This document shows, in pieces, positions 1-64,000 of a stretch of 64,000 nt of DNA. A model generated the notes under the pieces. The model searched no databases. It saw only the letters and a list, made by a program, of their open reading frames with translations, and had not been told where the DNA came from. The stretch's first letter is position 1; the number at the start of each line of letters is the position of its first letter. Origin of the DNA: Chelatococcus asaccharovorans (lineage in GTDB: Bacteria > Pseudomonadota > Alphaproteobacteria > Rhizobiales > Beijerinckiaceae); assembly GCF_003201475.1 (NCBI RefSeq), contig NZ_QJJK01000001.1, forward strand, positions 446,501-510,500, written 5' to 3'. The translations under genes and the position numbers were made by a program.

Positions 1-377
1 GCGCCCCGCCGATCGGCGCCCGCCCGTATATCCAGGCTGAGCTGGGCCGCGCCGAGGCCAGGCTGCGATCAGCCCGCAGCTTCTTCTACGACACGATCGA
101 AGAGGCATGGGAGGTCATCCTCGCCGGCCGCGACCTCGAGCGCGATCTCCATGTCCGTCTGCGCCTGGTCGCAACCGAGGCGGCCGCGGCCGGATCCGAG
201 GTCACCCGCATGGCCTTCGTCATGGCGGGATCCGAGGCGATCCGCAGGGGCCATCTGATCTCGCGCTGCATGCTCGATGCCGCCGCCGTGGCGCAGCATG
301 CCTTCCTTGGCCAAGGCACCTGGACGTCCGCCGGCGCGGCCTTGCTCGGCCAGCCCAATTTCCCCGGCTATCCCTAA
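1..377 (+). CDS. iacA: Acyl-CoA dehydrogenase-fold flavin monooxygenase, C-terminal part (IacA-like)
   Basis: Only the last ~124 residues are present; the frame is already open at the window edge (first full codon at 3) and stops at TAA 375-377. The sequence is helical and Ala/Arg-rich, with a RSARSFFYDTIEEAWEV segment and a GSEAIRRGHLISRCMLDAAAVAQH stretch broken by many small residues, as in the C-terminal helical domain of the acyl-CoA dehydrogenase/HpaB/DszC group of two-component flavin monooxygenases. In iac clusters IacA is such an enzyme and starts oxidation of the indole ring of indole-3-acetate, using reduced flavin from IacG. The downstream IacB-like, SDR and flavin-reductase genes are what suggest IacA rather than another monooxygenase. 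The family call is firmer than the substrate. Confidence 0.6.
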   Translation, partial: APPIGARPYIQAELGRAEARLRSARSFFYDTIEEAWEVILAGRDLERDLHVRLRLVATEAAAAGSEVTRMAFVMAGSEAIRRGHLISRCMLDAAAVAQHAFLGQGTWTSAGAALLGQPNFPGYP

Positions 378-388
378 GGAGATCGGCA

Positions 389-757
389 ATGATTCAAGCC
401 AAGCCCATCCGTGTGCTCTTCTGCATCGCCGTACAGCAGAATTTCTTCGACCTGCCCTTCTCGCAGATCGGTCCGGTCTGGAAAGCATTCGGCACGATGA
501 TGAAGGGGATTTCGGACCTCCCCGGCGTCACCATCCTTGGTATGCTCGACGACGACGAGACCATGGTCGGCACCTCTCCGACAGGCTTCCCCTGGACGGC
601 CTATATCATGGCCGACGTGCCGGACCGCGAGACTGTACGGCAAGCCTGCAACCTCTTCCGCACCACGCCGGTGGGCGACACCGACGAACGGCTCTGGAAG
701 TATTGCCGGGTCGAGGCCCGCATGGGCCGGGCCCTCGAAGTGCCGACCAACCTCTGA
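389..757 (+). CDS. iacB: IacB-like protein of indole-3-acetate catabolism
   Basis: A 122-residue protein starting at ATG 389 with AAGGAG about 8 bases upstream, 11 bases after the monooxygenase stop. It reads as a small alpha/beta (ferredoxin-like) protein, with short motifs such as VWKAFG, MLDDDE, GFPWTAYIMADVPD and WKYCRVEARMGRAL. These match my memory of IacB, a small protein of unproven role encoded beside IacA in Pseudomonas, Acinetobacter and Paraburkholderia iac clusters; it has been suggested to help process the oxidised indole intermediate. No catalytic motif, signal peptide or membrane segment is visible. The context (monooxygenase before, SDR and flavin reductase after) supports the call, but it rests on recall rather than alignment. 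Confidence 0.6.
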   Translation: MIQAKPIRVLFCIAVQQNFFDLPFSQIGPVWKAFGTMMKGISDLPGVTILGMLDDDETMVGTSPTGFPWTAYIMADVPDRETVRQACNLFRTTPVGDTDERLWKYCRVEARMGRALEVPTNL

Positions 758-788
758 AGACGGCGCGCATCGCCCGTAAGGAGCCAGC

Positions 789-1544
789 ATGACCGCAAGC
801 GACACGCCTCACACCGCTATCGTCACCGGCGCGGCCTCGGGCTTCGGCGCCGTCGCCGCCCGCGCGCTGCACCGGGCCTTCCATCGCGTCGTCGTCACCG
901 ATGTCGATGGCGAAGCGGCAGGGCGTCTGGCCAAGGAGCTGGATCCTTCCGAGGCGACGGCAACCGCAGCCACCCTCGATATCCGCCGGCCCGAGGATTT
1001 CGAACGCGTGCGCGACGAGGCGGTCGGCCGCTGGGGCTCGGTCGAAATTCTCGTCAACAATGCGGCCGTGACCGTGGCGCGGCCGCTGCTGGAGATCGAG
1101 CCGGCCGAATTCAACGCCGTTATGGCAACCAACGCCGGCGGGGTCTTCGCCGGCAGCCAGATTCTCGGCAGGCACTTCAAGGAGCGCGGCTATGGCCGCA
1201 TCGTCAACCTCGCCTCACTCGCCGGGCAGAACGGCGGCACGGCGACAGGCGCCCATTACGCCGCATCGAAAGGTGCGATCCTGACCTTGACCAAGGTTTT
1301 CGCGCGCGATCTGGCGCCATTCGGCATCACCGTGAACGCGATCGCGCCAGGCCCGATGGACTCTCCGCTCGTCCATGCGCTTGTGCCGGCGGAGAAAATG
1401 CCCGGCCTGCTCGCCAACATCCCGGTGGGGCAGCTGATCGACCCGGGCTTCGTCGCCGAGATGATCGTGCTGCTCGCCTCGCCGGCCGCCGCCTCGGTGA
1501 CGGGAGCCTGCTGGGACGTCAATGGCGGCCTCTTCATGCGATGA
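789..1544 (+). CDS. iacE: Short-chain dehydrogenase/reductase (IacE-like)
   Basis: A 251-residue classical SDR. The NAD(P)-binding TGAASGFG motif is at about residues 12-19, NNAA at about 90, and the catalytic YAASK near residue 157, followed by the usual NAIAPGPMDS loop and a C-terminal GACWDVNGG. The start at ATG 789 follows an AAGGAG and lies 31 bases after the IacB-like stop. In iac operons an SDR (IacE) sits with IacB and IacG and is thought to oxidise or reduce an early oxindole or hydroxyindole acetate intermediate. SDR membership is secure; the substrate is inferred only from neighbours. Confidence 0.7.
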   Translation: MTASDTPHTAIVTGAASGFGAVAARALHRAFHRVVVTDVDGEAAGRLAKELDPSEATATAATLDIRRPEDFERVRDEAVGRWGSVEILVNNAAVTVARPLLEIEPAEFNAVMATNAGGVFAGSQILGRHFKERGYGRIVNLASLAGQNGGTATGAHYAASKGAILTLTKVFARDLAPFGITVNAIAPGPMDSPLVHALVPAEKMPGLLANIPVGQLIDPGFVAEMIVLLASPAAASVTGACWDVNGGLFMR

Positions 1545-1581
1545 GGCACGACGCACCAGACGAATTCGAGGGAGAGAGCCG

Positions 1582-2091
1582 ATGGATGTCACCGCCGCAA
1601 GCTTCCGCGAAGGCATGAGCTGCCTCGGCGCCGCAGTCAGCCTCATCACCTCCGGCGGCCCCGAAGGGCGCCATGGGATGACCGCCTCGGCCGTCTGCTC
1701 GATCACCGACAGTCCGCCGACGCTGCTGGTCTGCGTGAACCAGAAGAACCGTTCTCACGACGTCTTCAACGGCAACGGCAATCTCTGCGTCAACGTCCTC
1801 GCCGGACGGCACGTGGCATTGGCCGACGCCTTCGCCGGGCGCGGCGACACGGGCCGCTTCGAGGCCGGCAGCTGGACAACCCTCCAGACCGGCGCTCCCG
1901 TGCTGGCGGACGCGGTCGTCGCCTTCGACTGCCGCATCATGGAGCGTCGCGCGATCGGCAGTCATTCGGTCTTCTATGCCAGGGTAGTCGCCCTGCTCAA
2001 ATCAGCACAGGCGGCCGAGACCCTGATCTGGTTCGAACGCCGCTATCACCCGCTGAAGGCGACGCTGCCGGAGCAGAGCGGCCCGGCCTGA
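1582..2091 (+). CDS. iacG: NAD(P)H:flavin oxidoreductase component (IacG-like)
   Basis: 169 residues of the flavin reductase-like split-barrel fold, the usual length for HpaC/IacG-type reductases. Recognisable features are FREGMSCLGAAVSLIT near the N-terminus, GMTASAVCSITDSPPTLLVCVN (FMN contact region, here broken for length into GMTASA and SDSPP-type motifs) and a C-terminal YHPL. It would supply reduced flavin to the monooxygenase whose end is at the window edge. The start at ATG 1582 is preceded by GGGAGAGA. The gene ends the same-strand run and is followed, convergently, by the IclR gene. Confidence 0.75.
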   Translation: MDVTAASFREGMSCLGAAVSLITSGGPEGRHGMTASAVCSITDSPPTLLVCVNQKNRSHDVFNGNGNLCVNVLAGRHVALADAFAGRGDTGRFEAGSWTTLQTGAPVLADAVVAFDCRIMERRAIGSHSVFYARVVALLKSAQAAETLIWFERRYHPLKATLPEQSGPA

Positions 2092-2134
2092 ACCGCTGCG
2101 GCAATCCTCGTGCTCCTTCAGGCTCCCGTCGCGA

Positions 2135-3067
2135 TCAATCGCCCCAGCCTGCAGCTTTGGATATGGCGGCGGCGCGTGAGCGCAGCGCCTCGGCGATCGG
2201 ACCGGTGAGATCGTCGTCCATGGTGCCGATCGGTCCCATCAGGGTGATCGCCGCGATCATCAACCCGGTCTGATCGAGGATCGGGGCCGAGAGCGACGTG
2301 AAATTCGCCAGGAGTGCGTCACGGCAGCGGCTGATGCCTGCGGCGCGGATCGAGGCCAGCATCGTCTCGAGCTCGCCACGATCGCGCGGCGTGTCGTCAG
2401 ACCCTCCGTGCTCGTGCCGCGTCCGCTCCTCCTTGAGCGCCGCCACAACGAGCTCCTCGCTGAACGCGGGCGGCAGATGCGCGACGAAATTGCGCCCGAG
2501 CGCCGAGCGAAGCAGCGGCAGCACGCTGCCGACGCGAAGCTCCAGAATGGGGCGATTCCCGCCGGCCTCGACACGGTAGATGATCGTCGGCCCGCGATTG
2601 CCCCAGACCCCGAGGAAGACGGTCTGACCGATCTCCTCGGCGAGATCGGTCATGGCCGGCCTCGCCGCCGTGAACACATCGAACTGCTCCATCGCAGCCA
2701 GACCGAGCTTCAGCGCATAGGGGCCGAGTGCATAGCAGCCGGTGTCCTCCTCCTGCCGCACGATTCCCACCGCCTGGAAGCTGACCAGATAGTAGTGGAC
2801 GTTGGCAGCCGACATGCCGGTGCCCGCGGCGATGGCCTTGAGCGGCAACGGCCGCGGCGCCATGCGCAGATGATCGAGGATGCGGAAGCCGATCTCGATC
2901 GACTGGATGCCGCGCCGAGCCGGGCGTCCGGCCTTGTCATCTGCACCCGCGAAGAATTGCTCCGCGGCCGGCCTGGGCCGCTCGGCCTGCGCGGATGAGG
3001 CGGATCGCGATCGGGCCAGACGCCCCTTCGAATCGGCAGCGCCCGGCAAATTTCCCTTTTTCGTCAA
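2135..3067 (-). CDS. IclR-family transcriptional regulator
   Basis: 310 residues. A charged, Arg/Ala-rich N-terminal extension of about 60 residues precedes the winged helix-turn-helix (IEIGFRILDHL to about 120, with the recognition part MSAANVHYYLVSF). The IclR effector domain follows, with LGVWGNRGPTIIYRVE and the late AGISRCRD segment. IclR proteins often control aromatic-acid catabolism. The gene converges on the iac-like genes (43 bases apart) and diverges from the broken transporter and nitrilase genes, so it may serve either. A TGATAATATCA palindrome lies about 70 bases upstream of its start. Confidence 0.85.
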   Translation of the reverse strand: MTKKGNLPGAADSKGRLARSRSASSAQAERPRPAAEQFFAGADDKAGRPARRGIQSIEIGFRILDHLRMAPRPLPLKAIAAGTGMSAANVHYYLVSFQAVGIVRQEEDTGCYALGPYALKLGLAAMEQFDVFTAARPAMTDLAEEIGQTVFLGVWGNRGPTIIYRVEAGGNRPILELRVGSVLPLLRSALGRNFVAHLPPAFSEELVVAALKEERTRHEHGGSDDTPRDRGELETMLASIRAAGISRCRDALLANFTSLSAPILDQTGLMIAAITLMGPIGTMDDDLTGPIAEALRSRAAAISKAAGWGD

Positions 3068-3137
3068 TTGAATAACCCTGTTCGCGGCGTGCCTGAATTG
3101 TGGGCAAGGCGGGATGAAATTTCAAGCTTGCGTTGTT

Positions 3138-3148
3138 TGATAATATCA
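3138..3148. promoter_or_regulatory. Candidate operator palindrome TGATAATATCA
   Basis: A perfect 11-base inverted repeat (TGATA-A-TATCA) in AT-rich DNA between the IclR gene (minus, start 3067) and the broken transporter gene (plus, start 3227). The site suits a divergent regulator, but 11 bases can occur by chance and no second copy was seen. Confidence 0.3.
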
Positions 3149-3226
3149 ATCAGATTTGACGATAGAGAAAGTGCAGCGACTGCCGGCGTCGACCTGAAGC
3201 ACGACGACCGGGGACAGGGGGATATC

Positions 3227-3507
3227 ATGGACACCGCGATGCGAGCCGGAGCGGCCCATCACGATCTCACACGATCGGAGGAGAAGCAGGTCGTCCTCGC
3301 TTCGACGCTCGGGACGATCTTCGCGTGGTATGATTTCTTCATCTACGACTCGCTCGCCGTCTTCATGAGTTCGGTCCTGTTCCCGCCGCGGTTCTCATCG
3401 CTGCTGGACGCCGGCAATCGCTCTGGTATCCCATCGTCATCACTGCGGTGGTATGCGTGATTGGATCGCTGCTGCCGAACCGTCCCGAGCTTGAGCCTGG
3501 CAACTGA
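3227..3507 (+). pseudogene. Remnant of an MFS (MHS-type) transporter: N-terminus joined to C-terminus
   Basis: From ATG 3227 the frame reads about 45 residues of an MHS-subfamily start, including LASTLGTIFAWYDFFIYD and the beginning of TM1. It then runs out of frame and stops near 3460. In another frame, bases about 3410-3507 read LWYPIVITAVVCVIG then LLPNRPELEPGN and a stop, which looks like the last membrane segment and tail of the same kind of protein. About 350-400 residues of the usual ~430 are missing, so this is an internal deletion with a frame change, not a small gene. Its position beside the iac-like genes suggests it once imported an aromatic or indolic acid. The nitrilase gene starts 75 bases after it. 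Confidence 0.75.
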
Positions 3508-3582
3508 TCCCCCCCAGCCACGCGGCGGCTCCGATCCGGGCTGCCGCGCACTTGCAATCATCAGCAGAAGCGAGTTGATCCG

Positions 3583-4551
3583 ATGCAGCAGCAACCCCTG
3601 CCACGCTACAAGGCCGCCGTCGCGCAGGCAGCCTCCATTCCGGACGATGCGCAGGCTTCAGCGGCGAAGGCCGCCGGGCTGATCCGGCAGGCGGCGCAGG
3701 CCGACGCGCGCCTTATCGTGTTTCCGGAGGCCTTTCTCGGCGGCTATCCGAAGGGGTATTCCTTCGGGGCGCCGGTCGGCATGCGCAAGCCGGAGGGCCG
3801 GGAGGCGTTCCGCCGCTACTGGGAAGCGGCCATCGCGCTTGACGGACCCGAGGTTGCGCTGATCACTGAGGCGACGGCCGAGACCAGTCTCTTCGCCGTC
3901 ATCGGCTGCATCGAGCGCGACGGTGGCACGCTCTATTGCACGGTCCTGTTCTTCGACGGCGCGCGGGGTCTGGTCGGCAAGCACCGCAAGCTGATGCCGA
4001 CCGCGGGGGAGCGGCTGATCTGGGGCTTTGGCGACGGGTCGACCATGTCGGTCATCGAGACCTCGCTGGGGCGGATCGGCGCTGTGATCTGCTGGGAAAA
4101 CTACATGCCGATGCTGCGCATGCACATGTTCGCGCAGAACATCGGCATCTATTGCGCGCCCACCGCCGACGATCGCGACACCTGGCTGCCCTCCATGCGC
4201 CATATCGCCCTGGAGGGCCGCTGCTTCGTGCTGAGCGCATGCCAGCACATTCGCCGCGGCGCCTATTCCGACGATTTCGAATGCGCACTCGGCGACGACC
4301 CGCAGGTCGTCCTGATGCGCGGCGGCAGCGCTATCGTCGATCCGCTCGGGACCGTCCTGGCCGGGCCCAACTTCGAAGGCGAAACGATCCTCTACGCCGA
4401 GATCGATCTCGCGCAGATCGCCCGCGGCAAATTCGATTTCGACGTGGCCGGGCACTATGCCAGGCCGGACGTGTTCCAGCTCACGGTCGATGACCGGCCG
4501 AAGCGCGCCGTCGCGACGCTCGCCGACAAAGACACCGCACAGCAGGGCTGA
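3583..4551 (+). CDS. Nitrilase
   Basis: A 322-residue member of the nitrilase branch of the C-N hydrolase superfamily, which converts R-CN to R-COOH plus ammonia. The catalytic triad is visible: Glu49 in FPEAFLGGYPKG, Lys136 in HRKLMPT and Cys170 in ICWENYMP. The FLGGYPKG and CWENYMP signatures are those of true aliphatic/aryl-acetonitrilases rather than amidases or beta-ureidopropionases. With iac-like genes 1.5 kb upstream, an arylacetonitrile such as indole-3-acetonitrile is a plausible substrate, feeding indole-3-acetate into the pathway; this is inference from context. The next gene starts 5 bases after the stop, so the two are probably cotranscribed. Confidence 0.88.
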   Translation: MQQQPLPRYKAAVAQAASIPDDAQASAAKAAGLIRQAAQADARLIVFPEAFLGGYPKGYSFGAPVGMRKPEGREAFRRYWEAAIALDGPEVALITEATAETSLFAVIGCIERDGGTLYCTVLFFDGARGLVGKHRKLMPTAGERLIWGFGDGSTMSVIETSLGRIGAVICWENYMPMLRMHMFAQNIGIYCAPTADDRDTWLPSMRHIALEGRCFVLSACQHIRRGAYSDDFECALGDDPQVVLMRGGSAIVDPLGTVLAGPNFEGETILYAEIDLAQIARGKFDFDVAGHYARPDVFQLTVDDRPKRAVATLADKDTAQQG

Positions 4552-4556
4552 TCTCG

Positions 4557-5201
4557 ATGCTGTTCGACATGGAAGCTCTGCCGGCGCAGGATCGCTACAA
4601 GATCCTGACCGCCACCATCGTGCCGCGGCCGATCGCCTGGATCACAACCTTGTCACGCGCAGGCATCATCAACGCCGCCCCCTTCAGCTTCTTCAACATG
4701 ATGGGCAACGACCCACCGACGGTCGCGATCGGCATCATGCCGCAGAACGGCAGGCTAAAGGACACCGCCGCCAACATCCTCGAAACTGGCGAGTTCGTGG
4801 TCAATCTCGTTGCGGAAGCGAATGCGGAGGCGATGAACGAGACCTGCATCGACGCCCCGCCCGAGGTCGACGAACTCGCCCTGGCGGGGCTGACGCCGCT
4901 GCCGTCGCACGCCGTCCAGCCGCCGCGCATCAGCGAGGCACCGGTCGCGCTCGAATGCAAAGTCCTGACCTCGCTGGTCACGGGACCGCTCCAAACCATC
5001 GTGATCGGCAGGGTGCTCAATGCCCATATCGACGACCGCTTCGTCATCGATGCCGAGCGCCGCTACATCGATACGCTGGGGCTGAAGCTCATTGCCCGTC
5101 TGCACGCGAGCGGGGGGTATCTGCGCTCGACGGACCACTTCCAGATGGAGCGGCCGAGCTGGGAGAGTAGGCGGGGAAAGCGCCATGCGGGAGCAATATA
5201 G
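4557..5201 (+). CDS. Flavin reductase-fold (FMN-binding split barrel) protein
   Basis: 214 residues starting at ATG 4557, 5 bases after the nitrilase stop. The PRPIAWITTL motif and NAAPFSFFN followed by DPPTVAIGI are hallmarks of the DIM6/NTAB-like flavin reductase subgroup, larger than and distinct from the HpaC/IacG type at 1582-2091. Such proteins bind FMN and either reduce free flavin with NAD(P)H or have unassigned redox roles. The tail after about residue 195 (basic, ending RGKRHAGAI) looks unstructured. It could be a second reductase partner for a monooxygenase, but no partner is adjacent. Confidence 0.75.
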   Translation: MLFDMEALPAQDRYKILTATIVPRPIAWITTLSRAGIINAAPFSFFNMMGNDPPTVAIGIMPQNGRLKDTAANILETGEFVVNLVAEANAEAMNETCIDAPPEVDELALAGLTPLPSHAVQPPRISEAPVALECKVLTSLVTGPLQTIVIGRVLNAHIDDRFVIDAERRYIDTLGLKLIARLHASGGYLRSTDHFQMERPSWESRRGKRHAGAI

Positions 5202-5598
5202 CCGCTGGAAGCCTCAAGGACGAAGCACAAAGCTGGGAAGTGCACAGCTGATAGCCTCAGTCCCGATGCTGGCGATATATTCGACAGTTTCGGGGCTATG
5301 CTCGGCATAACCGAGAGCCTGGCGAAGCTATACACCTGGATATATGAGCATTGCGCAGCGGGATCGAGCGTGTCCGTCGTCTGATGGTTTGAGACCGTTT
5401 TGGTTCGTCAGGAACGTAGGCTCTGGGTCATCTTGGTTTGAGGCTATGCGGCCCGCAGCCGATGCTGCAAGCGTCCTTGCTGGATGGTCTGGCGTTTGAT
5501 CCTTTCGCGTTCGATGGCGATGGCCTGTCCACGTCCGAAGGCAGGAAGTGTGGCCAGAACGAACTTCAAGTTGGATGGGAGGCGAGGGGCAACGTCAC
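5202..5598. other. Intergenic region between convergent genes, nothing recognised
   Basis: About 400 bases between the flavin-reductase-like gene (plus) and atpG (minus). I see no convincing coding region, RNA gene, copy of the window's interspersed repeat or clear hairpin followed by a T run. Base composition is somewhat less GC-rich than the flanks. Confidence 0.5.
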
Positions 5599-6462
5599 TC
5601 ATTGCGACCGGGCATTCTGTCCGCCGGCGAGCTCGAGGATCTCGCTGGTGATCTCCTCCTGCCGCAGCCGGCGGGACTTTGCGGTGAGGTCGGCGAGCGT
5701 TCGCGTGACATTGCTCTTGGCGGTGACCATGGCCCGCAAGCGCGCCTCGTTTTCCGCCGCGAACGAGAGCGTGACCGCCTCGCACAGTTCCGCGAACACG
5801 TATTCTTCCGCAAGCCGCGCCAGGAGGACATCCGGCTGAAGCGTGATCAGAGATTGCGCGGCATGCCGCGCAGGCGGGAAGCGTGCGAAATCGAAGGGAA
5901 GAAGCACCGTCTCGCGGACGTCGACGCCCTGTGTGGAACCGGGGACGGCATGGACGACGGATATGCGCGACACGCCCTCCCGGTCGATCCGGCGATAGAG
6001 CTCCTCGACAATCTGGTTTGCCAGCGCGGTCGCTTGCCCGACATGGGCCATCATCGGCGCGGACCAGGCAACCGCCAGCCTGCGCGTTCCCGCCGCCATC
6101 AGCCCCCGGTCGCCGACAAGCAGCAACTGCACGGGCTCCGGCGCTGCCGCAACCAGTCTTTCGGCGGCATCGAGCACGCGCTCGTTGAAGAGGCCGGCGA
6201 ACCCCTGTTCGGCGCAGATCGCCACGACGGCATGGCGGCCAGCGGGCGATGGGCCGGGAGCGGCCTGCGCGCCCGCCGGCTGATAGGCGAGCGCCTGGCC
6301 GATCGCCGTGGCGATGGTGCGGGCATAGGACTGGACGCCCGCAAGCTGGCCGCGGGCCTCGCGCGAGTGCGCCGCCGCGATCCCCTGCATGGCGGCCACC
6401 ACTGCCGAGAGCTGGCGCACCGACTCGATGCGCACGGCGACGTCGCTCAGCCGTTCGCTCAT
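5599..6462 (-). CDS. atpG: N-ATPase subunit gamma
   Basis: 287 residues: the central rotor stalk of the F1 part. The N-terminal helix ([22 protein letters not shown]) and the C-terminal helix ([23 protein letters not shown]) are those that form the coiled-coil shaft; the Rossmann-like middle contains [14 protein letters not shown]. It is last in the operon and overlaps atpA by 4 bases (ATGA). Gamma is among the more divergent subunits of N-ATPases, so weak resemblance to housekeeping AtpG is expected. A longer antisense frame over the same bases is a shadow. Confidence 0.88.
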
Positions 6463-8000
6463 CCACCGCCCCCGCGCAAGTCGTCGACGAGTGTACGCAC
6501 CGCCGCCACGAGACGCTCCCGGCCTGCATCATCAAGGGCGCCGCTTCCGCCGAGCTCCTTCATCAGGTCCGGAACGACAGCATCGAGATGGCCCGGCAGA
6601 CGCCTGCGCAGCTCCGGCATGGTCTCGAGCGGCAGGTCGTCGAGAGCCCCAGTCGCCAACGCGGCAAGAAGCGCAATTTCATCCACCGGGCGCAGGGGCG
6701 TGAATCGCGGCTGGGACAGCAGCGCGCGGATGCGCTCGCCGCGCATCATCTGCGTTTTCACCCGCGTATCGGTAATGCCGCCGAAACGGGTGAACATCTC
6801 CAGTTCAAGGAATTGCGAGTAGTCGAGGCGAATGCGTCCGGACACCTGGCGCAGCGCCGGATGCTGGGCCTTGCCACCGACGCGGCTGACGCTGAGGCCG
6901 ACATCCACCGCCGGGCGGTGGTTGGCCGCGAAGAGCTGCGTGTTGAGCACGATCTGCCCGTCGGTGATGGAAATCAGGTTGGTCGGGATATAGGCGGCGA
7001 GATTGCCCGCATCGGTCTCGGCGATCGGCAGCGCCGTCAGCGAGCCGCCGCCAAGTTCCGCCGAGAGCTTGGCCGCTCGTTCGAGCAGGCGGGCATGCAG
7101 ATAGAAGATGTCGCCCGGATAGGCCTCCCGCCCCACCGGCTCGCGGGTCAGAAGCGCGAGCTCGCGATGGGTCGCCGCATGCTTGGTCAGGTCGTCGATG
7201 ACGATGAGCGCGTGCCGGCCGCGATCGCGGAAATACTCCGCCATCGTCATTCCGGCAAAGGGCGCGATCCACTGCAGCCCGGGCGCGGATGAGGCGGAGG
7301 CGACGACGAAGATGCATCGCTCCGGCGCGCCATGCGCGCGCACCGCCTCGATCACCCGCTCCACCGCCGTCGCGCGCTGGCCGACGGCAACGTAGACGCA
7401 GACGATGTCGGAATGCTTCTGGCTGATGATCGTGTCGAGCGCGACGGCCGTCTTGCCGGTCGCCCGGTCACCGATGATGAGCTCGCGTTGGCCGCGGCCG
7501 AGGGTGAAGAGGGCGTCCACCACCAGGAGGCCGGTATTCACCTGCTCCGCGACGAGATCGCGCTCGATGATCGCCGGCGCCGGCCGCTCCACCGGATGGA
7601 AGGCCTCCGCCACAACCGGCTTGCCGCCGTCGAGCGGCCGGCCGAGCGGGTCGACGACACGTCCGAGCAGGCCCGGCCCGACCGGGACCTCCAGGACCTT
7701 TCCCATGCGCTCGACCCGTGATCCGGCTTCGATCGTGCGTGCCTCATCCAGAATGACGGCGCTGATGGAATGGGCATCGAGCGTCAGGGCAAAGCCGATC
7801 TGCCCCCCCTCGAAGCGCAGCAGTTCGTTGAGCCGCGTCTCCGGCAGCCCCGAAAGTTCCGCGATGGCGTCGGCGATCCGCTCGACCCGCCCCAGCGACA
7901 TGGCTTCCGGGATCAGCTCCGTATGCGCCAGCCGCTCGCGGCTGCGTTCCAGCCACGCCTCGGCGAGACTGTTCTCGGTGGGGGCTGAACCGGCGGTCAT
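6459..8000 (-). CDS. atpA: N-ATPase subunit alpha
   Basis: 513 residues, the usual size of F1 alpha. The Walker A motif GDRATGKTA is at about 170-178, Walker B-like [13 protein letters not shown] near 260, and the alpha signature [17 protein letters not shown] near 360. It forms the F1 hexamer with beta and holds the non-catalytic nucleotides. Its start overlaps the atpF stop by 4 bases. The N-terminus is diverged from typical alpha, as expected for the N-ATPase branch. The operon is a second, non-housekeeping ATPase, so an ordinary atp operon should exist elsewhere in the genome. Confidence 0.93.
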
Positions 8001-8746
8001 GGGGACTGTCGCCCGTCTTGGGTCAGGGCCGCAGTGATCCGGTCGAGATCGGCCCGGAAACTGTTGCGCACGGCCGCGTGCGGCATGTCGATCTCCAGCC
8101 CGGCCACCAGCGCGGGATCAACGATCGGCGTAATCTCCACCGCCCGGCCGAGCGCCTGGGACAGCCGCTCGCGGCAGGCCAGCGCCTCGTCGGCGCTCAA
8201 GGCGCGGGGAACCTTGAGGCGGATGGGCGTGCCATTTGCGCCCATGCCCGCCCGTACCGATTCCGGCAAATCTGCCGCGCCCTTGGCCAGCCCCTCGACG
8301 AAGCCTGTCACGCGGGCCTCCTCCGGCAGCCGGGACAACAGCCTCGCGGCGATGTCGAGGGCGAGCCGGCTCGCCTCATCGGAGGTGGCGGCAGCGGCTT
8401 CCCGGCGTTCCCGCGCGATGTCCGCCGCGGCGGCCGCCCGCAGGCGATCGGCTTCCGCGCGCGCGGCCGCAAGGATGGTGCGCTTCTCGGCCTCGGCCTG
8501 CTCGGCCGCCGCCTTCATCGCCTCGCCGCGGGATTGCGCAAGGTCTGCTGCCTGCTTTTCAACGCCTTGCCGCTCGGCCTCGGCCGCGGCGCGTGCTGCC
8601 CGCGCGTCGTCGAGCAGCTTCGCGGCCGCAGCGCGCCGCTCCTCGATCATCGCCGCCACCGGCCGGAACAGGAACCGGCTCAGAATGAAGACGAGCACGA
8701 GGACGTTGATCGTCTGCAGCCCGAGAGTCCACCAGTCTATCCGCAT
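7997..8746 (-). CDS. atpF: N-ATPase subunit b with fused delta-like C-terminus
   Basis: 249 residues, longer than ordinary b (~160). One N-terminal membrane segment (about residues 8-28, [15 protein letters not shown]) is followed by a long Ala/Glu/Arg-rich coiled coil to about 130 (peripheral stalk). The C-terminal ~80 residues resemble the delta/OSCP end, with [15 protein letters not shown] and a final DLDRI helix. The operon lacks a separate atpH, so this protein probably joins stalk and F1-cap functions; that fits the known N-ATPase gene set. It lies 13 bases after atpE and overlaps atpA. Confidence 0.85.
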
Positions 8747-8759
8747 CGCCGCCCGATGC

Positions 8760-9008
8760 TCACTTGATGAACGGGTTGGCGAAGAGAACCAGAAGCGCGA
8801 TCACCAGGCAGTAGATGGCCATGGTCTCGATCATCGCGAGGCCCACAAAGAGGGTACGCGACAAGGTGCCCGCGGCCTCCGGCTGGCGCGCGATCGCGTC
8901 CATGGCCGCCGCCACCGCCCGCCCCTCGGCCAGCGCCGGCCCGATGGCGCCGAAAGAAACGGCAAGCGCTGCGGCGATGATGCTGACAGCTTGGATGGTA
9001 TCGTTCAT
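8760..9008 (-). CDS. atpE: N-ATPase subunit c (Na+-type rotor ring subunit)
   Basis: 82 residues, a two-helix hairpin with the polar loop RQPEA at 41-45. The ion-carrying carboxylate is Glu61 in helix 2 (AMIETMAIY), followed by Thr62 and by Tyr66 five positions on. In helix 1, Glu28 (ALAEGRA) sits where Ilyobacter tartaricus c has Gln32 (a constant offset of four residues aligns Glu65/Ser66/Tyr70 with Glu61/Thr62/Tyr66). This is the pattern reported for Na+-binding c subunits of N-ATPases. Na+ coupling is therefore predicted, not shown. The gene overlaps the atpB stop by 4 bases. Confidence 0.93.
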   Translation of the reverse strand: MNDTIQAVSIIAAALAVSFGAIGPALAEGRAVAAAMDAIARQPEAAGTLSRTLFVGLAMIETMAIYCLVIALLVLFANPFIK

Positions 9009-9706
9009 GGCGTGTCGTGCTCCTTTCCGGAAGCGTTCCGGGGCGGTCGGTTTTCGCCGATGGCCGCGCCGATGAAGACGCAGGCGAGAACAGCGAAGAT
9101 GTAGGCTTGCACGGCGCCCGTCAGCAGATCGAGCGCCATCAGCGGGATAGGCACCAGCAGGCCGGCCAGCGAGAGGATGATGCCGATGATGAAGACGCCG
9201 CTCATGATGTTGCCGAACAGGCGGACGATCAGCGAGAAGGTCCGGGTGATCTGCTCGACGAGATTGAGCGGGATCATGACCCAGCTCGGCTCCGCGAAGG
9301 TCTTGAGATAGCCGCCGAGCCCCTGCATCCGCACGCCGTAGACGATCGTCGCGCCGAGGACGATGAGGGCGAGCGCCGCGTCGGTTTCGAGGTGGGCCGT
9401 GGGAGGTTCGATGCCGGGCACGAGCGACGACCAGTTGGCGAGAAGGACATAGATCAGGATCGTGCCGATGAGGGCCCGGTAGGGCGCGGGATCCGCCTGC
9501 ATCGTATCGGCGATCTGGCCATCGATGGCACTCACGACGGCTTCGAGCGCCGCCTGGGCGCGCGAGGGCTGGAGCGACAGTCGCCGCGTCACGAGAAAGG
9601 CAAGCGCGGCAAGGCCGATCATGATCGCCCAGGTCACGAGAACCGGCTCCGTGATGGGCACGGGACCGATCTGGAAGACCGGCTCGAGGATCAGGGGTGA
9701 GGTCAC
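9005..9706 (-). CDS. atpB: N-ATPase subunit a
   Basis: 233 residues, a polytopic membrane protein. The essential Arg of the half-channels is Arg162 in SLIVRLFGNIMSG, matching the RLFGN signature around E. coli Arg210. NWSSLVPGIEPPTAHLETD near 91-109 is the other conserved family block. It forms the stator half of the ion path against the c ring. ATGA-type overlaps with atpR (upstream) and atpE (downstream) show tight translational coupling. Confidence 0.93.
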   Translation of the reverse strand: MTSPLILEPVFQIGPVPITEPVLVTWAIMIGLAALAFLVTRRLSLQPSRAQAALEAVVSAIDGQIADTMQADPAPYRALIGTILIYVLLANWSSLVPGIEPPTAHLETDAALALIVLGATIVYGVRMQGLGGYLKTFAEPSWVMIPLNLVEQITRTFSLIVRLFGNIMSGVFIIGIILSLAGLLVPIPLMALDLLTGAVQAYIFAVLACVFIGAAIGENRPPRNASGKEHDTP

Positions 9707-10011
9707 GGCAGGCCTCCGGCGCGGCCAAGGACCGCGCGGCGCATGATGAGGAGGCCGAGCGCGCCACTCAGCAGCGCGGCGGCACCGAGACGCGCAAGCC
9801 CGAAAAGGACCGCACCGAGCACCGCGAAGCGCAGGAGGTGGAGGCCGAGGCCCAGCGCGAGGTTCTTGCCGAGATAGAGCGCGGTGTTCGAGCGCAGGGT
9901 GGCGAAATGGGCAAGGCCCAGCAGCGCCCCCGCGCCGAGCCCGAGCGCGGTGTGGAGCGCCGTCTCGACGATCTCGTTGCTGAACAGTTCCATCATGGAC
10001 GATGCATCCAT
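9703..10011 (-). CDS. atpR: N-ATPase accessory membrane protein AtpR
   Basis: 102 residues with three hydrophobic segments (about 18-38, 55-78 and 78-92). It lies between atpQ and atpB, the place and size expected of AtpR, a protein found only in N-ATPase operons and thought to help assemble or stabilise the c ring, possibly through conserved Arg residues in its helices. The frame permits starts at MDASS or at MMELF (residues 6-7); the first overlaps atpQ by 19 bases, so a start one of the Met residues later is also possible. Confidence 0.85.
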   Translation of the reverse strand: MDASSMMELFSNEIVETALHTALGLGAGALLGLAHFATLRSNTALYLGKNLALGLGLHLLRFAVLGAVLFGLARLGAAALLSGALGLLIMRRAVLGRAGGLP

Positions 10012-10291
10012 TTCCAGGCGGACCAGAAGCCGATGCCGGCCCCGATCATGATGAGCAGCGCCGAGAAGAAGACGCCGCTGCTAAAAATCCTGTCAAGCCA
10101 CCGCCCCAGCAAGAGGGCAAGGAGCGTCGGCACGACGATGGTCCAGCCGAGAATGCCGATCTGGCCAAGACGGGCGCCGAGCGAAGGCTCGGGTGTCCTG
10201 GCACCGGTTTCGGCCCGTTCGGCGGCCTGCCGGGCAGCCGCCGTCATCGGGTCGTTCGGCGAGGGGGGCTCCTGGTCCGGTGGTGCGGCGC

Positions 10292-10295
<4 letters not shown>
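9993..10295 (-). CDS. atpQ: N-ATPase accessory protein AtpQ (AtpI-like)
   Basis: 100 residues. A soluble, proline- and acid-rich first half (to about 45) precedes two membrane segments (about 48-67 and 72-93: GILGWTIVVPTLLALLLGRW, then FFSALLIMIGAGIGFWSAW split by the turn). This is the AtpI/Q architecture; AtpI-type proteins assist c-ring assembly or Mg2+ handling. Its position between atpC and atpR matches the diagnostic N-ATPase order. It overlaps atpC by 4 bases. Confidence 0.87.
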
Positions 10296-12267
<1,972 letters not shown>

Positions 12268-12276
12268 CTATCATTC

Positions 12277-12290
12277 TTGACCCTGATCAA
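12277..12290. promoter_or_regulatory. FNR/FixK-type box upstream of the N-ATPase operon
   Basis: TTGAC-CCTG-ATCAA, one base from the perfect TTGAT-N4-ATCAA box bound by FNR, FixK and FnrL. It ends 46 bases before the atpD start, in the 156-base gap between the AraC gene and atpD, a position where activation is plausible. No cognate FNR/FixK gene was identified nearby; the Crp-family gene at 19034 appears to have a different operator. Confidence 0.55.
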
Positions 12291-12387
12291 GTCGCGGACC
12301 ACTCAACGCCTGAAAAGGTGCCGAGGCAATACGTGGAGATGGGGCTTGCGGAACGTGTTCACAGCGGGCACGGGTCGCAGGGGGAGG

Positions 12388-13416
12388 TCACACGACAGAC
12401 CGTCGCTTCCGCCATTCCGAAGGTGTGATGCCGCTCCACCGCCTAAAGGCGCGGATGAAGGATCGCAGTTCGGCATAGCCCAGAATATCGGCGATCTGCG
12501 GCAGCTTTTGCGACGTCCTTTCGAGCAACTCGCAGGCAGCCTCGAAACGCGTCTTGTCCAACAGTTCCTGGTGGCTCACTCCATGCTCGGCCAGGCGCCG
12601 GTGAAATGTGCGGACGTGCATGTCGAAGAATTTCGCCAAACGGTCGGCCCTTGCGTGATCGAATGTCATGGCCGTTCTCATGACCGCTTGCACCTGGTCC
12701 GGGAAGGAACGCGCATGAACCCGCTCTTCCTCAGCAACCTTGTCGAGGATCAGACGGGTCAGGGCCGCTTCGGTCGGCGGCAGTGGTCGGGACAGCCAGG
12801 TGGCCGAAAACACAAGGCCGTAACTTTCAGCATCGAATTCGAGATGCACGCCCAAAATCTTCTTGTACGGCTCCAAGGCCTTGGGCCGGCCATGTGCAAA
12901 TCGAGCCTCTATCGCCTTGAAATCATTTCCGCAGAGGTCTCTCATAACGTTGAGGATCGCGGCCACCGCGCCATCGCCCGTTTGATCGACCCCGGGAATT
13001 CGCGGTTCGGTAATTCTGTAGGACAGGGTCGCTGCTCCCCCGTCAACATGGAGGTGCAAGGCGACCCCGTCAGCATGAAGGAAGAAGTGCCGGCAAAGAT
13101 TTCGAAGCGCGCTCCCGACATCTGGAGAGTGCTTTGCCAGGAGCCCCACAAGACCAAGTGATTCAAGTCGGCTCCGGCTGCCGACCAGAAGGCCGAAATA
13201 CGGACAGCCTGTAATCTTGGCGTATCGCTCGAGAAGTCGACCGCGTGCCGACAGCGAGATCCGATTATCCGGGCTGCCGAAGAGCGTCGAGTTAAACTCA
13301 GGCAGCAGAGCATTCTCCGAAGGCTCTGCCCGGAGCTCCCGCAGCACGTCGGGCACTCCAAGGGTGGCTCCGATCCTCAGGATCGCCTGATCACTTGTTT
13401 TCCGAACTGTTTGCAC
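12388..13416 (-). CDS. AraC-family regulator of the OruR/arabinose-binding-domain type
   Basis: 342 residues from GTG 13416, which has an AGAGG 6-7 bases upstream. The frame stays open to ATG 13692, but that start would overlap the divergent DszB-like gene and make a 434-residue protein, against the family norm of about 340. The N-terminal ~200 residues form the effector domain (SARGRLLERYAKITGCPYFGLLVG is the recognisable core); the C-terminal ~95 hold two HTH units, with MHVRTFHRRLAEHGVS and the IADILGYAELRSFIRAFRRWSG signature. It faces the DszB-like gene across ~190 bases and is its likely regulator. Confidence 0.85.
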   Translation of the reverse strand: MQTVRKTSDQAILRIGATLGVPDVLRELRAEPSENALLPEFNSTLFGSPDNRISLSARGRLLERYAKITGCPYFGLLVGSRSRLESLGLVGLLAKHSPDVGSALRNLCRHFFLHADGVALHLHVDGGAATLSYRITEPRIPGVDQTGDGAVAAILNVMRDLCGNDFKAIEARFAHGRPKALEPYKKILGVHLEFDAESYGLVFSATWLSRPLPPTEAALTRLILDKVAEEERVHARSFPDQVQAVMRTAMTFDHARADRLAKFFDMHVRTFHRRLAEHGVSHQELLDKTRFEAACELLERTSQKLPQIADILGYAELRSFIRAFRRWSGITPSEWRKRRSVV

Positions 13417-13606
13417 GGCCGCCTCTATATACTGTATTGTCCCAATCTGTCCACCTGGTGTCCAGATCGGACCTGTTCGGAAGGCTCTTGCCGGTCGAAG
13501 AATTCCCACACGACGGGCTTCGGGCGAAAACTGGCTGAGTTCAGGACGTGTTCCACGGTGAACAATGATGACCTTGGCGGTCGGCAGTCCATCTGGAGGA
13601 AAATCG

Positions 13607-14770
13607 ATGACCACCCAACGCGTTTCAACAACGGTTCCACTCGATTGGAAGCAGGTCTGGTTCACGAACTGCCCGATGGTGTCAGCCAACAATGTTGATC
13701 AGGAACTTGGCTGGTGTCGGGAGGAATATAAGAAAATCGGCGTCGAATACGCCTATTTCCGCCACGCACCGGAAAACAACTGGTACCCTCACTATATTCA
13801 CAATCTGGACAACCTGATCCGTTTTGGCGGGCTTTATCCGCCGATCCAAGTTAATGCAGACATCCGCCGGACCGTTCTGCTTGGAGCGACCTGGGTCTAT
13901 GAGGGCGGGGTGATGCAGGTTCGCGCCCGCGACAAGATCTTCCGCGTCCAGGATCTGAAAGGCAAAAAGATCGGGCTCACGAAGAGCCTGAACACGATCA
14001 AGAACGACTGGTGGCGAATTCAGGAGCACATGGGCATCCTGAACATATTGAAGCTGCACGACATGACTATCGACGACGTTGAGATCGTGGAGTTCCCCTA
14101 CGCAGACGACTGGTACGACAAGCCCGAGATGCTCGTGCCACCGATGAACAACCCGTCCGAACTCTGGATGCGGCGCGACCACAAGCGCGACTATGCCTTC
14201 CGGCCATTGGAGAAGGCCCTGCTCGCGGGGACCGTCGACGCCATCTACAACCAGATGGGCCAGCTGGGGCAGCTCTCGGAGGCGACGGGCGAAATCAAGT
14301 CGATCTTCGACCTGTCGAGGCTGCCCGACTGGACCATTCAGGTCGCCAACACGCCTGCCGTGATCACCTGCACGGACGTGATGGCCAAGGAGCATCCCGA
14401 ACTGGTCGTCGCGTATATGAAGGCCATGATCAAAGTCGGCCGCTGGGCCAACAGAAACAAGGCGGCCGCAGCCGAGATCCTCAACCGGCAGACCTTCTAC
14501 CTGGATGCCGAGCATACCTATGAAGGGATCAAGCACGTCGACATGGTGCCGAGCCTGAGCGCACAGAACCTTGAATGCATCCGCATCGGCAAGGACTTCA
14601 TGTTCGAGCATGGCTACATCAAGAATGATTTCGACGTCGCCGAATGGGCCGCGCCCGAGTTCCTCGAGAAGGCTGCAATCGAAGTTCTCGAGGAGGAGTG
14701 GGAGCGGCGGAGCTGGAGCAAGCTGCCCGCTGGCGGCGGTCTCGACGTGGAGGGAACGCGCCTCGGCTAG
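13607..14770 (+). CDS. DszB-like protein (sulfinate desulfinase / NMT1-type solute-binding fold)
   Basis: 387 residues from ATG 13607 (GGAGGA 6 bases upstream). The fold is that of periplasmic-binding-protein-like NMT1/SsuA proteins, but there is no signal peptide. Against recalled DszB (2-(2-hydroxyphenyl)benzenesulfinate desulfinase, ~365 residues, Cys27/His60/Arg70), the following are kept: FTNCP with Cys22, His62 ten residues before Arg72, the RFGG motif after it, an ENNWYPHYIHNL loop, and a C-terminal WAAPEFLEKA block matching DszB's WAAPEFL. The whole triad is therefore present in the right spacing. It may cleave a C-SO2- bond, releasing sulfite; the substrate is unknown. A cytosolic binding protein such as a riboflavin- or pyrimidine-biosynthesis relative is the alternative. 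The SulP and rhodanese genes downstream favour sulfur chemistry. Confidence 0.65.
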   Translation: MTTQRVSTTVPLDWKQVWFTNCPMVSANNVDQELGWCREEYKKIGVEYAYFRHAPENNWYPHYIHNLDNLIRFGGLYPPIQVNADIRRTVLLGATWVYEGGVMQVRARDKIFRVQDLKGKKIGLTKSLNTIKNDWWRIQEHMGILNILKLHDMTIDDVEIVEFPYADDWYDKPEMLVPPMNNPSELWMRRDHKRDYAFRPLEKALLAGTVDAIYNQMGQLGQLSEATGEIKSIFDLSRLPDWTIQVANTPAVITCTDVMAKEHPELVVAYMKAMIKVGRWANRNKAAAAEILNRQTFYLDAEHTYEGIKHVDMVPSLSAQNLECIRIGKDFMFEHGYIKNDFDVAEWAAPEFLEKAAIEVLEEEWERRSWSKLPAGGGLDVEGTRLG

Positions 14771-14881
14771 CTCCATCAAACCGGGGGCGCCATCAGCCTG
14801 GTTCATGCTGATTGGCGTCGTCCGGCCGTGGCACCATGGGGATGGGAAAGCTCGCGGGATCAGACCCCGAGGGGGATACGC

Positions 14882-16648
14882 ATGCGCCGCACTGAACCTG
14901 GCCGCTGGCCGGTGCCGTTCTCCGGATTGCGAAGCGCGACCCTGAGTGGCGCTCCCCGCGAGATAGCCGCGGGAATTACGCTCGCAGCGCTGATCATTCC
15001 GCTTAATATCGGCTATGCGCAGGTCGCAGGCCTGCCACCGACCGCGGGGCTCTATGCCGCGATCATTCCGCTCGTTGTCTTCGCCCTGCTCACCTCGTCG
15101 CGCCACCTCATCACCAGTCCCGACGCGTCGCTTACCGCTTTGGCATCGGCGGCGCTTATAGGATTGCAGCTGCCCGATAGCACGGTTCGCTACGACTACA
15201 TGCTTGCAATGGCACTGGTCGCAGGCGGATTGTTTTTCATGTTCTGGGCGTTCCGCCTCGCGTTCCTCGCCAACTTTCTATCCCGCCCGGTGATGGCCGG
15301 ATTCGTCTCGGGCTTGGGACTGGAAGTCTTTGTGAGCCAGGTCTTCAAGATCCTTGGAGCGCCACACATCGACATGACGGGCACGGCAGCCGCGACCGCA
15401 CGCGACGCGCTGTCCTTGCCGTTCGAGACGACGGGGTTCTTTCTGGAGCTGGCCACCCTGGCGCGTACTATCCCACATGCGAACCTCTGGTCGGTCGTCG
15501 TCGGGCTCGCCGCCTTCTTCATGGTCCGGCTGCTCAAGCGCTTCGCGCCGGCCGTGCCCGGCTCTCTCGTCGTGCTGGCGATCCTGACGGTTCTCGTGGG
15601 TGCGTTCGGGCTCGACCAGAAGGGGGTCAGCGTCCTCGGCGCCATTCCCTCAGGCCTGCCCCAGCTGACATTTCCGCGCGTGCCCCTTTCTGCCTTCTTC
15701 GACGTCCTGCCCGCGGCACTCGCGGTCGTCGCGATCACGCTGTGTGAAGGGCTTCTCCTGTCGCGCCGCTACAGCCGCAAATATGGATATAAGGCTGACG
15801 GCAACCAGGTCCTCTTCGCCTTCGGGGCGGCCAATGTTTCTGCTGCACTTTCGGGCGCCTTCCTGACCGCCGCAAGTCCATCTCGCACGGCGGCCATGGA
15901 CACTGCGGGCCAGCAGAGCCAGTTACCCTCCCTGGTGGCGGCCGTGACGATCACAATCGTGATGCTGTTCTTCACCGACGTACTCGCCTATCTGCCGAAT
16001 GCAGCATTGGCGGGGATCGTGGCAAATGCCGTCATCGGCCTCGTGTCCGTTTCAGAATTCCGAGACCTCTGGCGGATGCGCAAGACGGAGTTCTGGATCG
16101 CCGCGGTCTGCTTCCTGAGCGTGCTGGTTCTGGGCCCCATGCAGGCGGTCCTCATCGCTGTTCTGATGTCGATCATCGACGTCGTCGGTCGTGCATCGCG
16201 GCCGGAAAGCTGGCTTTTGGCCGCGGTCTCCGATGGCAGCCATTTCGAACCCGTTCCACCGGGTGAGGAAGATACCGCTGCCCCGCTTCTGGTTTATCGC
16301 TTCGGCACTGCGCTCTACTTTGCCAACGCGAACACCTTCCTCGAGGATGTCGAGGCCATCCTCGAATCCCGGACGGCGCCGCTCGTCTGGTTCGTGCTCG
16401 ATGCCGAGGCGATCTCCGAACTTGACACGACCGGAGCAGAGACCCTGCACCAGGTGGCGAAAATGCTCGACAGCAAAGGTGTCACCCTGATCATCACGCG
16501 GGCGAGCCCCGCCCTGGTGGCGCAGTTCGGCCAGCTCGGTCTGCATGAACTGGTCGCCGAGGCCCCGATGTTTCCAACCAATCGACAGGCGATGGACGCT
16601 TTCCGCAACGCGAAGACGTCCCGTCATGGACGAGGAGAACCCGCATGA
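14882..16648 (+). CDS. SulP-family anion transporter with STAS domain
   Basis: 588 residues from ATG 14882 (GAGGGGG upstream; an earlier in-frame ATG at 14828 lacks a good site). About 10-12 membrane segments run from residue 25 to 420, opening with the SulP signature region PLNIGYAQVAGLPPTAGLYA. A cytoplasmic STAS domain occupies about 445-570 (LLVYRFGTALYFANANTF, then the LDAEAISELDTTG loop typical of anti-sigma-antagonist folds). SulP proteins carry sulfate, bicarbonate or organic anions. It starts 111 bases after the DszB-like gene and overlaps the next gene by 4 bases. Sulfate or sulfite movement is suggested by context; bicarbonate cannot be excluded. Confidence 0.88.
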   Translation: MRRTEPGRWPVPFSGLRSATLSGAPREIAAGITLAALIIPLNIGYAQVAGLPPTAGLYAAIIPLVVFALLTSSRHLITSPDASLTALASAALIGLQLPDSTVRYDYMLAMALVAGGLFFMFWAFRLAFLANFLSRPVMAGFVSGLGLEVFVSQVFKILGAPHIDMTGTAAATARDALSLPFETTGFFLELATLARTIPHANLWSVVVGLAAFFMVRLLKRFAPAVPGSLVVLAILTVLVGAFGLDQKGVSVLGAIPSGLPQLTFPRVPLSAFFDVLPAALAVVAITLCEGLLLSRRYSRKYGYKADGNQVLFAFGAANVSAALSGAFLTAASPSRTAAMDTAGQQSQLPSLVAAVTITIVMLFFTDVLAYLPNAALAGIVANAVIGLVSVSEFRDLWRMRKTEFWIAAVCFLSVLVLGPMQAVLIAVLMSIIDVVGRASRPESWLLAAVSDGSHFEPVPPGEEDTAAPLLVYRFGTALYFANANTFLEDVEAILESRTAPLVWFVLDAEAISELDTTGAETLHQVAKMLDSKGVTLIITRASPALVAQFGQLGLHELVAEAPMFPTNRQAMDAFRNAKTSRHGRGEPA

Positions 16649-18339
16649 AAGTCATGATCATTGGCGGTGTCGCCGGTGGCGCATCCTGCGCCGCCCGCCT
16701 TCGCCGGCTGGACGAGACGGCCGAAATTCTTCTCGTGGAACGGGGCCCGTTCGTCTCCTTCGCCAATTGCGGCCTTCCTTATCACACCAGCGGCATCATC
16801 GCGCGGGAGCAGGATCTGCTCGTCGCGAACGAAGCATATTTCAAGGCCAACCTGAATATCGACGCCCGGACGAGATGCGAGGCAATCGCGATCGACAGGA
16901 AGGCCAAAACCGTCGATCTGCGACACCTCGAGACGGGGGAAGTGACGACGGAGAGCTACGACAAGCTCGTCCTTTCGCCCGGCGCTCCATCGGTGGCGCC
17001 GCCCATCCCGGGCATCGACCTGCCTGGCATCTTCCAAATGCGCACCGTGCCCGACGCTCGCGCCGTGCGGGAATGGATCGAGAAGGGCTCCTTGTTCCTC
17101 ACAGGGATGAGCAAATATTCAGGCTTCCAGACGGCCCGTCCGAAGACGCGTGCCGTGGTGGTTGGAGGCGGGTTTATCGGGTTGGAGATGGCCGAGAATC
17201 TGGTCCATCGCGGATTTGACGTGACGGTGATCGAGCTGCGGGACCAGGTTCTCGCCCCGATGGACCGCGAGATGGCGGAGATCGTTGAGCGCCATCTCAA
17301 CCATCACGGTGTCAGCGTCGTGCTCGGTGATGCCGTAACGGCGTTTACCCCAAGGGAGGACGGTGCCATCGAGGTGGCGACCCGTTCTGGGACCGAGTTC
17401 CCGGCCGATATCGTGATCCTTGCGCTCGGTGTGCGCCCGGATACCGCGCTGGCCCGGTCGGCGGGTCTCGAAATCGGAAAGCTTGGCGGCATTCGCGTCA
17501 ATGACCACATGCAGACCAGCGACCCGGAGATTTTCGCCGTCGGCGATGCAATTGAGGTGCGCGATACGGTCACGGGGGCGTGGAGTCTCGTCGCTCTGGC
17601 CGGACCGGCCAACCGGCAGGGCCGGATCGCGGCAGACGTGATTGCTGGACGCGACAGCCGCTACAGGGGAACGCAGGGAACCTCGATCATCGGTCTCTTC
17701 GACGGGGCGGCAGCCTGGACGGGCGCGAGCGAAAAGGCGCTGCAGAATGCCGGCCGGCAGGACTACGAGAAGGTCTACCTCTATCCCAACTCGAATGCCG
17801 GCTATTATCCCGGCGCCAAGCCCATCGCCATGAAAGTCCTGTTCTCCAGGACGGATGGACGCCTTCTCGGTGCGCAGGCGGTCGGCATGAAAGGAGTCGA
17901 CAAGCGCATCAGCACCCTTGCAATGGCCATCCAGATGGGCGCAACGGTGTATGACCTTGAGGAGGCCGAATTGTGCTACGCGCCGCAGTTCGGAAGCGCC
18001 AAGGATGCAGTGAATTTCGCGGGCATGGTTGCTGCGGACGTGCTCCGGGGCGATATGCCCATCTCGCACTGGGGCGACCCTTCGGAGGCAATCCTGCTCG
18101 ACGTGCGGGAACCGGCCGAGTTGCGCGTGGAAAGCGTGGCCGGGGCGGTCAACATTCCGCTTCGCCAGCTCCGCGAACGGATCACCGAACTGCCGCGGGA
18201 TCGCGACATCCATGTGATCTGCAGGTCGGGCCAGCGCGCCTATTATGCGACGCGCATCCTGCTGCAGAACGGCTACCGGGCACACACGATGTCCGGGGGC
18301 ATGCTCGCCCGTTACCATCGCGGCGTGCTCGACAGCTGA
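16645..18339 (+). CDS. CoA-disulfide reductase/rhodanese fusion (CoADR-Rhd, Npsr-like)
   Basis: 564 residues. An N-terminal FAD/NAD(P) disulfide-reductase module (GGVAGGASCAARLRRLD) carries the single redox Cys42 in FANCGLPY, the CoADR/Nox signature. A second nucleotide motif VVVGGGFIGLEMAE lies near 168-181, and FAVGDAIE near 300. The last ~100 residues are a rhodanese domain (ILLDVREPAEL) with catalytic Cys526 in VICRSGQRA. Such fusions reduce CoA-persulfides, polysulfide or sulfur using NAD(P)H, and thus handle zero-valent sulfur. Translation is coupled to sulP (ATGA overlap), which strongly ties transporter and reductase. Confidence 0.88.
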   Translation: MKVMIIGGVAGGASCAARLRRLDETAEILLVERGPFVSFANCGLPYHTSGIIAREQDLLVANEAYFKANLNIDARTRCEAIAIDRKAKTVDLRHLETGEVTTESYDKLVLSPGAPSVAPPIPGIDLPGIFQMRTVPDARAVREWIEKGSLFLTGMSKYSGFQTARPKTRAVVVGGGFIGLEMAENLVHRGFDVTVIELRDQVLAPMDREMAEIVERHLNHHGVSVVLGDAVTAFTPREDGAIEVATRSGTEFPADIVILALGVRPDTALARSAGLEIGKLGGIRVNDHMQTSDPEIFAVGDAIEVRDTVTGAWSLVALAGPANRQGRIAADVIAGRDSRYRGTQGTSIIGLFDGAAAWTGASEKALQNAGRQDYEKVYLYPNSNAGYYPGAKPIAMKVLFSRTDGRLLGAQAVGMKGVDKRISTLAMAIQMGATVYDLEEAELCYAPQFGSAKDAVNFAGMVAADVLRGDMPISHWGDPSEAILLDVREPAELRVESVAGAVNIPLRQLRERITELPRDRDIHVICRSGQRAYYATRILLQNGYRAHTMSGGMLARYHRGVLDS

Positions 18340-18362
18340 GACCGCCGATATCCTGGTGGCCC

Positions 18363-18416
18363 GATCCCGACATCTGCGTCCCCTTGGTCGAGGGCGATCG
18401 CGCAAATGTCGGAATC
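18363..18416. terminator. Imperfect inverted repeat after the sulP/CoADR genes
   Basis: GATCCCGACATCTGCG (18363-18378) and CGCAAATGTCGGAATC (18401-18416) pair at 14 of 16 positions around a 22-base loop. It begins 24 bases after the CoADR-Rhd stop and could end or attenuate transcription before the small membrane-protein gene. No T run follows, so a protein-binding or RNA-stability role is equally possible. Confidence 0.35.
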
Positions 18417-18455
18417 GAAGGGCCACTCGTCAATTATTGATTCGAGGTTCACCCC

Positions 18456-18863
18456 ATGGCATCGCTCGAGGAAGCTGCGACCCGGTTCCTCGCCCACATT
18501 CTGGAACGGCCTGACGGACCCATGGCGTTTCGCCTCATCCTGCAGCCGATCATGGCTGCCATTCTGGCGATCCGCGATGGCATTCGCGACGGCAAGACCG
18601 GTGCGCCACCCTATCTTCTTGCCATCTTTGGTGCCGCCGACCAACGGCGGGAAGCCTTAAGGAACGGATGGCGCTCGACGTCGAGGATCGTAATTCTCGC
18701 GGCGGTGCTCGATATAATCTATCAGGCCATCGTGTATCGGGCCGTCTACCCCGGTGAAGTCATGGTCATCGCCATTCTGCTCGCCATCGTTCCGTATATG
18801 ATCATACGCGGCCCGGTAGCGCGGATCGTCAGGCGGGCGCGGGCACCGGCGGAGAAGCTCTGA
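18456..18863 (+). CDS. Small conserved membrane protein, function unknown
   Basis: 135 residues from ATG 18456, 116 bases after the CoADR-Rhd gene. Predicted topology: an amphipathic start (EEAATRFLAHILERP), a hydrophobic stretch near 25-42 (LILQPIMAAILAIRDG), then two clear membrane segments at about 76-95 and 100-118. The tail is basic (RGPVARIVRRARAP). I do not recognise a named family, although proteins of this kind accompany SulP and sulfur genes in other Rhizobiales by my recollection. It may be the last gene of the sulfur module, with the inverted repeat before it attenuating expression. Confidence 0.65.
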   Translation: MASLEEAATRFLAHILERPDGPMAFRLILQPIMAAILAIRDGIRDGKTGAPPYLLAIFGAADQRREALRNGWRSTSRIVILAAVLDIIYQAIVYRAVYPGEVMVIAILLAIVPYMIIRGPVARIVRRARAPAEKL

Positions 18864-18874
18864 CAGCGGCCGCT

Positions 18875-18980
18875 AGAGCAAGTCCGTCTTTTGCGGACTT
18901 GGCATCGCTCAGAAACTAACGAGCAAATTCATCGACCTAGATGGCATCAGATGCTTCCATCTAAGCCGGATTTGCTCGAG
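18875..18980 (+). repeat. Interspersed double-hairpin repeat, copy 1
   Basis: About 106 bases holding two palindromes: GCAAGTCCG-tcttt-TGCGGACTTG at the left, and a longer imperfect one pairing ATCGACCTAGATGG with CCATCTAAGCCGGAT at the right. It is the reverse complement of the copy at 34109-34214 with few differences. It lies between a plus-strand gene end (18863) and a minus-strand gene end (19034). Confidence 0.85.
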
Positions 18981-19033
18981 CAGTCATCAGCCGGTTGCTC
19001 CATCGCCCGGTATCGGACAACGGGTGTTCGTGA

Positions 19034-19723
19034 TCAATCGGTCCCCTCCCCCTCGGCGAAGCGGCGAAGGGCGCCCGGGTCGGTGATGGTGATGGAACGG
19101 TAAGTGTTACTCAGCCATCCGGCCTCGGCGAAGCGCCTGATGGCGGCGTTGACCTGCTTGCGCGAAGCATTGGCCATGACACCGAGCTCGCTCTGGGTGA
19201 GCGGGATCGGTGCCTGTCCGATCCAGGTCGTGCGCTGAAGCACCGAGGCGATCCGCCGGTCCGCCTGGGGCTTTTGTAGATCGTGGATCACCCGGAACAG
19301 GAACTCGACAGTCATCATCAGCATGAGCGCGACATGGTTCACCACCGCCGGATCGCGCGCCGCCATCTGGTCCATCGCATCGAGAGGAAGGTGCAGCATT
19401 GTCGTTTCGACGACGGCCCTGAGTTCGGCTTTTCGTGGCGTCCGCGTAAGAAAGCAGCCTTCTCCGGTCCAGTGCCCTGGGACCCCCAGAAGGATCAGGC
19501 GCGGCGTCGCATCGGCCGGAGCGAGGCTGACGCTGACGGTGCCCGCCACGAGCCCGTAAACCCCGCCCGGCGGATCACCGAGATGGAACACCGGCTCGCC
19601 TGGAGCGAGGTGCAGCACCATCGCGCGCCGCAGCACCTCGGTCCGGAACGCCTCCGGCACCAGTGGCAGCCAGCCGCGTTCGCTCATGACCTCATCTGCG
19701 TAAGCCTTGCTGACGCGCTCCAT
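19034..19723 (-). CDS. Crp/Fnr-family transcriptional regulator
   Basis: 229 residues from ATG 19723 (GAGG upstream); the frame is open further but runs into the divergent gene. An N-terminal cyclic-nucleotide-like beta-roll (residues about 25-130, GEPVFHLGDPPGGVYGLVAG) is followed by the dimer helix and a winged HTH (LTQSELGVMANASRKQVNAAIRRF, broken by the turn). Cysteines for an Fe-S cluster are absent from the N-terminus, so it is not FNR-like in oxygen sensing. A perfect palindrome, TTGTCCG-N4-CGGACAA, 18 bases upstream of its start, is the probable site for autoregulation and for control of the divergent DUF1254 genes. Confidence 0.88.
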   Translation of the reverse strand: MERVSKAYADEVMSERGWLPLVPEAFRTEVLRRAMVLHLAPGEPVFHLGDPPGGVYGLVAGTVSVSLAPADATPRLILLGVPGHWTGEGCFLTRTPRKAELRAVVETTMLHLPLDAMDQMAARDPAVVNHVALMLMMTVEFLFRVIHDLQKPQADRRIASVLQRTTWIGQAPIPLTQSELGVMANASRKQVNAAIRRFAEAGWLSNTYRSITITDPGALRRFAEGEGTD

Positions 19724-19740
19724 GAAAAAAAACCTCGGCT

Positions 19741-19758
19741 TTGTCCGATTCCGGACAA
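19741..19758. promoter_or_regulatory. Perfect 18-base palindrome TTGTCCG-ATTC-CGGACAA, likely Crp-family operator
   Basis: Two 7-base half-sites exactly inverted around four bases, the same layout as Crp/Fnr-family boxes but with different half-site bases. It sits between the divergent Crp-family gene (start 19723) and the first DUF1254 gene (start 19821). A similar half-site, TATCGGACAACG, occurs near 19013-19024 just beyond the end of the regulator gene. Confidence 0.65.
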
Positions 19759-19820
19759 ATATACTTTTCCAAGCGCTTAAACTAGCGGTTGCGGCGCGAC
19801 CTAGCCGGGAGACCATCGTC

Positions 19821-21257
19821 ATGACAAGCGCCTCCTCCATGAACAGACGCGCCCTCCTCGCATCGCTGGCGAGCATTGGTGCGGGAACGTCCCTGAGCCT
19901 GAGCGCGAGCCCTTCGGCCGCCCGGGCAACCGAAGCCGATACGCTGCGCGCGATCGCCAAGGAGGCGACGATCTGGGGCTTCCCGCTCGTCGACAATTAC
20001 CGCATCCAGTATTCCTATTTTGCGGATCGTGGCGGGCCCGAATTCAAGGCGCCCTGGAACGTGATCGCCAACACGGCGCGCGTCTACACGCCCGAAGACA
20101 AGGCCATCCAGACGCCGAACTCGGACACGCCCTATTCCTATATCGGCGCCGACCTGCGGACCGAGCCCCTGGTGATCACGGTCCCCGCCGTGGAGGCGGG
20201 GCGTTACTACTCGCTGCAATTCATCGATCAGTACACCTTCAACTTCGCCTATGTCGGCAGCCGCGCCACGGGCAACGGGGCCGGAAGCTTCCTGCTCGCT
20301 GGCCCACGCTGGAAGGGTCGCACGCCACCGGGCGTGAAGGGCGTGATCCGTTGCGAAACCGATTTCGCCTTCGTGCTCTACCGGACCCAGCTCTTCGCGC
20401 CGAGCGATATCGAGAAGGTCAAGGCGATCCAGGCGGGTTACGCGGTGCAGCCGCTCTCGCAGTTTCTCGGCAAGCCGGCACCGGCGGCCGCGCCCGCCAT
20501 CGACTTTCCGCGGCCGCTCTCGCCGGAGCAGCAGCGCAGCTCGGCCGAATTCTTCCCGATCCTGAACTTCGTCCTGCAATTCTGCCCGACACATGCTTCC
20601 GAGCGGGATTTGCGTCGGCGCTTCGCCCGCATCGGCGTCGGACCGGGCAAGGCCATGGATATCGCCAATCTTGAGCCCGAACGGCGCAAGGCGCTCGAGG
20701 ACGGGATGGCCGATGCCTGGAAGGCCTTCGCCGCCTTCAAGGCGGGCGAGCTCGACACCGGCAAGCGCACGGCAGCAGAGGGCTTCGGAACGCGGAGCTT
20801 CCTGAAGAACGACTACATGATCCGCATGGCCTCGGCCGCGCTCGGAATCTATGGCAATTCAAAGGAGGAGGCCCTCTACCCCTTCTATTACTCCGATTCC
20901 GCCGGCCAGCCGCTGAACGGCCAGGACGGGCGCTATACGCTGCGGTTCGATCCGAAGAATTCGTTCCCCGTCAACGCCTTCTGGTCGCTCACCGTCTACG
21001 CGCTGCCGCAGAGCCTGCTCTCCGCGAACGCGATCAATCGCTACCTCATCAACTCGCCGATGCTGCCGGCGCTGAAGCGCGATCCGGATGGGCTGGTGAC
21101 GCTCCATCTTCAGCACGAATCCCCGGGACCGGACCGTGAAGCGAACTGGCTGCCCGTCCCCGCCGGACCGTTCTGGACAACGCTGCGGCTCTACTGGCCC
21201 AAGCCCGAGGCGCTGGATCCCCGGTGGAAGCAGCCGCCGCTTGTTCGCGCCGCCTGA
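19821..21257 (+). CDS. Exported DUF1254/DUF1214 protein with Tat-like signal
   Basis: 478 residues from ATG 19821. The first ~45 residues look like a Tat/Sec export signal (MNRRALLASLASIGAGTSLS, ending near an ARATE cleavage site). The DUF1254 part (about 60-190) includes IWGFPLVDNYR and IQTPNSDTPYS; the DUF1214 part forms the C-terminus (GRYTLRFDPKNSFPVNAFWSLT). These proteins are widespread in soil and aquatic bacteria; a role in processing small molecules in the periplasm has been suggested but no reaction is established. It stands directly before a second DUF1254-type gene (16 bases apart) and downstream of the operator palindrome. Confidence 0.85.
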   Translation: MTSASSMNRRALLASLASIGAGTSLSLSASPSAARATEADTLRAIAKEATIWGFPLVDNYRIQYSYFADRGGPEFKAPWNVIANTARVYTPEDKAIQTPNSDTPYSYIGADLRTEPLVITVPAVEAGRYYSLQFIDQYTFNFAYVGSRATGNGAGSFLLAGPRWKGRTPPGVKGVIRCETDFAFVLYRTQLFAPSDIEKVKAIQAGYAVQPLSQFLGKPAPAAAPAIDFPRPLSPEQQRSSAEFFPILNFVLQFCPTHASERDLRRRFARIGVGPGKAMDIANLEPERRKALEDGMADAWKAFAAFKAGELDTGKRTAAEGFGTRSFLKNDYMIRMASAALGIYGNSKEEALYPFYYSDSAGQPLNGQDGRYTLRFDPKNSFPVNAFWSLTVYALPQSLLSANAINRYLINSPMLPALKRDPDGLVTLHLQHESPGPDREANWLPVPAGPFWTTLRLYWPKPEALDPRWKQPPLVRAA

Positions 21258-21273
21258 CAGAAAGGAAGCGATC

Positions 21274-22323
21274 ATGAGAAAGACGTTCGCACTGGCGGCA
21301 GCCGCCGTGATCTCCGCAAGCTGGCCCGCTCAGGCGCAGATGCCCACGGCAAATCCGGCGCCTAACTCCAAGCCAGTGCCCGTCAATGTCGAGAATTTCG
21401 CGCGGGCCGAGTCGGATCTCTATTTCGCCGGCATCGTCAAGAATGGCGGCTTCGGCACGTTCGACCACACGCGGGAGCCGGCACCGCTCGACAAGCAGAC
21501 CGTCATCCGTCTCAACCGCGACACCCTTTACTCGTCCGCAGTGTTCGACCTCGATGCCGGGCCGGTCACGATTACGATCCCAGATGCCGGTCAGCGCTTC
21601 ATGTCCATGCAGGTGATCAACGAGGACCATTACACCCCCCAGGTCGCCTACAAGCCGGGACCCTATACCCTGACGCGCGAGACCATCGGCACGCGCTATG
21701 TCGCGGTGGCGTTCCGGACGTTGGCCGATCCGGCCGACAAGAAGGACATGGCGCAGGCCCATGCGGTGCAGGACGCGATCAAGGTCGAGCAGCCGGGAGG
21801 ACCGGGCACGTTCGAGGTGCCGGCGTGGGATCAGGCCAGCCAGAAGAAGATCCGCGACCTCTTGATCGTTCTGTCCGACACCCTGCCCGACAAGAACCGG
21901 ATGTTCGGAACGCGTGCGGAGGTCGATCCGGTCCGCTTCCTGCTCGGCACCGCCTCGGCCTGGGGCGGCAACCCCGACAAGGAGGCCGTCTATCTCAATG
22001 TGTTCCCCGAGAAAAACGACGGCAAGACCGTCTATGGTCTGAAGGTGCCGGCGGGCGTGCCGGTCGACGGCTTCTGGTCCGTGACCGTCTACAACGCCGA
22101 AGGCTTCTTCACCCCGAATGCTTTCAACGCCTATTCGCTCAACAACATTACCGCGAAAAAGAGTGCCGACGGCAGCGTCGACATCCGGTTCGGCGGCTGC
22201 GACGGCACGATCCCGAACTGCCTGCCGGTCACGGCCGGCTGGAACTACATGATCCGGCTCTATCGCCCCCACGCGGACATCCTGAACGGCACCTGGACTT
22301 TCCCCGCCGCCGTCGCGAGATAG
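21274..22323 (+). CDS. Exported DUF1254/DUF1214 protein, second copy
   Basis: 349 residues from ATG 21274, preceded by AAAGGAAG. A Sec signal peptide (MRKTFALAAAAVISASWPAQAQ, cut after AQA) is followed by a shorter version of the same two-domain plan: VIRLNRDTLYSSAVFDLDAG in the first part and GFWSVTVYNAEGFF in the last. It lacks the large middle insertion of the upstream protein. The pair is probably one transcription unit under the Crp-family regulator. Each could be a subunit of a hetero-oligomer; that is speculation. Confidence 0.83.
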   Translation: MRKTFALAAAAVISASWPAQAQMPTANPAPNSKPVPVNVENFARAESDLYFAGIVKNGGFGTFDHTREPAPLDKQTVIRLNRDTLYSSAVFDLDAGPVTITIPDAGQRFMSMQVINEDHYTPQVAYKPGPYTLTRETIGTRYVAVAFRTLADPADKKDMAQAHAVQDAIKVEQPGGPGTFEVPAWDQASQKKIRDLLIVLSDTLPDKNRMFGTRAEVDPVRFLLGTASAWGGNPDKEAVYLNVFPEKNDGKTVYGLKVPAGVPVDGFWSVTVYNAEGFFTPNAFNAYSLNNITAKKSADGSVDIRFGGCDGTIPNCLPVTAGWNYMIRLYRPHADILNGTWTFPAAVAR

Positions 22324-22545
22324 GCCGTGCTCCGGTCGAGACTATACCGGCCGCGGGAGCGCCGAGGCCGTCGTTCGCATGCCGTCCGATGCGCGTGACG
22401 GCCTGGTCGGACGCCCTCCCACGTCCGGAACGGTATTCGGAGCTGGGACGCGATCACCGGGGCGCAGAGGGCCGTTTTGATTTGCAACGGTTGCGGACAT
22501 CACGTCCTCCTATTTCCGGTGTCGCGGCGGGTTGCCGTGCGTGGC

Positions 22546-23250
22546 TCATTGCGAGTGCGGGTACTCGTCATGAAGACGAACCCAACTCATGATGCCGGCG
22601 GTCTCGTTGCGGCCCTTAGGCGTGAGGTCGAGCCAGTTGAAGGCGCCCATCAGCAGTTCGGTGCCGCGGTGATAGGTCGAGTAGGTGTGGAAGATCTCAT
22701 TCCCATCTTTGACGAAGACGCTGACGCCGAACATGTCCGAGGACTTCTGGATCCTGGTCTTGTCGTAGTTGTAGAGCGCGCGGCCGGCGGCGCGATCTGC
22801 CTCGGTGAAGGACACGCCGAAGTCGTAGCTGAAGTCGCCGTCTCCAGACGAAACCCAGGGAAACGTCCAGCCCATGCGGGCTTTCACCTGCTCGATCCGC
22901 ACGATCGGCGCGCGTGAAACGGCTGCGAAGGCGAGGTCGGCCTGCTCGAAATGCTGCCGCGCGGCGTCGACGTGATCCATCGTATAGGAACAACCAGGGC
23001 AGAGATGATCCGAGCCCGGCGTCAGCATGAAGTGATAGATGGCGAGCTGGCTGCGATCGCCGAACAGGTCGAGCAAGCTGCACTTCCCGTCGGAGCCGTC
23101 GAAGACATAGCCCTTCTCGACCCTGACCCAGGGCATCTGCCGGCGTTCGGCGCGCAAGGCGTCGAGGGCGTGAGTTATCTCGAGTTCCTTGGCCAGAAGC
23201 GCCTTGCGCGCGGTGAGCCAGTCTCCGCGTGAAACGATGGTTGGATGCAT
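22546..23250 (-). CDS. DUF899 thioredoxin-fold protein
   Basis: 234 residues from ATG 23250 (AGGAGACTG just upstream). The motif PGSDHLCPGCSYTMDH near 80-95 holds a Cys-x-x-Cys (CPGC), and WVRVEKGYVFDG lies near 40; both are typical of DUF899, a thioredoxin-like family often annotated as a predicted dithiol-disulfide oxidoreductase. It is the second gene of a pair starting at 23543, and both face the HTH regulator at 23651. A DUF899 protein controlled by a divergent HTH regulator is a common arrangement in Rhizobiales. Confidence 0.88.
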   Translation of the reverse strand: MHPTIVSRGDWLTARKALLAKELEITHALDALRAERRQMPWVRVEKGYVFDGSDGKCSLLDLFGDRSQLAIYHFMLTPGSDHLCPGCSYTMDHVDAARQHFEQADLAFAAVSRAPIVRIEQVKARMGWTFPWVSSGDGDFSYDFGVSFTEADRAAGRALYNYDKTRIQKSSDMFGVSVFVKDGNEIFHTYSTYHRGTELLMGAFNWLDLTPKGRNETAGIMSWVRLHDEYPHSQ

Positions 23251-23252
23251 GG

Positions 23253-23543
23253 TCAGTCTCCTCGGTTCTGGGATGGTGATTGCGTGCGGTGTCGCGGGAG
23301 GGCGGGCGCGAGCTTCAGCCAGGGCGACAGGTGGAAAAAGCTCATCAGCAGGTACATGAAGGCCATGTTGCTGACGGGCAGAATGCTGGGACCCGACACG
23401 CACAGCATGCTTTGCGTGTCATTGGTCGAGACCCAGGCCATCAATGCGAAGGTTGGCGAAGCTGCAAGACCGAGCCAACTCGCAGCATGGCGAGACTGCT
23501 GGGTACCGGGGGAGCGCTTTTCTGCTACTATGGATGTCGTCAT
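23253..23543 (-). CDS. Small membrane protein next to the DUF899 gene
   Basis: 96 residues from ATG 23543; the open frame is longer but the upstream part has no family-like sequence and would approach the divergent regulator. Two hydrophobic stretches, WLGLAASPTFALMAWVS (about 24-40) and LPVSNMAFMYLLMSFFHLSPWL (about 54-75, with internal polar break), give a likely two-pass protein. Similar short proteins with FALMA and MYLLMSxFH motifs occur beside DUF899 genes in related bacteria, as I recall. It ends 2 bases before the DUF899 start, so the two are cotranslated. Confidence 0.65.
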   Translation of the reverse strand: MTTSIVAEKRSPGTQQSRHAASWLGLAASPTFALMAWVSTNDTQSMLCVSGPSILPVSNMAFMYLLMSFFHLSPWLKLAPALPRHRTQSPSQNRGD

Positions 23544-23650
23544 TGTCGAACTTCCAGTTAAGCTTTGCCAATACTTTCCGGCGCTAGACACAGGAGAGAT
23601 GTACGGCCAGAGGCCTTGAAAGCGTGAGTAACAAGTGTGACGGGATTCGA

Positions 23651-24871
23651 ATGGACGCTCTGATTTCTGCCGCAGCGAACGCGCTCGCTGCGGGCGATCC
23701 GCTTGCGGCACTCAAGCGCGTCTCCCTGCGCGACGACGCGCCGGCGCTTGCCTTGCGCGGCATCGCCATGGCGCAACTCGGCGACCTTGCGCGCGCAAGA
23801 GAGCTGCTGGGAAACGCGGCGCGGTCATTTGGCGCCGAGGAGCCTGTCGCCCGCGCACGTTGCCACGTTGCCGAAGCCGAAATCGCCCTGGTCTCGCGCG
23901 ACCTCGGCCGCCCCATGCAGGGGCTCCGCGCCGCACGAGCCACGCTGGAGACTTTCGGAGACCTCACGAACGCCGCGCATGCCGGCTATCTCGACGCACG
24001 GCGCTTGCTATTGATCGGCCGGCTCGACGAGGCTGAGCGGATCCTCGGTGACGTCAATGTGGATGCCTTGCCCGCCACATCACGTGCGGGATACGCATTG
24101 GTGGTCGCAGGCATCGCCATGCGCCGCATATGCGCGAAGCCGGCGCGCGACGCGCTCGAACGGGCCAGGGCTGCGGCCGTCAGCGTCGGGAATGCTGCGT
24201 TGACGGTCGAGGTCGAGCGAGCCGTGCAGGCGTTTCAAGCGCCCGCCGCTCGGTTGATTGCGCGCGGTGGGGAACGGCTTCTTCAGCTCAATGAGATCGA
24301 AGCGTTGATCGCATCGGATGCGCTCGTCATCGACGCGTGCCGGAACGTCACGCGCGCCAGGACAGCCGTCGTTTCTCTGGCCAGTCGTCCTGTCCTGTTC
24401 GCGCTCGCGCGCTTGCTCGGTGAGACCTGGCCGGAGGATGCCTCGCGGGAGGAGCTTCTCCTCCGCGCCTTTCGCGCGCGGGAGGCCGATGAATCACATC
24501 GTACGCGACTGCGGGTCGAGATCGGGCGCTTGCGTGAGGCGATCAGACCCATAGCGGAGATACACGCCACCGAACGGGGTTTCATATTGGAACGCCATGA
24601 GGCTGGCACGGTCGCAGTGCTTGCCCCGCCTGTCGAAGAGGAGCATGGCGAAGTGCTGGCGCTGCTTGCTGACGGCGAGGCCTGGTCGAGTTCCGCGCTG
24701 GCGCTGGCGCTCGATGTCAGTCCGCGTACGGTGCAGCGGGCGCTCGACATCCTTGCGAACAATGGCAAGGCGGAATGGTTCGGCCACGGCCGGGCACGGC
24801 GCTGGATCGCTACGTGCGTTCCGGGCTTCCCGACGAGCTTGTTACTCCCTGCCGTCGGCGTTGTCGGCTAG
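23651..24871 (+). CDS. HTH regulator with tetratricopeptide-like N-terminal region
   Basis: 406 residues from ATG 23651; a GTG nine codons earlier (23624) is an alternative. Residues 1-200 are Ala/Leu/Arg helical repeats (LALRGIAMAQLGDLARARELLG is TPR-like). Residues about 270-320 resemble the OmpR-type DNA-binding wing found in BTAD-like regulators (RLRVEIGRLREAIRPIAEI). The end holds a second small HTH (SSALALALDVSPRTVQRALD). It is divergent from the DUF899 pair and probably controls it. The half copy of the interspersed repeat begins one base after its stop. Confidence 0.72.
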   Translation: MDALISAAANALAAGDPLAALKRVSLRDDAPALALRGIAMAQLGDLARARELLGNAARSFGAEEPVARARCHVAEAEIALVSRDLGRPMQGLRAARATLETFGDLTNAAHAGYLDARRLLLIGRLDEAERILGDVNVDALPATSRAGYALVVAGIAMRRICAKPARDALERARAAAVSVGNAALTVEVERAVQAFQAPAARLIARGGERLLQLNEIEALIASDALVIDACRNVTRARTAVVSLASRPVLFALARLLGETWPEDASREELLLRAFRAREADESHRTRLRVEIGRLREAIRPIAEIHATERGFILERHEAGTVAVLAPPVEEEHGEVLALLADGEAWSSSALALALDVSPRTVQRALDILANNGKAEWFGHGRARRWIATCVPGFPTSLLLPAVGVVG

Positions 24872-24897
24872 GCAAGTCCGTCTGTTGCGGACTTGCT
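24872..24897 (+). repeat. Interspersed repeat, half copy (short palindrome only)
   Basis: GCAAGTCCG-tctgt-TGCGGACTTGC, the short hairpin of the ~106-base repeat, with one loop difference from copy 1. It begins right after the HTH regulator stop and faces the minus-strand binding-protein gene (end 24993). It could end transcription from either side. Confidence 0.75.
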
Positions 24898-24992
24898 CCG
24901 GTGACACCAAAGAATGAGCCTCCGGCACGCGCCTGCCCCACCACGGCGCGGGCCCTGCCGCCCGCGCCTCAGCTCAACCGCAGTCGGTTTGC

Positions 24993-26690
24993 TCACTTGG
25001 CGCGCGACCAGTTTGCCACGTCCCACAGCTCGCTGTCCCACGGGTTCATCGACACCGCGCTGAGCGACTTGGCCGCGCCCGAGATATTGCCGCGATGCAC
25101 CAGCGGGATGACGGTGTAGGACTGCACCAGCCTGTCGTTCATCTTGCGCGCGAGGTCGGCGCGCGCCGGGATCCCGTCGGTCTTGCGCAGGGTCTGCGAC
25201 AAGGCCTCGTAATCCTGCGCGCAGTAGCGCGGCATGTTGCTGCCTTGCCATTGCGTGGCCGGCGACGGGATCGCCGCACAGGTCCACTTGTTCAGGTAGG
25301 ATTCCTGGTCGAGGCCCTTCGAGTTGTCGGTGTACATCTCGATATCGGCGTAGAATTTCTGCCGCGTGTCGGGGTTGCCGGCATCGCCGCCGAAGAAGAC
25401 CGAGCCGCTGACATTACGAAGATCGACGCTGACGCCAAGCGCCTTCCAGTATTCCTTCAGCATGGCCTGGGTATCCTGCCGAACCCCGCTGGTCGAGGTG
25501 AGGAAGGACAGTTTCAGCTTCTGCCCGTCCTTTTCGCGGATACCGTCGGCGCCGGGCTTCCATCCGGCCTCGTCCAGCAAAGCCTTGGCCGCCGCGACAT
25601 CAGGCTTCAGGCAGCCGTCATTGGCCGTCGAGACGTATTGCGCCGGTGCCGGCACGACATTGCAGGTCGGCTTGCCCTGATCGCCGTAGAGAGCCTCCGC
25701 GATCTCGGCGCGATCGATGGCAAGGGACAGCGCCTTGCGCACGCGGATGTCGCTCAGGATCTTGTTCGGGCCGCCTGCCACGGTCGAGCGCTTGTCGCCC
25801 AGCTCAGATCCCGGATCGGTCAGGTTCAGGAACAAGTATTCGACCATCGAGCCGAAGGCCGTCACGGGCCGGGCCTTGCCCGACGAAGCGAGCTTCGCCA
25901 TGACATCGGGCGCGAGCTGCAGGTTCCACGCGTAATCCGTCTCGCCCGTCTCGAAGACAGCCCGCGCGGCGGACATCGCATCGCCGCCGCCCTTGATCGT
26001 GACGCCTGAGAAATGCGGCTTGCCGGCTTCGCGGTAGAGCGGATTCATCGCATAGACGACGACGTCGTTCGGCTTGAAATCCTTGACCGTGTAGGGGCCG
26101 GTCCCGATCGGCGCGAAATTCTGCGCGGTGCAGGAGGCGATCTTGGCGCCCATGCACGCCTTGAACTGCGCTTCCTGCAGGATGGGCGTGGTCGAGCTGA
26201 CGAAGGGCACATAGGGATAGGGCGTCGGCTGCGCAAACTTTATCTCGACCGTCAGGTCGTCCTTGGCCACGATATCCTTGATGCCGTCGAAGGCATTCGA
26301 CGCCGCGCAGCCCGCGCCCGGGGCCGTGCAGTAGGTCCAGGTGAAGACCACGTCCTTCGCGGTGAAGGCGCCGCCATCCGACCATTTGACGCCGGGCCGC
26401 AGCTTCCAGGTGATCATCGTCGTGTCGGCCGAGATGCCGCCGTTCTCCTTCGTCGGAATCTCGGCCGCCAGCAGCGGCACCAGCTTGCCCTCAGGATCGA
26501 ACCGGGCCAGGGGCTCGACCACCAGTGCCGCCGCATCGACCTCCTTGCCGATCCCCGACAGATAAGGGTTCAGCGTCGAAGCGGCCTGCCAGTACAGGAT
26601 TTTCAGATCTCCATCCGAACCGCGCTCGGCATGCGCAGCAAAAGGCAGCAGCGCAAGCGCGGCCGCGGTCAGGAACTTGGCCATGCTCAT
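24993..26690 (-). CDS. Peptide/nickel-type ABC transporter substrate-binding protein
   Basis: 565 residues from ATG 26690 with AGGAGA about 7 bases upstream; longer open frames here are not supported. A Sec signal peptide (MSMAKFLTAAALALLPFAAHA) is followed by the SBP family 5 fold, with WKLRPGVKWSDGGAFTAKDV (broken at the turn) near 95-115 and KALSLAIDRAEI near 330. It binds oligopeptides or similar ligands in the periplasm for the permeases at 29957-31865 and the ATPase at 32174. It is divergent from the rpiR-type gene, and AT-rich motifs lie between them. Confidence 0.9.
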   Translation of the reverse strand: MSMAKFLTAAALALLPFAAHAERGSDGDLKILYWQAASTLNPYLSGIGKEVDAAALVVEPLARFDPEGKLVPLLAAEIPTKENGGISADTTMITWKLRPGVKWSDGGAFTAKDVVFTWTYCTAPGAGCAASNAFDGIKDIVAKDDLTVEIKFAQPTPYPYVPFVSSTTPILQEAQFKACMGAKIASCTAQNFAPIGTGPYTVKDFKPNDVVVYAMNPLYREAGKPHFSGVTIKGGGDAMSAARAVFETGETDYAWNLQLAPDVMAKLASSGKARPVTAFGSMVEYLFLNLTDPGSELGDKRSTVAGGPNKILSDIRVRKALSLAIDRAEIAEALYGDQGKPTCNVVPAPAQYVSTANDGCLKPDVAAAKALLDEAGWKPGADGIREKDGQKLKLSFLTSTSGVRQDTQAMLKEYWKALGVSVDLRNVSGSVFFGGDAGNPDTRQKFYADIEMYTDNSKGLDQESYLNKWTCAAIPSPATQWQGSNMPRYCAQDYEALSQTLRKTDGIPARADLARKMNDRLVQSYTVIPLVHRGNISGAAKSLSAVSMNPWDSELWDVANWSRAK

Positions 26691-26816
26691 TCCATCTTCT
26701 CCTGTGGCTGGCCCCGGATCTCTGACCTGGGCTGACGGGCTGATTAAAGTTGTGGGCGGGTGACAGCGAATGACACTTGTGGGCGGGGGACAGCCGCTGC
26801 CACCTGGACGCGCATT

Positions 26817-26875
26817 GATTATTGTAACATACTGTGCAAAATGCCCGAACTGAGTCAATATGTAATAAAGAATAC
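26817..26875. promoter_or_regulatory. Candidate RpiR-type operator pair at the first divergent promoter
   Basis: TATGTAATAAAGAATAC (within 26859-26875) and, inverted, GTATGTTACAATAAT (the complement of 26818-26832) share a TATGTWAYAA core. They lie just before the rpiR-type gene and about 130-185 bases upstream of the binding-protein gene. Almost the same sequence, GTCAATATGTAACAAATAAT, recurs at 32006-32025 before the permease and ATPase genes. Confidence 0.5.
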
Positions 26876-26879
26876 AGGA

Positions 26880-27914
26880 ATGGCTGCAACAGCCCTTTTC
26901 GACAGGATACGCAGTGAAGCCCGGTCGACGGCCGAGCGGAAGGTGGCCTCGGTCTTGCTCGAAGGCTACCCGACGCGCGCCCTCGCGACGGTCGACGTGC
27001 TGGCGAAACAGGCTTCGGTGAGCGCACCGACCGTGCTGCGCTTCCTGGCCAAGATCGGCTTCTCGCGCTTTGCCGACTTCCAGGCCGCGGCCATCGCCGA
27101 TGTCGAGCGCCAGCTCGGCTCGCCCTTGAACAACATCCATGCCGAGGCACCGACAGAGCCACCCGCGCATGTCTACCAGCGCACCCTGCTGATGCAGGCC
27201 GAGGCGCTCCAGGTCGCGGCCGCGCAGGCCATGCCTGCCGAATTCGATGCGATCGTCGACCTGCTGGTGTCGCCGCGCGCAACGATCAAGCTTCTGGGCG
27301 GACGCTACAGCCAGAATCTCGCGCAGCGCCTGGCGACGCAGCTCAGCCAGTTGCGGCCCGGTGTGCTGTTCACCCCGCTCGCCCTGGGCTTCACCTATGA
27401 CACGCTGGTCGACGCCGGGCCGCAGGACGTCTTCGTGATCTTCGACTACCGGCGCTACCAGAACGAGCTCCTGACCTTCGCGCGCGGCGCGCGGCAAAGC
27501 GGCGCGCGCCTTTGCCTGTTCACCGACATCTGGCGTTCGCCGATCGCGGAATATGCGGATGCGGTGCTGACGTCGCCCGACGCCTCGCCCTCGCCCTTCG
27601 GCTCGCGCGTCGTCGCCACGGCGCAGATCGAGGCGATCGTCGCCGCCGTCAGTCAGCGCTGCCGCGACTGGAGCCGCGACCGGCTCGCCCGGATCGAGGA
27701 ATTGCGGAGCCTAGGCGCTGCCGGCCCCCTTCCCGGGTCCCCCACCAAAACTCCTGGAAAATCCTTTTCCAAATCTTCTTCCGAGCCCCCCGGCAGGGCT
27801 TCTTCCGAGCCCCCCGGCAGGGCTTCTTCCGAGCCCCCCGGCAAGGCTTCTTCCGAGCCCCCCGGCAAGGCTTCTTCCAAGTCGTCCTCCACCTTCCCCG
27901 CCAAGGAAAGCTGA
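26880..27914 (+). CDS. RpiR/MurR-family regulator with repetitive C-terminal tail
   Basis: 344 residues from ATG 26880 (an earlier ATG at 26841 is possible). The N-terminal HTH_6 domain (TAERKVASVLLEG, then KQASVSAPTVLRFLAKIGFSRF in two parts) is followed by a SIS sugar-isomerase-like domain at about 120-260 (ATIKLLGGRYSQNLAQ; PQDVFVIFDYRRY). RpiR proteins sense a phosphosugar or similar ligand. After about residue 280 comes an odd low-complexity tail rich in Ser, Pro and Lys, including four tandem SSEPPG(R/K)A units. It is probably the regulator of the surrounding ABC transporter and the two enzymes behind it, the next of which starts 6 bases later. Confidence 0.87.
   Translation: MAATALFDRIRSEARSTAERKVASVLLEGYPTRALATVDVLAKQASVSAPTVLRFLAKIGFSRFADFQAAAIADVERQLGSPLNNIHAEAPTEPPAHVYQRTLLMQAEALQVAAAQAMPAEFDAIVDLLVSPRATIKLLGGRYSQNLAQRLATQLSQLRPGVLFTPLALGFTYDTLVDAGPQDVFVIFDYRRYQNELLTFARGARQSGARLCLFTDIWRSPIAEYADAVLTSPDASPSPFGSRVVATAQIEAIVAAVSQRCRDWSRDRLARIEELRSLGAAGPLPGSPTKTPGKSFSKSSSEPPGRASSEPPGRASSEPPGKASSEPPGKASSKSSSTFPAKES
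27777..27872 (+). repeat. Four tandem 24-base repeats encoding SSEPPG(R/K)A
   Basis: The 24-base unit, beginning TTCTTCCGAGCCCCCCGGCA, occurs four times head to tail with one base change (G to A, giving Lys for Arg) in the last two. Being a multiple of three, unit gain or loss would keep the rpiR-type frame. It is flanked by degenerate Ser/Lys codons. Confidence 0.9.
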
Positions 27915-27920
27915 CGTCCC

Positions 27921-28667
27921 ATGCGCGCCAACCCGCCCATCGTGTTGAACGCGGGAGGCCGCTTGCCCGGGTTGATCGCGGTCGATCATGCCGGCCGGTC
28001 GATTCCGCCTGGACTCGGCGATCTCGGGCTCGCCCCCGCATGGCAGGACAGCCATTATTTCTGCGATCTGGGCGTGGCGGAACTGGCCCAGGAACTTGCG
28101 GGCCTGATCGACGTGCCGATCGTGCTCTGCGACGTCAGCCGCCTCGTCATCGATGTGAACCGCTGGGTCGATGATCCCCGCTCCATACCCGTGGCGCTCG
28201 AAAACACGCCGATCACCGCCAATGCCGCGCTGTCCTGCGCCGAGCGGGAAGCCAGGCAGGAGGCCGTCTTCTGGCCCTATCACCAGGTGCTGGGCACGAT
28301 CTGGGAGCGCCAGATGGCTCGCCATGCGCGCCCCTTCTTTTTTGCGCTGCATAGCTGCACCCGCGTTTTCGAGGGCGTGCACCGCCCCTGGGACGGCGGC
28401 ACGATCTGGCACGACGACGATACCCTGTCGCGCCATCTGCTCCACCATCTCGGGACGGAAGAGGGCCTCGTCCTGGGGGATAACCAGCCCTATTCCGGCA
28501 GGAACGGTGTCTACACCGTCGACTGGCACAGCTACGGCACGGGTCTTCCGGCCTGTGGCTTTGAGGTGACGAACGATCTTCTCGAGACCGGACCAGACCG
28601 CGCCCGCTGGGCCTGCCGCCTGGCCGGCGCGTTGACCGCGGCCATCGCGACTGGAGTTGCCGCGTGA
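27921..28667 (+). CDS. N-formylglutamate amidohydrolase-family protein
   Basis: 248 residues from ATG 27921, 6 bases after the rpiR-type stop. Family features are IAVDHAGRSIPPGLGDLGL near 20-38, DVSRLVIDVNRW near 70-81, and a late LHSCTRVFEGVHRPWDGG with a conserved His. HutG-type members release formate from N-formylglutamate in histidine breakdown; others act on N-formyl or related amides. No hut genes are near, so the role here may be to deacylate an imported compound. It overlaps the flavoprotein gene by 4 bases (GTGA). Confidence 0.85.
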   Translation: MRANPPIVLNAGGRLPGLIAVDHAGRSIPPGLGDLGLAPAWQDSHYFCDLGVAELAQELAGLIDVPIVLCDVSRLVIDVNRWVDDPRSIPVALENTPITANAALSCAEREARQEAVFWPYHQVLGTIWERQMARHARPFFFALHSCTRVFEGVHRPWDGGTIWHDDDTLSRHLLHHLGTEEGLVLGDNQPYSGRNGVYTVDWHSYGTGLPACGFEVTNDLLETGPDRARWACRLAGALTAAIATGVAA

Positions 28668-29932
28668 CCCTATTTTCCCCCGAACCTCCCTATGGACTGA
28701 CCGCGGTCGCCGCACCGGCGACCGGGCGCCTCACCGACGCGCGCGAGGTCGATATCCTCCTCGTCGGCGCCGGCTATGGCGGCCTGCTGACCGCGATCGA
28801 ACTGGCCGAGGCCGGCGCCCGAGTCGCCGTGATCGAGGCGCGGGACATCGGCGCGGGCGGATCCGGCCGCAATCACGGCCAATGCATTCCCGTTTTTCGT
28901 TATCTCGGGTCCGCCACCCTGCCCGAAAAAGGCACCGGCCTCCTTGCCGAGGCCGGGGCCATGGTCTTCGACCGGATCGCGCGCCACGGCCTGCGCTGCG
29001 AGGCCGTCCAGAAGGGCACCCTCAGCGCGGCCTTTAACGACCGGACCCTGGCGACGACGCGCGCGGCGCAGGCGAAATACGCGCGCTACGGCAAGAGCGA
29101 CCGCTATCTCGACGCAGGGGAGATTGCTGAGCTGACCGGCACCCGTGCCTTCCTGGGCGGATGGGTCCACCGCGATGGGGGGCATGTCAATCCGCTCGGC
29201 TATGCGCGGGAACTCGCACGGCTCGCGCTGTCGCTCGGGATCGAGGTCTTCACCGACAGCCCGATGACCGCCTTCACGCGCCGCAACGGCCGCTGGTCGA
29301 TCCGCACCCCCGAAGGCGAGATCCGCGCCAGGACGGTCGGCCTCACGACCGATGCCTATTCGACCGCGGCGATCCCCGGGGCGGTGACGCGGGGCTTCTT
29401 CCCGCTGACGAGCTATGCCGTCGCAAGCCGCCCGCTGACGACGGAAGAACGCGCGAATGTCATGCCCTCGGGCATGAATTTCGGCGATACCCACCACGAT
29501 CCGATGTTCTTCCGCATCGACGCCGCGGGACGGATTATCACCGGCGGCCTGCAGGAACCCGGCCGCGGCCGCCGCTTCGACTATACGGCGGCCTTCATGA
29601 CCCGCCGGCTGTCGCGGATCTGGCCGGTGCTCGCGGGGCTCAACTGGGAATTCATGTGGACCGGCACGGTCAGCATGGCCCTCGACCAGACGCCCTCGAT
29701 CCAGCGGCTCGACGACGGGCTCTGGGCGCTGTCCGGCTGGTCCGGCCGGGGGGTGCCGACCTCGGCGGCCTTGTCCGTCGCCTTTGCCCGAACCCTCGAG
29801 GACCCCGCCGCAGGGCGCGACTGGTGGCCCCAGCGGCAACCGCCGCGGGTCATCGCCCGCGCGTTGCTGGGCCAGATGGTGCAGCTGTGCCGGGGACCGT
29901 TCAATCAGCTGCGGGATCGGATGGAGGGCTGA
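28664..29932 (+). CDS. FAD-dependent amine/amino-acid oxidase (DAO family, PuuB-like)
   Basis: 422 residues from GTG 28664, coupled to the amidohydrolase-like gene by a 4-base overlap. The FAD-binding LLVGAGYGGLLTAIELAEAG lies near 33-52 and GSGRNHGQ near 67-74, the second being typical of gamma-glutamylputrescine oxidases and relatives. The C-terminal block GLWALSGWSGRGVPTSAALS is the usual DAO end. It would oxidise a secondary or primary amine, giving aldehyde or keto acid plus H2O2 or reduced acceptor. Context suggests it works on what the ABC system imports, such as an opine, polyamine derivative or short peptide. Confidence 0.85.
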   Translation: MTLFSPEPPYGLTAVAAPATGRLTDAREVDILLVGAGYGGLLTAIELAEAGARVAVIEARDIGAGGSGRNHGQCIPVFRYLGSATLPEKGTGLLAEAGAMVFDRIARHGLRCEAVQKGTLSAAFNDRTLATTRAAQAKYARYGKSDRYLDAGEIAELTGTRAFLGGWVHRDGGHVNPLGYARELARLALSLGIEVFTDSPMTAFTRRNGRWSIRTPEGEIRARTVGLTTDAYSTAAIPGAVTRGFFPLTSYAVASRPLTTEERANVMPSGMNFGDTHHDPMFFRIDAAGRIITGGLQEPGRGRRFDYTAAFMTRRLSRIWPVLAGLNWEFMWTGTVSMALDQTPSIQRLDDGLWALSGWSGRGVPTSAALSVAFARTLEDPAAGRDWWPQRQPPRVIARALLGQMVQLCRGPFNQLRDRMEG

Positions 29933-29956
29933 ACGCCCCCTCCGCGGCGGCCCCGC

Positions 29957-30865
29957 TCAGCGCGCCCGGGCGCGCGGGTCCATCGCGTCGCGCAGGCCGT
30001 CGCCGATATAGTTGACCGACAGCACCGTCAGGGAGATCGCGATGCCGGGCAGGATCACCCGCATCGGATAGAGCTGGATCTGGTCGACCGCATCGTAGAG
30101 GAGCCGCCCCCAGGTCGGGAAATCCGGCGGGAAGCCAAGCCCGAGGAACGACAGGGAGCTTTCGGTGATGATCGCGCTGGCGATCCCGAGCGTCGCTGAC
30201 ACGAGGATCGGCGAGAGCACGTTGGGCAGGATATGGCGGAGGATCATCTTGCCGCGCCCCGTGCCGATCGACTGGGCGGCCAGGACGAATTCGCGTTCCT
30301 TCAGGGTCAGCACCTCGCCGCGCACGAGGCGCGCGGCATGCATCCAGCTCGTTCCCCCGATGGCCGTGACGATCAGCAGGAACACCCCGGTCTCGGCGCC
30401 GAGCCATTGCGCCAGCGGCTCGCGGAAGAGCATCGACATGACGAGGAGCAGCGGCAGCAGCGGGAGTGCCAGGAACAGGTCGGTCAGCCGCATCAGGATG
30501 CCGTCGAGGCCGCGCAGGAAGCCCGCGCAGACCCCCACCAGCGTCCCCAGCACAAGAGATAGTGCCATCGCCGTCAGGCCGACGGTCAGCGAAACCCGCC
30601 CGCCCGTAATGAGCCGCGCCAGCATGTCGCGCCCGAGCTGGTCGGTGCCGAGCGGATGCTCCAGCGACGGGCCCCGGTTGCGCATCCGCATGGCGACAGC
30701 GGTCGGGTCGAGATGCCACAGCCAGGGGCCGGCGATGACGACGACAAGAATAGCCCCCAGGATGACCGTCCCGATCATCGCGCCGCGATGGCTGCGGAAC
30801 TGACGCCAGACATCGCGCGCCTGGCTCGAGCGCCGGCGGGGCGCGGCCGCGACAGCCTCAGTCAT
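29957..30865 (-). CDS. Peptide-type ABC transporter permease (DppC/OppC-like)
   Basis: 302 residues. A cytoplasmic N-terminus (RRRSSQARDVWRQFRSHRGAM) precedes six membrane segments, with the EAA-type coupling motif near 190-215 (ILRHILPNVLSPILV). It overlaps the DppB-like gene by 8 bases. Its stop is only 24 bases from the stop of the convergent oxidase gene. Confidence 0.92.
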   Translation of the reverse strand: MTEAVAAAPRRRSSQARDVWRQFRSHRGAMIGTVILGAILVVVIAGPWLWHLDPTAVAMRMRNRGPSLEHPLGTDQLGRDMLARLITGGRVSLTVGLTAMALSLVLGTLVGVCAGFLRGLDGILMRLTDLFLALPLLPLLLVMSMLFREPLAQWLGAETGVFLLIVTAIGGTSWMHAARLVRGEVLTLKEREFVLAAQSIGTGRGKMILRHILPNVLSPILVSATLGIASAIITESSLSFLGLGFPPDFPTWGRLLYDAVDQIQLYPMRVILPGIAISLTVLSVNYIGDGLRDAMDPRARAR

Positions 30866-31865
30866 AGCGGATCCTCGGATCGAGAATGCCGTACAGGATG
30901 TCGGCGATCAGGTTGAACAGCACGATCAGCACCGCGAAGATGAAGGTCAGCGTCTGCACCATCGGCACGTCGTTGGCCTGGATCGACGAGATCAGCAATT
31001 CGCCGATCCCGTTCACCTTGAAGACCTGCTCGGTGATGATGGCACCGCCGAAGATCTGCGGCACGCCCATGGCGATGACGGTCACGACCGGGATCATCGA
31101 GTTGCGCAGCACATGGACCAGCACCACGACCCTTTCGGACAGGCCATTGGCGCGGGCGGTGCGAACGTAGTCCTGCCGGAGGTTGTCGAGCATCGAGGCG
31201 CGCATGAAGCGGCTGATCTGGCTGGCATTGTAGAGCGCGAGCACCGTCACCGGCAGAACCATCTGGCGCAGCTGCGCCACGAAGCTGTCCCAACCGGTCA
31301 CCCTCAGCGTCGTGTCGTAGAGCGACGGGAACCAGCCGAGCTCGACCGAGAAGACCACGATCAGCACGACGCCGGTGAAGAAGGTCGGGACCGAGAAGCC
31401 GATCATCGCCACGAGGGTGCCGATCTGGTCGAACCAGCTGTGCTGCCGATAGGCCGACAGAATGCCGATCGGCAGCGCGATGGCGATCCCCACCAGATAG
31501 GCGAGGCCGACGACCCATAGCGTCTGCGGCAGGCGTTGCGCGATGATGTCGGCGACGGGCGCGCGCGACTGCCATGACACCACGCGCTGGCTCTCTCCAG
31601 CCAAATCCAGCCCGAACAAGGTGTCGAGGACATGCAGCGGCTCGACCAGGAAAAACTGCTTGAGCCACAGGAGGTAGCGCAGCATCAGGGGATCGCCGAG
31701 CCCGAGCGACTGGCGCATCTTCTCCTTCACCTCGGGCGGAATCGTCAGCGGCAGCTGCGCCATCGGATCGCCGGGCGCAAGGCCGAGCAGGAGGAAGATG
31801 ATCAGGCTGATCGCCAGGAGCGTGGGGATCGCCATCAGCAGGCGGCGGAGCGTGTAATGAAGCAT
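30858..31865 (-). CDS. Peptide-type ABC transporter permease (DppB/OppB-like)
   Basis: 335 residues, six membrane segments, the first being RRLLMAIPTLLAISLIIFLLL (in two halves around residue 15). The long periplasmic loop after TM1 and the EAA motif region (RTARANGLSERVVVLVHVLRNS split near 225) are those of DppB. It is first in a two-gene minus-strand operon, across 308 bases from the plus-strand ATPase gene, and probably transcribed from the shared control region that carries the TATGTAACAA motif. Confidence 0.92.
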   Translation of the reverse strand: MLHYTLRRLLMAIPTLLAISLIIFLLLGLAPGDPMAQLPLTIPPEVKEKMRQSLGLGDPLMLRYLLWLKQFFLVEPLHVLDTLFGLDLAGESQRVVSWQSRAPVADIIAQRLPQTLWVVGLAYLVGIAIALPIGILSAYRQHSWFDQIGTLVAMIGFSVPTFFTGVVLIVVFSVELGWFPSLYDTTLRVTGWDSFVAQLRQMVLPVTVLALYNASQISRFMRASMLDNLRQDYVRTARANGLSERVVVLVHVLRNSMIPVVTVIAMGVPQIFGGAIITEQVFKVNGIGELLISSIQANDVPMVQTLTFIFAVLIVLFNLIADILYGILDPRIRYD

Positions 31866-31968
31866 CTGACCCTAGCCGCCCGCGGCCCGATCCCGCGGGC
31901 CGCGGCCCCCGGCGGCGCAGCCTGTGACGTCCTGATCCATGCTGATGGCACCTGTTCCCCGATTGCCA

Positions 31969-32027
31969 GCTTATGTAAAATAGATTGCAAACATGCGGTC
32001 TCGCAGTCAATATGTAACAAATAATAC
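31969..32027. promoter_or_regulatory. Candidate RpiR-type operator pair at the second divergent promoter
   Basis: TTATGTAAAATAGATTGC (from about 31970) and TATGTAACAAATAATAC (32011-32027) are direct repeats 41 bases apart in a short AT-rich island of otherwise GC-rich DNA. The second is nearly the same as 26859-26875. They lie in the 308-base gap between the dppB-like and ATPase genes; the rest of the gap holds no clear gene. Confidence 0.5.
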
Positions 32028-32173
32028 TTTTCCGAGAGAGCCCCGCGCCGGGCGCTCGCGTCCGGCCGACGTGCCACGTTCAGGCCGAAGGCATGGCCCG
32101 GGCACCCGGCTTGGCGCTGCCCTGTTCCCGTCCTGCGTTGGTCCTGCCCTGGCCCTCTGCCTTGGGAGGTTTG

Positions 32174-34069
32174 ATGGTCGATACGTCCTATGCCCCGCAA
32201 GCATCCGGCCTGAAGCCGCGTGACCCGCTCGTTGCAATCGCCGGGCTGCGCGTGGTGTTCGAGACCCATTCCGGTCCGATTGCAGGCGTGCGCGACGTCA
32301 GCTTCAACATCTCCCCTGGCGAATGCCTGTGCGTCGTCGGCGAATCCGGTTCGGGCAAGTCCGTCTCGGCATTGTCGCTGATGCGGCTCGTCGAATTCGG
32401 GGGTGGCCGGATCGCGGCAGGGGAGCTGCGCTTCCGGCAGGCGGACGGGCGCGTCATCGACCTCGCCCAGACCGATCAGGCGAGGATGCGGGCGATCCGC
32501 GGCGGCCAGATCGGCATGATCTTCCAGGAGCCGATGACGGCGCTGAACCCGGTCTTCACCATCGAGCGCCAACTCACCGAGGTGATCCTGACCCATCGGC
32601 GCATCCCGACGGCGGCAGCGCGTGCCCGCGCCCTCGCGTTGCTGACCGAGATGCAGATCAGCGAACCCGAGCGCCGCCTCAAGCAATATCCGCACGAGCT
32701 GTCAGGCGGCATGCGCCAGCGCGTCGTGATCGCCATGGCCATGGCTTGCGAGCCACGCCTCCTGATCTGCGACGAGCCAACAACCGCGCTCGATGTGACG
32801 GTCCAGGCCGAGATCCTCGCCCTGATCGACCGGTTGAAGCGCGCGACGGGAACGGCCGTGCTGTTCATCACCCACGACATGGCGGTGGTCGCGCAGATGG
32901 CCGACCGGGTCGTGGTGATGTATCGCGGCGAAAAGGTCGAGGAAGGCCCGGTGGAGGCGATCTTCTCCGACCCGCAACAGGCCTATACGCGGGCCTTGCT
33001 GGCCGCCGTCCCCCGCCTCGGCGAAATGCGCGGCACAACCCTCCCCGCGCCGATGCGCGGCCTCGCGACCGGCGACCAATCCAGCGCGGCGACGCCGAGA
33101 CCGGTCGCAACGCCGGCCGCGGCGGCGGACGCGCCGCTTCTCGACGTGCGCCACCTCTGCACCCGGTTCCCCGTCCGGAAGGGGCTGCTGCGCCGCACGA
33201 TCGCCAATGTCCACGCCGTCGAGGATGTCAGCTTCACGATCAACCCGGGCCAGACGCTCAGCCTCGTCGGCGAGTCCGGTTGCGGCAAGTCGACCTGCGG
33301 CCGCTCGATCCTGCGGCTCATCCAGCCATTGTCGGGCGAGGTGATGCTGGAGACACAGAACGTCCTGGCTCAGTCGAGCCAGGGGATGCACGCGCTGCGC
33401 CGCAAGATGCAGATGATCTTCCAGGATCCCTATGCGAGCCTCAACCCGCGGATGCGCCTCTTCGACCAGGTGGCGGAGCCCCTCGTCAACTACACCCGGA
33501 TGTCGGGGCAGGCCCTGCACCGGCGCGTGGCGGAGCTGTTCGACCGCGTGCGCCTGCCCGCCGCCTTCATCGACCTTTATCCCCACGAGCTTTCGGGCGG
33601 CCAGCGTCAGCGCGTCGCCATCGCCCGCGCGCTTGCGCTCGAGCCGAAGCTGATCATCGCCGACGAGGCCGTGTCCGCGCTCGACGTCTCGGTGCAGGCG
33701 CAGGTCCTGAACCTGCTGATGGAGCTGCAGGCGGACCTCGGCATCGCGTGTCTGTTCATCAGCCACGACATGTCGGTCGTCGAGCGGATCAGCCATCGGG
33801 TTGCGGTGATGTATCTCGGGCGGATCGTCGAGATCGGCCCGCGCGCGGCGATCTTCGAGACCCCGCAGCATCCCTATACCCGGGCGCTTCTGGCCGCCGT
33901 TCCGATCGCCGATCCGTCTCGCCGGAAAGCCCATAGCCTGACGGGTCACCCGGTGCTGCGCTCGCCCATCCATCCGGCCGATTACGTTCCCCCGCCCTCA
34001 CTCTATACCGAAGTCGCGCCCGGTCATCTCGTGCTTCAGATGCCCGCCGATGCCCCACTTGCCCCCTGA
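32174..34069 (+). CDS. Fused two-domain peptide-type ABC ATPase (DppD-DppF / GsiA-like)
   Basis: 631 residues from ATG 32174 (GGGAGGT upstream; an in-frame ATG at 32093 has no such site). Two full nucleotide-binding domains: Walker A GESGSGKS near 75 and GESGCGKS near 367; signatures LSGGMRQR near 178 and LSGGQRQR near 475; Walker B LLICDEPTTALD and LIIADEAVSALD. Note Ala in place of the usual Pro in the second (DEA). Each half ends with the oligopeptide/dipeptide C-terminal motif (AYTRALLAAVP; PYTRALLAAVP). It energises the permeases at 29957-31865, encoded on the other strand. Confidence 0.93.
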   Translation: MVDTSYAPQASGLKPRDPLVAIAGLRVVFETHSGPIAGVRDVSFNISPGECLCVVGESGSGKSVSALSLMRLVEFGGGRIAAGELRFRQADGRVIDLAQTDQARMRAIRGGQIGMIFQEPMTALNPVFTIERQLTEVILTHRRIPTAAARARALALLTEMQISEPERRLKQYPHELSGGMRQRVVIAMAMACEPRLLICDEPTTALDVTVQAEILALIDRLKRATGTAVLFITHDMAVVAQMADRVVVMYRGEKVEEGPVEAIFSDPQQAYTRALLAAVPRLGEMRGTTLPAPMRGLATGDQSSAATPRPVATPAAAADAPLLDVRHLCTRFPVRKGLLRRTIANVHAVEDVSFTINPGQTLSLVGESGCGKSTCGRSILRLIQPLSGEVMLETQNVLAQSSQGMHALRRKMQMIFQDPYASLNPRMRLFDQVAEPLVNYTRMSGQALHRRVAELFDRVRLPAAFIDLYPHELSGGQRQRVAIARALALEPKLIIADEAVSALDVSVQAQVLNLLMELQADLGIACLFISHDMSVVERISHRVAVMYLGRIVEIGPRAAIFETPQHPYTRALLAAVPIADPSRRKAHSLTGHPVLRSPIHPADYVPPPSLYTEVAPGHLVLQMPADAPLAP

Positions 34070-34108
34070 CCAGCCCGGCGGCAGGCGTTCAAGTAGCGGG
34101 GGACGCGC

Positions 34109-34214
34109 CGAGAGCAAATCCGACTTAGATGGAATCGCCTGATACCATCTAAGTCGGTGAATTTGCTCGTTAATTTTGAGCCGAGCAAGTCCGCAAAAGA
34201 CGGACTTGCTCGAG
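34109..34214 (-). repeat. Interspersed double-hairpin repeat, copy 2 (inverted)
   Basis: Reverse-complement version of copy 1. The long palindrome pairs AATCCGACTTAGATGG with CCATCTAAGTCGGTGAATT, and the short one pairs GCAAGTCCG with CGGACTTGC. It lies between convergent genes and overlaps the last 15 codons (with stop) of the hydrolase gene at 34170-34835, so the repeat supplies that protein's tail. Confidence 0.88.
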
Positions 34215-34835
34215 ACGCGCGGCCCAGACGGAAACCGCCTCGGCCATGGCCTTGAGATGATCGGCGGCTGAAAAGCCGGAAATCCGCTTGCGGGGTTTCA
34301 GATCGTGATCGCCATCCTCCAGCCAAAGGATCTCGATGCGCGGCGAGAGCTCATAGGTCGAGACATCCTCCGGAGTGCCGAACTCATCGCGCGTTCCCTG
34401 AACGATCAGAGCCGGGGTCGCCAGATCGGCGAGGTGCGCGGTTCGGAGCTTGTCCGGCTTGCCGGGCGGATGGAAGGGATAGCCGAGACAGAGAAGGCCG
34501 CGGATCCGGCCGCTCTCGAACAGCGCATCCGCCACCATGCTCGCGACGCGGCCCCCCATGGACTTGCCGCCGATGATGAGGGCTCCAACATCGCCAAGCG
34601 CGTCGACGGCAGCCAGATAGTGCGGATTCAGCGCCTCAGCCCGCGGGGGTGGGGTGCGGCCTGCACCCGTGCGTCGGGCAGCCATATAGTCGAACTCGAA
34701 GCGCGCCACGCGAAAGCCCACGCCGGCCAGCGCCTCTGCGGCCGCCGTCATTGACGGCGAGTCCATCGGTGCTCCGGCCCCGTGCGCCAGGAGGATCGTC
34801 ACATCGGCGTTGTCGGGGCCGTCGAAAAGAAACAT
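34170..34835 (-). CDS. Small alpha/beta hydrolase (KANL3/Tex30-like, dienelactone-hydrolase fold)
   Basis: 221 residues from ATG 34835; the frame is open upstream but enters the control region of the next gene. The nucleophile Ser is in GGKSMGGR near 92, with LLAHGAGAPMDSP near 15 as oxyanion region and late acid and His (TRDEFG; DGDHDL). Family members are short hydrolases of unknown substrate. The natural C-terminus probably ends near VWAARLE; the next ~11 residues (QVRLLRTCSAQN-like) come from the interspersed repeat. Confidence 0.8.
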   Translation of the reverse strand: MFLFDGPDNADVTILLAHGAGAPMDSPSMTAAAEALAGVGFRVARFEFDYMAARRTGAGRTPPPRAEALNPHYLAAVDALGDVGALIIGGKSMGGRVASMVADALFESGRIRGLLCLGYPFHPPGKPDKLRTAHLADLATPALIVQGTRDEFGTPEDVSTYELSPRIEILWLEDGDHDLKPRKRISGFSAADHLKAMAEAVSVWAARLEQVRLLRTCSAQN

Positions 34836-34914
34836 CGGCTTATGAAAACTCGCCTCTTCAGGGATAGAGGCTAGCAAGATCCGCGTCGCTTGCAACGTGA
34901 ATCCGGCAGGAACA

Positions 34915-36576
34915 TCATCGGCTTGTCCGATTGCCGTCTTTGGCGAACATCGCGTGAATTTGCGCCACCACCGCGGCGCCCTCGCCGACGGCGGCGGCAA
35001 CGCGCTTCGTGGAGCCCGCGCGGACGTCGCCGATCGCGAAGACGCCGGGCACGCTCGTTCCGAGCGGCCAGGGTCCGGCGCCGGTGATCACAAAGCCGTT
35101 CGCGTCGACCTCCACGCAGTCCTGGGCCCATTCGGCATTGGGATCAGCGCCGATGAAGAGGAACACGTGGCACACCTCCCGGCGGTGAAGCGCGCCCGTG
35201 TTGATGTCACGGAATGTCGCCGCAGCAAGCCCGGTCCCCAGCCCGCCGTCCTGTCCCCGCCTGCTCTCCAGGCCGACGATCTCGCTGCCCACGTGCAGTT
35301 CGACATTGGGAAGCGCGGCGATGCGATCGATGAGATAGCGCGACATGGTCTGCGCCAGATCACGCCGGACCACCAGATGGAGCTTCTTGACCTGCGGAGC
35401 CAGGAACACGACCGCCTGCCCGGCCGAATTGCCGCCGCCGACCAGGACGACCTCTTCGCCGGCGCACAGGCGCGCCTCGATTGCCGAGACCCAATAGGAC
35501 ACGCCGGCGCCTTCGAACTCCGCCAGATTGGCAATGGCCGGCCGGCGATAATGCGCGCCCGATGCGATGACGACCGCGCGTGACCGCACATGGCGATCGC
35601 CGGCGCACAGCAGGGTCAGTTCGGACTGCTCGCATTGCAGCTTCTCAACCGCAACGGGAACGGCCATCTCGGCGCCGAACTTCAGCGCCTGGTTGAACGC
35701 CCGTGCAGCAAGGGCGAGCCCCGATATGCCGGTGGGAAAGCCCAGATAGTTCTCGATCCGCGCGGATGCGCCGGCCTGCCCGCCCATGGCGCGCGAATCG
35801 AGGACGATCACGGACAGCCCCTCGGATGCCGCGTAGACCGCCGTTGCAAGCCCGGCGGGGCCGGCACCGACGACCGCCACGTCATACAGCTGTTCGGGAT
35901 CGATCTCAGGCACGACGCCCAGACAGGCTGCCAGCTCCTCATTGCTCGGACGCTTGAGCACCGGCCCGGTGGGGCAGACCACGAGCGGCAGATCTTCAGG
36001 CAACACGCCGGTACGCTCGATCAGCGCCCGGCCCTCCTCGTCGGAGCGGACGTCGAGCAGCAGGTTGGGCAGGCCGCTGCGGCCCAGGAAATCCTGCAAG
36101 CGCAGGATATCGGCGCTGCCGGGGACGCCGACCAGGATCGTGCCGGCACTCCCATGCTCGATCAGGCTCACCCGCCGCAGGATCAGCGCGCGCATGACGA
36201 TTTCGCCGACATCGGCCGACCCGACCATCAGCGCGCGCAGATGCGCGGGGTCGAAGGGGAGTGCGGTGCAGCCGTCAGGCCCGGCCCGCCCCGCCGCAAT
36301 CGAGGGACGGCCCGCGAGTTGATTGACCTCGCCGGAGAACTGGCCGGCGCCATGGGTGGTCACCACGGCTTCGCGGCTCAGCCCATCGCGGCGGAAGACC
36401 TCGATCGATCCGTCAAGGACAAGCCAGGCCGGAGCGCCGTGATCGCCGATGTCATACAGCGTCTGCCCCGGCGCGAAGCGGGTTTCCGGGCCACTGGCGA
36501 AGCGGCGTGACGTCGCGATCTGACGCGGGCTGAGGACGGGAAACATCTGGTGCTCGCGCATGTCGACCGTGCTCAT
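34915..36576 (-). CDS. Cyclic-nucleotide-binding domain fused to thioredoxin-reductase-like flavoprotein
   Basis: 553 residues from ATG 36576 (GGAG 9 bases upstream). Residues about 15-130 are a cNMP-binding beta-roll (FAPGQTLYDIGDHGAPAWLVLDG, split). Residues about 145-215 form a thioredoxin-like/rhodanese-like linker (SGLPNLLLDVRSDEEG). The rest is a low-molecular-weight TrxR module: FAD motif VVGAGPAGLATAVYAASEG near 234, MGGQAGASARIENYLGF, NAD(P) motif VVLVGGGNSAGQA, and GVFAIGDVRAG. The usual redox pair CxxC is absent: the equivalent region reads YWVSAIEARLCAGEE. It cannot therefore reduce thioredoxin in the ordinary way; it may be a ferredoxin/flavodoxin-type or signal-responsive reductase. 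Confidence 0.87.
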   Translation of the reverse strand: MSTVDMREHQMFPVLSPRQIATSRRFASGPETRFAPGQTLYDIGDHGAPAWLVLDGSIEVFRRDGLSREAVVTTHGAGQFSGEVNQLAGRPSIAAGRAGPDGCTALPFDPAHLRALMVGSADVGEIVMRALILRRVSLIEHGSAGTILVGVPGSADILRLQDFLGRSGLPNLLLDVRSDEEGRALIERTGVLPEDLPLVVCPTGPVLKRPSNEELAACLGVVPEIDPEQLYDVAVVGAGPAGLATAVYAASEGLSVIVLDSRAMGGQAGASARIENYLGFPTGISGLALAARAFNQALKFGAEMAVPVAVEKLQCEQSELTLLCAGDRHVRSRAVVIASGAHYRRPAIANLAEFEGAGVSYWVSAIEARLCAGEEVVLVGGGNSAGQAVVFLAPQVKKLHLVVRRDLAQTMSRYLIDRIAALPNVELHVGSEIVGLESRRGQDGGLGTGLAAATFRDINTGALHRREVCHVFLFIGADPNAEWAQDCVEVDANGFVITGAGPWPLGTSVPGVFAIGDVRAGSTKRVAAAVGEGAAVVAQIHAMFAKDGNRTSR

Positions 36577-36763
36577 GTCAAACTCCGTGCTGTGCTGCGG
36601 CATCGCATGTGCGCGGCGACGTCGCGAGACCGACCCTGTCCCCATGTCATCGCCGACCGCGCCGGCCCGCGCCATCCATACATAGGTTTAGGGGCTTCGG
36701 CAGAGCGGTCTGCCGATGCGGGCGACACAACGGACTGCCTCGCTCCAAGGTTCTATCTGACGG

Positions 36764-37843
36764 TCATTCCGCGATCGTCGGGTAATCGATGTATCCCGCG
36801 TTCCCCTGCGAATACCAGGTTTCGATGACATCAGGATTCAGGGCGGCGTTTCTGAGAAGCCGCTCGGGAAGATCGGGATTGGCGAGAAAGGCTCTTCCGA
36901 ACGTGATTGCATCGGCCTGTCCCGACGACACGGCAGCGATTGCCCGGTCTCGACCGAAATCGGAATTGAGGACCAGTACGCCTTGGAAGGCCGCCCTGAT
37001 CGCCGGTGCGATGGGCGGGTGATCGGGTCTGCCCCGCGTGCCATCCGGAGGCGGCTCTCGCACTTCGAGAAACGCAATCGCCAGCGCCGACAGGGCCTCG
37101 GCGGCCGCGACGAACAACGGTTCCGGCTCGGGATCGTTGACGCCCTGGGACTCGCCGTTTGGCGACAACCGCACCGCCAGACGATCCGGACCGACGATGT
37201 CGGCTACGGCCACGCAGACCTCCCGCAGCAATCGGATACGGTTCGGGATCGAGCCACCGTAAGCGTCCGTCCGCAGATTGGCGCTGGCCCGCAGAAACTG
37301 GTCGATCAGATAGCCGTTAGCCGCATGGATCTGGACGCCATCGAAGCCCGCGCGCAGGGCGTTGCGTGCGGCCCGGCGATAATCGTCGATCACGCGACCT
37401 ATCTCGTCCAGCGTCAGGGCCCGCGCTTGCACATGAGGCTGCTTGCCATCGTAGGTATGTGCGAGGCCAGGCGCCGTGGTGGGCGAGGATGACACCGGGA
37501 GCGCACCGCCACGCAAGCTCGGATGGACGACGCGTCCCATATGCCAGAGCTGGCAGAAGATGCGGCCTCCGGCGGCGTGTACGGCATCCGTCACAACCGA
37601 CCAGCCCGCCACCTGGGCATCCGACCAGATGCCGGTCGCAAACGGCCAGCCGAGCCCCTCGGAACTGATGCCGGTCGCCTCGCTGATGATCAGGCCGGCG
37701 CTTGCACGCTGCGCATAATACTCAGCCATGATCGGTGTCGGCAGATGGTCACGCGTTCCCCGTGCGCGCGTGAGGGGCGCCATGAAGATCCTGTTTGGCG
37801 CCTTCAGCGCGCCGATGCGGATGGGGTCGAACAATGATGGCAT
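36764..37843 (-). CDS. Old Yellow Enzyme-family ene-reductase (NemA/XenA-like)
   Basis: 359 residues from ATG 37843. OYE signatures: the N-terminal FDPIRIGALKAPNRIFMAPLTR (in parts), QLWHMGRVVHP, HAANGYLIDQFL near 180, RTDAYGGSIPNRIR, and the C-terminal FGRAFLANPDLPERL. FMN-bound members use NAD(P)H to reduce activated C=C bonds, nitro groups and nitrate esters. It is preceded by a short gap from the cupin gene on the same strand (33 bases), so it may be the last gene of the aromatic cluster at 37877-39574 or independent. Confidence 0.92.
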   Translation of the reverse strand: MPSLFDPIRIGALKAPNRIFMAPLTRARGTRDHLPTPIMAEYYAQRASAGLIISEATGISSEGLGWPFATGIWSDAQVAGWSVVTDAVHAAGGRIFCQLWHMGRVVHPSLRGGALPVSSSPTTAPGLAHTYDGKQPHVQARALTLDEIGRVIDDYRRAARNALRAGFDGVQIHAANGYLIDQFLRASANLRTDAYGGSIPNRIRLLREVCVAVADIVGPDRLAVRLSPNGESQGVNDPEPEPLFVAAAEALSALAIAFLEVREPPPDGTRGRPDHPPIAPAIRAAFQGVLVLNSDFGRDRAIAAVSSGQADAITFGRAFLANPDLPERLLRNAALNPDVIETWYSQGNAGYIDYPTIAE

Positions 37844-37876
37844 GCAGCCCTCCAGGACCTGACTATGTCGACTGCG

Positions 37877-38290
37877 TCAACGAACATCCAAAGGAGCATT
37901 GGCGCTCTGGACGAATTCGACAGTGGTGAAGACGAGTTCGGTGTCGCCGATATTGTGGAGGTCATGGATCATGAACTCACCGGCGCCGTAGGTGTGATGC
38001 TGGGTGTCACCCGGCTCGTAGCACATTTCGGCGACGCGGCCATCGGCGTATTGCGAGCGGGCCCGGCCTCCCGTGACTGCCGTCCAGAAATAGTCGAGCA
38101 CATGTGTATGGAAGCCGATGCGCTCGCCCGGCTCGAGTTTCAGCGTCCAGACCCGGACACGCTCGGTCTCGGAGACAAGCCTGCTGCCGACACGACCATT
38201 CCCCCGATTGGCGATGAACTCGGTCCGGTGATCGGGGGAGAGGGAGGCCGGTGGAGACGGCCAATCAAAGGCGACGGCTTTCTGGCTCAT
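37877..38290 (-). CDS. Small cupin protein
   Basis: 137 residues. Cupin motif 1 is LEPGERIGFHTHVLDYFW and motif 2 is YEPGDTQHHTYGAG; His residues in FHTH and QHHT could bind a metal. No enzymatic class is certain: small cupins act as dioxygenases, isomerases or sensors. It lies 39 bases after the flavin monooxygenase gene on the same strand and may act on that enzyme's product. Length and single-domain form exclude the classical homogentisate or gentisate dioxygenases. Confidence 0.83.
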   Translation of the reverse strand: MSQKAVAFDWPSPPASLSPDHRTEFIANRGNGRVGSRLVSETERVRVWTLKLEPGERIGFHTHVLDYFWTAVTGGRARSQYADGRVAEMCYEPGDTQHHTYGAGEFMIHDLHNIGDTELVFTTVEFVQSANAPLDVR

Positions 38291-38329
38291 GATAGGGTCC
38301 TTGTGTCGGTGGCAGGACTGTCGGCGCGG

Positions 38330-39574
38330 TCAGGCGGCGATGCCGGTGGCGACCGCGGTTTCGCACATGACCGCTTCGGGTCGGCGATGGCGTTCGGCGA
38401 GCCTCCGCTCCTCTTCGGTCAGCAGCTGCGCCTGCATATAGGCGCCGAGATGGCGCGCGCGCCGGATCACCGCGCGACCGTATGGCAGGCGCTCGGCCTC
38501 GAACGCGGCAAGGCCAGCCGCAATGTCTCCATCACTCCGGGCGAGCGCCTGCACGAGGGCGAGCGCATCGCTGGCCGCCTTGGTGACGCCCATGCCGACA
38601 TGCGGCCGCGCGACGAAGGCGGCGTCGCCGATCAAAGCGACGCGCCCCCCGATCGCCATATGGGGCGTCTCGAGATCCTGTATCGCCTGGATGAACGGGT
38701 GCGGCGTCCTCTCGACGACTTCGGCGAACTGAGGCGATAGCAGCTGCCGCGCCGCGCGCCGCATCTCCTGCTGGACACGCGGCCGGATCTTGTTGGGCGG
38801 AATCGAGAGCTCGTGCTGCATGCCATCGACATCGGTCAGGAGATCGCGCAGCACGGCGTCCGGAGCGGGCCGGTACCAGACGAAATTGAAGCGCCGCCGA
38901 CCCGGTTCCATCGACTCGTCGGCACCGGCGACGGGGTAGCCGAGCATTTGCTCGCCCGGCGGTAGCGAAAATGCGAAGCTGTCGAACAGCGCCGCGCGCG
39001 TCTCCCTGGACAGATCCACCTCGTCCACCAGCCCGCGCCAGGCGATGTAGCCGACATAGGAGGGCATGACCTCGGGCAACACCTGCTTGCGGACGGTGGA
39101 AAAAATGCCATCCGCGCCGACGAGCAGCTCCGCCCGCAAGGGCTCGCCGGCCGAGAAGTGGACGGTCACTCCCTCCCCGTCGAGAACGAGCCGCTCAAGG
39201 TTCCGGCCGTAGTGATACCGGCCTTCGGGCAACGCCTCGCGGAGAAGGCTGTAAAGTCGCCCCCAGGACGTCAGGACCTGAGGCAGAGGATGCTCGCCCG
39301 CCAGCGTTCCGTCCGCAGCGAAGACGCGCCGGCCTTTCACCGCGACGCCGATACGCGCCGTCTCGCTGTCGATCCCGCAGAGACGGAGCACCTCGAAGAG
39401 TTCGTCATGCGTCACGATGCCGGCGCCGCGGCCGGCCAGTTCCGCCGAGATTCGTTCGTAAATCGCGACGTCCCAGCCTTGGGCAAGGAGGAGATGGGCA
39501 GCAAACAGCCCCGCCATCGAGCCTCCGATCACGATGGCCCGGCGGCCCGGATTGCTCTTTCCATCGTCGGACAT
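38330..39574 (-). CDS. FAD-dependent aromatic hydroxylase (2,6-dihydroxypyridine 3-monooxygenase-like)
   Basis: 414 residues. The FAD GxGxxG variant VIGGSMAGLFAAHLL is near 14-28, the DG motif LVGADGIFSTVRKQVL near 158, YVGYIAWRGLVDE near 180, and the second FAD motif VALIGDAAFVARPHVGMG near 310. The GYxxWRG stretch and the overall order recall 2,6-dihydroxypyridine 3-monooxygenase (nicotine degradation) more than salicylate hydroxylase. It would add OH to an electron-rich ring, with NAD(P)H and O2. A 14-base palindrome lies 21 bases upstream of the start. Confidence 0.83.
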   Translation of the reverse strand: MSDDGKSNPGRRAIVIGGSMAGLFAAHLLLAQGWDVAIYERISAELAGRGAGIVTHDELFEVLRLCGIDSETARIGVAVKGRRVFAADGTLAGEHPLPQVLTSWGRLYSLLREALPEGRYHYGRNLERLVLDGEGVTVHFSAGEPLRAELLVGADGIFSTVRKQVLPEVMPSYVGYIAWRGLVDEVDLSRETRAALFDSFAFSLPPGEQMLGYPVAGADESMEPGRRRFNFVWYRPAPDAVLRDLLTDVDGMQHELSIPPNKIRPRVQQEMRRAARQLLSPQFAEVVERTPHPFIQAIQDLETPHMAIGGRVALIGDAAFVARPHVGMGVTKAASDALALVQALARSDGDIAAGLAAFEAERLPYGRAVIRRARHLGAYMQAQLLTEEERRLAERHRRPEAVMCETAVATGIAA

Positions 39575-39595
39575 GTCTTGGTTCCCTCATCTGAG

Positions 39596-39609
39596 TGATC
39601 GATCGATCA
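39596..39609. promoter_or_regulatory. Perfect 14-base palindrome TGATCGATCGATCA
   Basis: A self-complementary 14-mer 21 bases upstream of the monooxygenase start (39574) and 38 bases after the livF stop, so it could be the operator of a separate transcript for the monooxygenase, cupin and perhaps OYE genes. The central GATC units might also just be simple-sequence; no second copy was found here. Confidence 0.45.
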
Positions 39610-39647
39610 ATTAAAACGCACAGGGCACCCTTGCCGCCCCGTCCGCG

Positions 39648-40370
39648 TCAGTGGATGCCAAGCTGCTCCTCGAGCCGGCTCATATCCGCGCGCAACGCCG
39701 ATGCGGCCCCACGCTCCACGACCCTGCCGGTATTGATGACGACGACCTGATCGGCCAATCCCAGCGCGAAGGCCATGTGTTGCTCCACCAGAATGACCGA
39801 GAGGCCCGCCGCGCGGAGATTTCGAACGATCGCCCCCACCTCGGCGACGATCTGCGGCGCGAGCCCTTCCGTTGGTTCGTCCATCAGCAGCACGCGCGGC
39901 GCCGTCATCAGCGCCCGCCCGATCGCCAGCATCTGCTGCTCGCCACCGGATAGCTGCCCGGCAAGGTTCGCGCGTCGTTCCTGCAGGCGCGGGAACAGGT
40001 CGTAGATCTGCGCGATGGTCCAGGGACGCTGGCCGGCGGGCGGCGCGGCCCGGCGTGCGACGGTGAGGTTTTCCTCGACCGATAGGCTCCTGAACATGCG
40101 CCGCCCCTGCGGCACGAGTGCCACGCCCGCGCGGCAGATCGCCTCCGGTGAGAGCGCGGAAATGTCCTGCCGCCCCACCGCGATACGTCCACTCCGGCGC
40201 GGCAGCAGCCCCGCGATCGCATTCATGCAGGTCGTCTTGCCGGCCCCGTTGCGGCCGAGCAAGGCCAGGATTTCGCCCTGCGGCAGCTCGAGGCAGATGT
40301 CATGCAGGATATGACTATCGCCGTAGAAGGCGTTCACGCCAGACAGCGACAGGGCGGGCTCACTGGGCAA
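39648..40370 (-). CDS. livF: Branched-chain-type ABC transporter ATPase LivF
   Basis: 240 residues. Walker A LLGRNGAGKTT near 37, signature LSGGEQQML near 140, Walker B VLLMDEPTEGLAP near 160; the TEGL motif is that of LivF. It starts 10 bases inside the livG end (overlap 40360-40370). The specificity of the importer is not branched-chain amino acids by necessity; with the neighbouring catabolic genes an aromatic acid or similar anion is as likely. Confidence 0.92.
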   Translation of the reverse strand: MPSEPALSLSGVNAFYGDSHILHDICLELPQGEILALLGRNGAGKTTCMNAIAGLLPRRSGRIAVGRQDISALSPEAICRAGVALVPQGRRMFRSLSVEENLTVARRAAPPAGQRPWTIAQIYDLFPRLQERRANLAGQLSGGEQQMLAIGRALMTAPRVLLMDEPTEGLAPQIVAEVGAIVRNLRAAGLSVILVEQHMAFALGLADQVVVINTGRVVERGAASALRADMSRLEEQLGIH

Positions 40371-41097
40371 GATAGGCCTCCCGGGTACGCGGGTCGGCGA
40401 TCACCTCGTCACGCGTTCCGTCGACAAGCAGCCGGCCGTGATTGAGCAGCGCGATCCGCTCGGCGAAGGCGAGCGCCACGTCCATGTCGTGCTCGATCAT
40501 GACGATGGTCAGAGACCGCGGGAGATCCTCGAGCAGCGCGCTGACCGTTCCGCGCTCTTCCTTCGAAAGCCCCGCCAAAGGCTCGTCGAGCAGAAGGACT
40601 TGCGGGTCCTGCGCGAGCGCCATCGCGATTTCGAGGCGCCGCTTCTCGCCGTATGAGGTTTCCTGGATCGGCCTGTCGGCAAGCCCTTCAAGCTTGACCC
40701 GGGCGAGGACGGACAGCGCACGCCTCCGAAGCGCCGTATCGTGGACGACTGCCCCGAACGGCTTCCAACGCTTGGGACTGCTACCCAGCAGGGCCATGAC
40801 GACGTTGCCGAGCACGGTCTCGCGGCCGAACAGCGTCAGGATCTGGAAGGTGCGCCCCAGTCCGCAGGCCGCGCGCTGGCTGGTCGACAGGGCCGAGACA
40901 TCGCGGCCTTGCAGCAGGATCCGGCCACCGCTGGCGCGAAGATCGCCGGCGATCAGATTGAACAGCGTGGTCTTGCCGGCCCCGTTGGGCCCAAGCAGGA
41001 GGCGGCGTTCGCCGGGCTCCACGGTGAACGAGACGTCCTGAATGACATCGAGGCCACCGAAGCTCTTGCGGAGATTGTTCACCTGAAGAGCAGTCAT
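40360..41097 (-). CDS. livG: Branched-chain-type ABC transporter ATPase LivG
   Basis: 245 residues. Walker A LLGPNGAGKTTLFN near 35, YGEKRRLEIAMALAQDP as signature region (the usual LSYG is SYG), Walker B VLLLDEPLAGLS near 160. LivG/F pair at the cytoplasmic face of LivH/M. It overlaps livM by 4 bases. LivG members typically have a C-terminal extension; this one is short and ends REAYLAQ. Confidence 0.92.
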   Translation of the reverse strand: MTALQVNNLRKSFGGLDVIQDVSFTVEPGERRLLLGPNGAGKTTLFNLIAGDLRASGGRILLQGRDVSALSTSQRAACGLGRTFQILTLFGRETVLGNVVMALLGSSPKRWKPFGAVVHDTALRRRALSVLARVKLEGLADRPIQETSYGEKRRLEIAMALAQDPQVLLLDEPLAGLSKEERGTVSALLEDLPRSLTIVMIEHDMDVALAFAERIALLNHGRLLVDGTRDEVIADPRTREAYLAQ

Positions 41098-42074
41098 TGA
41101 CGGGCTCCTTCGATGCGCGACGCCCGGGTCAGGTTTGCGCCGATATTATCCGGGGCCACGACGCGGGCTTTCAGCGCGCCCAATAGCCGGCGGGCTCCAG
41201 GCAGCAGCCCCTCGGGCACGACGACGATGATGAAAAGGAAGATCAATCCGAGCAGGGTCGGCCAGCGGTCGGTATAGGCACTGGCGACGTTCTTCAGCAG
41301 GACGACGAGCGCGGCGCCCAGCAGAGGCCCGAACGTGGTCCCGAGCCCCCCGGCAATCACCATGAGCACCGCCTCGGACGACACGGTCAGCGACAGTGCA
41401 TGCGGGCTGATGAAGCGGAAGGTCAGCATATACAGAATGCCGGACGCCGCCGCCAGGAGAGCCGACAGAACATAGGACACGTAGCGGATCGCCCAGACAT
41501 CGTAGCCGAGCGTGCTCATCCGGCGGGGCTGGTCGCGCACGCCCTGCATCGCAGCACCGAGCGGCGAGCGTGTCAGAACGGTCACGAACAGCATGCAGCC
41601 GGCCGTGACGGCGAGACAGAGGTAATAGAGGCCCGTTCCGTGGAGCAGGACACCGTCCGGACGCGGCAGCGAGATGCCGTTCTCGCCATTCGTCAGGTCG
41701 ACATAGCGAAATGCGATACCCCAGACGATCTGCCCGAGCGCGAGCGTGATCATGAGAAAGCTCAGTCCCGAGGTGCGCAGCGCCACAAGGCCGAACATGG
41801 CTCCCGTCAGGCTGGTGAGCCCGAGCGCAGCGGTCGTCGCGGCCCAGATCGGCCAGCCCGCCCCGACGCTGAGGAGGGCGAACGCATAGCCCGATATACC
41901 GAGGAAGGCGGCATGCCCGAGCGAGACCATGCCACAATAGCCCGCGATCAGGTTCACGCTGACGGCAAAGAGGCCATAGACCAGAACCTGGGTCGCGATA
42001 GCGAGGTAGAATTCCCCGGGCAGCAGAAGCGGCATCGCCGCAGCGGCGACAACGAGAACCAGAAGGGGCTTCAT
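41094..42074 (-). CDS. livM: Branched-chain-type ABC transporter permease LivM
   Basis: 326 residues, about ten hydrophobic segments. Recognisable LivM motifs are NLIAGYCGMVSLGHAAFLGISGYAFALL (broken at the turn) near 42-70 and a late TFGPLLGAALVVLLKN. A Pro/Arg-rich segment between segments 7 and 8 (GVRDQPRRMSTLGYD) is cytoplasmic. It overlaps livH by 4 bases. Confidence 0.92.
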   Translation of the reverse strand: MKPLLVLVVAAAAMPLLLPGEFYLAIATQVLVYGLFAVSVNLIAGYCGMVSLGHAAFLGISGYAFALLSVGAGWPIWAATTAALGLTSLTGAMFGLVALRTSGLSFLMITLALGQIVWGIAFRYVDLTNGENGISLPRPDGVLLHGTGLYYLCLAVTAGCMLFVTVLTRSPLGAAMQGVRDQPRRMSTLGYDVWAIRYVSYVLSALLAAASGILYMLTFRFISPHALSLTVSSEAVLMVIAGGLGTTFGPLLGAALVVLLKNVASAYTDRWPTLLGLIFLFIIVVVPEGLLPGARRLLGALKARVVAPDNIGANLTRASRIEGARQ

Positions 42075-42922
42075 GCCATATGCCTCCCGAAGAGGCCCTG
42101 CGGCCGCGCTGCAAGCACGACGACCATGGGCAGAAAGAGGATGACGTAGGCCAGGTCCGGCAGGAGCATCTGGCCGAAGGTGTAGATCAGACCGATCAGT
42201 AGGCTGCCGACGAAGGCGCCGGACAATGAGCCGATGCCGCCCAGAATGACGACCAGCAGCGCCAGCGGCAGCATCTCCGCATCGAGGCCGGGGTAGACGG
42301 ACATGACCGGCGCGGCGAGCGCTCCGCCCATGCCGGCCAGGCCGGCGCCGAGACAGAACACCGTGGTGAACAGCCGCGACACGGGGATGCCCATGGCACG
42401 CGCCATCTCCCGATCATCGACCGCAGCCCTGATCCGGGCGCCGAGGGTCGTGCGTTCGACGAGCAGCCAGATGGCCGCGAGCGCGATGGCGGCGATGGCG
42501 ATCAATGCCAGGCGATAGGCCGGAAAGACGACCCCCGCGACTTCAACCGTGCCGCGCAGCAACGCAGGCGCCGGCTGCGCGATCGGGTCGCCCGACCAGA
42601 CCAGCAGGCACTGGTCCGCTATGATGAAGGCGAGCCCCAGTGTCCCGAGCACCTGCGCCAGTTCGCGGCCGGCGAGCCGGCGGATCAAGCTGCGCTCGAC
42701 CAGTCCGCCGAAGGCGGCGCAAGCCAGTGCCGCGGCGAGCACGGCGGCTAGGAAGCCGAAGCCGATCATCGAGGTCGCGATATATCCGCCGAGCATGAAA
42801 ATGGCGCCATGGGCGAGGTTTGCGACGCGCATCAGACCGAAGATGAGGGAGAAGCCGACGGCGAGGAGAAACAGGATCGCGCCGAAGGCCAGGCTGTTCA
42901 GCAACCCATTTATCCAGAACAT
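42071..42922 (-). CDS. livH: Branched-chain-type ABC transporter permease LivH
   Basis: 283 residues, about eight membrane segments. LivH signature FSLIFGLMRVANLAHGAIFMLGGY (two parts) near 25-48, and the conserved ILGGIGSLSGAFVGSLLIG near 228. First permease gene of the operon, 33 bases after the ALDH stop. The order binding protein, amidohydrolase, ALDH, livHMGF suggests a single polycistronic unit from 46765. Confidence 0.92.
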   Translation of the reverse strand: MFWINGLLNSLAFGAILFLLAVGFSLIFGLMRVANLAHGAIFMLGGYIATSMIGFGFLAAVLAAALACAAFGGLVERSLIRRLAGRELAQVLGTLGLAFIIADQCLLVWSGDPIAQPAPALLRGTVEVAGVVFPAYRLALIAIAAIALAAIWLLVERTTLGARIRAAVDDREMARAMGIPVSRLFTTVFCLGAGLAGMGGALAAPVMSVYPGLDAEMLPLALLVVILGGIGSLSGAFVGSLLIGLIYTFGQMLLPDLAYVILFLPMVVVLAARPQGLFGRHMA

Positions 42923-42955
42923 GGCGTCAGTCTCCGGGGGTGGGGCAACGTCCGT

Positions 42956-44497
42956 TCAGTTCAGCCGCGGCTGCGCAGCAGCCATGTCGAACCAGTCGAA
43001 AGGCTGGTCGCCGACGTTCACCATCACCGCCTTGACGTCGAAATAGGCGTCGAAGGCCTCCTTGCCGAACTCGCGCCCGATCCCGGATTGCTTGAAGCCG
43101 CCCCAGGGCGACGCCGCATCGACGCGATGATGATCGTTGGTCCAGACGATCCCCGCGTCGATGCGATCCGCGACGCGGTGCGCGCGGGCGACATCGCGGG
43201 TACGGATCGCGGCGGCCAGCCCATAGGGGCTGTCATTGGCGATGCGCACCGCGTCGTCCTCCGTGTCGAAGGGCGTGACGACGGTGAAGGGGCCGAAGAC
43301 CTCCTCCTGGAAGATGCGCATGTGCGGCGCGACATCGGCGAAGACCGTGGGCTCGATGAAGAAGCCGCCATTTGCCGCGAGGGCGGGCGGGACCCGTCCG
43401 CCCGCGACGAGCCGTGCACCTTCCTCGCGACCGATCCGGACGAAGTCGAGCACACGCTGGCGCTGGCGCTCGGAGATCACGGGGCCCATCTGGGTATCGG
43501 GGGCGAAGGGGTCGCCGATCGCGATGGCCCGGGCTTTTGCCGCGAGCTTCTCGACAAAGGCATCGTAGAGGCGGCGCTGGACGATGTGGCGCGCCGCGCA
43601 GACGCAGGTCTGCCCGGCACCGACGAAGGCGCCGAAGGCCGCGTAATTGACCGCCTGGTCGAGGTCATAGTCGTCGAAGACCACGACCGGCGTCTTGCCC
43701 CCCAGTTCAAGCGTTTGACGGGCGAAATTGCTCGCGGCTGCTGCGCCCGCACGGCGCCCCGCCTCCGTCCCGCCGGTCAGCACGAGCTTGCGGATGCCGG
43801 GATGCTCGGAGAGAGCACGGCCGGTCACCGCGCCGCCGCCGGTCACGACATTGAAAACGCCCGGCGGAAGACCGGCCGCGGCGAAGATCTCGGCCAGCCG
43901 CAAGGTGGTCAGAGGCGTATATTCGGAAGGCTTCACAACCGTCGTGCAGCCCGAGGCGAAGGTCGGCGCGAGATTGCGGCAGGCGATCAGCAGCGGGTGA
44001 TTGAAGGGCGTCACATTCGCCACCACCCCGACCGGCAGCCGCCGCGTATAGGTGAGATATTCACCTTCGACGGGGATGACGTCGTCGCGCCGCGCCATGG
44101 CGAGCGCGGCATTGTAGCGAAAGAGATCGGGCACCCGGGCGAGCTGGGCCCGGGTTTCGCGGATGGGGCGACCATTGTTCAGCGTCTCGAGCTCGAAGAG
44201 TTCGTCGAGATGCGCGTCCATGACATCGGCGAGCTTGTTGACGAGCCGCGCCCGGGTGCGCGCCGAGAGGCCGCGCCAGTCCCGCGAACGGAAGGCGTCG
44301 CTCGCGCTCGCCACGGCCCGATCGACGTCCCCGGCCGTCGCTTCGAGGACCTCGGCGATCGTCGCACCGGTGCCGGGGGAGATGATGGTCATCAGCGCGC
44401 GCGGACCGGGGTCGACCATCTGCCCGTCGATGAAGAGACCGCGCCGCGGCTCATGGCGTTGCGTTGCGGCCGGGGCCGGCTGGCTGTGGGTGACCAT
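42956..44497 (-). CDS. NAD(P)-dependent aldehyde dehydrogenase
   Basis: 513 residues, family-typical length. The catalytic Glu is in LELGGKTPVVVFDD near 262 and the catalytic Cys in GAGQTCVCAARHIVQ near 296-299; NVTPFNHPLLIACRNLAPT near 155 is the coenzyme region. The C-terminal PWGGFKQSGIGREFGKEAFDAY (with internal break) is typical of the betaine-aldehyde/hydroxymuconic semialdehyde group. Beside an ACMSD-like enzyme, it plausibly oxidises a semialdehyde from ring cleavage, such as 2-aminomuconate or hydroxymuconate semialdehyde; this is inference. Confidence 0.92.
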   Translation of the reverse strand: MVTHSQPAPAATQRHEPRRGLFIDGQMVDPGPRALMTIISPGTGATIAEVLEATAGDVDRAVASASDAFRSRDWRGLSARTRARLVNKLADVMDAHLDELFELETLNNGRPIRETRAQLARVPDLFRYNAALAMARRDDVIPVEGEYLTYTRRLPVGVVANVTPFNHPLLIACRNLAPTFASGCTTVVKPSEYTPLTTLRLAEIFAAAGLPPGVFNVVTGGGAVTGRALSEHPGIRKLVLTGGTEAGRRAGAAAASNFARQTLELGGKTPVVVFDDYDLDQAVNYAAFGAFVGAGQTCVCAARHIVQRRLYDAFVEKLAAKARAIAIGDPFAPDTQMGPVISERQRQRVLDFVRIGREEGARLVAGGRVPPALAANGGFFIEPTVFADVAPHMRIFQEEVFGPFTVVTPFDTEDDAVRIANDSPYGLAAAIRTRDVARAHRVADRIDAGIVWTNDHHRVDAASPWGGFKQSGIGREFGKEAFDAYFDVKAVMVNVGDQPFDWFDMAAAQPRLN

Positions 44498-44518
44498 ATC
44501 TGCCTCCGTTGTGGGTGT

Positions 44519-45502
44519 TCAGGCGCCGGTCAGGCGCCAAGCGTTCCGGCCGGCGATGAGGGCGCGTGCGTCGGCCGAGAGTCCGGGAACGGCTTCCAGC
44601 GTCCGCATCGGCGTCTCGTCGGCCATGTCGAAGGGAATGTCGGTTCCCAGCAGCACCTGCCGGGCGCCGACGAGATCGATGAGATAGCCAAGCGCAGCCG
44701 CATCATGGGTGATCGTGTCGAAGTAGAAGCGCTTGAGCAGATCCTTCGGCGAGCTCGGAATGGTCTGCGCTTCGCGCCTCACCGTCCGGCCATGCACGAG
44801 CCGGCCAATCTGGTAGGGCAGGAAACCGCCGCCATGGGACAGGCAGATCCGCAGATCCGGCACCTCGTCCATAACACCGCCGAAGATCAGGTCCGCCGCC
44901 ATCACGGCCGTGTCGAGCGGATTGCCGATCAGGTTCGTGAGGTAGTATTTCTCCAGCCCCGGCTTCGCACCGAAATAATACGGGTGTGTCAGGATCAGGA
45001 CGCCGAGCGCGGCGGCGCGGCGCAGGACCGGGCGGAATTTCGGTTCCGAAAGCGCCTGCCCGTCGATATGACAGCCGATTGTCACCGCGCGCATGCCGAG
45101 ATCGGTCGTGATCCTGTCGAGTTCGGCGAGTGCGTCCTCCGGCGACTGCATCGGCAGCGTCCCCATGGGGCGCAGACGCTCCGGCGCGGCCGCGGCGAAG
45201 GCCGCCACCGCGTCGTTGACGCGCCGTGCGAAGGCCGCCTCGGCCTCCGGCGCGATCCGGTAGAAGAAGAGCGTCGGCGACGGCGAGATGATCGCCGCGT
45301 CAATGCCGCGCCGATCGAGTTGGCGCAGCTTTTCCTCCGGCGCGACGAACTCGTCGAAGAGCGGATAGGCAAAGCCCTCGCGGTGCGCGAGCCGCGTCCC
45401 GGCGCCCGAGCGATCGACCCTGACGCCGAAGGGCTCGGGGTTGTCCTCGAGGTGCCGCAGGATGGATGCCGGGATGACGTGGTTATGGGCGTCGACGATC
45501 AT
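44519..45502 (-). CDS. Amidohydrolase-2 family (ACMSD-like) decarboxylase/hydrolase
   Basis: 327 residues, of the size of aminocarboxymuconate-semialdehyde decarboxylase and gamma-resorcylate decarboxylase. Metal ligands by family: His6 and His8 in VDAHNHVIP, a central His in LTHPYYFG, and Asp in LLGTDIPFDM near 290. The LSHGGGFLPYQIGRL segment near 230 is typical of ACMSD. Non-oxidative decarboxylation of a ring-cleavage product or aromatic acid is the likely role. It lies 22 bases before the ALDH start and 36 after the binding-protein gene. Confidence 0.87.
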   Translation of the reverse strand: MIVDAHNHVIPASILRHLEDNPEPFGVRVDRSGAGTRLAHREGFAYPLFDEFVAPEEKLRQLDRRGIDAAIISPSPTLFFYRIAPEAEAAFARRVNDAVAAFAAAAPERLRPMGTLPMQSPEDALAELDRITTDLGMRAVTIGCHIDGQALSEPKFRPVLRRAAALGVLILTHPYYFGAKPGLEKYYLTNLIGNPLDTAVMAADLIFGGVMDEVPDLRICLSHGGGFLPYQIGRLVHGRTVRREAQTIPSSPKDLLKRFYFDTITHDAAALGYLIDLVGARQVLLGTDIPFDMADETPMRTLEAVPGLSADARALIAGRNAWRLTGA

Positions 45503-45538
45503 GACTGCCTGGCCGGTTGAATTGAGAACAGGGTACGC

Positions 45539-46765
45539 TCAGAGCTTCGTCGGGTCGTTGCGCGAGTAGACCGGCGCGGAGAGGAAGGCCTCGGCGTTAT
45601 AGGTCCAGAACTGCGATACGTTTTCATAAGTCTTGACGACCGTATTGACGAGCCGGCCGCCTTTCCGTTCGGTCTTGCGGATGTAGATGTTCTGGATCGG
45701 GTTGCCGTAGCTGTCGAGCCGCCAGGGGCCGCGCGGGTCATCGGCGATCTCGACCTTGCGCAGCGCCGCCATGAACGCCTGCTTGTCCTCGACCTTGCCG
45801 TCGATGTTCTGCAGAGCGTTCTCCAGCGCGAGGCCGGCCGAGTAGGCGCCCGCCGAGTAGAAGCCGGGATCCACACCCGTCTCTTTGCGCAATTCCGTAA
45901 CGAAGCGCCGATTGGCATCGCCCGGCAAGGCCGCCGAATACCATCCGGCCGAGACGATTCCGAGCGCCTCGTCGCCCATGCTGTGCAGCACACCTTCGTC
46001 GACCGTCGTCATGGCCCCGATGATCGGAATCTTCTGCTTCAGGCCGTATTCGGCGTATTGGCGCAGGAAGCGCAGGCCGTTCGCGCCGGCGAAGGCCGCA
46101 AAGACGGCATCGGGCTCGCCGATCTGGGCAATATAGGACCCGTAGTCGGCCACGTTGAGCGGCGACCAGAGCTTTCTGACGACGGTCCCACCCGATGCCA
46201 CAAAGGCGCGCTGGAAACCGGCCGTCTGCTCCTGCCCGAACGCGAAGTCATCGGCGATTGTCACGACGCGCTTGTAGCCGAGATCGCGCGCGACATATTC
46301 ACCGAGCGGATGGCAGGGCTGGGCCGAGGTCGACGAGGTTCGCACAAACCAGGGATTGATCCGCCGCTGCGTCAGGTCCTCGGCCGCGGCGGACGCGCAC
46401 AGGAACGGCACGCCGGCCTCCTGGAGATAGTCGTTGATCGCAAGCGCCTCGAAGGCAGCGACGGGGCCGACGACGACATGAACGCCCGCGCGCTGGACGA
46501 GCTCCTGGGCGCGCGTCTTTGCCAGGGCGGGCTGACCGCCGGTGTCGGCGACCATGAACGCGACTTCGCGACCGGCGATCCGGTTGGCGCGTTCGCTGAG
46601 AAAGAGGCGGAAGCCATCCTCCATCTGCCGGCCGCCCGCCGCGAGTGCACCGGATTTCACCGTGAGCATGCCGATGCGGATCGGGCCCGCCTGGGCGATC
46701 GCCCGGGCCGACGGCAACGCGAGAACCGCTCCGGCACCGGCGACCAACTGCCTTCTGGAAATCAT
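45539..46765 (-). CDS. Branched-chain-type ABC transporter substrate-binding protein
   Basis: 408 residues from ATG 46765 (GGGAGG upstream; upstream in-frame Met at 46834 lacks this). A Tat-like signal (MISRRQLVAGAGAVLALPSARA) is followed by the LivK/type-I periplasmic-binding fold, with GPIRIGMLTVKSGALAAGG at its start and VVTIADDFAFGQEQTAGFQ near 155. LivK-type proteins with this plan often bind aromatic acids, hydroxybenzoates or amides in Rhizobiales. First gene of the minus-strand operon, facing the TetR gene. Confidence 0.9.
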   Translation of the reverse strand: MISRRQLVAGAGAVLALPSARAIAQAGPIRIGMLTVKSGALAAGGRQMEDGFRLFLSERANRIAGREVAFMVADTGGQPALAKTRAQELVQRAGVHVVVGPVAAFEALAINDYLQEAGVPFLCASAAAEDLTQRRINPWFVRTSSTSAQPCHPLGEYVARDLGYKRVVTIADDFAFGQEQTAGFQRAFVASGGTVVRKLWSPLNVADYGSYIAQIGEPDAVFAAFAGANGLRFLRQYAEYGLKQKIPIIGAMTTVDEGVLHSMGDEALGIVSAGWYSAALPGDANRRFVTELRKETGVDPGFYSAGAYSAGLALENALQNIDGKVEDKQAFMAALRKVEIADDPRGPWRLDSYGNPIQNIYIRKTERKGGRLVNTVVKTYENVSQFWTYNAEAFLSAPVYSRNDPTKL

Positions 46766-46798
46766 CACACGCCTCCCTATCGGCTCTTTATTTATCGT

Positions 46799-46806
46799 AT
46801 GATCAT
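46799..46806. promoter_or_regulatory. Short palindrome ATGATCAT in the TetR/ABC divergent control region
   Basis: An 8-base palindrome inside the AT-rich stretch TTTATCGTATGATCATTATT, 34 bases upstream of the binding-protein start. Candidate TetR operator core or promoter -10 region; the palindrome does not extend further, so evidence is weak. Confidence 0.25.
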
Positions 46807-46944
46807 TATTTGCACGCGCCGATTTTGCCGTCAAGACCCCTTTAAAGCATGACGATCAAGGATTCGGCGCTGCTCAATCGGTTAATTGCCCATTCATCGC
46901 CGTCCCGGCTTCTCACCGAACCTTTCAAGTGATAAACGACTGGC

Positions 46945-47664
46945 ATGACGAATGAAGACGCACCGATCACTGTCCGCGGCGAAATCGCCGCCAAGAATCG
47001 TCGGCCGGCCCGCCGGCGCCAGGCCGCCGGGAGCGGGCGACGTATGAGCCCGTCGGAGCGCGAGGACGTCATTGTCAAGGAGGCGGTCAGATTCTTCGCC
47101 GAATTCGGCTTCGAGGGTCACACGCGCGAACTCGCGCGGCGGCTCGATATCACGCAGCCGCTGCTCTACCGCTATTTCGCGACCAAGGATGCGCTGGTCG
47201 AACGCGTCTATCAGGAGGTGTTCCTGCGGCGCTGGAACCCCTTCTGGGACGAGGTGATCGGCGATCGCAGCAAGCCGCTGCGGGAGCGCATGGTGGCCTT
47301 CTACCAGGACTATGCGAAGGCGATCCTCACCTATGAGTGGATCCGGCTGTTCATGTTCTCCGGGCTGAAGGGGCTGGATTTCAATACGCGCTATCTCGAG
47401 CTTTTGCGCCGGCGTGTCTTCAACACGCTCGTCGATGAATTGCGGCTCGAGTTCGGCGCGCCCGGCACCGCCGAAAAGCCCCCGACGGACATTGAGGTCG
47501 AAGCCGTCTGGAGCCTTCACGCGGCCATCTTTTACCTCGGCGTCCGCAAATTCATCTACAATATGCCGGTCGGCCCGCTCGAACCGATCATCGAGATGAA
47601 GGTTCTATCCTTCGTCGATGGCGTCGGGGTTGTTGTGCGCGACGCCACGACCACCGCCGGCTGA
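46945..47664 (+). CDS. TetR-family transcriptional regulator
   Basis: 239 residues from ATG 46945. A basic N-terminal extension of ~35 residues precedes the TetR HTH (IVKEAVRFFAEFGFEGHTRELARRLDITQPLLYRYFATKDAL, in overlapping short motifs such as LLYRYFATKDAL near 80). The C-terminal helical ligand domain is diverged. Divergent from the catabolic ABC operon across 179 bases, it is the probable repressor of that operon; an ATGATCAT palindrome (46799-46806) lies between them. Confidence 0.87.
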   Translation: MTNEDAPITVRGEIAAKNRRPARRRQAAGSGRRMSPSEREDVIVKEAVRFFAEFGFEGHTRELARRLDITQPLLYRYFATKDALVERVYQEVFLRRWNPFWDEVIGDRSKPLRERMVAFYQDYAKAILTYEWIRLFMFSGLKGLDFNTRYLELLRRRVFNTLVDELRLEFGAPGTAEKPPTDIEVEAVWSLHAAIFYLGVRKFIYNMPVGPLEPIIEMKVLSFVDGVGVVVRDATTTAG

Positions 47665-47744
47665 AGGCGACGGTTCCGGTCGCGAGGCCGGCTTTCAGTC
47701 GCATCGCAGTGATTCCTGGCCTCTGGGGGCCGTGAGGGGCGCCG

Positions 47745-47843
47745 TCAGATCGTGCGCGGGTCGCGTGCACCGCGAATGAGGCGCGCGCTCTGGATCACGC
47801 TGGCCGCAAGCCCAAGCGCGATGCCGACCACCAGACCTGTCAT
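47745..47843 (-). CDS. Possible one-helix membrane microprotein (doubtful)
   Basis: 32 codons: MTGLVVGIALGLAASVIQSA followed by a basic end RLIRGARDPRTI. The hydrophobic stretch with flanking Arg fits a single membrane helix, and the frame continues open upstream without family likeness. No ribosome-binding site stands out. It may equally be the remnant of a larger membrane protein. Listed for completeness only. Confidence 0.2.
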   Translation of the reverse strand: MTGLVVGIALGLAASVIQSARLIRGARDPRTI

Positions 47844-48137
47844 CGACGGCCAGGCGCCGAGCACCAAAGCGGGGTCCTCACTTGGAGGCGCTCGATTTTT
47901 GGGCTCGATTTTTAGGGTGGAATGCGGGTGCGGGCCTGCAAGCGCCGATCCCCTCGGGTGATCGCGCCCGGCGAATATCCCGCAGCCCGTCGCCTGCGAC
48001 GCTGGCCCCCGAGGCTCCTCGCGGCCAGCGAATATGTCCAACACCGAGTGATGCGAGGCACCATGTCGGCGACAAAATCTTCTGCCACGCTGACCCGCCG
48101 GCTGTCAGGGCGGGCGATCCAGGCCGGGCTCCCCCAT

Positions 48138-48169
48138 CCTTCGCGCGCGAAACCTCTGGCGCGCGAAGG
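48138..48169. other. Perfect 11-bp hairpin, GC-rich
   Basis: CCTTCGCGCGC and GCGCGCGAAGG pair exactly around a 10-base loop (GAAACCTCTG). No T run follows on either strand, so it is less like an intrinsic terminator than the hairpin at 48318-48344. It lies 13 bases before the interspersed repeat copy. Confidence 0.6.
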
Positions 48170-48182
48170 AAACTCACCAGCG

Positions 48183-48280
48183 CCAATCCGGCTTGGATGG
48201 AATCGTCCGATACCATCAAGCCGTTGGATTTTTTTGCCTATTCCTATGCGGAGCCAATCCGCACCAGACGGACGTGCTCC
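48183..48280 (-). repeat. Interspersed double-hairpin repeat, copy 4 (diverged)
   Basis: Same orientation as the 34109 copy. AATCCGGCTTGGATGGAATC pairs with GATACCATCAAGCCGTTGGATT across the long palindrome, and the short palindrome reads GGAGCCAATCCGCACCAGAC then GGACGTGCTCC. About a quarter of positions differ from copies 1 and 2, so it is older or decaying. It again lies between convergent genes. Confidence 0.7.
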
Positions 48281-48317
48281 AGGAACCTGGCGCCCCTGCT
48301 CGTCCTGTCATGATAAA

Positions 48318-48344
48318 GGGAGGGCGGAGATGATCCGCCCTCCC
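48318..48344 (-). terminator. Intrinsic-type terminator for the Tat-exported hydrolase gene
   Basis: GGGAGGGCGGA and TCCGCCCTCCC form a perfect 11-bp stem with a five-base loop, 29 bases after the hydrolase stop. On the minus strand it is followed by TTTATCA, a short U tract. The strong stem and position make it the clearest terminator in the window. Confidence 0.75.
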
Positions 48345-48373
48345 CTCGCCTGTTGCGCAAGAACGCGTTCGCT

Positions 48374-49354
48374 TCAGCCCTTCACGAAGGCCAGAAGATC
48401 CGGGTTGATGACCTCGGCGTGCGTGGTCAGCATGCCGTGCGGGAACCCCTTGTAGATCTTGATCGTGCCATGCTTGAGCAACTTGATCTGAAGCATCGCG
48501 GCGTCGGTGTAGGGCACGATCTGGTCGTCGTCGCCCTGCGTCACGAGCGTCGGCACCGTGATCGCCTTGAGGTCTTCGGTCTGGTCGGTTTCCGAAAAAG
48601 CCTTGATGCCTTGGTATTGGGCCAGCGCGCCCCCGATCATGCCCTGGCGCCACCAATTGTTGATGATGCCCTGGGAGATCTTCGCACCCTCGCGGTTGAA
48701 CCCATAAAAGGGGCCCGAGGCGACATCGAGATAGAACTGCGCCCGGTTGTCGGCCAGCGCCTTGCGGAAGCCGTCGAAGACCTCGATCGGCGTGCCGCCC
48801 GGGTTCGTCTCGGTCTTGAGCATCAGCGGCGGAACCGAACTGACGAGGACCGCCTTGGCGACCCGGCCATGCGGCTGGCCGAATTTCGCGACATAGCGGG
48901 CGACCTCGCCGCCACCGGTCGAGTGGCCGATGTGGACGGCGTTCCGGAGGTCGAGATGCTCGACCACGGCAAAGGCATCGGCGGCGTAATGGTCCATGTC
49001 GTTGCCGGTATCGACCTGCGAGGAGCGTCCATGGCCGCGACGGTCATGGGCGACGACGCGGTAGCCATTCGCGAGGAAGAAGAGCATCTGGGCGTCCCAG
49101 TCGTCCGCGGAGAGCGGCCAGCCGTGGTGGAACACGATCGGCTGGGCGCTCTTGGGACCCCAGTCCTTGTAGAAGATATCAACGCCGTCCTTGGTCTTGA
49201 CGAAGCCGCTGCTCATTGTCGTGTTTCCTTTTGGGGTCTGGATGGGTCGGGAGGGCTGGGCGAATGCCGCCGCAGGGATCAGGCTCGCTGCCGAGACGGC
49301 GGCCGCGCCGGCGACAATGCCCCGCCGGGTGAAGTGAGGATCGAGGTTGGACAT
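48374..49354 (-). CDS. Exported alpha/beta hydrolase (non-haem chloroperoxidase/arylesterase-like)
   Basis: 326 residues from ATG 49354. A Tat signal is visible ([25 protein letters not shown]), unusual for this mostly cytosolic group. The hydrolase proper begins near [20 protein letters not shown] (about residue 47). The oxyanion motif [14 protein letters not shown], nucleophile Ser in GHSTGGGEV, and the final acid and His ([18 protein letters not shown]) are intact. The group contains cofactor-free haloperoxidases, lactonases and aryl esterases. MSSGF itself could be a second, internal start giving a cytosolic form. Its own terminator lies downstream; the next gene upstream is a response regulator. 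Confidence 0.88.
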
Positions 49355-49464
49355 GGCCTTGTCTCCGCAATGGGTGGCTGACAAGGACAGGCTACGGGGC
49401 GGGCGCCGGGTTCGAAATCCTACGCTTGGATCAGCGCCTCATACGAAGGTTTGGGGGGCGCCGC

Positions 49465-49842
49465 TCAGGCGCGACCATGCCCGAGGGCCGAGGCGAGATG
49501 ATGCGCGATGGTATCGGGCTCCGCCGGCTTGTCGAGGAAGGCGCAGGCGCCGGCCGCCATGACGCGCTCGCGCACCGGCGCCGTCGGAAATGCGGTCATG
49601 AAGATCATCGGGAAGCGCCGCCCGGCTGAGAGCAATGCGGCCTGGAGCTCGTCGCCCGTCATCTCCGGCATCTGGATGTCGGCGATCATGCAGTCGGGAT
49701 CGCCGCGCTCAACGTCGGCGAGAAAAGCCGGCGCGGACCCATAGCTTCGCGCCTCATAGCCGAGCGAACGGATGAGACTTGAAAGCGAAGCGCGCACACC
49801 GTCGTCGTCGTCAACGATCGCGACTGTCAGTCTGTGTTGCAT
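49465..49842 (-). CDS. Single-domain response regulator (FixJ/CheY-like receiver)
   Basis: 125 residues, receiver only. Acidic pocket DDDD at 11-14, phospho-acceptor Asp55 (MIADIQMPE), Thr83 and Lys105 (FLDKPAE). No output domain follows. It is third in the kinase-regulator group, 118 bases after the FixJ-type gene, and may act as a phosphate sink or a competitor for the kinase. The IADIQMPEMTGDEL sequence is characteristic of receivers near FixL/FixJ-type kinases in alphaproteobacteria. Confidence 0.9.
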   Translation of the reverse strand: MQHRLTVAIVDDDDGVRASLSSLIRSLGYEARSYGSAPAFLADVERGDPDCMIADIQMPEMTGDELQAALLSAGRRFPMIFMTAFPTAPVRERVMAAGACAFLDKPAEPDTIAHHLASALGHGRA

Positions 49843-49960
49843 ATCCGTACTTCTTCATGCCGATGGTCGCACGAAGGGAAGATCCGGGTGCGCGGCCTAG
49901 GCTCGTTATGACGGATCGCGCGCCGGGCGACCATCATACGCAGGTTTGCAGCGGCCGGAT

Positions 49961-50614
49961 TCAAGGCTTCGGGATGCCCAGCGCCTCGGCCGTGCGCACG
50001 AGGTCGGCCAGCGTCCGCACGCCCATCTTTCGCATGACGTTGCCACGATGGATCTTCACGGTGATCTCGCTGAGGCCGAGGATGCCGGCGACCTGCTTGT
50101 TCATCAGGCCCGCAACCACATGCGTCATCACCTCGCGTTCGCGGGCGGTCAGCGTCGCATGAGCGGCGCGCAGATCCTCAAGAGCCGCCGACGCGCTGCG
50201 GCGCTCCCTGTCGCGCTCGATCGCCGCCGTCACGGCATCGAGCATTTCCTGATCGCGAAACGGCTTTGCGAGGAAATCGACCGCCCCGGCCTTCATCGCG
50301 CGCACGGTCATGGGGATGTCCCCGTGACCGGTCATGAAGATGATCGGCAACGCGATACCATGCCTGCCGAGCTGGTCCTGGAAGTCGAGCCCGCTGATAC
50401 CCGGGAGCCGGACATCGAGAATGATACACCCCGGGCCGTCAGGCAGAGGCTGCTGCAGAAGCTCCGCCGGCGCGCCAAAGAGCCGCGTCGAAAGCCCGAT
50501 CGAGCGGAACAGGCTGTCGAGCGACTCGCGCACGGCGGGATCGTCGTCGACGATCACGACAAGCGGCGAGGCCGGAGCCGCCGGAACCGCCTTCACCGAT
50601 GAATGTCTGATCAT
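49961..50614 (-). CDS. FixJ-type two-component response regulator
   Basis: 217 residues: an N-terminal receiver with Asp67 as phospho-acceptor (CIILDVRLPG) and Lys117 (FLAKPF), then a LuxR/FixJ-type HTH at about 148-205 (LTAREREVMTHVVAGLMNKQVA, in two parts; VKIHRGNVMRKM). The start at ATG 50614 overlaps the kinase stop by 4 bases, so kinase and regulator are made together. FixJ-type regulators control respiratory and stress genes; here dps and peroxidase genes lie across the divergent region. Confidence 0.92.
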   Translation of the reverse strand: MIRHSSVKAVPAAPASPLVVIVDDDPAVRESLDSLFRSIGLSTRLFGAPAELLQQPLPDGPGCIILDVRLPGISGLDFQDQLGRHGIALPIIFMTGHGDIPMTVRAMKAGAVDFLAKPFRDQEMLDAVTAAIERDRERRSASAALEDLRAAHATLTAREREVMTHVVAGLMNKQVAGILGLSEITVKIHRGNVMRKMGVRTLADLVRTAEALGIPKP

Positions 50615-52500
50615 GCTGATTCACCATGCTGCAGAACGGGAAGCGTGAGACGGAACGTCGCTCCACCGCCCGGCACGCTTTCGACCGTGAGCGTCCCGCC
50701 ATGAGCTTGGGCGGTGGTGCGGCAAATCGCAAGCCCCATGCCCATCCCGTCCGGCTTGGTCGTGAAAAAGGGATCGAACAGGCGTTCGAGATTTGCCGCG
50801 GAGATGCCGGGCCCCGTATCGCTCAGCGCAATCTCGATGCCGGCTTCGGGTCTGTGCTCTGCCGCTATCGTCAGCAGGCGCCGGCCGTCATGCTCGGCCA
50901 TCGCCTGGCCGGCATTGACCATCAGGTTGACGACGACCTGCTGGAGCTGAACCCGGTCCCCGATCACGGGCGGCAGGCCAGGCGGGATCTCGACGTGGAA
51001 CTCGACCTGCGCGCGCACGAGTTCGCGCTGGACGAGCTGCGCCGCCTCCTCGATGAGGGTCGCGACGTCGAGGGGGGTCGGCGGAGCCGGCGTCTTGGTC
51101 AGGAAGGCCCGGATCCGCTTGACGATCTCGCTCGCCCGGCGCCCTTCGGAGACCACGCGCCCCAGCGCGCTGTCGACCTCCGTGAGGTCGGGCTCGGGGC
51201 GCCTGAGCCAGCGCAGCGCGGCCTCGCCGCTGGTCACCACCGCCATCAGCGGCTGGTTGACCTCATGGGCGATGGAGGCGGTCAGTTCGCCCAGCGTCGC
51301 GACGCGCGCGGCATGCGCGAGTTCCGCCTGGGCTTGCAGCAGAGCATCCTGGGCGCGGCGGCGGTCCGTGACGTCGACGACGAAGACCAGCACATTGCCG
51401 TCGCCGTCGGCGGCGGTCGGAAAGGTGATCGTGAAGATCACGGGTACGCGTCTGCCATCAACCGTGACGATTTCGGTTTCGCCCTCGTGGAAGCCGTCAC
51501 CGCGGGCGAAGGCGGCGAGAGCTGGCCCGAAGGTCGGGTCCGCCTCCACCAGCACGTTATCCACCGAGCGGTGGAAATCCGCGCGGGTCTCCGCGCCCAT
51601 CATGGCGAGGAAGGCGGGATTGACATCGACGATCCGCGTCAACCTGCGCAAGCGCGCGACGAATTCGGGATGGCCGGCGAGATAGGCGGACATCGCCGCG
51701 CCGCCCTGGATCCCGAGCGCAGCAATCTCGGCCCGCGTCGCGGTCCAGTCCTCCTGCACGACGCCGACCCGGCTGGCATTGAACATGTGCCGATAGCGCC
51801 TTTCGCTGCGGACCAACGCGGTATGCGCCGCCTTGCGTTCGGTGACATCCGTATTGGTCTCGAACACGCCGACGACCTCGCCGTGCCCGTCGCGCTGGAG
51901 GGCCCACCGGCTTTCAACCGTGATCCAGTTGCCCGCCTTGGTGCGATGCTCAAGGGTGCCGTCCCAGCGTCCGGTATCCTGGAGAATGCCGTCGATTGCA
52001 TCGCGCCGTATGGGGTAGCGCGTCTCGAGCAACGCGTCGGCAACCCGCCCCATGACCTCGGCCGAAGACCACCCATAGATATCTTCCGCCGCGCGGTTCC
52101 AGAAGGTGATCCGCCCGAGCGGGTCGCGCACGAAGATCATGTCGTGCGAGAGGTTCAGCAGCCTCGCCTGCGCAGCAAGCGTCGCCGTCGCGGCCTGATT
52201 CTTCAGCGCGAGCGCTGTCGCGATGGCTGTCGCCGCGACGCTCACCAGCGCCCGCAATATCGGGGCTCCCGCGTGCAGGCTGTGCGTGCCCATATAGGCG
52301 ACGATGGTCAAGACCAGGCTGGCAGTGGCCGCCACGATGATGTCGATGCGCCTGCCCGTGCCCGCCGCCAGAAGCACAACCAGAACATAGAGAACCGCGA
52401 CCGCGCCCTCCAGCGGCGACAGCGTGTCGAACAGGAAGATGAAGAGCGCGAGCAGCGCCGCCGCCATGCGAAACGCCGTCCTCCTCATGGTCGATGTCAT
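50611..52500 (-). CDS. PAS-domain sensor histidine kinase, membrane-bound
   Basis: 629 residues from ATG 52500; an open frame runs 134 codons further but without protein-like character. Three or four hydrophobic segments (about 8-95) form a membrane module, followed by two PAS domains (SHDMIFVRDPLGRITFWN near 118; a second around 245-375 ending VFVVDVTDRRRAQDAL). The HisKA box carries His412 in IAHEVNQPL, and the ATPase domain has VVNLMVNAGQAM, DTGPGIS and GMGMGLAICR. No haem-binding FixL His motif was recognised, so oxygen sensing is not shown. Partner of the FixJ-type regulator it overlaps. Confidence 0.9.
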   Translation of the reverse strand: MTSTMRRTAFRMAAALLALFIFLFDTLSPLEGAVAVLYVLVVLLAAGTGRRIDIIVAATASLVLTIVAYMGTHSLHAGAPILRALVSVAATAIATALALKNQAATATLAAQARLLNLSHDMIFVRDPLGRITFWNRAAEDIYGWSSAEVMGRVADALLETRYPIRRDAIDGILQDTGRWDGTLEHRTKAGNWITVESRWALQRDGHGEVVGVFETNTDVTERKAAHTALVRSERRYRHMFNASRVGVVQEDWTATRAEIAALGIQGGAAMSAYLAGHPEFVARLRRLTRIVDVNPAFLAMMGAETRADFHRSVDNVLVEADPTFGPALAAFARGDGFHEGETEIVTVDGRRVPVIFTITFPTAADGDGNVLVFVVDVTDRRRAQDALLQAQAELAHAARVATLGELTASIAHEVNQPLMAVVTSGEAALRWLRRPEPDLTEVDSALGRVVSEGRRASEIVKRIRAFLTKTPAPPTPLDVATLIEEAAQLVQRELVRAQVEFHVEIPPGLPPVIGDRVQLQQVVVNLMVNAGQAMAEHDGRRLLTIAAEHRPEAGIEIALSDTGPGISAANLERLFDPFFTTKPDGMGMGLAICRTTAQAHGGTLTVESVPGGGATFRLTLPVLQHGESA

Positions 52501-52932
52501 GCTCGCTGTCCTGCGGGTTGTCTTGAGCGGTGGACTGGGCGGCCCCGCGTCCTTTGAGAACGGGCGGGGCGGATCGCCACGATCGGAGAGAAGGGGGACG
52601 ACATGAATGAAATCCGGCGAGCACGAAGCTCGCTCACCATAGATCATCCGCGCCGTCCGCAACGGCGCATCATCGATACGGCCTGTGGAAAAATCAGCGG
52701 TGGTTTCCCGACGGATCAAGGCGCACCGGGCATTCGAGCCCGGCATCCTCCTGTTCGGCATCGCCATCGCGCGGGAAGGCGTATCCAGGTGCCGCAGTGT
52801 CGGCTCCGCCCGCCGTCCATAAACACAGGTATGAGACGGATATGCCTTCGTTCGATTCAGGCAAGGCCCGCGGCGCTCTACGGTCAGGACATCGGGGAAC
52901 ACGGTTCCTCGTCATCCAACTGGAGAGTTGCC
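52501..52932. promoter_or_regulatory. Divergent control region between kinase and dps genes
   Basis: 432 bases without a supported gene. The one structured element seen is an inverted repeat, GGAAC-ACG-GTTCC, at 52896-52908, 24 bases before the dps start. This could be a regulator site for dps. A GGAAC -35 element of the alphaproteobacterial general stress sigma factor was considered, but no CGTT follows at the right spacing. Confidence 0.4.
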
Positions 52933-53451
52933 ATGAACGACCTGTCCCTCCAAACGGTCCCCGGCGCCGCGCTGCGCACCCCGACCGATCTCGGCGCCAA
53001 CGCCACCACGGACATCGCTGCAGCGCTCACCGGCGTCCTCGCCGATATGTTCGCGCTCTATCTGAAGACCAAGAACTTCCACTGGCATATGTTCGGCCCG
53101 CATTTCCGCGACTATCACCTGTTGCTTGACGACCAGGGCGACCAGATCTTCGCGACGACCGACGCACTGGCCGAGCGCGTCCGCAAGGTCGGCGGCACGA
53201 CGCTGCGCTCGATCGGCCATATCGGCCGGCTGCAGCGCCTCCTCGACAACGATGCCGACTACGTCACTCCGCAGGACATGCTGGCCGAGCTTGCCGACGA
53301 CAACCGCAGCCTGACCGGCTACCTGCGCGCTGCCCACGAGGTCTGCGAAACCCATAACGACGTGGCTTCGACCAGCCTGATCGAGGTCTGGATCGACGAA
53401 GCCGAGCGCCGCAGCTGGTTCCTCTACGAGATGACACGGCCGGCGCGCTGA
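52933..53451 (+). CDS. dps: Dps-family ferritin-like DNA-protection protein
   Basis: 172 residues from ATG 52933 (GGAGAG 7 bases upstream). The ferroxidase ligand region is clear: KNFHWHMFGPHFRDYHLLLDDQ (parts near 50-70) followed by IFATTDALAERVRKVGG. Dps stores iron as ferric oxide, consumes H2O2 and can coat DNA. First gene of a plus-strand run with a peroxiredoxin and a DsbA-like gene, so an oxidative-stress unit. Confidence 0.93.
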   Translation: MNDLSLQTVPGAALRTPTDLGANATTDIAAALTGVLADMFALYLKTKNFHWHMFGPHFRDYHLLLDDQGDQIFATTDALAERVRKVGGTTLRSIGHIGRLQRLLDNDADYVTPQDMLAELADDNRSLTGYLRAAHEVCETHNDVASTSLIEVWIDEAERRSWFLYEMTRPAR

Positions 53452-53487
53452 GCGCCTCTCCCCACGCGCTAACGAGAAGACAAGACC

Positions 53488-53997
53488 ATGTCAGACACGC
53501 ATTCGGATGAGGCATTGGCTGCAGGCACGCCTGCTCCCGCCTTCAGCCTGCCGGCGACGCCCGATCAGATGGTCTCGCTGGACGATCTCAGCGGCAAACC
53601 GGTGATCATCGCTTTCTACCCCGCAGACTGGAGCCCGGTCTGCGGCGACCAGATGGCGCTCTACAACGAGATCCTGCCCGAGTTCCACAAGGCCGGAGCC
53701 CAGCTGGTGGGTATCTCGGTGGACGGCGTCTGGTGCCACGCCGCCTTCGCAAACGACCGCAAGCTGCATTTTCCGCTGCTGGCGGATTTCGAGCCGAAGG
53801 GCGCCGTCGCCCGCCGCTATCGCGTCTATCGCGAGAAGGAAGGGATCGCCGAGCGCGCGCTCTTCGTCATCGACGGGGCCGGCATCATCCGCTGGAGCTT
53901 CGTCTCCCCGCTCGGCATCAACCCGGGGGCCGATGGAATCCTCGAGGCTCTCGAAACACTCGGCGCTGCAGCGCCTGCGGAAGGAAACCCATCATGA
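53488..53997 (+). CDS. AhpC/TSA-family peroxiredoxin
   Basis: 169 residues. The peroxidatic Cys52 lies in FYPADWSPVCGDQ, where the usual TFVCPTE is replaced by SPVCGDQ, a subfamily feature of the AhpE/bacterioferritin-comigratory-like group. A GISVDGVWCHAAFA segment follows with a second Cys (Cys83). It reduces H2O2 and organic peroxides using thiol partners. 36 bases after dps, and its stop overlaps the DsbA-like start (ATGA). Confidence 0.9.
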   Translation: MSDTHSDEALAAGTPAPAFSLPATPDQMVSLDDLSGKPVIIAFYPADWSPVCGDQMALYNEILPEFHKAGAQLVGISVDGVWCHAAFANDRKLHFPLLADFEPKGAVARRYRVYREKEGIAERALFVIDGAGIIRWSFVSPLGINPGADGILEALETLGAAAPAEGNPS

Positions 53998-54548
53998 CCC
54001 ATCTCGCGGTTCCCGTCGGCAGCCAGGACCACACGCAGGGCCAGGCCCAGTCGGCCGTCACCCTCGTGGAATACGGCGACTATGAATGCCCCTATTGCGG
54101 CGAAGCCTATCCGATCCTCAAGGCCGTACAGCACGCCATGGGCGACCAGATGCGCTTTGTCTTCCGCAACTTCCCGATTTCCGAACTGCATCCCCATGCG
54201 GTCCGCGCCGCGGAATTCGCAGAGGCCGCCGCTGGCCTCGGCCGGTTTTGGCAGGCGCACGACATGCTTTACGAAAACCAGGCCGCACTGACCGACGCGG
54301 ACCTCTTCGGCTATGGCCTGCGCCTGGGGCTCGCTTCCGACGTGGTGGCAGAGGGATTGGACGGCCGCTTCGACGCGAAGATCCGGTCCGATTTCATGGG
54401 CGGCGTCCGCAGCGGCGTGAACGGCACACCGAGCCTGTTCATCAACGGGCTCCGCTATGACGGCGAACGCGACGTCGACAGCCTCGTCGATGCCTTGCGG
54501 CATGCCGCCCGCGAAGCCATCCGCCCCCGCGCCGGCATGCATCGCTAG
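53994..54548 (+). CDS. DsbA-family thioredoxin-fold protein (FrnE/DsbA-like), cytosolic
   Basis: 184 residues from ATG 53994, overlapping the peroxiredoxin stop by 4 bases. The active site CPYC is at 32-35 (DYECPYCGEAYP), followed by the all-helical insertion and the cis-Pro loop GVNGTPSLFING near 140. There is no signal peptide, so it acts in the cytoplasm. Coupling to the peroxiredoxin suggests it recycles it or handles glutathione/low-molecular-weight thiol adducts. Confidence 0.9.
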   Translation: MTHLAVPVGSQDHTQGQAQSAVTLVEYGDYECPYCGEAYPILKAVQHAMGDQMRFVFRNFPISELHPHAVRAAEFAEAAAGLGRFWQAHDMLYENQAALTDADLFGYGLRLGLASDVVAEGLDGRFDAKIRSDFMGGVRSGVNGTPSLFINGLRYDGERDVDSLVDALRHAAREAIRPRAGMHR

Positions 54549-54643
54549 ATTGCGGCTCCTCCGGGGTTGCGCTTCCTTGGTCCAAGGATGCTCGATCTTG
54601 GTGACATGCGGCTCGAGGCGGGGTGGCGCGGCCGCGTATCGTC

Positions 54644-55669
54644 TCAGGTCCGTGGCGGCCCGACCGATGCGCGCAGATGGAATTCATTGGGAACGAGGAC
54701 ATGGCGCCCCTCCGCTGCCGCCTGGGAACGCAGCCGGTCGAGCAGCAGCCCCGCCGCGACGCGCCCGACCTCGGCCTGATCCCAGCTGACGATCGAAATC
54801 GGTGGCGTATGCAGTTCGGCGAGTTCGGAATTGCCGGCACCGATCACCGAGATGTCGCCGGGAATACTCATGCCGCGACTGCGAATGGCGCGCAGCACGC
54901 CTGACAGCATGTCGATGCCGCCCGAGAGGATCGCGGTCGGCGGGTTGCGCTGCCCCAAGAGCGCGGATGCGAAGCGAAACCCCGCGCTGGGCAGGAAGCT
55001 CCCGGTCTGGACGAGAGAAGGGTCGACTGTCAGCCCAAACGCCTCGTAGGCCTTATAATAGCCCTTGATGCGCTCCTTGGCCGGATAAAGATCCTTCTCG
55101 CCGGTGATGAGCGCAATCCGCCGATGGCCGAGGCCGATGAGGTGCTCAACGGCCAGGCGCGTGCCGCCGGCATGGTCGGCCATGACGCCATCGGCCCAGT
55201 CGACGGGGTCGCGATCGACCAGCACGATCGGAATGCCGAGTTCGCGCAGGAAGGCCTCGAATTCGCCGACGATCGGGGTATAGGGCCCGATCATCACCCC
55301 ATCGGCCTGGCGCCGCGCCAGGCGCTCGAGGAGCCCGCGCTCGCGCTCGCTTCGCCCCTCCGAGTTCGAGATCAGCAGGGAGAATCCGGCCTCGTCGAGG
55401 ACGTCATGCGCGGCGCGCACGAAGCCGGCGAGCTGCGGAACGTTGATCTCGCGCAGCACGCAACCGATCGTGAAGGTCGAGCCGATCCGCATGCTCTGCG
55501 CGATCGCGTTGGGCGAGTAGCCCATCTCGTCGATGGCGCGCTGCACGCGGCGCTTGATCTCAGGCTTGACGGTGCTGTGGCCGTTCAGCACGCGCGACAC
55601 GGTCCCAACCGCGACGCCCGCCGCCAAGGCGACGTCACGGATGGTATTTTTCGTGCCACGGGTCGCCAT
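54644..55669 (-). CDS. LacI-family transcriptional regulator
   Basis: 341 residues. HTH TIRDVALAAGVAVGTVSRVLNG near 9-30 with the LacI hinge NAIAQSM; the periplasmic-binding-like core carries IGPYTPIVGEFE, ITGEKDLYP and SVIGAGNSEL. LacI proteins bind near-palindromes with a central CG; the perfect ATGAAACGTTTCAT at 62961-62974 in front of the CoA-transferase gene fits. It is at the downstream end of the minus-strand catabolic cluster it probably controls. Confidence 0.92.
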   Translation of the reverse strand: MATRGTKNTIRDVALAAGVAVGTVSRVLNGHSTVKPEIKRRVQRAIDEMGYSPNAIAQSMRIGSTFTIGCVLREINVPQLAGFVRAAHDVLDEAGFSLLISNSEGRSERERGLLERLARRQADGVMIGPYTPIVGEFEAFLRELGIPIVLVDRDPVDWADGVMADHAGGTRLAVEHLIGLGHRRIALITGEKDLYPAKERIKGYYKAYEAFGLTVDPSLVQTGSFLPSAGFRFASALLGQRNPPTAILSGGIDMLSGVLRAIRSRGMSIPGDISVIGAGNSELAELHTPPISIVSWDQAEVGRVAAGLLLDRLRSQAAAEGRHVLVPNEFHLRASVGPPRT

Positions 55670-55717
55670 GTACTGAACCTGTTGCTTTCCTTCGCCGCGG
55701 GACCGCCACGCGCTGTC

Positions 55718-56605
55718 TCAGGCCGTGTAGGCCCACTGCTCAGCGACGATCGAATAGCGCCCGTTTTCACCTCTCATATGGCCAAAGCCCGGAAAATGCA
55801 CGTGCATGCCGGCCACCAGCAGATCATCGGCGATCACCATATCGAGGATGCGCTGGCGCGACCTGACCCCGCGTTCCGGATCCGTGTCGAACTGCATCGC
55901 GACCTCGGGCCGTGCCAGCTGGATTTCGGGCACATGGACCGTATCACCCCAGACAATCATGGATTGGCGGCCGGATGACACCACATAGGAGCAATGCCCC
56001 GGCGTATGCCCGGGACAGGGGATTGCGATGATGCCGGGCAGAATTTCGCCATCGCGGAAGGTCCTCACCTTGTCGGCGGCCCTGTAAGGATCGAGTTGCT
56101 CGCGGCCCCACTGGAAATAGCGCAGGCGCTGACGCTCCGTCGCCCGCGCCATCGCGGCGTCGTCGTACCAATGATCGATCTCGGCTTGATGAACGATGAC
56201 CTCGGCATTGGGGAAGATCGGCTGCCCCGTCGCGACGTCGGTCAATCCATTGGAATGATCGGGATGGACATGGGTCAGGATCACACCATCGACCGAACCC
56301 GCCGTGATCCCGGCCGCGGCGAGATTGTCCATCAGGCGACCGCAGGTCGGCCCCATGAAGTGCTGGGAGCCGCAATCCACCAGATAGGTCTTGCCGCCAA
56401 AGCGCAACGCGAAGACGTTGATCGAGATGCGCGGCGGCGCGATGCGGTGTTCGCGCGCCAGGATCGCCCTGACCTCGTCCTCGGGGATGTCGCGGAAGAT
56501 CTCATAGCCCATGTCCATATAGCCGTCGCTCAGGCCCGTGACGAGCACATCGCCGAGCTGGCGGTGATAGACGGCAGGGACCTGCTTGAAAGGATGAGGG
56601 GTCAT
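55718..56605 (-). CDS. Metallo-beta-lactamase-fold hydrolase
   Basis: 295 residues. Metal-binding HxHxDH in ILTHVHPDHSNG near 111-119, then PCPGHTPGHCS near 200 and VWGDTVHVPE near 217 (Asp ligand), and a late MHVHFPGFGH. The architecture is that of AHL-lactonase/alkylsulfatase-like or glyoxalase-II-like hydrolases with unassigned substrate; the pattern QLGDVLVTGLSDGY at the N-terminus is common in the exported lactonase group, but no signal is seen here. It overlaps the next upstream gene by 4 bases. Confidence 0.88.
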   Translation of the reverse strand: MTPHPFKQVPAVYHRQLGDVLVTGLSDGYMDMGYEIFRDIPEDEVRAILAREHRIAPPRISINVFALRFGGKTYLVDCGSQHFMGPTCGRLMDNLAAAGITAGSVDGVILTHVHPDHSNGLTDVATGQPIFPNAEVIVHQAEIDHWYDDAAMARATERQRLRYFQWGREQLDPYRAADKVRTFRDGEILPGIIAIPCPGHTPGHCSYVVSSGRQSMIVWGDTVHVPEIQLARPEVAMQFDTDPERGVRSRQRILDMVIADDLLVAGMHVHFPGFGHMRGENGRYSIVAEQWAYTA

Positions 56606-57393
56606 CGGGGCTGCTCCGCGAGGCGCGCGACGAGAGCTGGATCGTCGCGCCGGTGATGCCAGGCGCGTCCGACGCGCAGGCCGGTGGTGGACCAGAGACG
56701 GATCTGCATGAGCGCATAGGCCCAGGCCACCGCGACCACGTCCATGATCGGCGCCCCGGCGACCGCGCGGACGCCGTGGCGCATGAGCAATTCGGCCAGC
56801 ACGCCTTCGGCGGGAATGATGACGTCCGCGCCGCGCGCGACGAGGCGCTCGGCGGCCGTCGTGAAGCTGGCGATGACAGGCTCAGGATCGGCATAGGCCT
56901 TGGCCAGCGCAGGCTCGTCGAGTGCGGGATCGAGCGCGACGACATCGAGAACGCGCGCCCCAAGCCCATGCTTGTCCACCGCCGTCCGGGTCATCCACTG
57001 CACCGCCGGCGCATTGGAGACCAGGCCGATATACCGGCCGAGCGAGCAGCCGACGAGCAAGCCCGCTTCGGTCAGCGAGGCCACGGGAATGTCCACCGCC
57101 GAGCGGATTTCGCGCAGGAAGGGCTCGCTGAACGAACCGATCACGAAGGCGTCGTAGCCCTCGCGCTCGGCCTCGATCGCATTCTCGATCACGCAGCCGA
57201 GCAAGCGGTGATAGGCATAAGCGTTGCCCAGGGCCGCCGTGGCGGAAAGACCGCCATAGGTGCCGCTCGGCAGCCCGTGGACGACAAGTTCGGCCTCGCT
57301 TCCCATCACCTCGCGCCCATGGTCTTCCAGCGCCTTCTTATAGACCTGCAAATGCTGGAGTTCATTCACGGACTGATGCCAGATCCGGGTCAT
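56602..57393 (-). CDS. Asp/Glu/hydantoin racemase-fold protein lacking the catalytic Cys pair
   Basis: 263 residues with the pseudosymmetric racemase fold: an N-terminal VNELQHLQVYKKALEDHG, then VIGSFSEPFLREIR where the first catalytic Cys would be (Ser87 here), and IIPAEGVLAELL where the second would be (Glu196). Canonical members have VxACFxDP and GCxGM. Maleate isomerases and aryl-malonate decarboxylases also need at least one Cys at these places. Cys67 and Cys116 are elsewhere. It may be a binding protein or a new activity in the cluster. It overlaps the metallohydrolase gene, and 21 bases separate it from the MmgE/PrpD gene. Confidence 0.75.
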   Translation of the reverse strand: MTRIWHQSVNELQHLQVYKKALEDHGREVMGSEAELVVHGLPSGTYGGLSATAALGNAYAYHRLLGCVIENAIEAEREGYDAFVIGSFSEPFLREIRSAVDIPVASLTEAGLLVGCSLGRYIGLVSNAPAVQWMTRTAVDKHGLGARVLDVVALDPALDEPALAKAYADPEPVIASFTTAAERLVARGADVIIPAEGVLAELLMRHGVRAVAGAPIMDVVAVAWAYALMQIRLWSTTGLRVGRAWHHRRDDPALVARLAEQPR

Positions 57394-57414
57394 CGGACAG
57401 CTCTCCCTTCGCGC

Positions 57415-58788
57415 TCAACTCCGGGACGCATGGCTGGTCAGTTCGAGTTCACGCAGCGATTTCAGCGCGTCGAGACGCCAGAGCTGGTCGAACAGCCGGG
57501 CCGACTGCGCATTGTCGAAGACCCGGGTCGCGCAATCAAGGAACTTGTCCCGGAGTTCCTCGCGCGTCAGCGGCATCGTCCAGCTGCCCTTGGCGTGGAC
57601 GACAGGGGCATGCTCCAGCACGTCGCCGGAGGCGAGCACGACGGACACACGATCATCCGGCGCGAAAGGCTGGTCGCCCGGCATCACTTCGTCGGTGGTG
57701 GTGCAACGCACCTTGCCGATCGCCGCGCGGACATCGTCGCGCAGGACGAAGCCGTCCGTCAGTTCGGCAAGGCCGACGCGCCCGGCGATCAAGGCCGCCG
57801 CCATGGCGAATTCCATGCTGAACTTGGCCTCGAGCCCGGTCTGCGGATTGGCGTTGCGCAGCATCAGCTTCTGCGTGCGGCCGGTGTGGACGCGGATCTC
57901 GCGGACATCCTGAGCCTTGAGGCCATGCGCAGCGACGAGCCCCAGCATCGCATCGATCGAGCGATGCGTCGCATAGCAGGTCGGATAGCGCTTCACGTTG
58001 ATGCCGAGATCGGCGAGGCGCCAGTTCGCGCCGAGATCAATCGTGCCGTGCTCGATGTCCGGGGTGCCCGACGGCGAATGGGCGCGCAGGAAGCCGGTGC
58101 GGTGCTCGAGCACGTCCGGCGAGGCGGTAAAGCCTTGCGCGGCCAGCCGTGCCGCGAGCACGCCGGACTGTGCCGTGCGCCCGGCATGGAGCGACTTGGT
58201 CATGGTGCCGAAATTGGCGACGAGACCGGACGCCAGCGAGGCGCCGATGGCGATGGCATGGCCGGTCTTCTCGGCGTCGAGCCCGTGCAGGCGGGCGCAG
58301 GCGGCGGCGGTCGCGAGCGTGCCCATCACCGCGGTGGGGTGGAAGCCGCGTTCATGGAGGTGGCCCGGCTCGAGGGCGGCGAGCTGCGCCCAGAGCTCGT
58401 AACCCGCAACATAGGCGGCGATCGCCTCCGCCCCGCTCGCATCGAGCGTCCAGCCCTCGGCCAGGATCGCCGGAACCAGCACCGCGCTGGGATGGCCGGC
58501 GAGCGCGACGTCGTCATAATCGAGCACATGCGCGGCGACGCCGTTGACCAGGGCCGCGTCGGACGCGACGAGGTTGCGGCCCCCGGGGATCTCCGGCGCG
58601 CCGTCGTTCTGGGTGGTGGCCGCGAGCATCGCCGCGACGATGCGCACCGGCTCCTCGGCGGCGCCCGCAATCATGACGCCGACGCAGTCGACGATGCCGA
58701 TGCGCGCGGCCTCGATGCAGCGTTGGGGCAGGTCGGGCGGCTTGATGGCGGCGACGAATTCCGCCGCTTGACGCGTGATATCCAGCAT
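57415..58788 (-). CDS. MmgE/PrpD-family protein
   Basis: 457 residues from ATG 58788. Family-typical helical N-terminal domain (RIGIVDCVGVMIAG near 30; HVLDYDDVALAGHPSAVLVPAILA near 85-108) and the C-terminal part starting near 270 with NVKRYPTCYATHRSIDA. The family includes 2-methylcitrate dehydratase PrpD, cis-aconitate decarboxylase and iminodisuccinate epimerase, so activity on a branched tri- or dicarboxylate is likely. Next to acyl-CoA, HMG-CoA-lyase and CoA-transferase genes it may act before or beside activation of an organic acid to its CoA ester. Confidence 0.9.
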   Translation of the reverse strand: MLDITRQAAEFVAAIKPPDLPQRCIEAARIGIVDCVGVMIAGAAEEPVRIVAAMLAATTQNDGAPEIPGGRNLVASDAALVNGVAAHVLDYDDVALAGHPSAVLVPAILAEGWTLDASGAEAIAAYVAGYELWAQLAALEPGHLHERGFHPTAVMGTLATAAACARLHGLDAEKTGHAIAIGASLASGLVANFGTMTKSLHAGRTAQSGVLAARLAAQGFTASPDVLEHRTGFLRAHSPSGTPDIEHGTIDLGANWRLADLGINVKRYPTCYATHRSIDAMLGLVAAHGLKAQDVREIRVHTGRTQKLMLRNANPQTGLEAKFSMEFAMAAALIAGRVGLAELTDGFVLRDDVRAAIGKVRCTTTDEVMPGDQPFAPDDRVSVVLASGDVLEHAPVVHAKGSWTMPLTREELRDKFLDCATRVFDNAQSARLFDQLWRLDALKSLRELELTSHASRS

Positions 58789-58798
58789 GGTCGCCTCC

Positions 58799-60004
58799 TC
58801 AATAGGAACGGGGAAGACCGAGCACGTGCTGCGCGACATAGGCGAGCACCATGTTCGTGGAGATGGGGGCGGTCTGATAGAGGCGGACCTCGCGCCATTT
58901 ACGCTCGATGTCGTATTCCTGGGCATAGCCGAAGCCGCCATAGGTCTGCATCGTGGTGTCGGCAGCCTTCCAGGTCGCCTCGGAGGCGAGCAATTTGGCG
59001 ATATTGGCCTCGGTGCCGCAGGGCCGGCCGGCCTGGAACAGGGCAGCGGCCTTGCGGCACATCAGGTCGGCCGCCTCCAGTTCGGCATAGGCCCGGGCCA
59101 GCGGGAACTGGACGCCCTGGTTCTGTCCGATCGGCCGGCCGAAGACCCGCCGCTCATTGGCGTAGGCGACGCCTTTCTTGAGGAGCCAGCGGCCGTCGCC
59201 GACGCATTCGGAGGCGACCAGAATGCGCTCGGCATTCATGCCGTCGAGAATGTAGCGGAAGCCCTTGCCTTCCTCGCCGATCAGGTTCTCGACCGGAACC
59301 TTGAGGTTGTCGATGAAGATTTCGGTGGTGTTGTGGTTGATCATCGCCTTGATCGGGCGGATCTCGACACCATTGCCCTTGGCCTTACGCAAATCGACGA
59401 GGAAGACCGAGAGGCCGTCGGTGCGCTTCGTGACCTGGTCGAGCGGGGTCGTGCGCGCCAGCAGCAGCATCAGGTCCGAATGCAGGGCGCGCGAGGTCCA
59501 GACCTTCTGGCCGTTGACGAGATAATGGCTGTTGCCCTGTTTCTCCGCGCGCGTCTTGAGCTGCGTGGTGTCCGATCCGGTATTCGGTTCTGTCACGCCG
59601 AAGGCCTGCAATCTCACCTTGCCCGACGCGATATCCGGCAGATAGCGACGTTTTTGCTCCTCGCTGCCATGCCGCAGCAGCGTACCCATGATGTACATCT
59701 GGGCATGGGCGGGGCTCGCCACGCAGCCATTGGCATTGATCTCCTCGAGCACAACCGCCGCCGCGCGCAGCGGGAGGCCCGAGCCGCCATAGTCCTCAGG
59801 GATGAGCGCACCGAGGAAACCGGCCTCGGTCAGCGCGGCGACGAACTCGGTCGGATAACCGCTGCGATCGTCGAGGTTGCGCCAGTATTCGCCCGGGAAA
59901 CGTTCACAGATCCGGCGCACGGCGTCGCGCAGCTCGGGAAAGTCCTCGCCCAGATCCATCGTGATCGTGGCATCGGTGGAAAGATCGTTGCTGTGGGGGG
60001 GCAT
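58799..60004 (-). CDS. Acyl-CoA dehydrogenase
   Basis: 401 residues. PEDYGGSGLPLRAAAVVLEEI near 70-90, substrate/FAD motif QAFGVTEPNTGSDTTQLKTRA near 145 (in parts), and the C-terminal catalytic-Glu region QTYGGFGYAQEYDIERKWRE near 370. FAD-dependent 2,3-dehydrogenation of an acyl-CoA. In the cluster it stands between the MmgE/PrpD and HMG-CoA-lyase genes; the predicted order acyl-CoA, enoyl-CoA, 3-hydroxyacyl-CoA, cleavage would place it first after CoA transfer. GC-rich start at ATG 60004. Confidence 0.93.
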   Translation of the reverse strand: MPPHSNDLSTDATITMDLGEDFPELRDAVRRICERFPGEYWRNLDDRSGYPTEFVAALTEAGFLGALIPEDYGGSGLPLRAAAVVLEEINANGCVASPAHAQMYIMGTLLRHGSEEQKRRYLPDIASGKVRLQAFGVTEPNTGSDTTQLKTRAEKQGNSHYLVNGQKVWTSRALHSDLMLLLARTTPLDQVTKRTDGLSVFLVDLRKAKGNGVEIRPIKAMINHNTTEIFIDNLKVPVENLIGEEGKGFRYILDGMNAERILVASECVGDGRWLLKKGVAYANERRVFGRPIGQNQGVQFPLARAYAELEAADLMCRKAAALFQAGRPCGTEANIAKLLASEATWKAADTTMQTYGGFGYAQEYDIERKWREVRLYQTAPISTNMVLAYVAQHVLGLPRSY

Positions 60005-60015
60005 CGAAGGTCCTT

Positions 60016-60951
60016 TCAGGCTGCAGCGTCGAGGCGTGCGCGATAGGTCTTGGGCAGGCCGGCGCGGGCGATCGCGCCCGAGAAGCGCTCGCCAGGCAGC
60101 CAGCTCTCGACCTCGCGACGCAACGCCACGAGCGCCTCGACATCCGCGCCGGTGTCGAAGCCGAGTTGCTCGAGCATGTAGACGGTGTCTTCGGTATTGA
60201 TGTTGCCGGTGGCGCCAGGCGCGAAGGGGCAGCCGCCGAGGCCCGCGAGCGAGGCATCGAAGCGACGCACGCCAGCGTCCAGTGCCGCGACGACATTGGC
60301 GAGCCCGAGCCCACGGGTGTCGTGGAAATGGCAGGCGACCGGCAGGCGGCCGACCGCAGCGACGACCTTGCCCAACAGCCGGCCGACTTGCCGCGGATCG
60401 GCATAGCCGACCGTGTCGGCGACGATGATCTCGTCCGCGCCCGCCGCGGCGAGGTGTTCGGCGATGGCGACGACGCGCGCCTCCGCAACCGCGCCGGAGA
60501 TGGTGCAGCCGAAGGCGGTCGCGATACCGGCCCCGAGCGCGATGCGCGGGCCGGGATGGGCATCCCGCGCGGCAACGATGCGCGCGAAATCGGCGATCGA
60601 TTCATCGGTCGTGCGGCGGACATTGGCGAGGTTGTGCGCCTCGCTGGCGGAGAGCACGTAGTTCACCAGCGGCAGGCCGATGGCGAAGGCGCGCTCGGCC
60701 CCCTTGAGGTTCGGCACGAGCGCGGAGGCGGTGAAGCCGCCCAGCGCGAGGGCGCCGCGCGCGACCTCCTCCGCATCGGAAAATTGCGGCACGACCTTCG
60801 CAGGCACGAAGGAGGTGACCTCGATATCGCGGATGCCGGCGGCGGCGGTGGCCTCGCACCAGCCGAGTTTCCTCGCGGTCGAGAGCATGGTCTTGACCAT
60901 CTGGATGCCGTCGCGGAGGCCGACCTCCCGCACGTGGACGCGTTCGCGCAT
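60016..60951 (-). CDS. Hydroxymethylglutaryl-CoA lyase
   Basis: 311 residues, family length. Residues matching human HMGL are all present: Arg13-Asp14 in VGLRDGIQ, metal His208 and His210 in ACHFHDTRGLG, catalytic Cys241 in LAGLGGCPFAPGATGN with Asn250. It cleaves 3-hydroxy-3-methylglutaryl-CoA to acetyl-CoA and acetoacetate, or a close 3-hydroxy-3-alkyl analogue. With the ACAD, hydratase and CoA-transferase genes around it a complete route for a branched dicarboxylate can be drawn. Confidence 0.92.
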   Translation of the reverse strand: MRERVHVREVGLRDGIQMVKTMLSTARKLGWCEATAAAGIRDIEVTSFVPAKVVPQFSDAEEVARGALALGGFTASALVPNLKGAERAFAIGLPLVNYVLSASEAHNLANVRRTTDESIADFARIVAARDAHPGPRIALGAGIATAFGCTISGAVAEARVVAIAEHLAAAGADEIIVADTVGYADPRQVGRLLGKVVAAVGRLPVACHFHDTRGLGLANVVAALDAGVRRFDASLAGLGGCPFAPGATGNINTEDTVYMLEQLGFDTGADVEALVALRREVESWLPGERFSGAIARAGLPKTYRARLDAAA

Positions 60952-60967
60952 GGTTGCGCTCCTTCTC

Positions 60968-61762
60968 TCAGCGGCCCTGAAAATTCGGCTTGCGGCGCTC
61001 GTTGAAGGCGAGCACGCCCTCGCGCCGGTCTTCCGTTGGAATCATCCGGTTGTAGGCCTCGATCTCGAAGGCGAGGCCGTCCCAGAGCGACATCTGGAGA
61101 CCGCGGTGGATTGCCTGCTTGGCCTGGCGGACGGCAATCGGGCCGTTGCCGGCGATGCGCGCGCCGATCGCCAGCGCGCCCCCGACCAGTTCCTCGGGCG
61201 CCAGCACCTTGTTGACGAGGCCCCAGCGCTCGCCGTCCTCGGCCGAGAACGGCAGGCCCGACAGGATGATCTCCTTGGCGCGGCGCTCCCCCACCGCCCG
61301 GGCGAGGTTCTGCGTGCCGCCGGAGCCCGGCATGATGCCAAGCGTCACCTCGGTCAAGGCGAAGCGGGCGGTCGTCGCGGCATAGACGAAGTCGGTCGCG
61401 GCCGCGATCTCGCAGCCGCCGCCATAAGCGATGCCGTTCACGGCGGCGATCAGCGGGATCGGACAGCCCATGATGGCGCGCAGCATGCGTTCGAAGATGG
61501 CGTGTTGCGACTGCCACGCCGCGTCGCTCATGCCCTTGCGTTCCTTGAGGTCGCCGCCGGCGCAGAAGGCCTTGTCGCCGCTGCCGGTGAGGACGATGGC
61601 GCGCACGCCTTCGTCGGCGATGGCGAAGCCCTCGAAGAGCTCCATCAGGTCGAGGCCCATCTGCGTGTTCATCGCGTTGTAGACCGCCGGGCGGTTCAGC
61701 GTGACGAGCAGGAGGTGGTCGTCGCGGCGTGCGACGGTGATGGTCTCGTATTCAGCGCGCAT
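60968..61762 (-). CDS. Enoyl-CoA hydratase/isomerase family protein
   Basis: 264 residues, crotonase fold. The oxyanion-hole motif AGGDLKERKGM near 68 and IAAVNGIAYGGGCEIAAATDFVYA (parts near 105-128); the catalytic-Glu region reads LTEVTLGIMPGSGGTQNLARAVG. The Glu in TEVTLG is in the usual first position; the second (from GlyGly-x-Gln) is Gly, seen in some hydratases and in methylglutaconyl-CoA hydratases. Hydration of a 3-methylglutaconyl-like CoA to HMG-like CoA would fit the neighbours. Confidence 0.9.
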   Translation of the reverse strand: MRAEYETITVARRDDHLLLVTLNRPAVYNAMNTQMGLDLMELFEGFAIADEGVRAIVLTGSGDKAFCAGGDLKERKGMSDAAWQSQHAIFERMLRAIMGCPIPLIAAVNGIAYGGGCEIAAATDFVYAATTARFALTEVTLGIMPGSGGTQNLARAVGERRAKEIILSGLPFSAEDGERWGLVNKVLAPEELVGGALAIGARIAGNGPIAVRQAKQAIHRGLQMSLWDGLAFEIEAYNRMIPTEDRREGVLAFNERRKPNFQGR

Positions 61763-62915
61763 CGGCGGTCTCCGGCTTCGCGATCTTCAGGATATCGTTG
61801 TGCTCGCCGAGCTTCGGCGCGCGCACACGGCTGCGCGGCCGCTGACCGTCAAAGGACAGCGGCACGCCCATCAGGTCGATATCGTCTGCCGAACACCTGA
61901 CCGTCATGGCGAGCGCTTGCGTCTGCGGATGGTTCGACACCTGATCCACGGTGAGGAGCGGCGCGTTGGGCACGCCGGCGTCGTCGAGCTTGCGGCCGAG
62001 CGCGTCCGTGCTCAGTGTCCTGGTGACCGCCGAGATCTGCGGGATCAGCCTCTCGCGGTTGACCACGCGCGCCATGTTCGTGGCGAAATCCGCGTCGGTG
62101 GCGAGGGCCGTCAGCCCCAACGCGCCGCACAGCTTGCGATAGAGATTGTCGTTGCCGGCCGCGATCATCAGCCAGCCATCCGACGTCTCGAAGCATTGAT
62201 ACGGCACGATCTCGGCGGTGCCAGAGCCGAAGGGCCTGCGCAGTTCGCCGGACGCCTCGTAGCCCGCGAGCGGCACCGTCATCCAGGCAAGCCCGGTCTC
62301 GAACAACGAGGTCGCGACGACGCGCCCCTGTCCCGTCTCCTGCCGTGCCACCAGCCCCGCCAGCAGGCCGATCACCGCCCACATGCCCGAGCCCATGTCG
62401 ATCAGCGAGACGCCGACGCGCACCGGCGGCCGGTCGCCCTCGCCCGTCACGCTCATGATGCCCGTGCTCGCCTGCGCCAGCGGGTCATAGCCCGGCTTGC
62501 TCGCCAAGGGGCCTGTCGCACCGAAGGCCCCGATATCGCACCAGATCAGTTCGGGCTTGCTCGCGCGCATGAGGTCGGCGGTCAGGCCGAACCTGTCGAG
62601 GATGCCGGGCCGCAGATTCTGGATGACAGCATCGGCCTCCGTCAGGATGAGGCGCTTCAACGCGTCCGCCTGCGCCCCATCGGCGAAGTCGACGGCGATG
62701 CCCTCCTTGCCGCGGTTGAGGCTGTGGAAGGCGCTCGCCGTGTCCTTGAAGAACGGAGGTCCCCAGCCGCGGGCATAATCCCCGCTGCCAGGGTTCTCGA
62801 CCTTGATCACGCGCGCGCCGAGATCGGCGAGGATAAGCCCCGCATAGGGCGCCGCCACGCTATGGCCAAGCTCGACGACCGTGATGCCCGCCAGCGGCTT
62901 GTCGACGCTGTTCAT
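61752..62915 (-). CDS. Family III CoA-transferase (CaiB/Frc-like)
   Basis: 387 residues from ATG 62915 (the frame is open to 63005 but the upstream part overlaps the operator region). The N-terminal LAGITVVELGHSVAAPYAGLILADLGARVIKVENPGSGD (in short pieces) is the CaiB signature; catalytic Asp lies in VSLIDMGSGM, matching formyl-CoA transferase Asp169. It transfers CoA from a donor to a carboxylic acid, activating the pathway substrate without ATP. It overlaps the enoyl-CoA hydratase gene by 11 bases and has a LacI-like operator 46 bases upstream. Confidence 0.92.
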   Translation of the reverse strand: MNSVDKPLAGITVVELGHSVAAPYAGLILADLGARVIKVENPGSGDYARGWGPPFFKDTASAFHSLNRGKEGIAVDFADGAQADALKRLILTEADAVIQNLRPGILDRFGLTADLMRASKPELIWCDIGAFGATGPLASKPGYDPLAQASTGIMSVTGEGDRPPVRVGVSLIDMGSGMWAVIGLLAGLVARQETGQGRVVATSLFETGLAWMTVPLAGYEASGELRRPFGSGTAEIVPYQCFETSDGWLMIAAGNDNLYRKLCGALGLTALATDADFATNMARVVNRERLIPQISAVTRTLSTDALGRKLDDAGVPNAPLLTVDQVSNHPQTQALAMTVRCSADDIDLMGVPLSFDGQRPRSRVRAPKLGEHNDILKIAKPETADAR

Positions 62916-62960
62916 ACTCACCTCCTGCAACCGCGCCGAAGCTCCGCCGCGGCGTCGCAT

Positions 62961-62974
62961 ATGAAACGTTTCAT
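62961..62974. promoter_or_regulatory. Perfect palindrome ATGAAACGTTTCAT, likely LacI-family operator
   Basis: A 14-base exact palindrome with the central CG typical of LacI-family operators (compare TGAAACGTTTCA-type sites). It lies in the 93-base gap between the SDR stop (63009) and the CoA-transferase start (62915), 46 bases upstream of the latter. The only LacI gene in the window is at 54644, at the far end of the same gene run. Confidence 0.65.
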
Positions 62975-63008
62975 CAAATCGTGCATCACGCCGGTAACGT
63001 GCCACCTG

Positions 63009-63818
63009 TCAGGACTTGTCCATCGCGTTGTCGGCCACCAGCACGGCGCCATTGACGAAGCTCGCCCGGCCCGACAGCGCAAAGACGATCAGATTGGCCA
63101 GTTCCTCGGGCGTGCCCCAGCGCGTATTGCGCATCGCATTGTTCTCGGACCAGAGCCGGCGCTCGGCGTCCGCCTCCTCCGGGCTGAGCGCGCGCTTGGC
63201 GAGCTCGCGCTCCCATTTCGCGAAGCGTTCCGGCGTGGTGACGAAGCCGGGCACCACACAGTTGACCCGGATATTGTGCGGGCCGAACTCATTGGCCAGA
63301 ATCTTGGAAAAGCGGATCTCGGCCGATTTCGCCGGGCCTGTACAGGACGAGAGGAAGGGCGGCATCGTCACCATGATGCCCGTCTCGCCCGCAACATTGA
63401 CGATCGCGCCGCCATTCTGCTCGATCATGAGCGGAATGATGCGCTGGCAAATGCGGAACTGTGCGAAGAAGTTGATCGCCATGCCGTATTGCAGCTCGTC
63501 GTCGGTGACTTCGAGAAACGGTTTGTAGGTTCCGGTGCCGGCATTGTTGACGAGCATGTCGATGCGCCCGAGGCGCTCTTTGGCAACGGCCGGCAACTCT
63601 TTGATCTGCGCGAGATCGGTCACGTCGAGCGAATGCGTCTCGACCTTCACCCCGGTCGTGCTTTCGATATCCGCGCGGGCCTCCGCGAGCGCAGAGTCGC
63701 GGCGCGCGCAAATCATCACCCTGGCGCCTTCCTCGGCGAGCAGCCGTGCGGTTTCCAGGCCGATGCCCTTGCTGCCGCCCGTCACGATCGCGGTACGCCC
63801 TTCCAGTCCGAGTTTCAT
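63009..63818 (-). CDS. Short-chain dehydrogenase/reductase
   Basis: 269 residues. NAD(P) motif VTGGSKGIGLETARLL near 12-27, NNAGTG near 90, and VNCVVPGFVTTPERFAKWE after the active site. The usual catalytic YxxxK is not found in standard form: after VAGETGIMVTMPPFLSSCTGPAKSAEIRF the place of the Tyr is taken by Cys/Thr (SSCTGPAKSA). It therefore resembles an atypical SDR with Ser, but with Tyr replaced (SSCTGPAK keeps the Lys). It overlaps the partial gene to its right by 4 bases (ATGA). Confidence 0.85.
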   Translation of the reverse strand: MKLGLEGRTAIVTGGSKGIGLETARLLAEEGARVMICARRDSALAEARADIESTTGVKVETHSLDVTDLAQIKELPAVAKERLGRIDMLVNNAGTGTYKPFLEVTDDELQYGMAINFFAQFRICQRIIPLMIEQNGGAIVNVAGETGIMVTMPPFLSSCTGPAKSAEIRFSKILANEFGPHNIRVNCVVPGFVTTPERFAKWERELAKRALSPEEADAERRLWSENNAMRNTRWGTPEELANLIVFALSGRASFVNGAVLVADNAMDKS

Positions 63819-64000
63819 GCGTGTTCTCCCTTGGCACCGCTCGTCAAGCGGTCGATCACAGTCCTGATCGGCATGCCGCCGCCATCGCGGACGGAGGCAA
63901 AGATGTCTGCGGCGAGTGCCTGACCGAGGCCGGCGGGGCGCCCGGCGCCGACGAGACGCTGCTCGAAGACGTCTGTGGCGCGCGGCTCGTCCTGGAAGAT
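63815..64000 (-). CDS. C-terminal end of an unrecognised protein (cut by window edge)
   Basis: On the minus strand about 61 codons run from the window edge to TGA at 63815-63817, overlapping the SDR start by 4 bases. The visible end reads in part FQDEPRATDVFEQRLV, then GLGQALAADIFASVRDGGG and RTVIDRLTSGAKGEHA. Codon usage and the coupling to the SDR support a real gene; the length of the protein and its family are unknown. I considered a mannitol-dehydrogenase-type or opine-dehydrogenase-type C-terminus but saw no decisive motif. Confidence 0.6.
   Translation of the reverse strand: MFQDEPRATDVFEQRLVGAGRPAGLGQALAADIFASVRDGGGMPIRTVIDRLTSGAKGEHA

Follow-up and report, generated by a model that had tools for sequence, protein, structure and literature searches.

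The desulfinase DszB acts on 2'-hydroxybiphenyl-2-sulfinate, and its chemistry suits aryl or vinyl sulfinates. A second group of described enzymes, the NADH-dependent CoA-persulfide reductases (PDB 3nta, 3icr and 8a56, the first of which we take to be of the Npsr type), has to our knowledge no linkage to a DszB-like enzyme. Published calculations assign the role of proton donor to Cys27 of DszB and stabilisation of the transition state to His60-Ser25 (PMC6100217); slow turnover and product inhibition of DszB limit biodesulfurization (PMC12168087). Among the titles and beginnings of abstracts listed by a literature search, with capped listings and subscription journals mostly outside its reach, none described a module joining a DszB-like protein to a rhodanese. 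One match of that search for DszB with rhodanese concerned Rhodococcus IGTS8.

The window, as we call the whole 64,000-nucleotide stretch of Chelatococcus asaccharovorans DNA analysed here, contains a cassette at positions 12388-18876, delimited by blastn against a 17-kb locus (L004) of Kaistia dalseonensis. All five genes that an earlier note had grouped as a sulfur module were found. The DszB-like gene (13607-14770, plus strand, 387 aa) starts at an ATG preceded by ggagg. Divergent from it, with about 190 bp between both starts, lies an AraC/QhpR-like regulator (12388-13416, minus strand, 342 aa) with Arabinose_bd (Pfam, E 2.8e-38) and HTH_18 (E 1.7e-18) domains and an NCBIfam QhpR match at E 6.6e-63 (212.5 bits, under the 250-bit cutoff). 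The regulator stood as claimed, but its listed 434-aa reading frame was dropped because it overlaps the DszB-like gene and because comparison with L004 favours GTG 13416; the TTG start at 13692 is probably wrong. Downstream on the plus strand follow a SulP-family anion transporter with a STAS domain (14828-16648, possibly starting at ATG 14882; Sulfate_transp E 9.7e-77, STAS E 3.3e-14, and 311 bits against TIGR00815, under its cutoff of 380) and a CoA-disulfide/CoA-persulfide reductase fused to a rhodanese domain (CoADR-rhodanese, 16645-18339). These two genes overlap by 4 bases (16645-16648), as the earlier note had it. The fusion consists of Pyr_redox, dimerisation and C-terminal rhodanese domains (Pfam Rhodanese E 3.4e-11), scored 422.6 bits against TIGR03385 (under the cutoff of 578.8), and had 3nta as its best PDB match (E 1.6e-155 over residues 2-556). 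The cysteines of its NCGLPY and CRSGQR motifs are present, giving an active Cys in both the CoADR and the rhodanese part. The last gene (18456-18863, plus strand, 135 aa) encodes a small protein with hydrophobic segments at about residues 75-125 and no Pfam family at E<=0.01; its presence and hydrophobicity agree with the small membrane protein claimed earlier, but this family (F15) occurred only in the window and L004 among the loci compared. A scan gave three promoter-like sites against 1.4 expected and six terminator-like sites against 5.3 expected, a tRNA scan of the window found none, and a repeat search within the module gave no interpretable repeat.

DszB was the sole protein matched by the DszB-like protein at E<=1 in a phmmer search of 177,635 distinct PDB sequences (two DszB sequences, 2de2 at E 7.2e-9 and the other at 1.7e-8), and a profile search of the PDB gave DszB at E 6.4e-13. 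The phmmer alignment paired Cys22, His62 and Arg72 with Cys27, His60 and Arg70 of DszB, with a His-Arg spacing of ten in both, and showed the common RFGG and WAAPEFL blocks, bearing out the likeness described in the earlier note. Gly75 and Thr20 correspond to DszB Gly73 and Ser25. These residues were kept in 39 of the 39 clade rows covering them, a count in which L037 is missing because it does not reach the N-terminus. L038-L040, which are fragments or a broken copy, were left out of every alignment and hence of the residue check, and alignment A2 was also without L004, L010, L015, L036, L037, L041 and L042. Loss of the Cys in homologues had been named beforehand as refuting, and Cys22 was kept in all those aligned. 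Other family rows, DszB included, kept Cys and Arg in 13/13 and His in 12/13. The fold agreed as well: with the predicted model (pLDDT 82.7, pTM 0.84; blocks 51-70 at pLDDT 71-72), Foldseek placed DszB 2de3/2de2 first at E 3.3e-18 to 3.3e-17, ahead of SsuA proteins, and its top three matches were DszB chains with a TMq of 0.62-0.67 and an rmsd of 4.9-6.0.

Residues such as W135, D168, K193 and D195 do not vary within the clade, and DszB lacks them at the corresponding positions. In a region where the phmmer alignment is weak, the DszB hydrophobic contacts Phe61 and Phe203 aligned with Tyr63 and Lys193, and Trp155 fell in a gap beside Gln139; the family alignment instead sets Lys193 against a Leu. 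The hydrophobic pocket residues of DszB are apparently not kept. The clade sits on a long stem (1.46 + 1.33 changes per column in a tree that carries a long-branch warning), so its function may have shifted. Two paralogues in the source genome, 28-29% identical to the DszB-like protein, lie inside a monooxygenase cluster.

In the blastn comparison with L004, positions 12398-18354 matched at 95.1% and 18440-18876 at 92.9% DNA identity, and beyond these segments no similarity between the window and the 17-kb locus was found at E<=1e-5. The K. dalseonensis copy is thus 93-95% identical and the similarity stops at either cassette end; by this comparison the cassette is a bounded element that evidently was transferred as one unit. 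A phage integrase and an HTH_21 protein, which we read as an IS3-type transposase, adjoin it in L004. The DszB-like and CoADR genes were both found in the same one of four Kaistia genomes searched, and the other three had neither; K. dalseonensis, outside that set, has both. The same four plasmid records carry a 60-80% match to each of the two genes. The DszB-like gene is rare: one of the 385 genomes in the class of the window has it, as do 6 of the 396 in the class to which G388 belongs, G388 itself and G389 among them. Its clade spans Alphaproteobacteria to Chloroflexi, cyanobacteria and methanogen MAGs. Three pattern matches in viral contigs encoded no relative.

The most constant partner of the DszB-like gene was a rhodanese: 33 of the 40 loci had one no further than 5 kb away, as did 17 of the 18 with at least 2.5 kb on both sides. 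The 40 loci were the window, L005-L042 and L055; L004 (a near copy of the window), L043 (a near copy of L042) and the remaining loci up to L060 (copies of counted loci, or only distantly related) were left out. The loci of two MAGs (L016/L040 and L029/L037) were counted separately, and the HMMs for neighbour families were themselves derived from families seen in these loci. Recurrence and joint movement of the gene set are supported, but with the rhodanese as its most constant partner: the CoADR-rhodanese was near the gene in 11/40 loci and SulP in 10/40, each missing near most copies. SulP was rejected as a defining partner, and since most SulPs found were only about 30% identical to that of the window, the transporter looks interchangeable. 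A related AraC was close to the gene in 8/40 loci. Nine genomes (about 41.8 Mb), namely the source genome and eight picked non-randomly from 37 loci after some neighbourhoods had been seen, held 108 rhodanese domains, and in 9/9 one lay at most 3.4 kb from the DszB-like gene, with about 0.02 per genome expected by chance; five of their six close CoADR-rhodanese copies were within 2.5 kb of it. Seven loci lacked a rhodanese within 5 kb. Little downstream DNA was available for L017, L027, L038 and L040 (at most 259 bp) and L024 (740 bp), an HMM search found no rhodanese at all in L023 (10.4 kb, three DszB-like copies), and L036, a truncated or frame-shifted copy, had none although each flank extends beyond 7 kb. 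The dsz-like relatives of L045 and L065 also have a rhodanese-like gene close by, on the opposite strand, so the pairing is not exclusive to the clade.

With a threshold of E<=1e-8, seven DszA/DszC-type query proteins matched nothing in 44 clade loci (a set that includes mutual copies), which confirms that such partners are missing nearby and led us to reject a dibenzothiophene (4S pathway) cluster. Some oxygenase-type genes do occur: L027 and L017 have an ABM-domain gene family upstream, and a BoxA-annotated gene adjoins CoADR in the Rhizobium cluster. Sulfur-transfer neighbours in place of the usual oxygen-using partners, across distant bacteria and archaea, suggest that carbon-sulfur compounds are cleaved or handled by a route not yet described. 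No sulfinate-making enzyme was constant in the module. Glycyl-radical, 2-hydroxyacyl-CoA dehydratase-type and nitroreductase/ECH neighbours (L033, L041 and L009/L010/L023) were considered as substrate clues (the Rhizobium leguminosarum ATCC 14479 locus has the dehydratase-type genes) and set aside, as they differ between loci and fit no single pathway; the glycyl-radical enzyme scored best as a trans-4-hydroxyproline dehydratase and its activase best with the HpsH model, both under the model cutoffs.

On balance we think it somewhat probable that the cassette is a sulfur module that is regulated and moves horizontally, and in which a cytoplasmic DszB-type desulfinase acting on a polar sulfinate is coupled to rhodanese/CoA-persulfide chemistry. 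The sulfinate substrate, the sulfite product, the direction of sulfur flow and the transport are inferred. By homology, Arg72 and Gly75 would clamp the sulfinate (R-SO2-), and Cys22, aided by His62 and Thr20, would deliver the proton that takes the place of the SO2 group; R-H and sulfite would form with no need for oxygen or a cofactor. The rhodanese, alone or fused to the CoA-persulfide reductase, would handle linked sulfane sulfur, either stripping it from a thiosulfonate to yield the sulfinate or combining sulfite with a persulfide to thiosulfate, and CoADR would convert CoA-persulfide with NADH to sulfide. Transport of the anionic substrate or product would fall to SulP, or to SBF-family proteins in other loci, and the gene set would be switched on by AraC. 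A broader proposal, which we hold tentatively and consider rather doubtful, is a C-S cleavage system, possibly oxygen-independent and lacking DszA/DszC-type monooxygenases, that has spread through both bacteria and archaea and in which a DszB-type desulfinase works with a rhodanese; the rhodanese would convert a thiosulfonate of polar or cationic character, or a compound derived from a thione, into a sulfinate from which the desulfinase would free sulfite, and both sulfur atoms would therefore be recovered. The hypotaurine-like or aryl sulfinates named earlier gained no support as particular substrates: they are guesses, and the alignment speaks against a DszB-like hydrophobic pocket. Ergothioneine sulfinate, a heteroaromatic compound that would fit the Trp/Tyr/Asp-rich conserved residues, is likewise only a guess.

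The same neighbourhoods could reflect a sulfur-transfer enzyme that reuses the fold and the anion clamp, with Cys22 loaded by the rhodanese or taking sulfane sulfur from a thiosulfonate or polysulfide, so that C-S or S-S chemistry would proceed via a persulfide. The sulfurtransferase as the most constant neighbour, rather than a DszA/DszC-type oxygenase, would suit such an enzyme, as would the long stem and the clade-invariant residues absent from DszB. However, conservation extends to Thr20, His62 and Gly75, all of which have a part in the DszB reaction, and rhodaneses could equally handle sulfite from desulfination; we regard sulfur transfer as unlikely. A stress or repair module, clearing an over-oxidised sulfur metabolite such as a small thiol or thione sulfinate while the rhodanese and CoA-persulfide reductase check reactive sulfur, would fit the DUF202, DUF2254, MarC, DUF1269 or GH63-type genes, the two-component or MalT-type regulators of several loci and the Npsr-type reductases also matched there. 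But so rare a gene is easier to reconcile with a niche nutrient or compound than with a product of damage that arises everywhere, and we consider such a role quite improbable.

A non-catalytic cytoplasmic binding or sensing protein, derived from an ABC-type binding protein that lost its transporter, seems very improbable. The four close relatives in plasmid records carry the annotation of ABC transporter substrate-binding proteins, SsuA_fam and NMT1 gave weak matches (Pfam/NCBIfam), and the fold is common among binding proteins, with 264 Foldseek matches to the model at E<=0.001. Yet the catalytic residues conserved throughout the covering clade rows were lacking from three annotated binding proteins, none of which kept any of Cys, His or Arg. 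No signal peptide was visible in the simple, crude hydropathy test (0.24 for the N-terminus, against 2.72, 1.96 and 0.51 in those three). Among annotated loci only L042/L043, near-identical Rhizobium loci, have ABC genes beside the DszB-like gene, and this upstream transporter has its own binding protein. We therefore rejected a solute-binding protein, and the check set out earlier for such a protein likewise found no ABC permease among 19 window proteins scanned. One of these 19, an SBP_bac_5 protein at 24993-27497, lies 6 kb beyond the module.

If the DszB-type desulfinase of the preferred reading does cleave sulfinates, organosulfur breakdown and persulfide metabolism would be connected with no part played by the usual oxygenases, both in aerobes and in MAGs from anaerobe groups, and the enzyme would have a pocket different from that of DszB. 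Some groups whose MAGs carry clade members are known anaerobes. By the annotation of the plasmid relatives, a desulfinase-family enzyme has been filed as a transporter part. Given the frequent rhodanese pairing, two purified proteins would allow the substrate to be tested.

The general fold of the DszB-like protein is common to the SsuA/TauA/Thi5 (NMT1) binding proteins, of which Thi5 is a different, suicidal enzyme; unlike these, it has the catalytic residues and no visible signal peptide. The CoADR-rhodanese matches the NADH-dependent CoA-persulfide reductase 3nta including the NCGLPY cysteine, and the 47-48% CoADR group is dominated by enterobacteria, with none of the ten genera named for the DszB-like plasmid records among them. 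The dsz-like operons of rhizobia, Sphingobium and the source genome (L044, L045, L064, L065, and L002/L003 in L066) encode members of the same superfamily with the same catalytic residues, although one of the three L044 copies lost the catalytic His. These relatives, about 26-29% identical to the DszB-like protein, form a separate branch and, unlike the cassette, are partnered with LLM, acyl-CoA-dehydrogenase-like or other monooxygenases. DszB itself (2de2/2de3) shares the fold, the [ST]xCP...H...RxGG signature and both sequence blocks at a low identity of 20-22% (Foldseek alignments). The annotated DszB relative in L061 lies between an LLM oxidoreductase and dszC, whereas the window protein lies with a rhodanese and CoADR.

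All five genes listed in the earlier note were present as described, apart from the start of the first: an AraC regulator on the minus strand (12388-13416), a 387-aa DszB-like protein (13607-14770), a SulP transporter (14828-16648), a CoA-disulfide/CoA-persulfide reductase (CoADR) fused to a rhodanese domain (16645-18339) and a small hydrophobic protein (18456-18863). Because the copy in Kaistia dalseonensis begins at that site and other members of the family have about this length, the AraC start was corrected to GTG at 13416 (342 aa). For the DszB-like gene the start is ATG 13607, preceded by ggagg, and the overlap claimed between SulP and CoADR was 4 bases long (16645-16648). The CoADR and SulP proteins were both below their NCBIfam cutoffs, and the best structural relative of CoADR was PDB entry 3nta, a reductase of the Npsr type.

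The DszB-like call held up. When the protein was compared by phmmer with 177,635 distinct PDB sequences, DszB was the sole protein at E ≤ 1 (2de2, E 7.2e-9; 2de3, E 1.7e-8), and a profile from 30 members of the clade of close relatives reached DszB with E 6.4e-13. The AlphaFold model (pLDDT 82.7, pTM 0.84) was weaker (67-72) at blocks 51-70 and 161-200, where likely pocket residues sit. Its best fold matches were to DszB (E 3.3e-18 to 3.3e-17, TMq 0.62-0.67), followed by SsuA, Thi5 and TauA; the fold is widespread, with 264 matches at E ≤ 0.001. Cys22, His62, Arg72 and Gly75 were conserved in 39/39 covering clade rows, so the loss of Cys in close homologues that the earlier note had named as counting against the call was not seen. 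Elsewhere in the family (13 rows including DszB), Cys, Arg and Gly were present in every row and His in 12, and none of three annotated ABC binding proteins had any of Cys, His or Arg. A signal peptide, also named as counting against the call, was not visible by hydropathy, and because of this the enzyme is predicted to be cytoplasmic. In computational studies of DszB, Cys27 is the proton donor and a His60-Ser25 dyad takes up charge (PMC6100217, PMC12168087); Thr20 occupies the position of Ser25.

In a tree of 39 rows, the 26 clade rows formed one branch (100/100) on a long stem, with DszB and the monooxygenase-linked relatives elsewhere and a single 42% relative (L060, genome G867) nearest, but the deep joins are unsure because long branches meet and five rows have unusual composition. 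W59, W135, D168, K193 and D195 showed no variation across covering clade rows; in DszB those columns hold other residues or a gap. The hydrophobic contacts given for DszB in PMC6100217, Phe61, Trp155 and Phe203, lie opposite Tyr63, a gap beside Gln139, and Lys193 in the phmmer alignment, which is weak there; from this we infer that the substrate may be polar.

The earlier note had also stated that no dszA/dszC genes adjoin the cassette. DszA/DszC-type queries at E ≤ 1e-8 matched 0/44 clade loci, and only the DszB-like genes themselves were found. The same genome carries two DszB-family paralogues (28-29%) at G000:C7 (L066, 238000-254000). Clustered with them are genes homologous, at 75-85% identity, to the LLM, acyl-CoA-dehydrogenase-like and FAD monooxygenases of S. 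meliloti. Taken together, these results indicate that this genome holds both the oxygenase-linked and the rhodanese-linked branches of the family. The division is blurred: L045 and L065 each have a rhodanese-like gene close to the dsz-like relative, on the other strand, an ABM-domain family occurs upstream in L027 and L017, and a BoxA-annotated gene adjoins the Rhizobium CoADR.

Among 40 loci (the window, L005-L042 and L055), a rhodanese, alone or within CoADR, lay ≤5 kb from the DszB-like gene in 33, and in 17/18 of those with ≥2.5 kb either side; CoADR was found in 11, SulP in 10, SBF in nine and AraC in eight, all counted with HMMs built in this study for families first found in the same loci. 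In families F3 and F10, Pfam confirmed the rhodanese assignment of one scanned protein per family, and it did the same for the neighbour in L035. Of the seven loci with no rhodanese in reach, L017, L027, L038 and L040 have ≤259 bp downstream and L024 has 740 bp. Neither L023 (10.4 kb, three DszB-like copies) nor L036 (which has a damaged gene copy and long flanking sequence) gave a rhodanese match. L023 is from Tateyamaria pelophila; at least two of its three copies have an N-terminal extension, and in two the Pro following Cys22 is gone. In Synechococcus WH 5701 (L039, 7977-10381) the copy is in three pieces with a 327-aa ORF between, and intact copies occur elsewhere.

In nine genomes (~41.8 Mb; the window's own and eight hand-picked), PF00581 gave 108 domains, and in 9/9 one lay ≤3.4 kb from a DszB-like gene. 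The SulP background in this set was 38 matches. Six close CoADR copies were found in five of the nine genomes, 5/6 of them ≤2.5 kb from a DszB-like gene. On plasmids, 60-80% matches of the DszB-like protein and of CoADR fell on the same four records, all Rhizobium; on NZ_CP030763.1 the two genes are ~14 kb apart.

One genome scan found 37 distinct loci, 61-98% identical, the 98% match being the K. dalseonensis copy (L004). Their record names include Alphaproteobacteria, Deltaproteobacteria, Chloroflexota, Synechococcus, Actinobacteria, Verrucomicrobiota, two methanogen MAGs and others, with misbinning possible for short MAG contigs. The gene is rare: it occurred in 1/385 genomes of the window's class, in 6/396 of the class of G388 (two known beforehand) and in 2/240 of the phylum of G394, the two being G394 and the 42% relative. 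In Kaistia, as we call the window's genus, the DszB-like and CoADR genes were both in the same one of four genomes searched, and also in K. dalseonensis, outside that set.

The cassette is mobile as a single unit. The window matched K. dalseonensis DNA over 12398-18354 (95.1%) and 18440-18876 (92.9%), with no further similarity at E ≤ 1e-5 in the 17-kb K. dalseonensis locus. Genes close to the cassette there encode a phage integrase and an HTH_21 protein, the latter read by us as an IS3-type transposase. In the window the cassette has an ATP synthase-type operon on one side (5599-12231) and, on the other, a Crp-type regulator (19034-19996). The beta subunit of that operon scored 612.8 bits for atpD, above cutoff, versus 611.3 for the alternate F1F0 type, below its cutoff. 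Directly beyond the cassette lies a dispersed repeat of ~110 bp (18862-18997) with a long hairpin fold (18866-18990, z -3.58) and weaker copies in other Kaistia genomes; when 13 kb was queried against its own genome, 44/46 matches fell on this repeat (40/331 candidates scored; a few matches are pieces of one copy).

Neighbouring redox enzymes differ between loci. In L033 (155-4810, a Verrucomicrobiota MAG), a glycyl radical enzyme, which reached no NCBIfam cutoff among the matches listed, a phosphofructokinase-family gene and an activase lead a same-strand run that also has CoADR, DszB-like, rhodanese, SBF and SulP genes. In L041 (6457-11885, a Rhizobium leguminosarum plasmid), the DszB-like gene lies amid genes for two 2-hydroxyacyl-CoA dehydratase-family subunits and two activases, and L009, L010 and L023 have a ferredoxin-nitroreductase with an enoyl-CoA hydratase nearby. 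No common substrate pathway emerges from the neighbour genes across loci.

The joint sulfur function proposed in the earlier note is partly supported: family, residues, partners and mobility agree with it, and desulfination, sulfur handling and transport would be the activities that these suggest. The DszB-like enzyme would desulfinate its substrate, giving sulfite, the rhodanese would handle sulfane sulfur, CoADR would reduce CoA-persulfide with NADH, and SulP would move an anion. Rhodaneses convert thiosulfonate to sulfinate and sulfite to thiosulfate. The coupling would be simplest either with a thiosulfonate substrate from which the rhodanese leaves a sulfinate or with trapping of sulfite as thiosulfate. 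No description of a DszB-family clade in such a rhodanese-linked mobile module was found in the portion of the literature searched.
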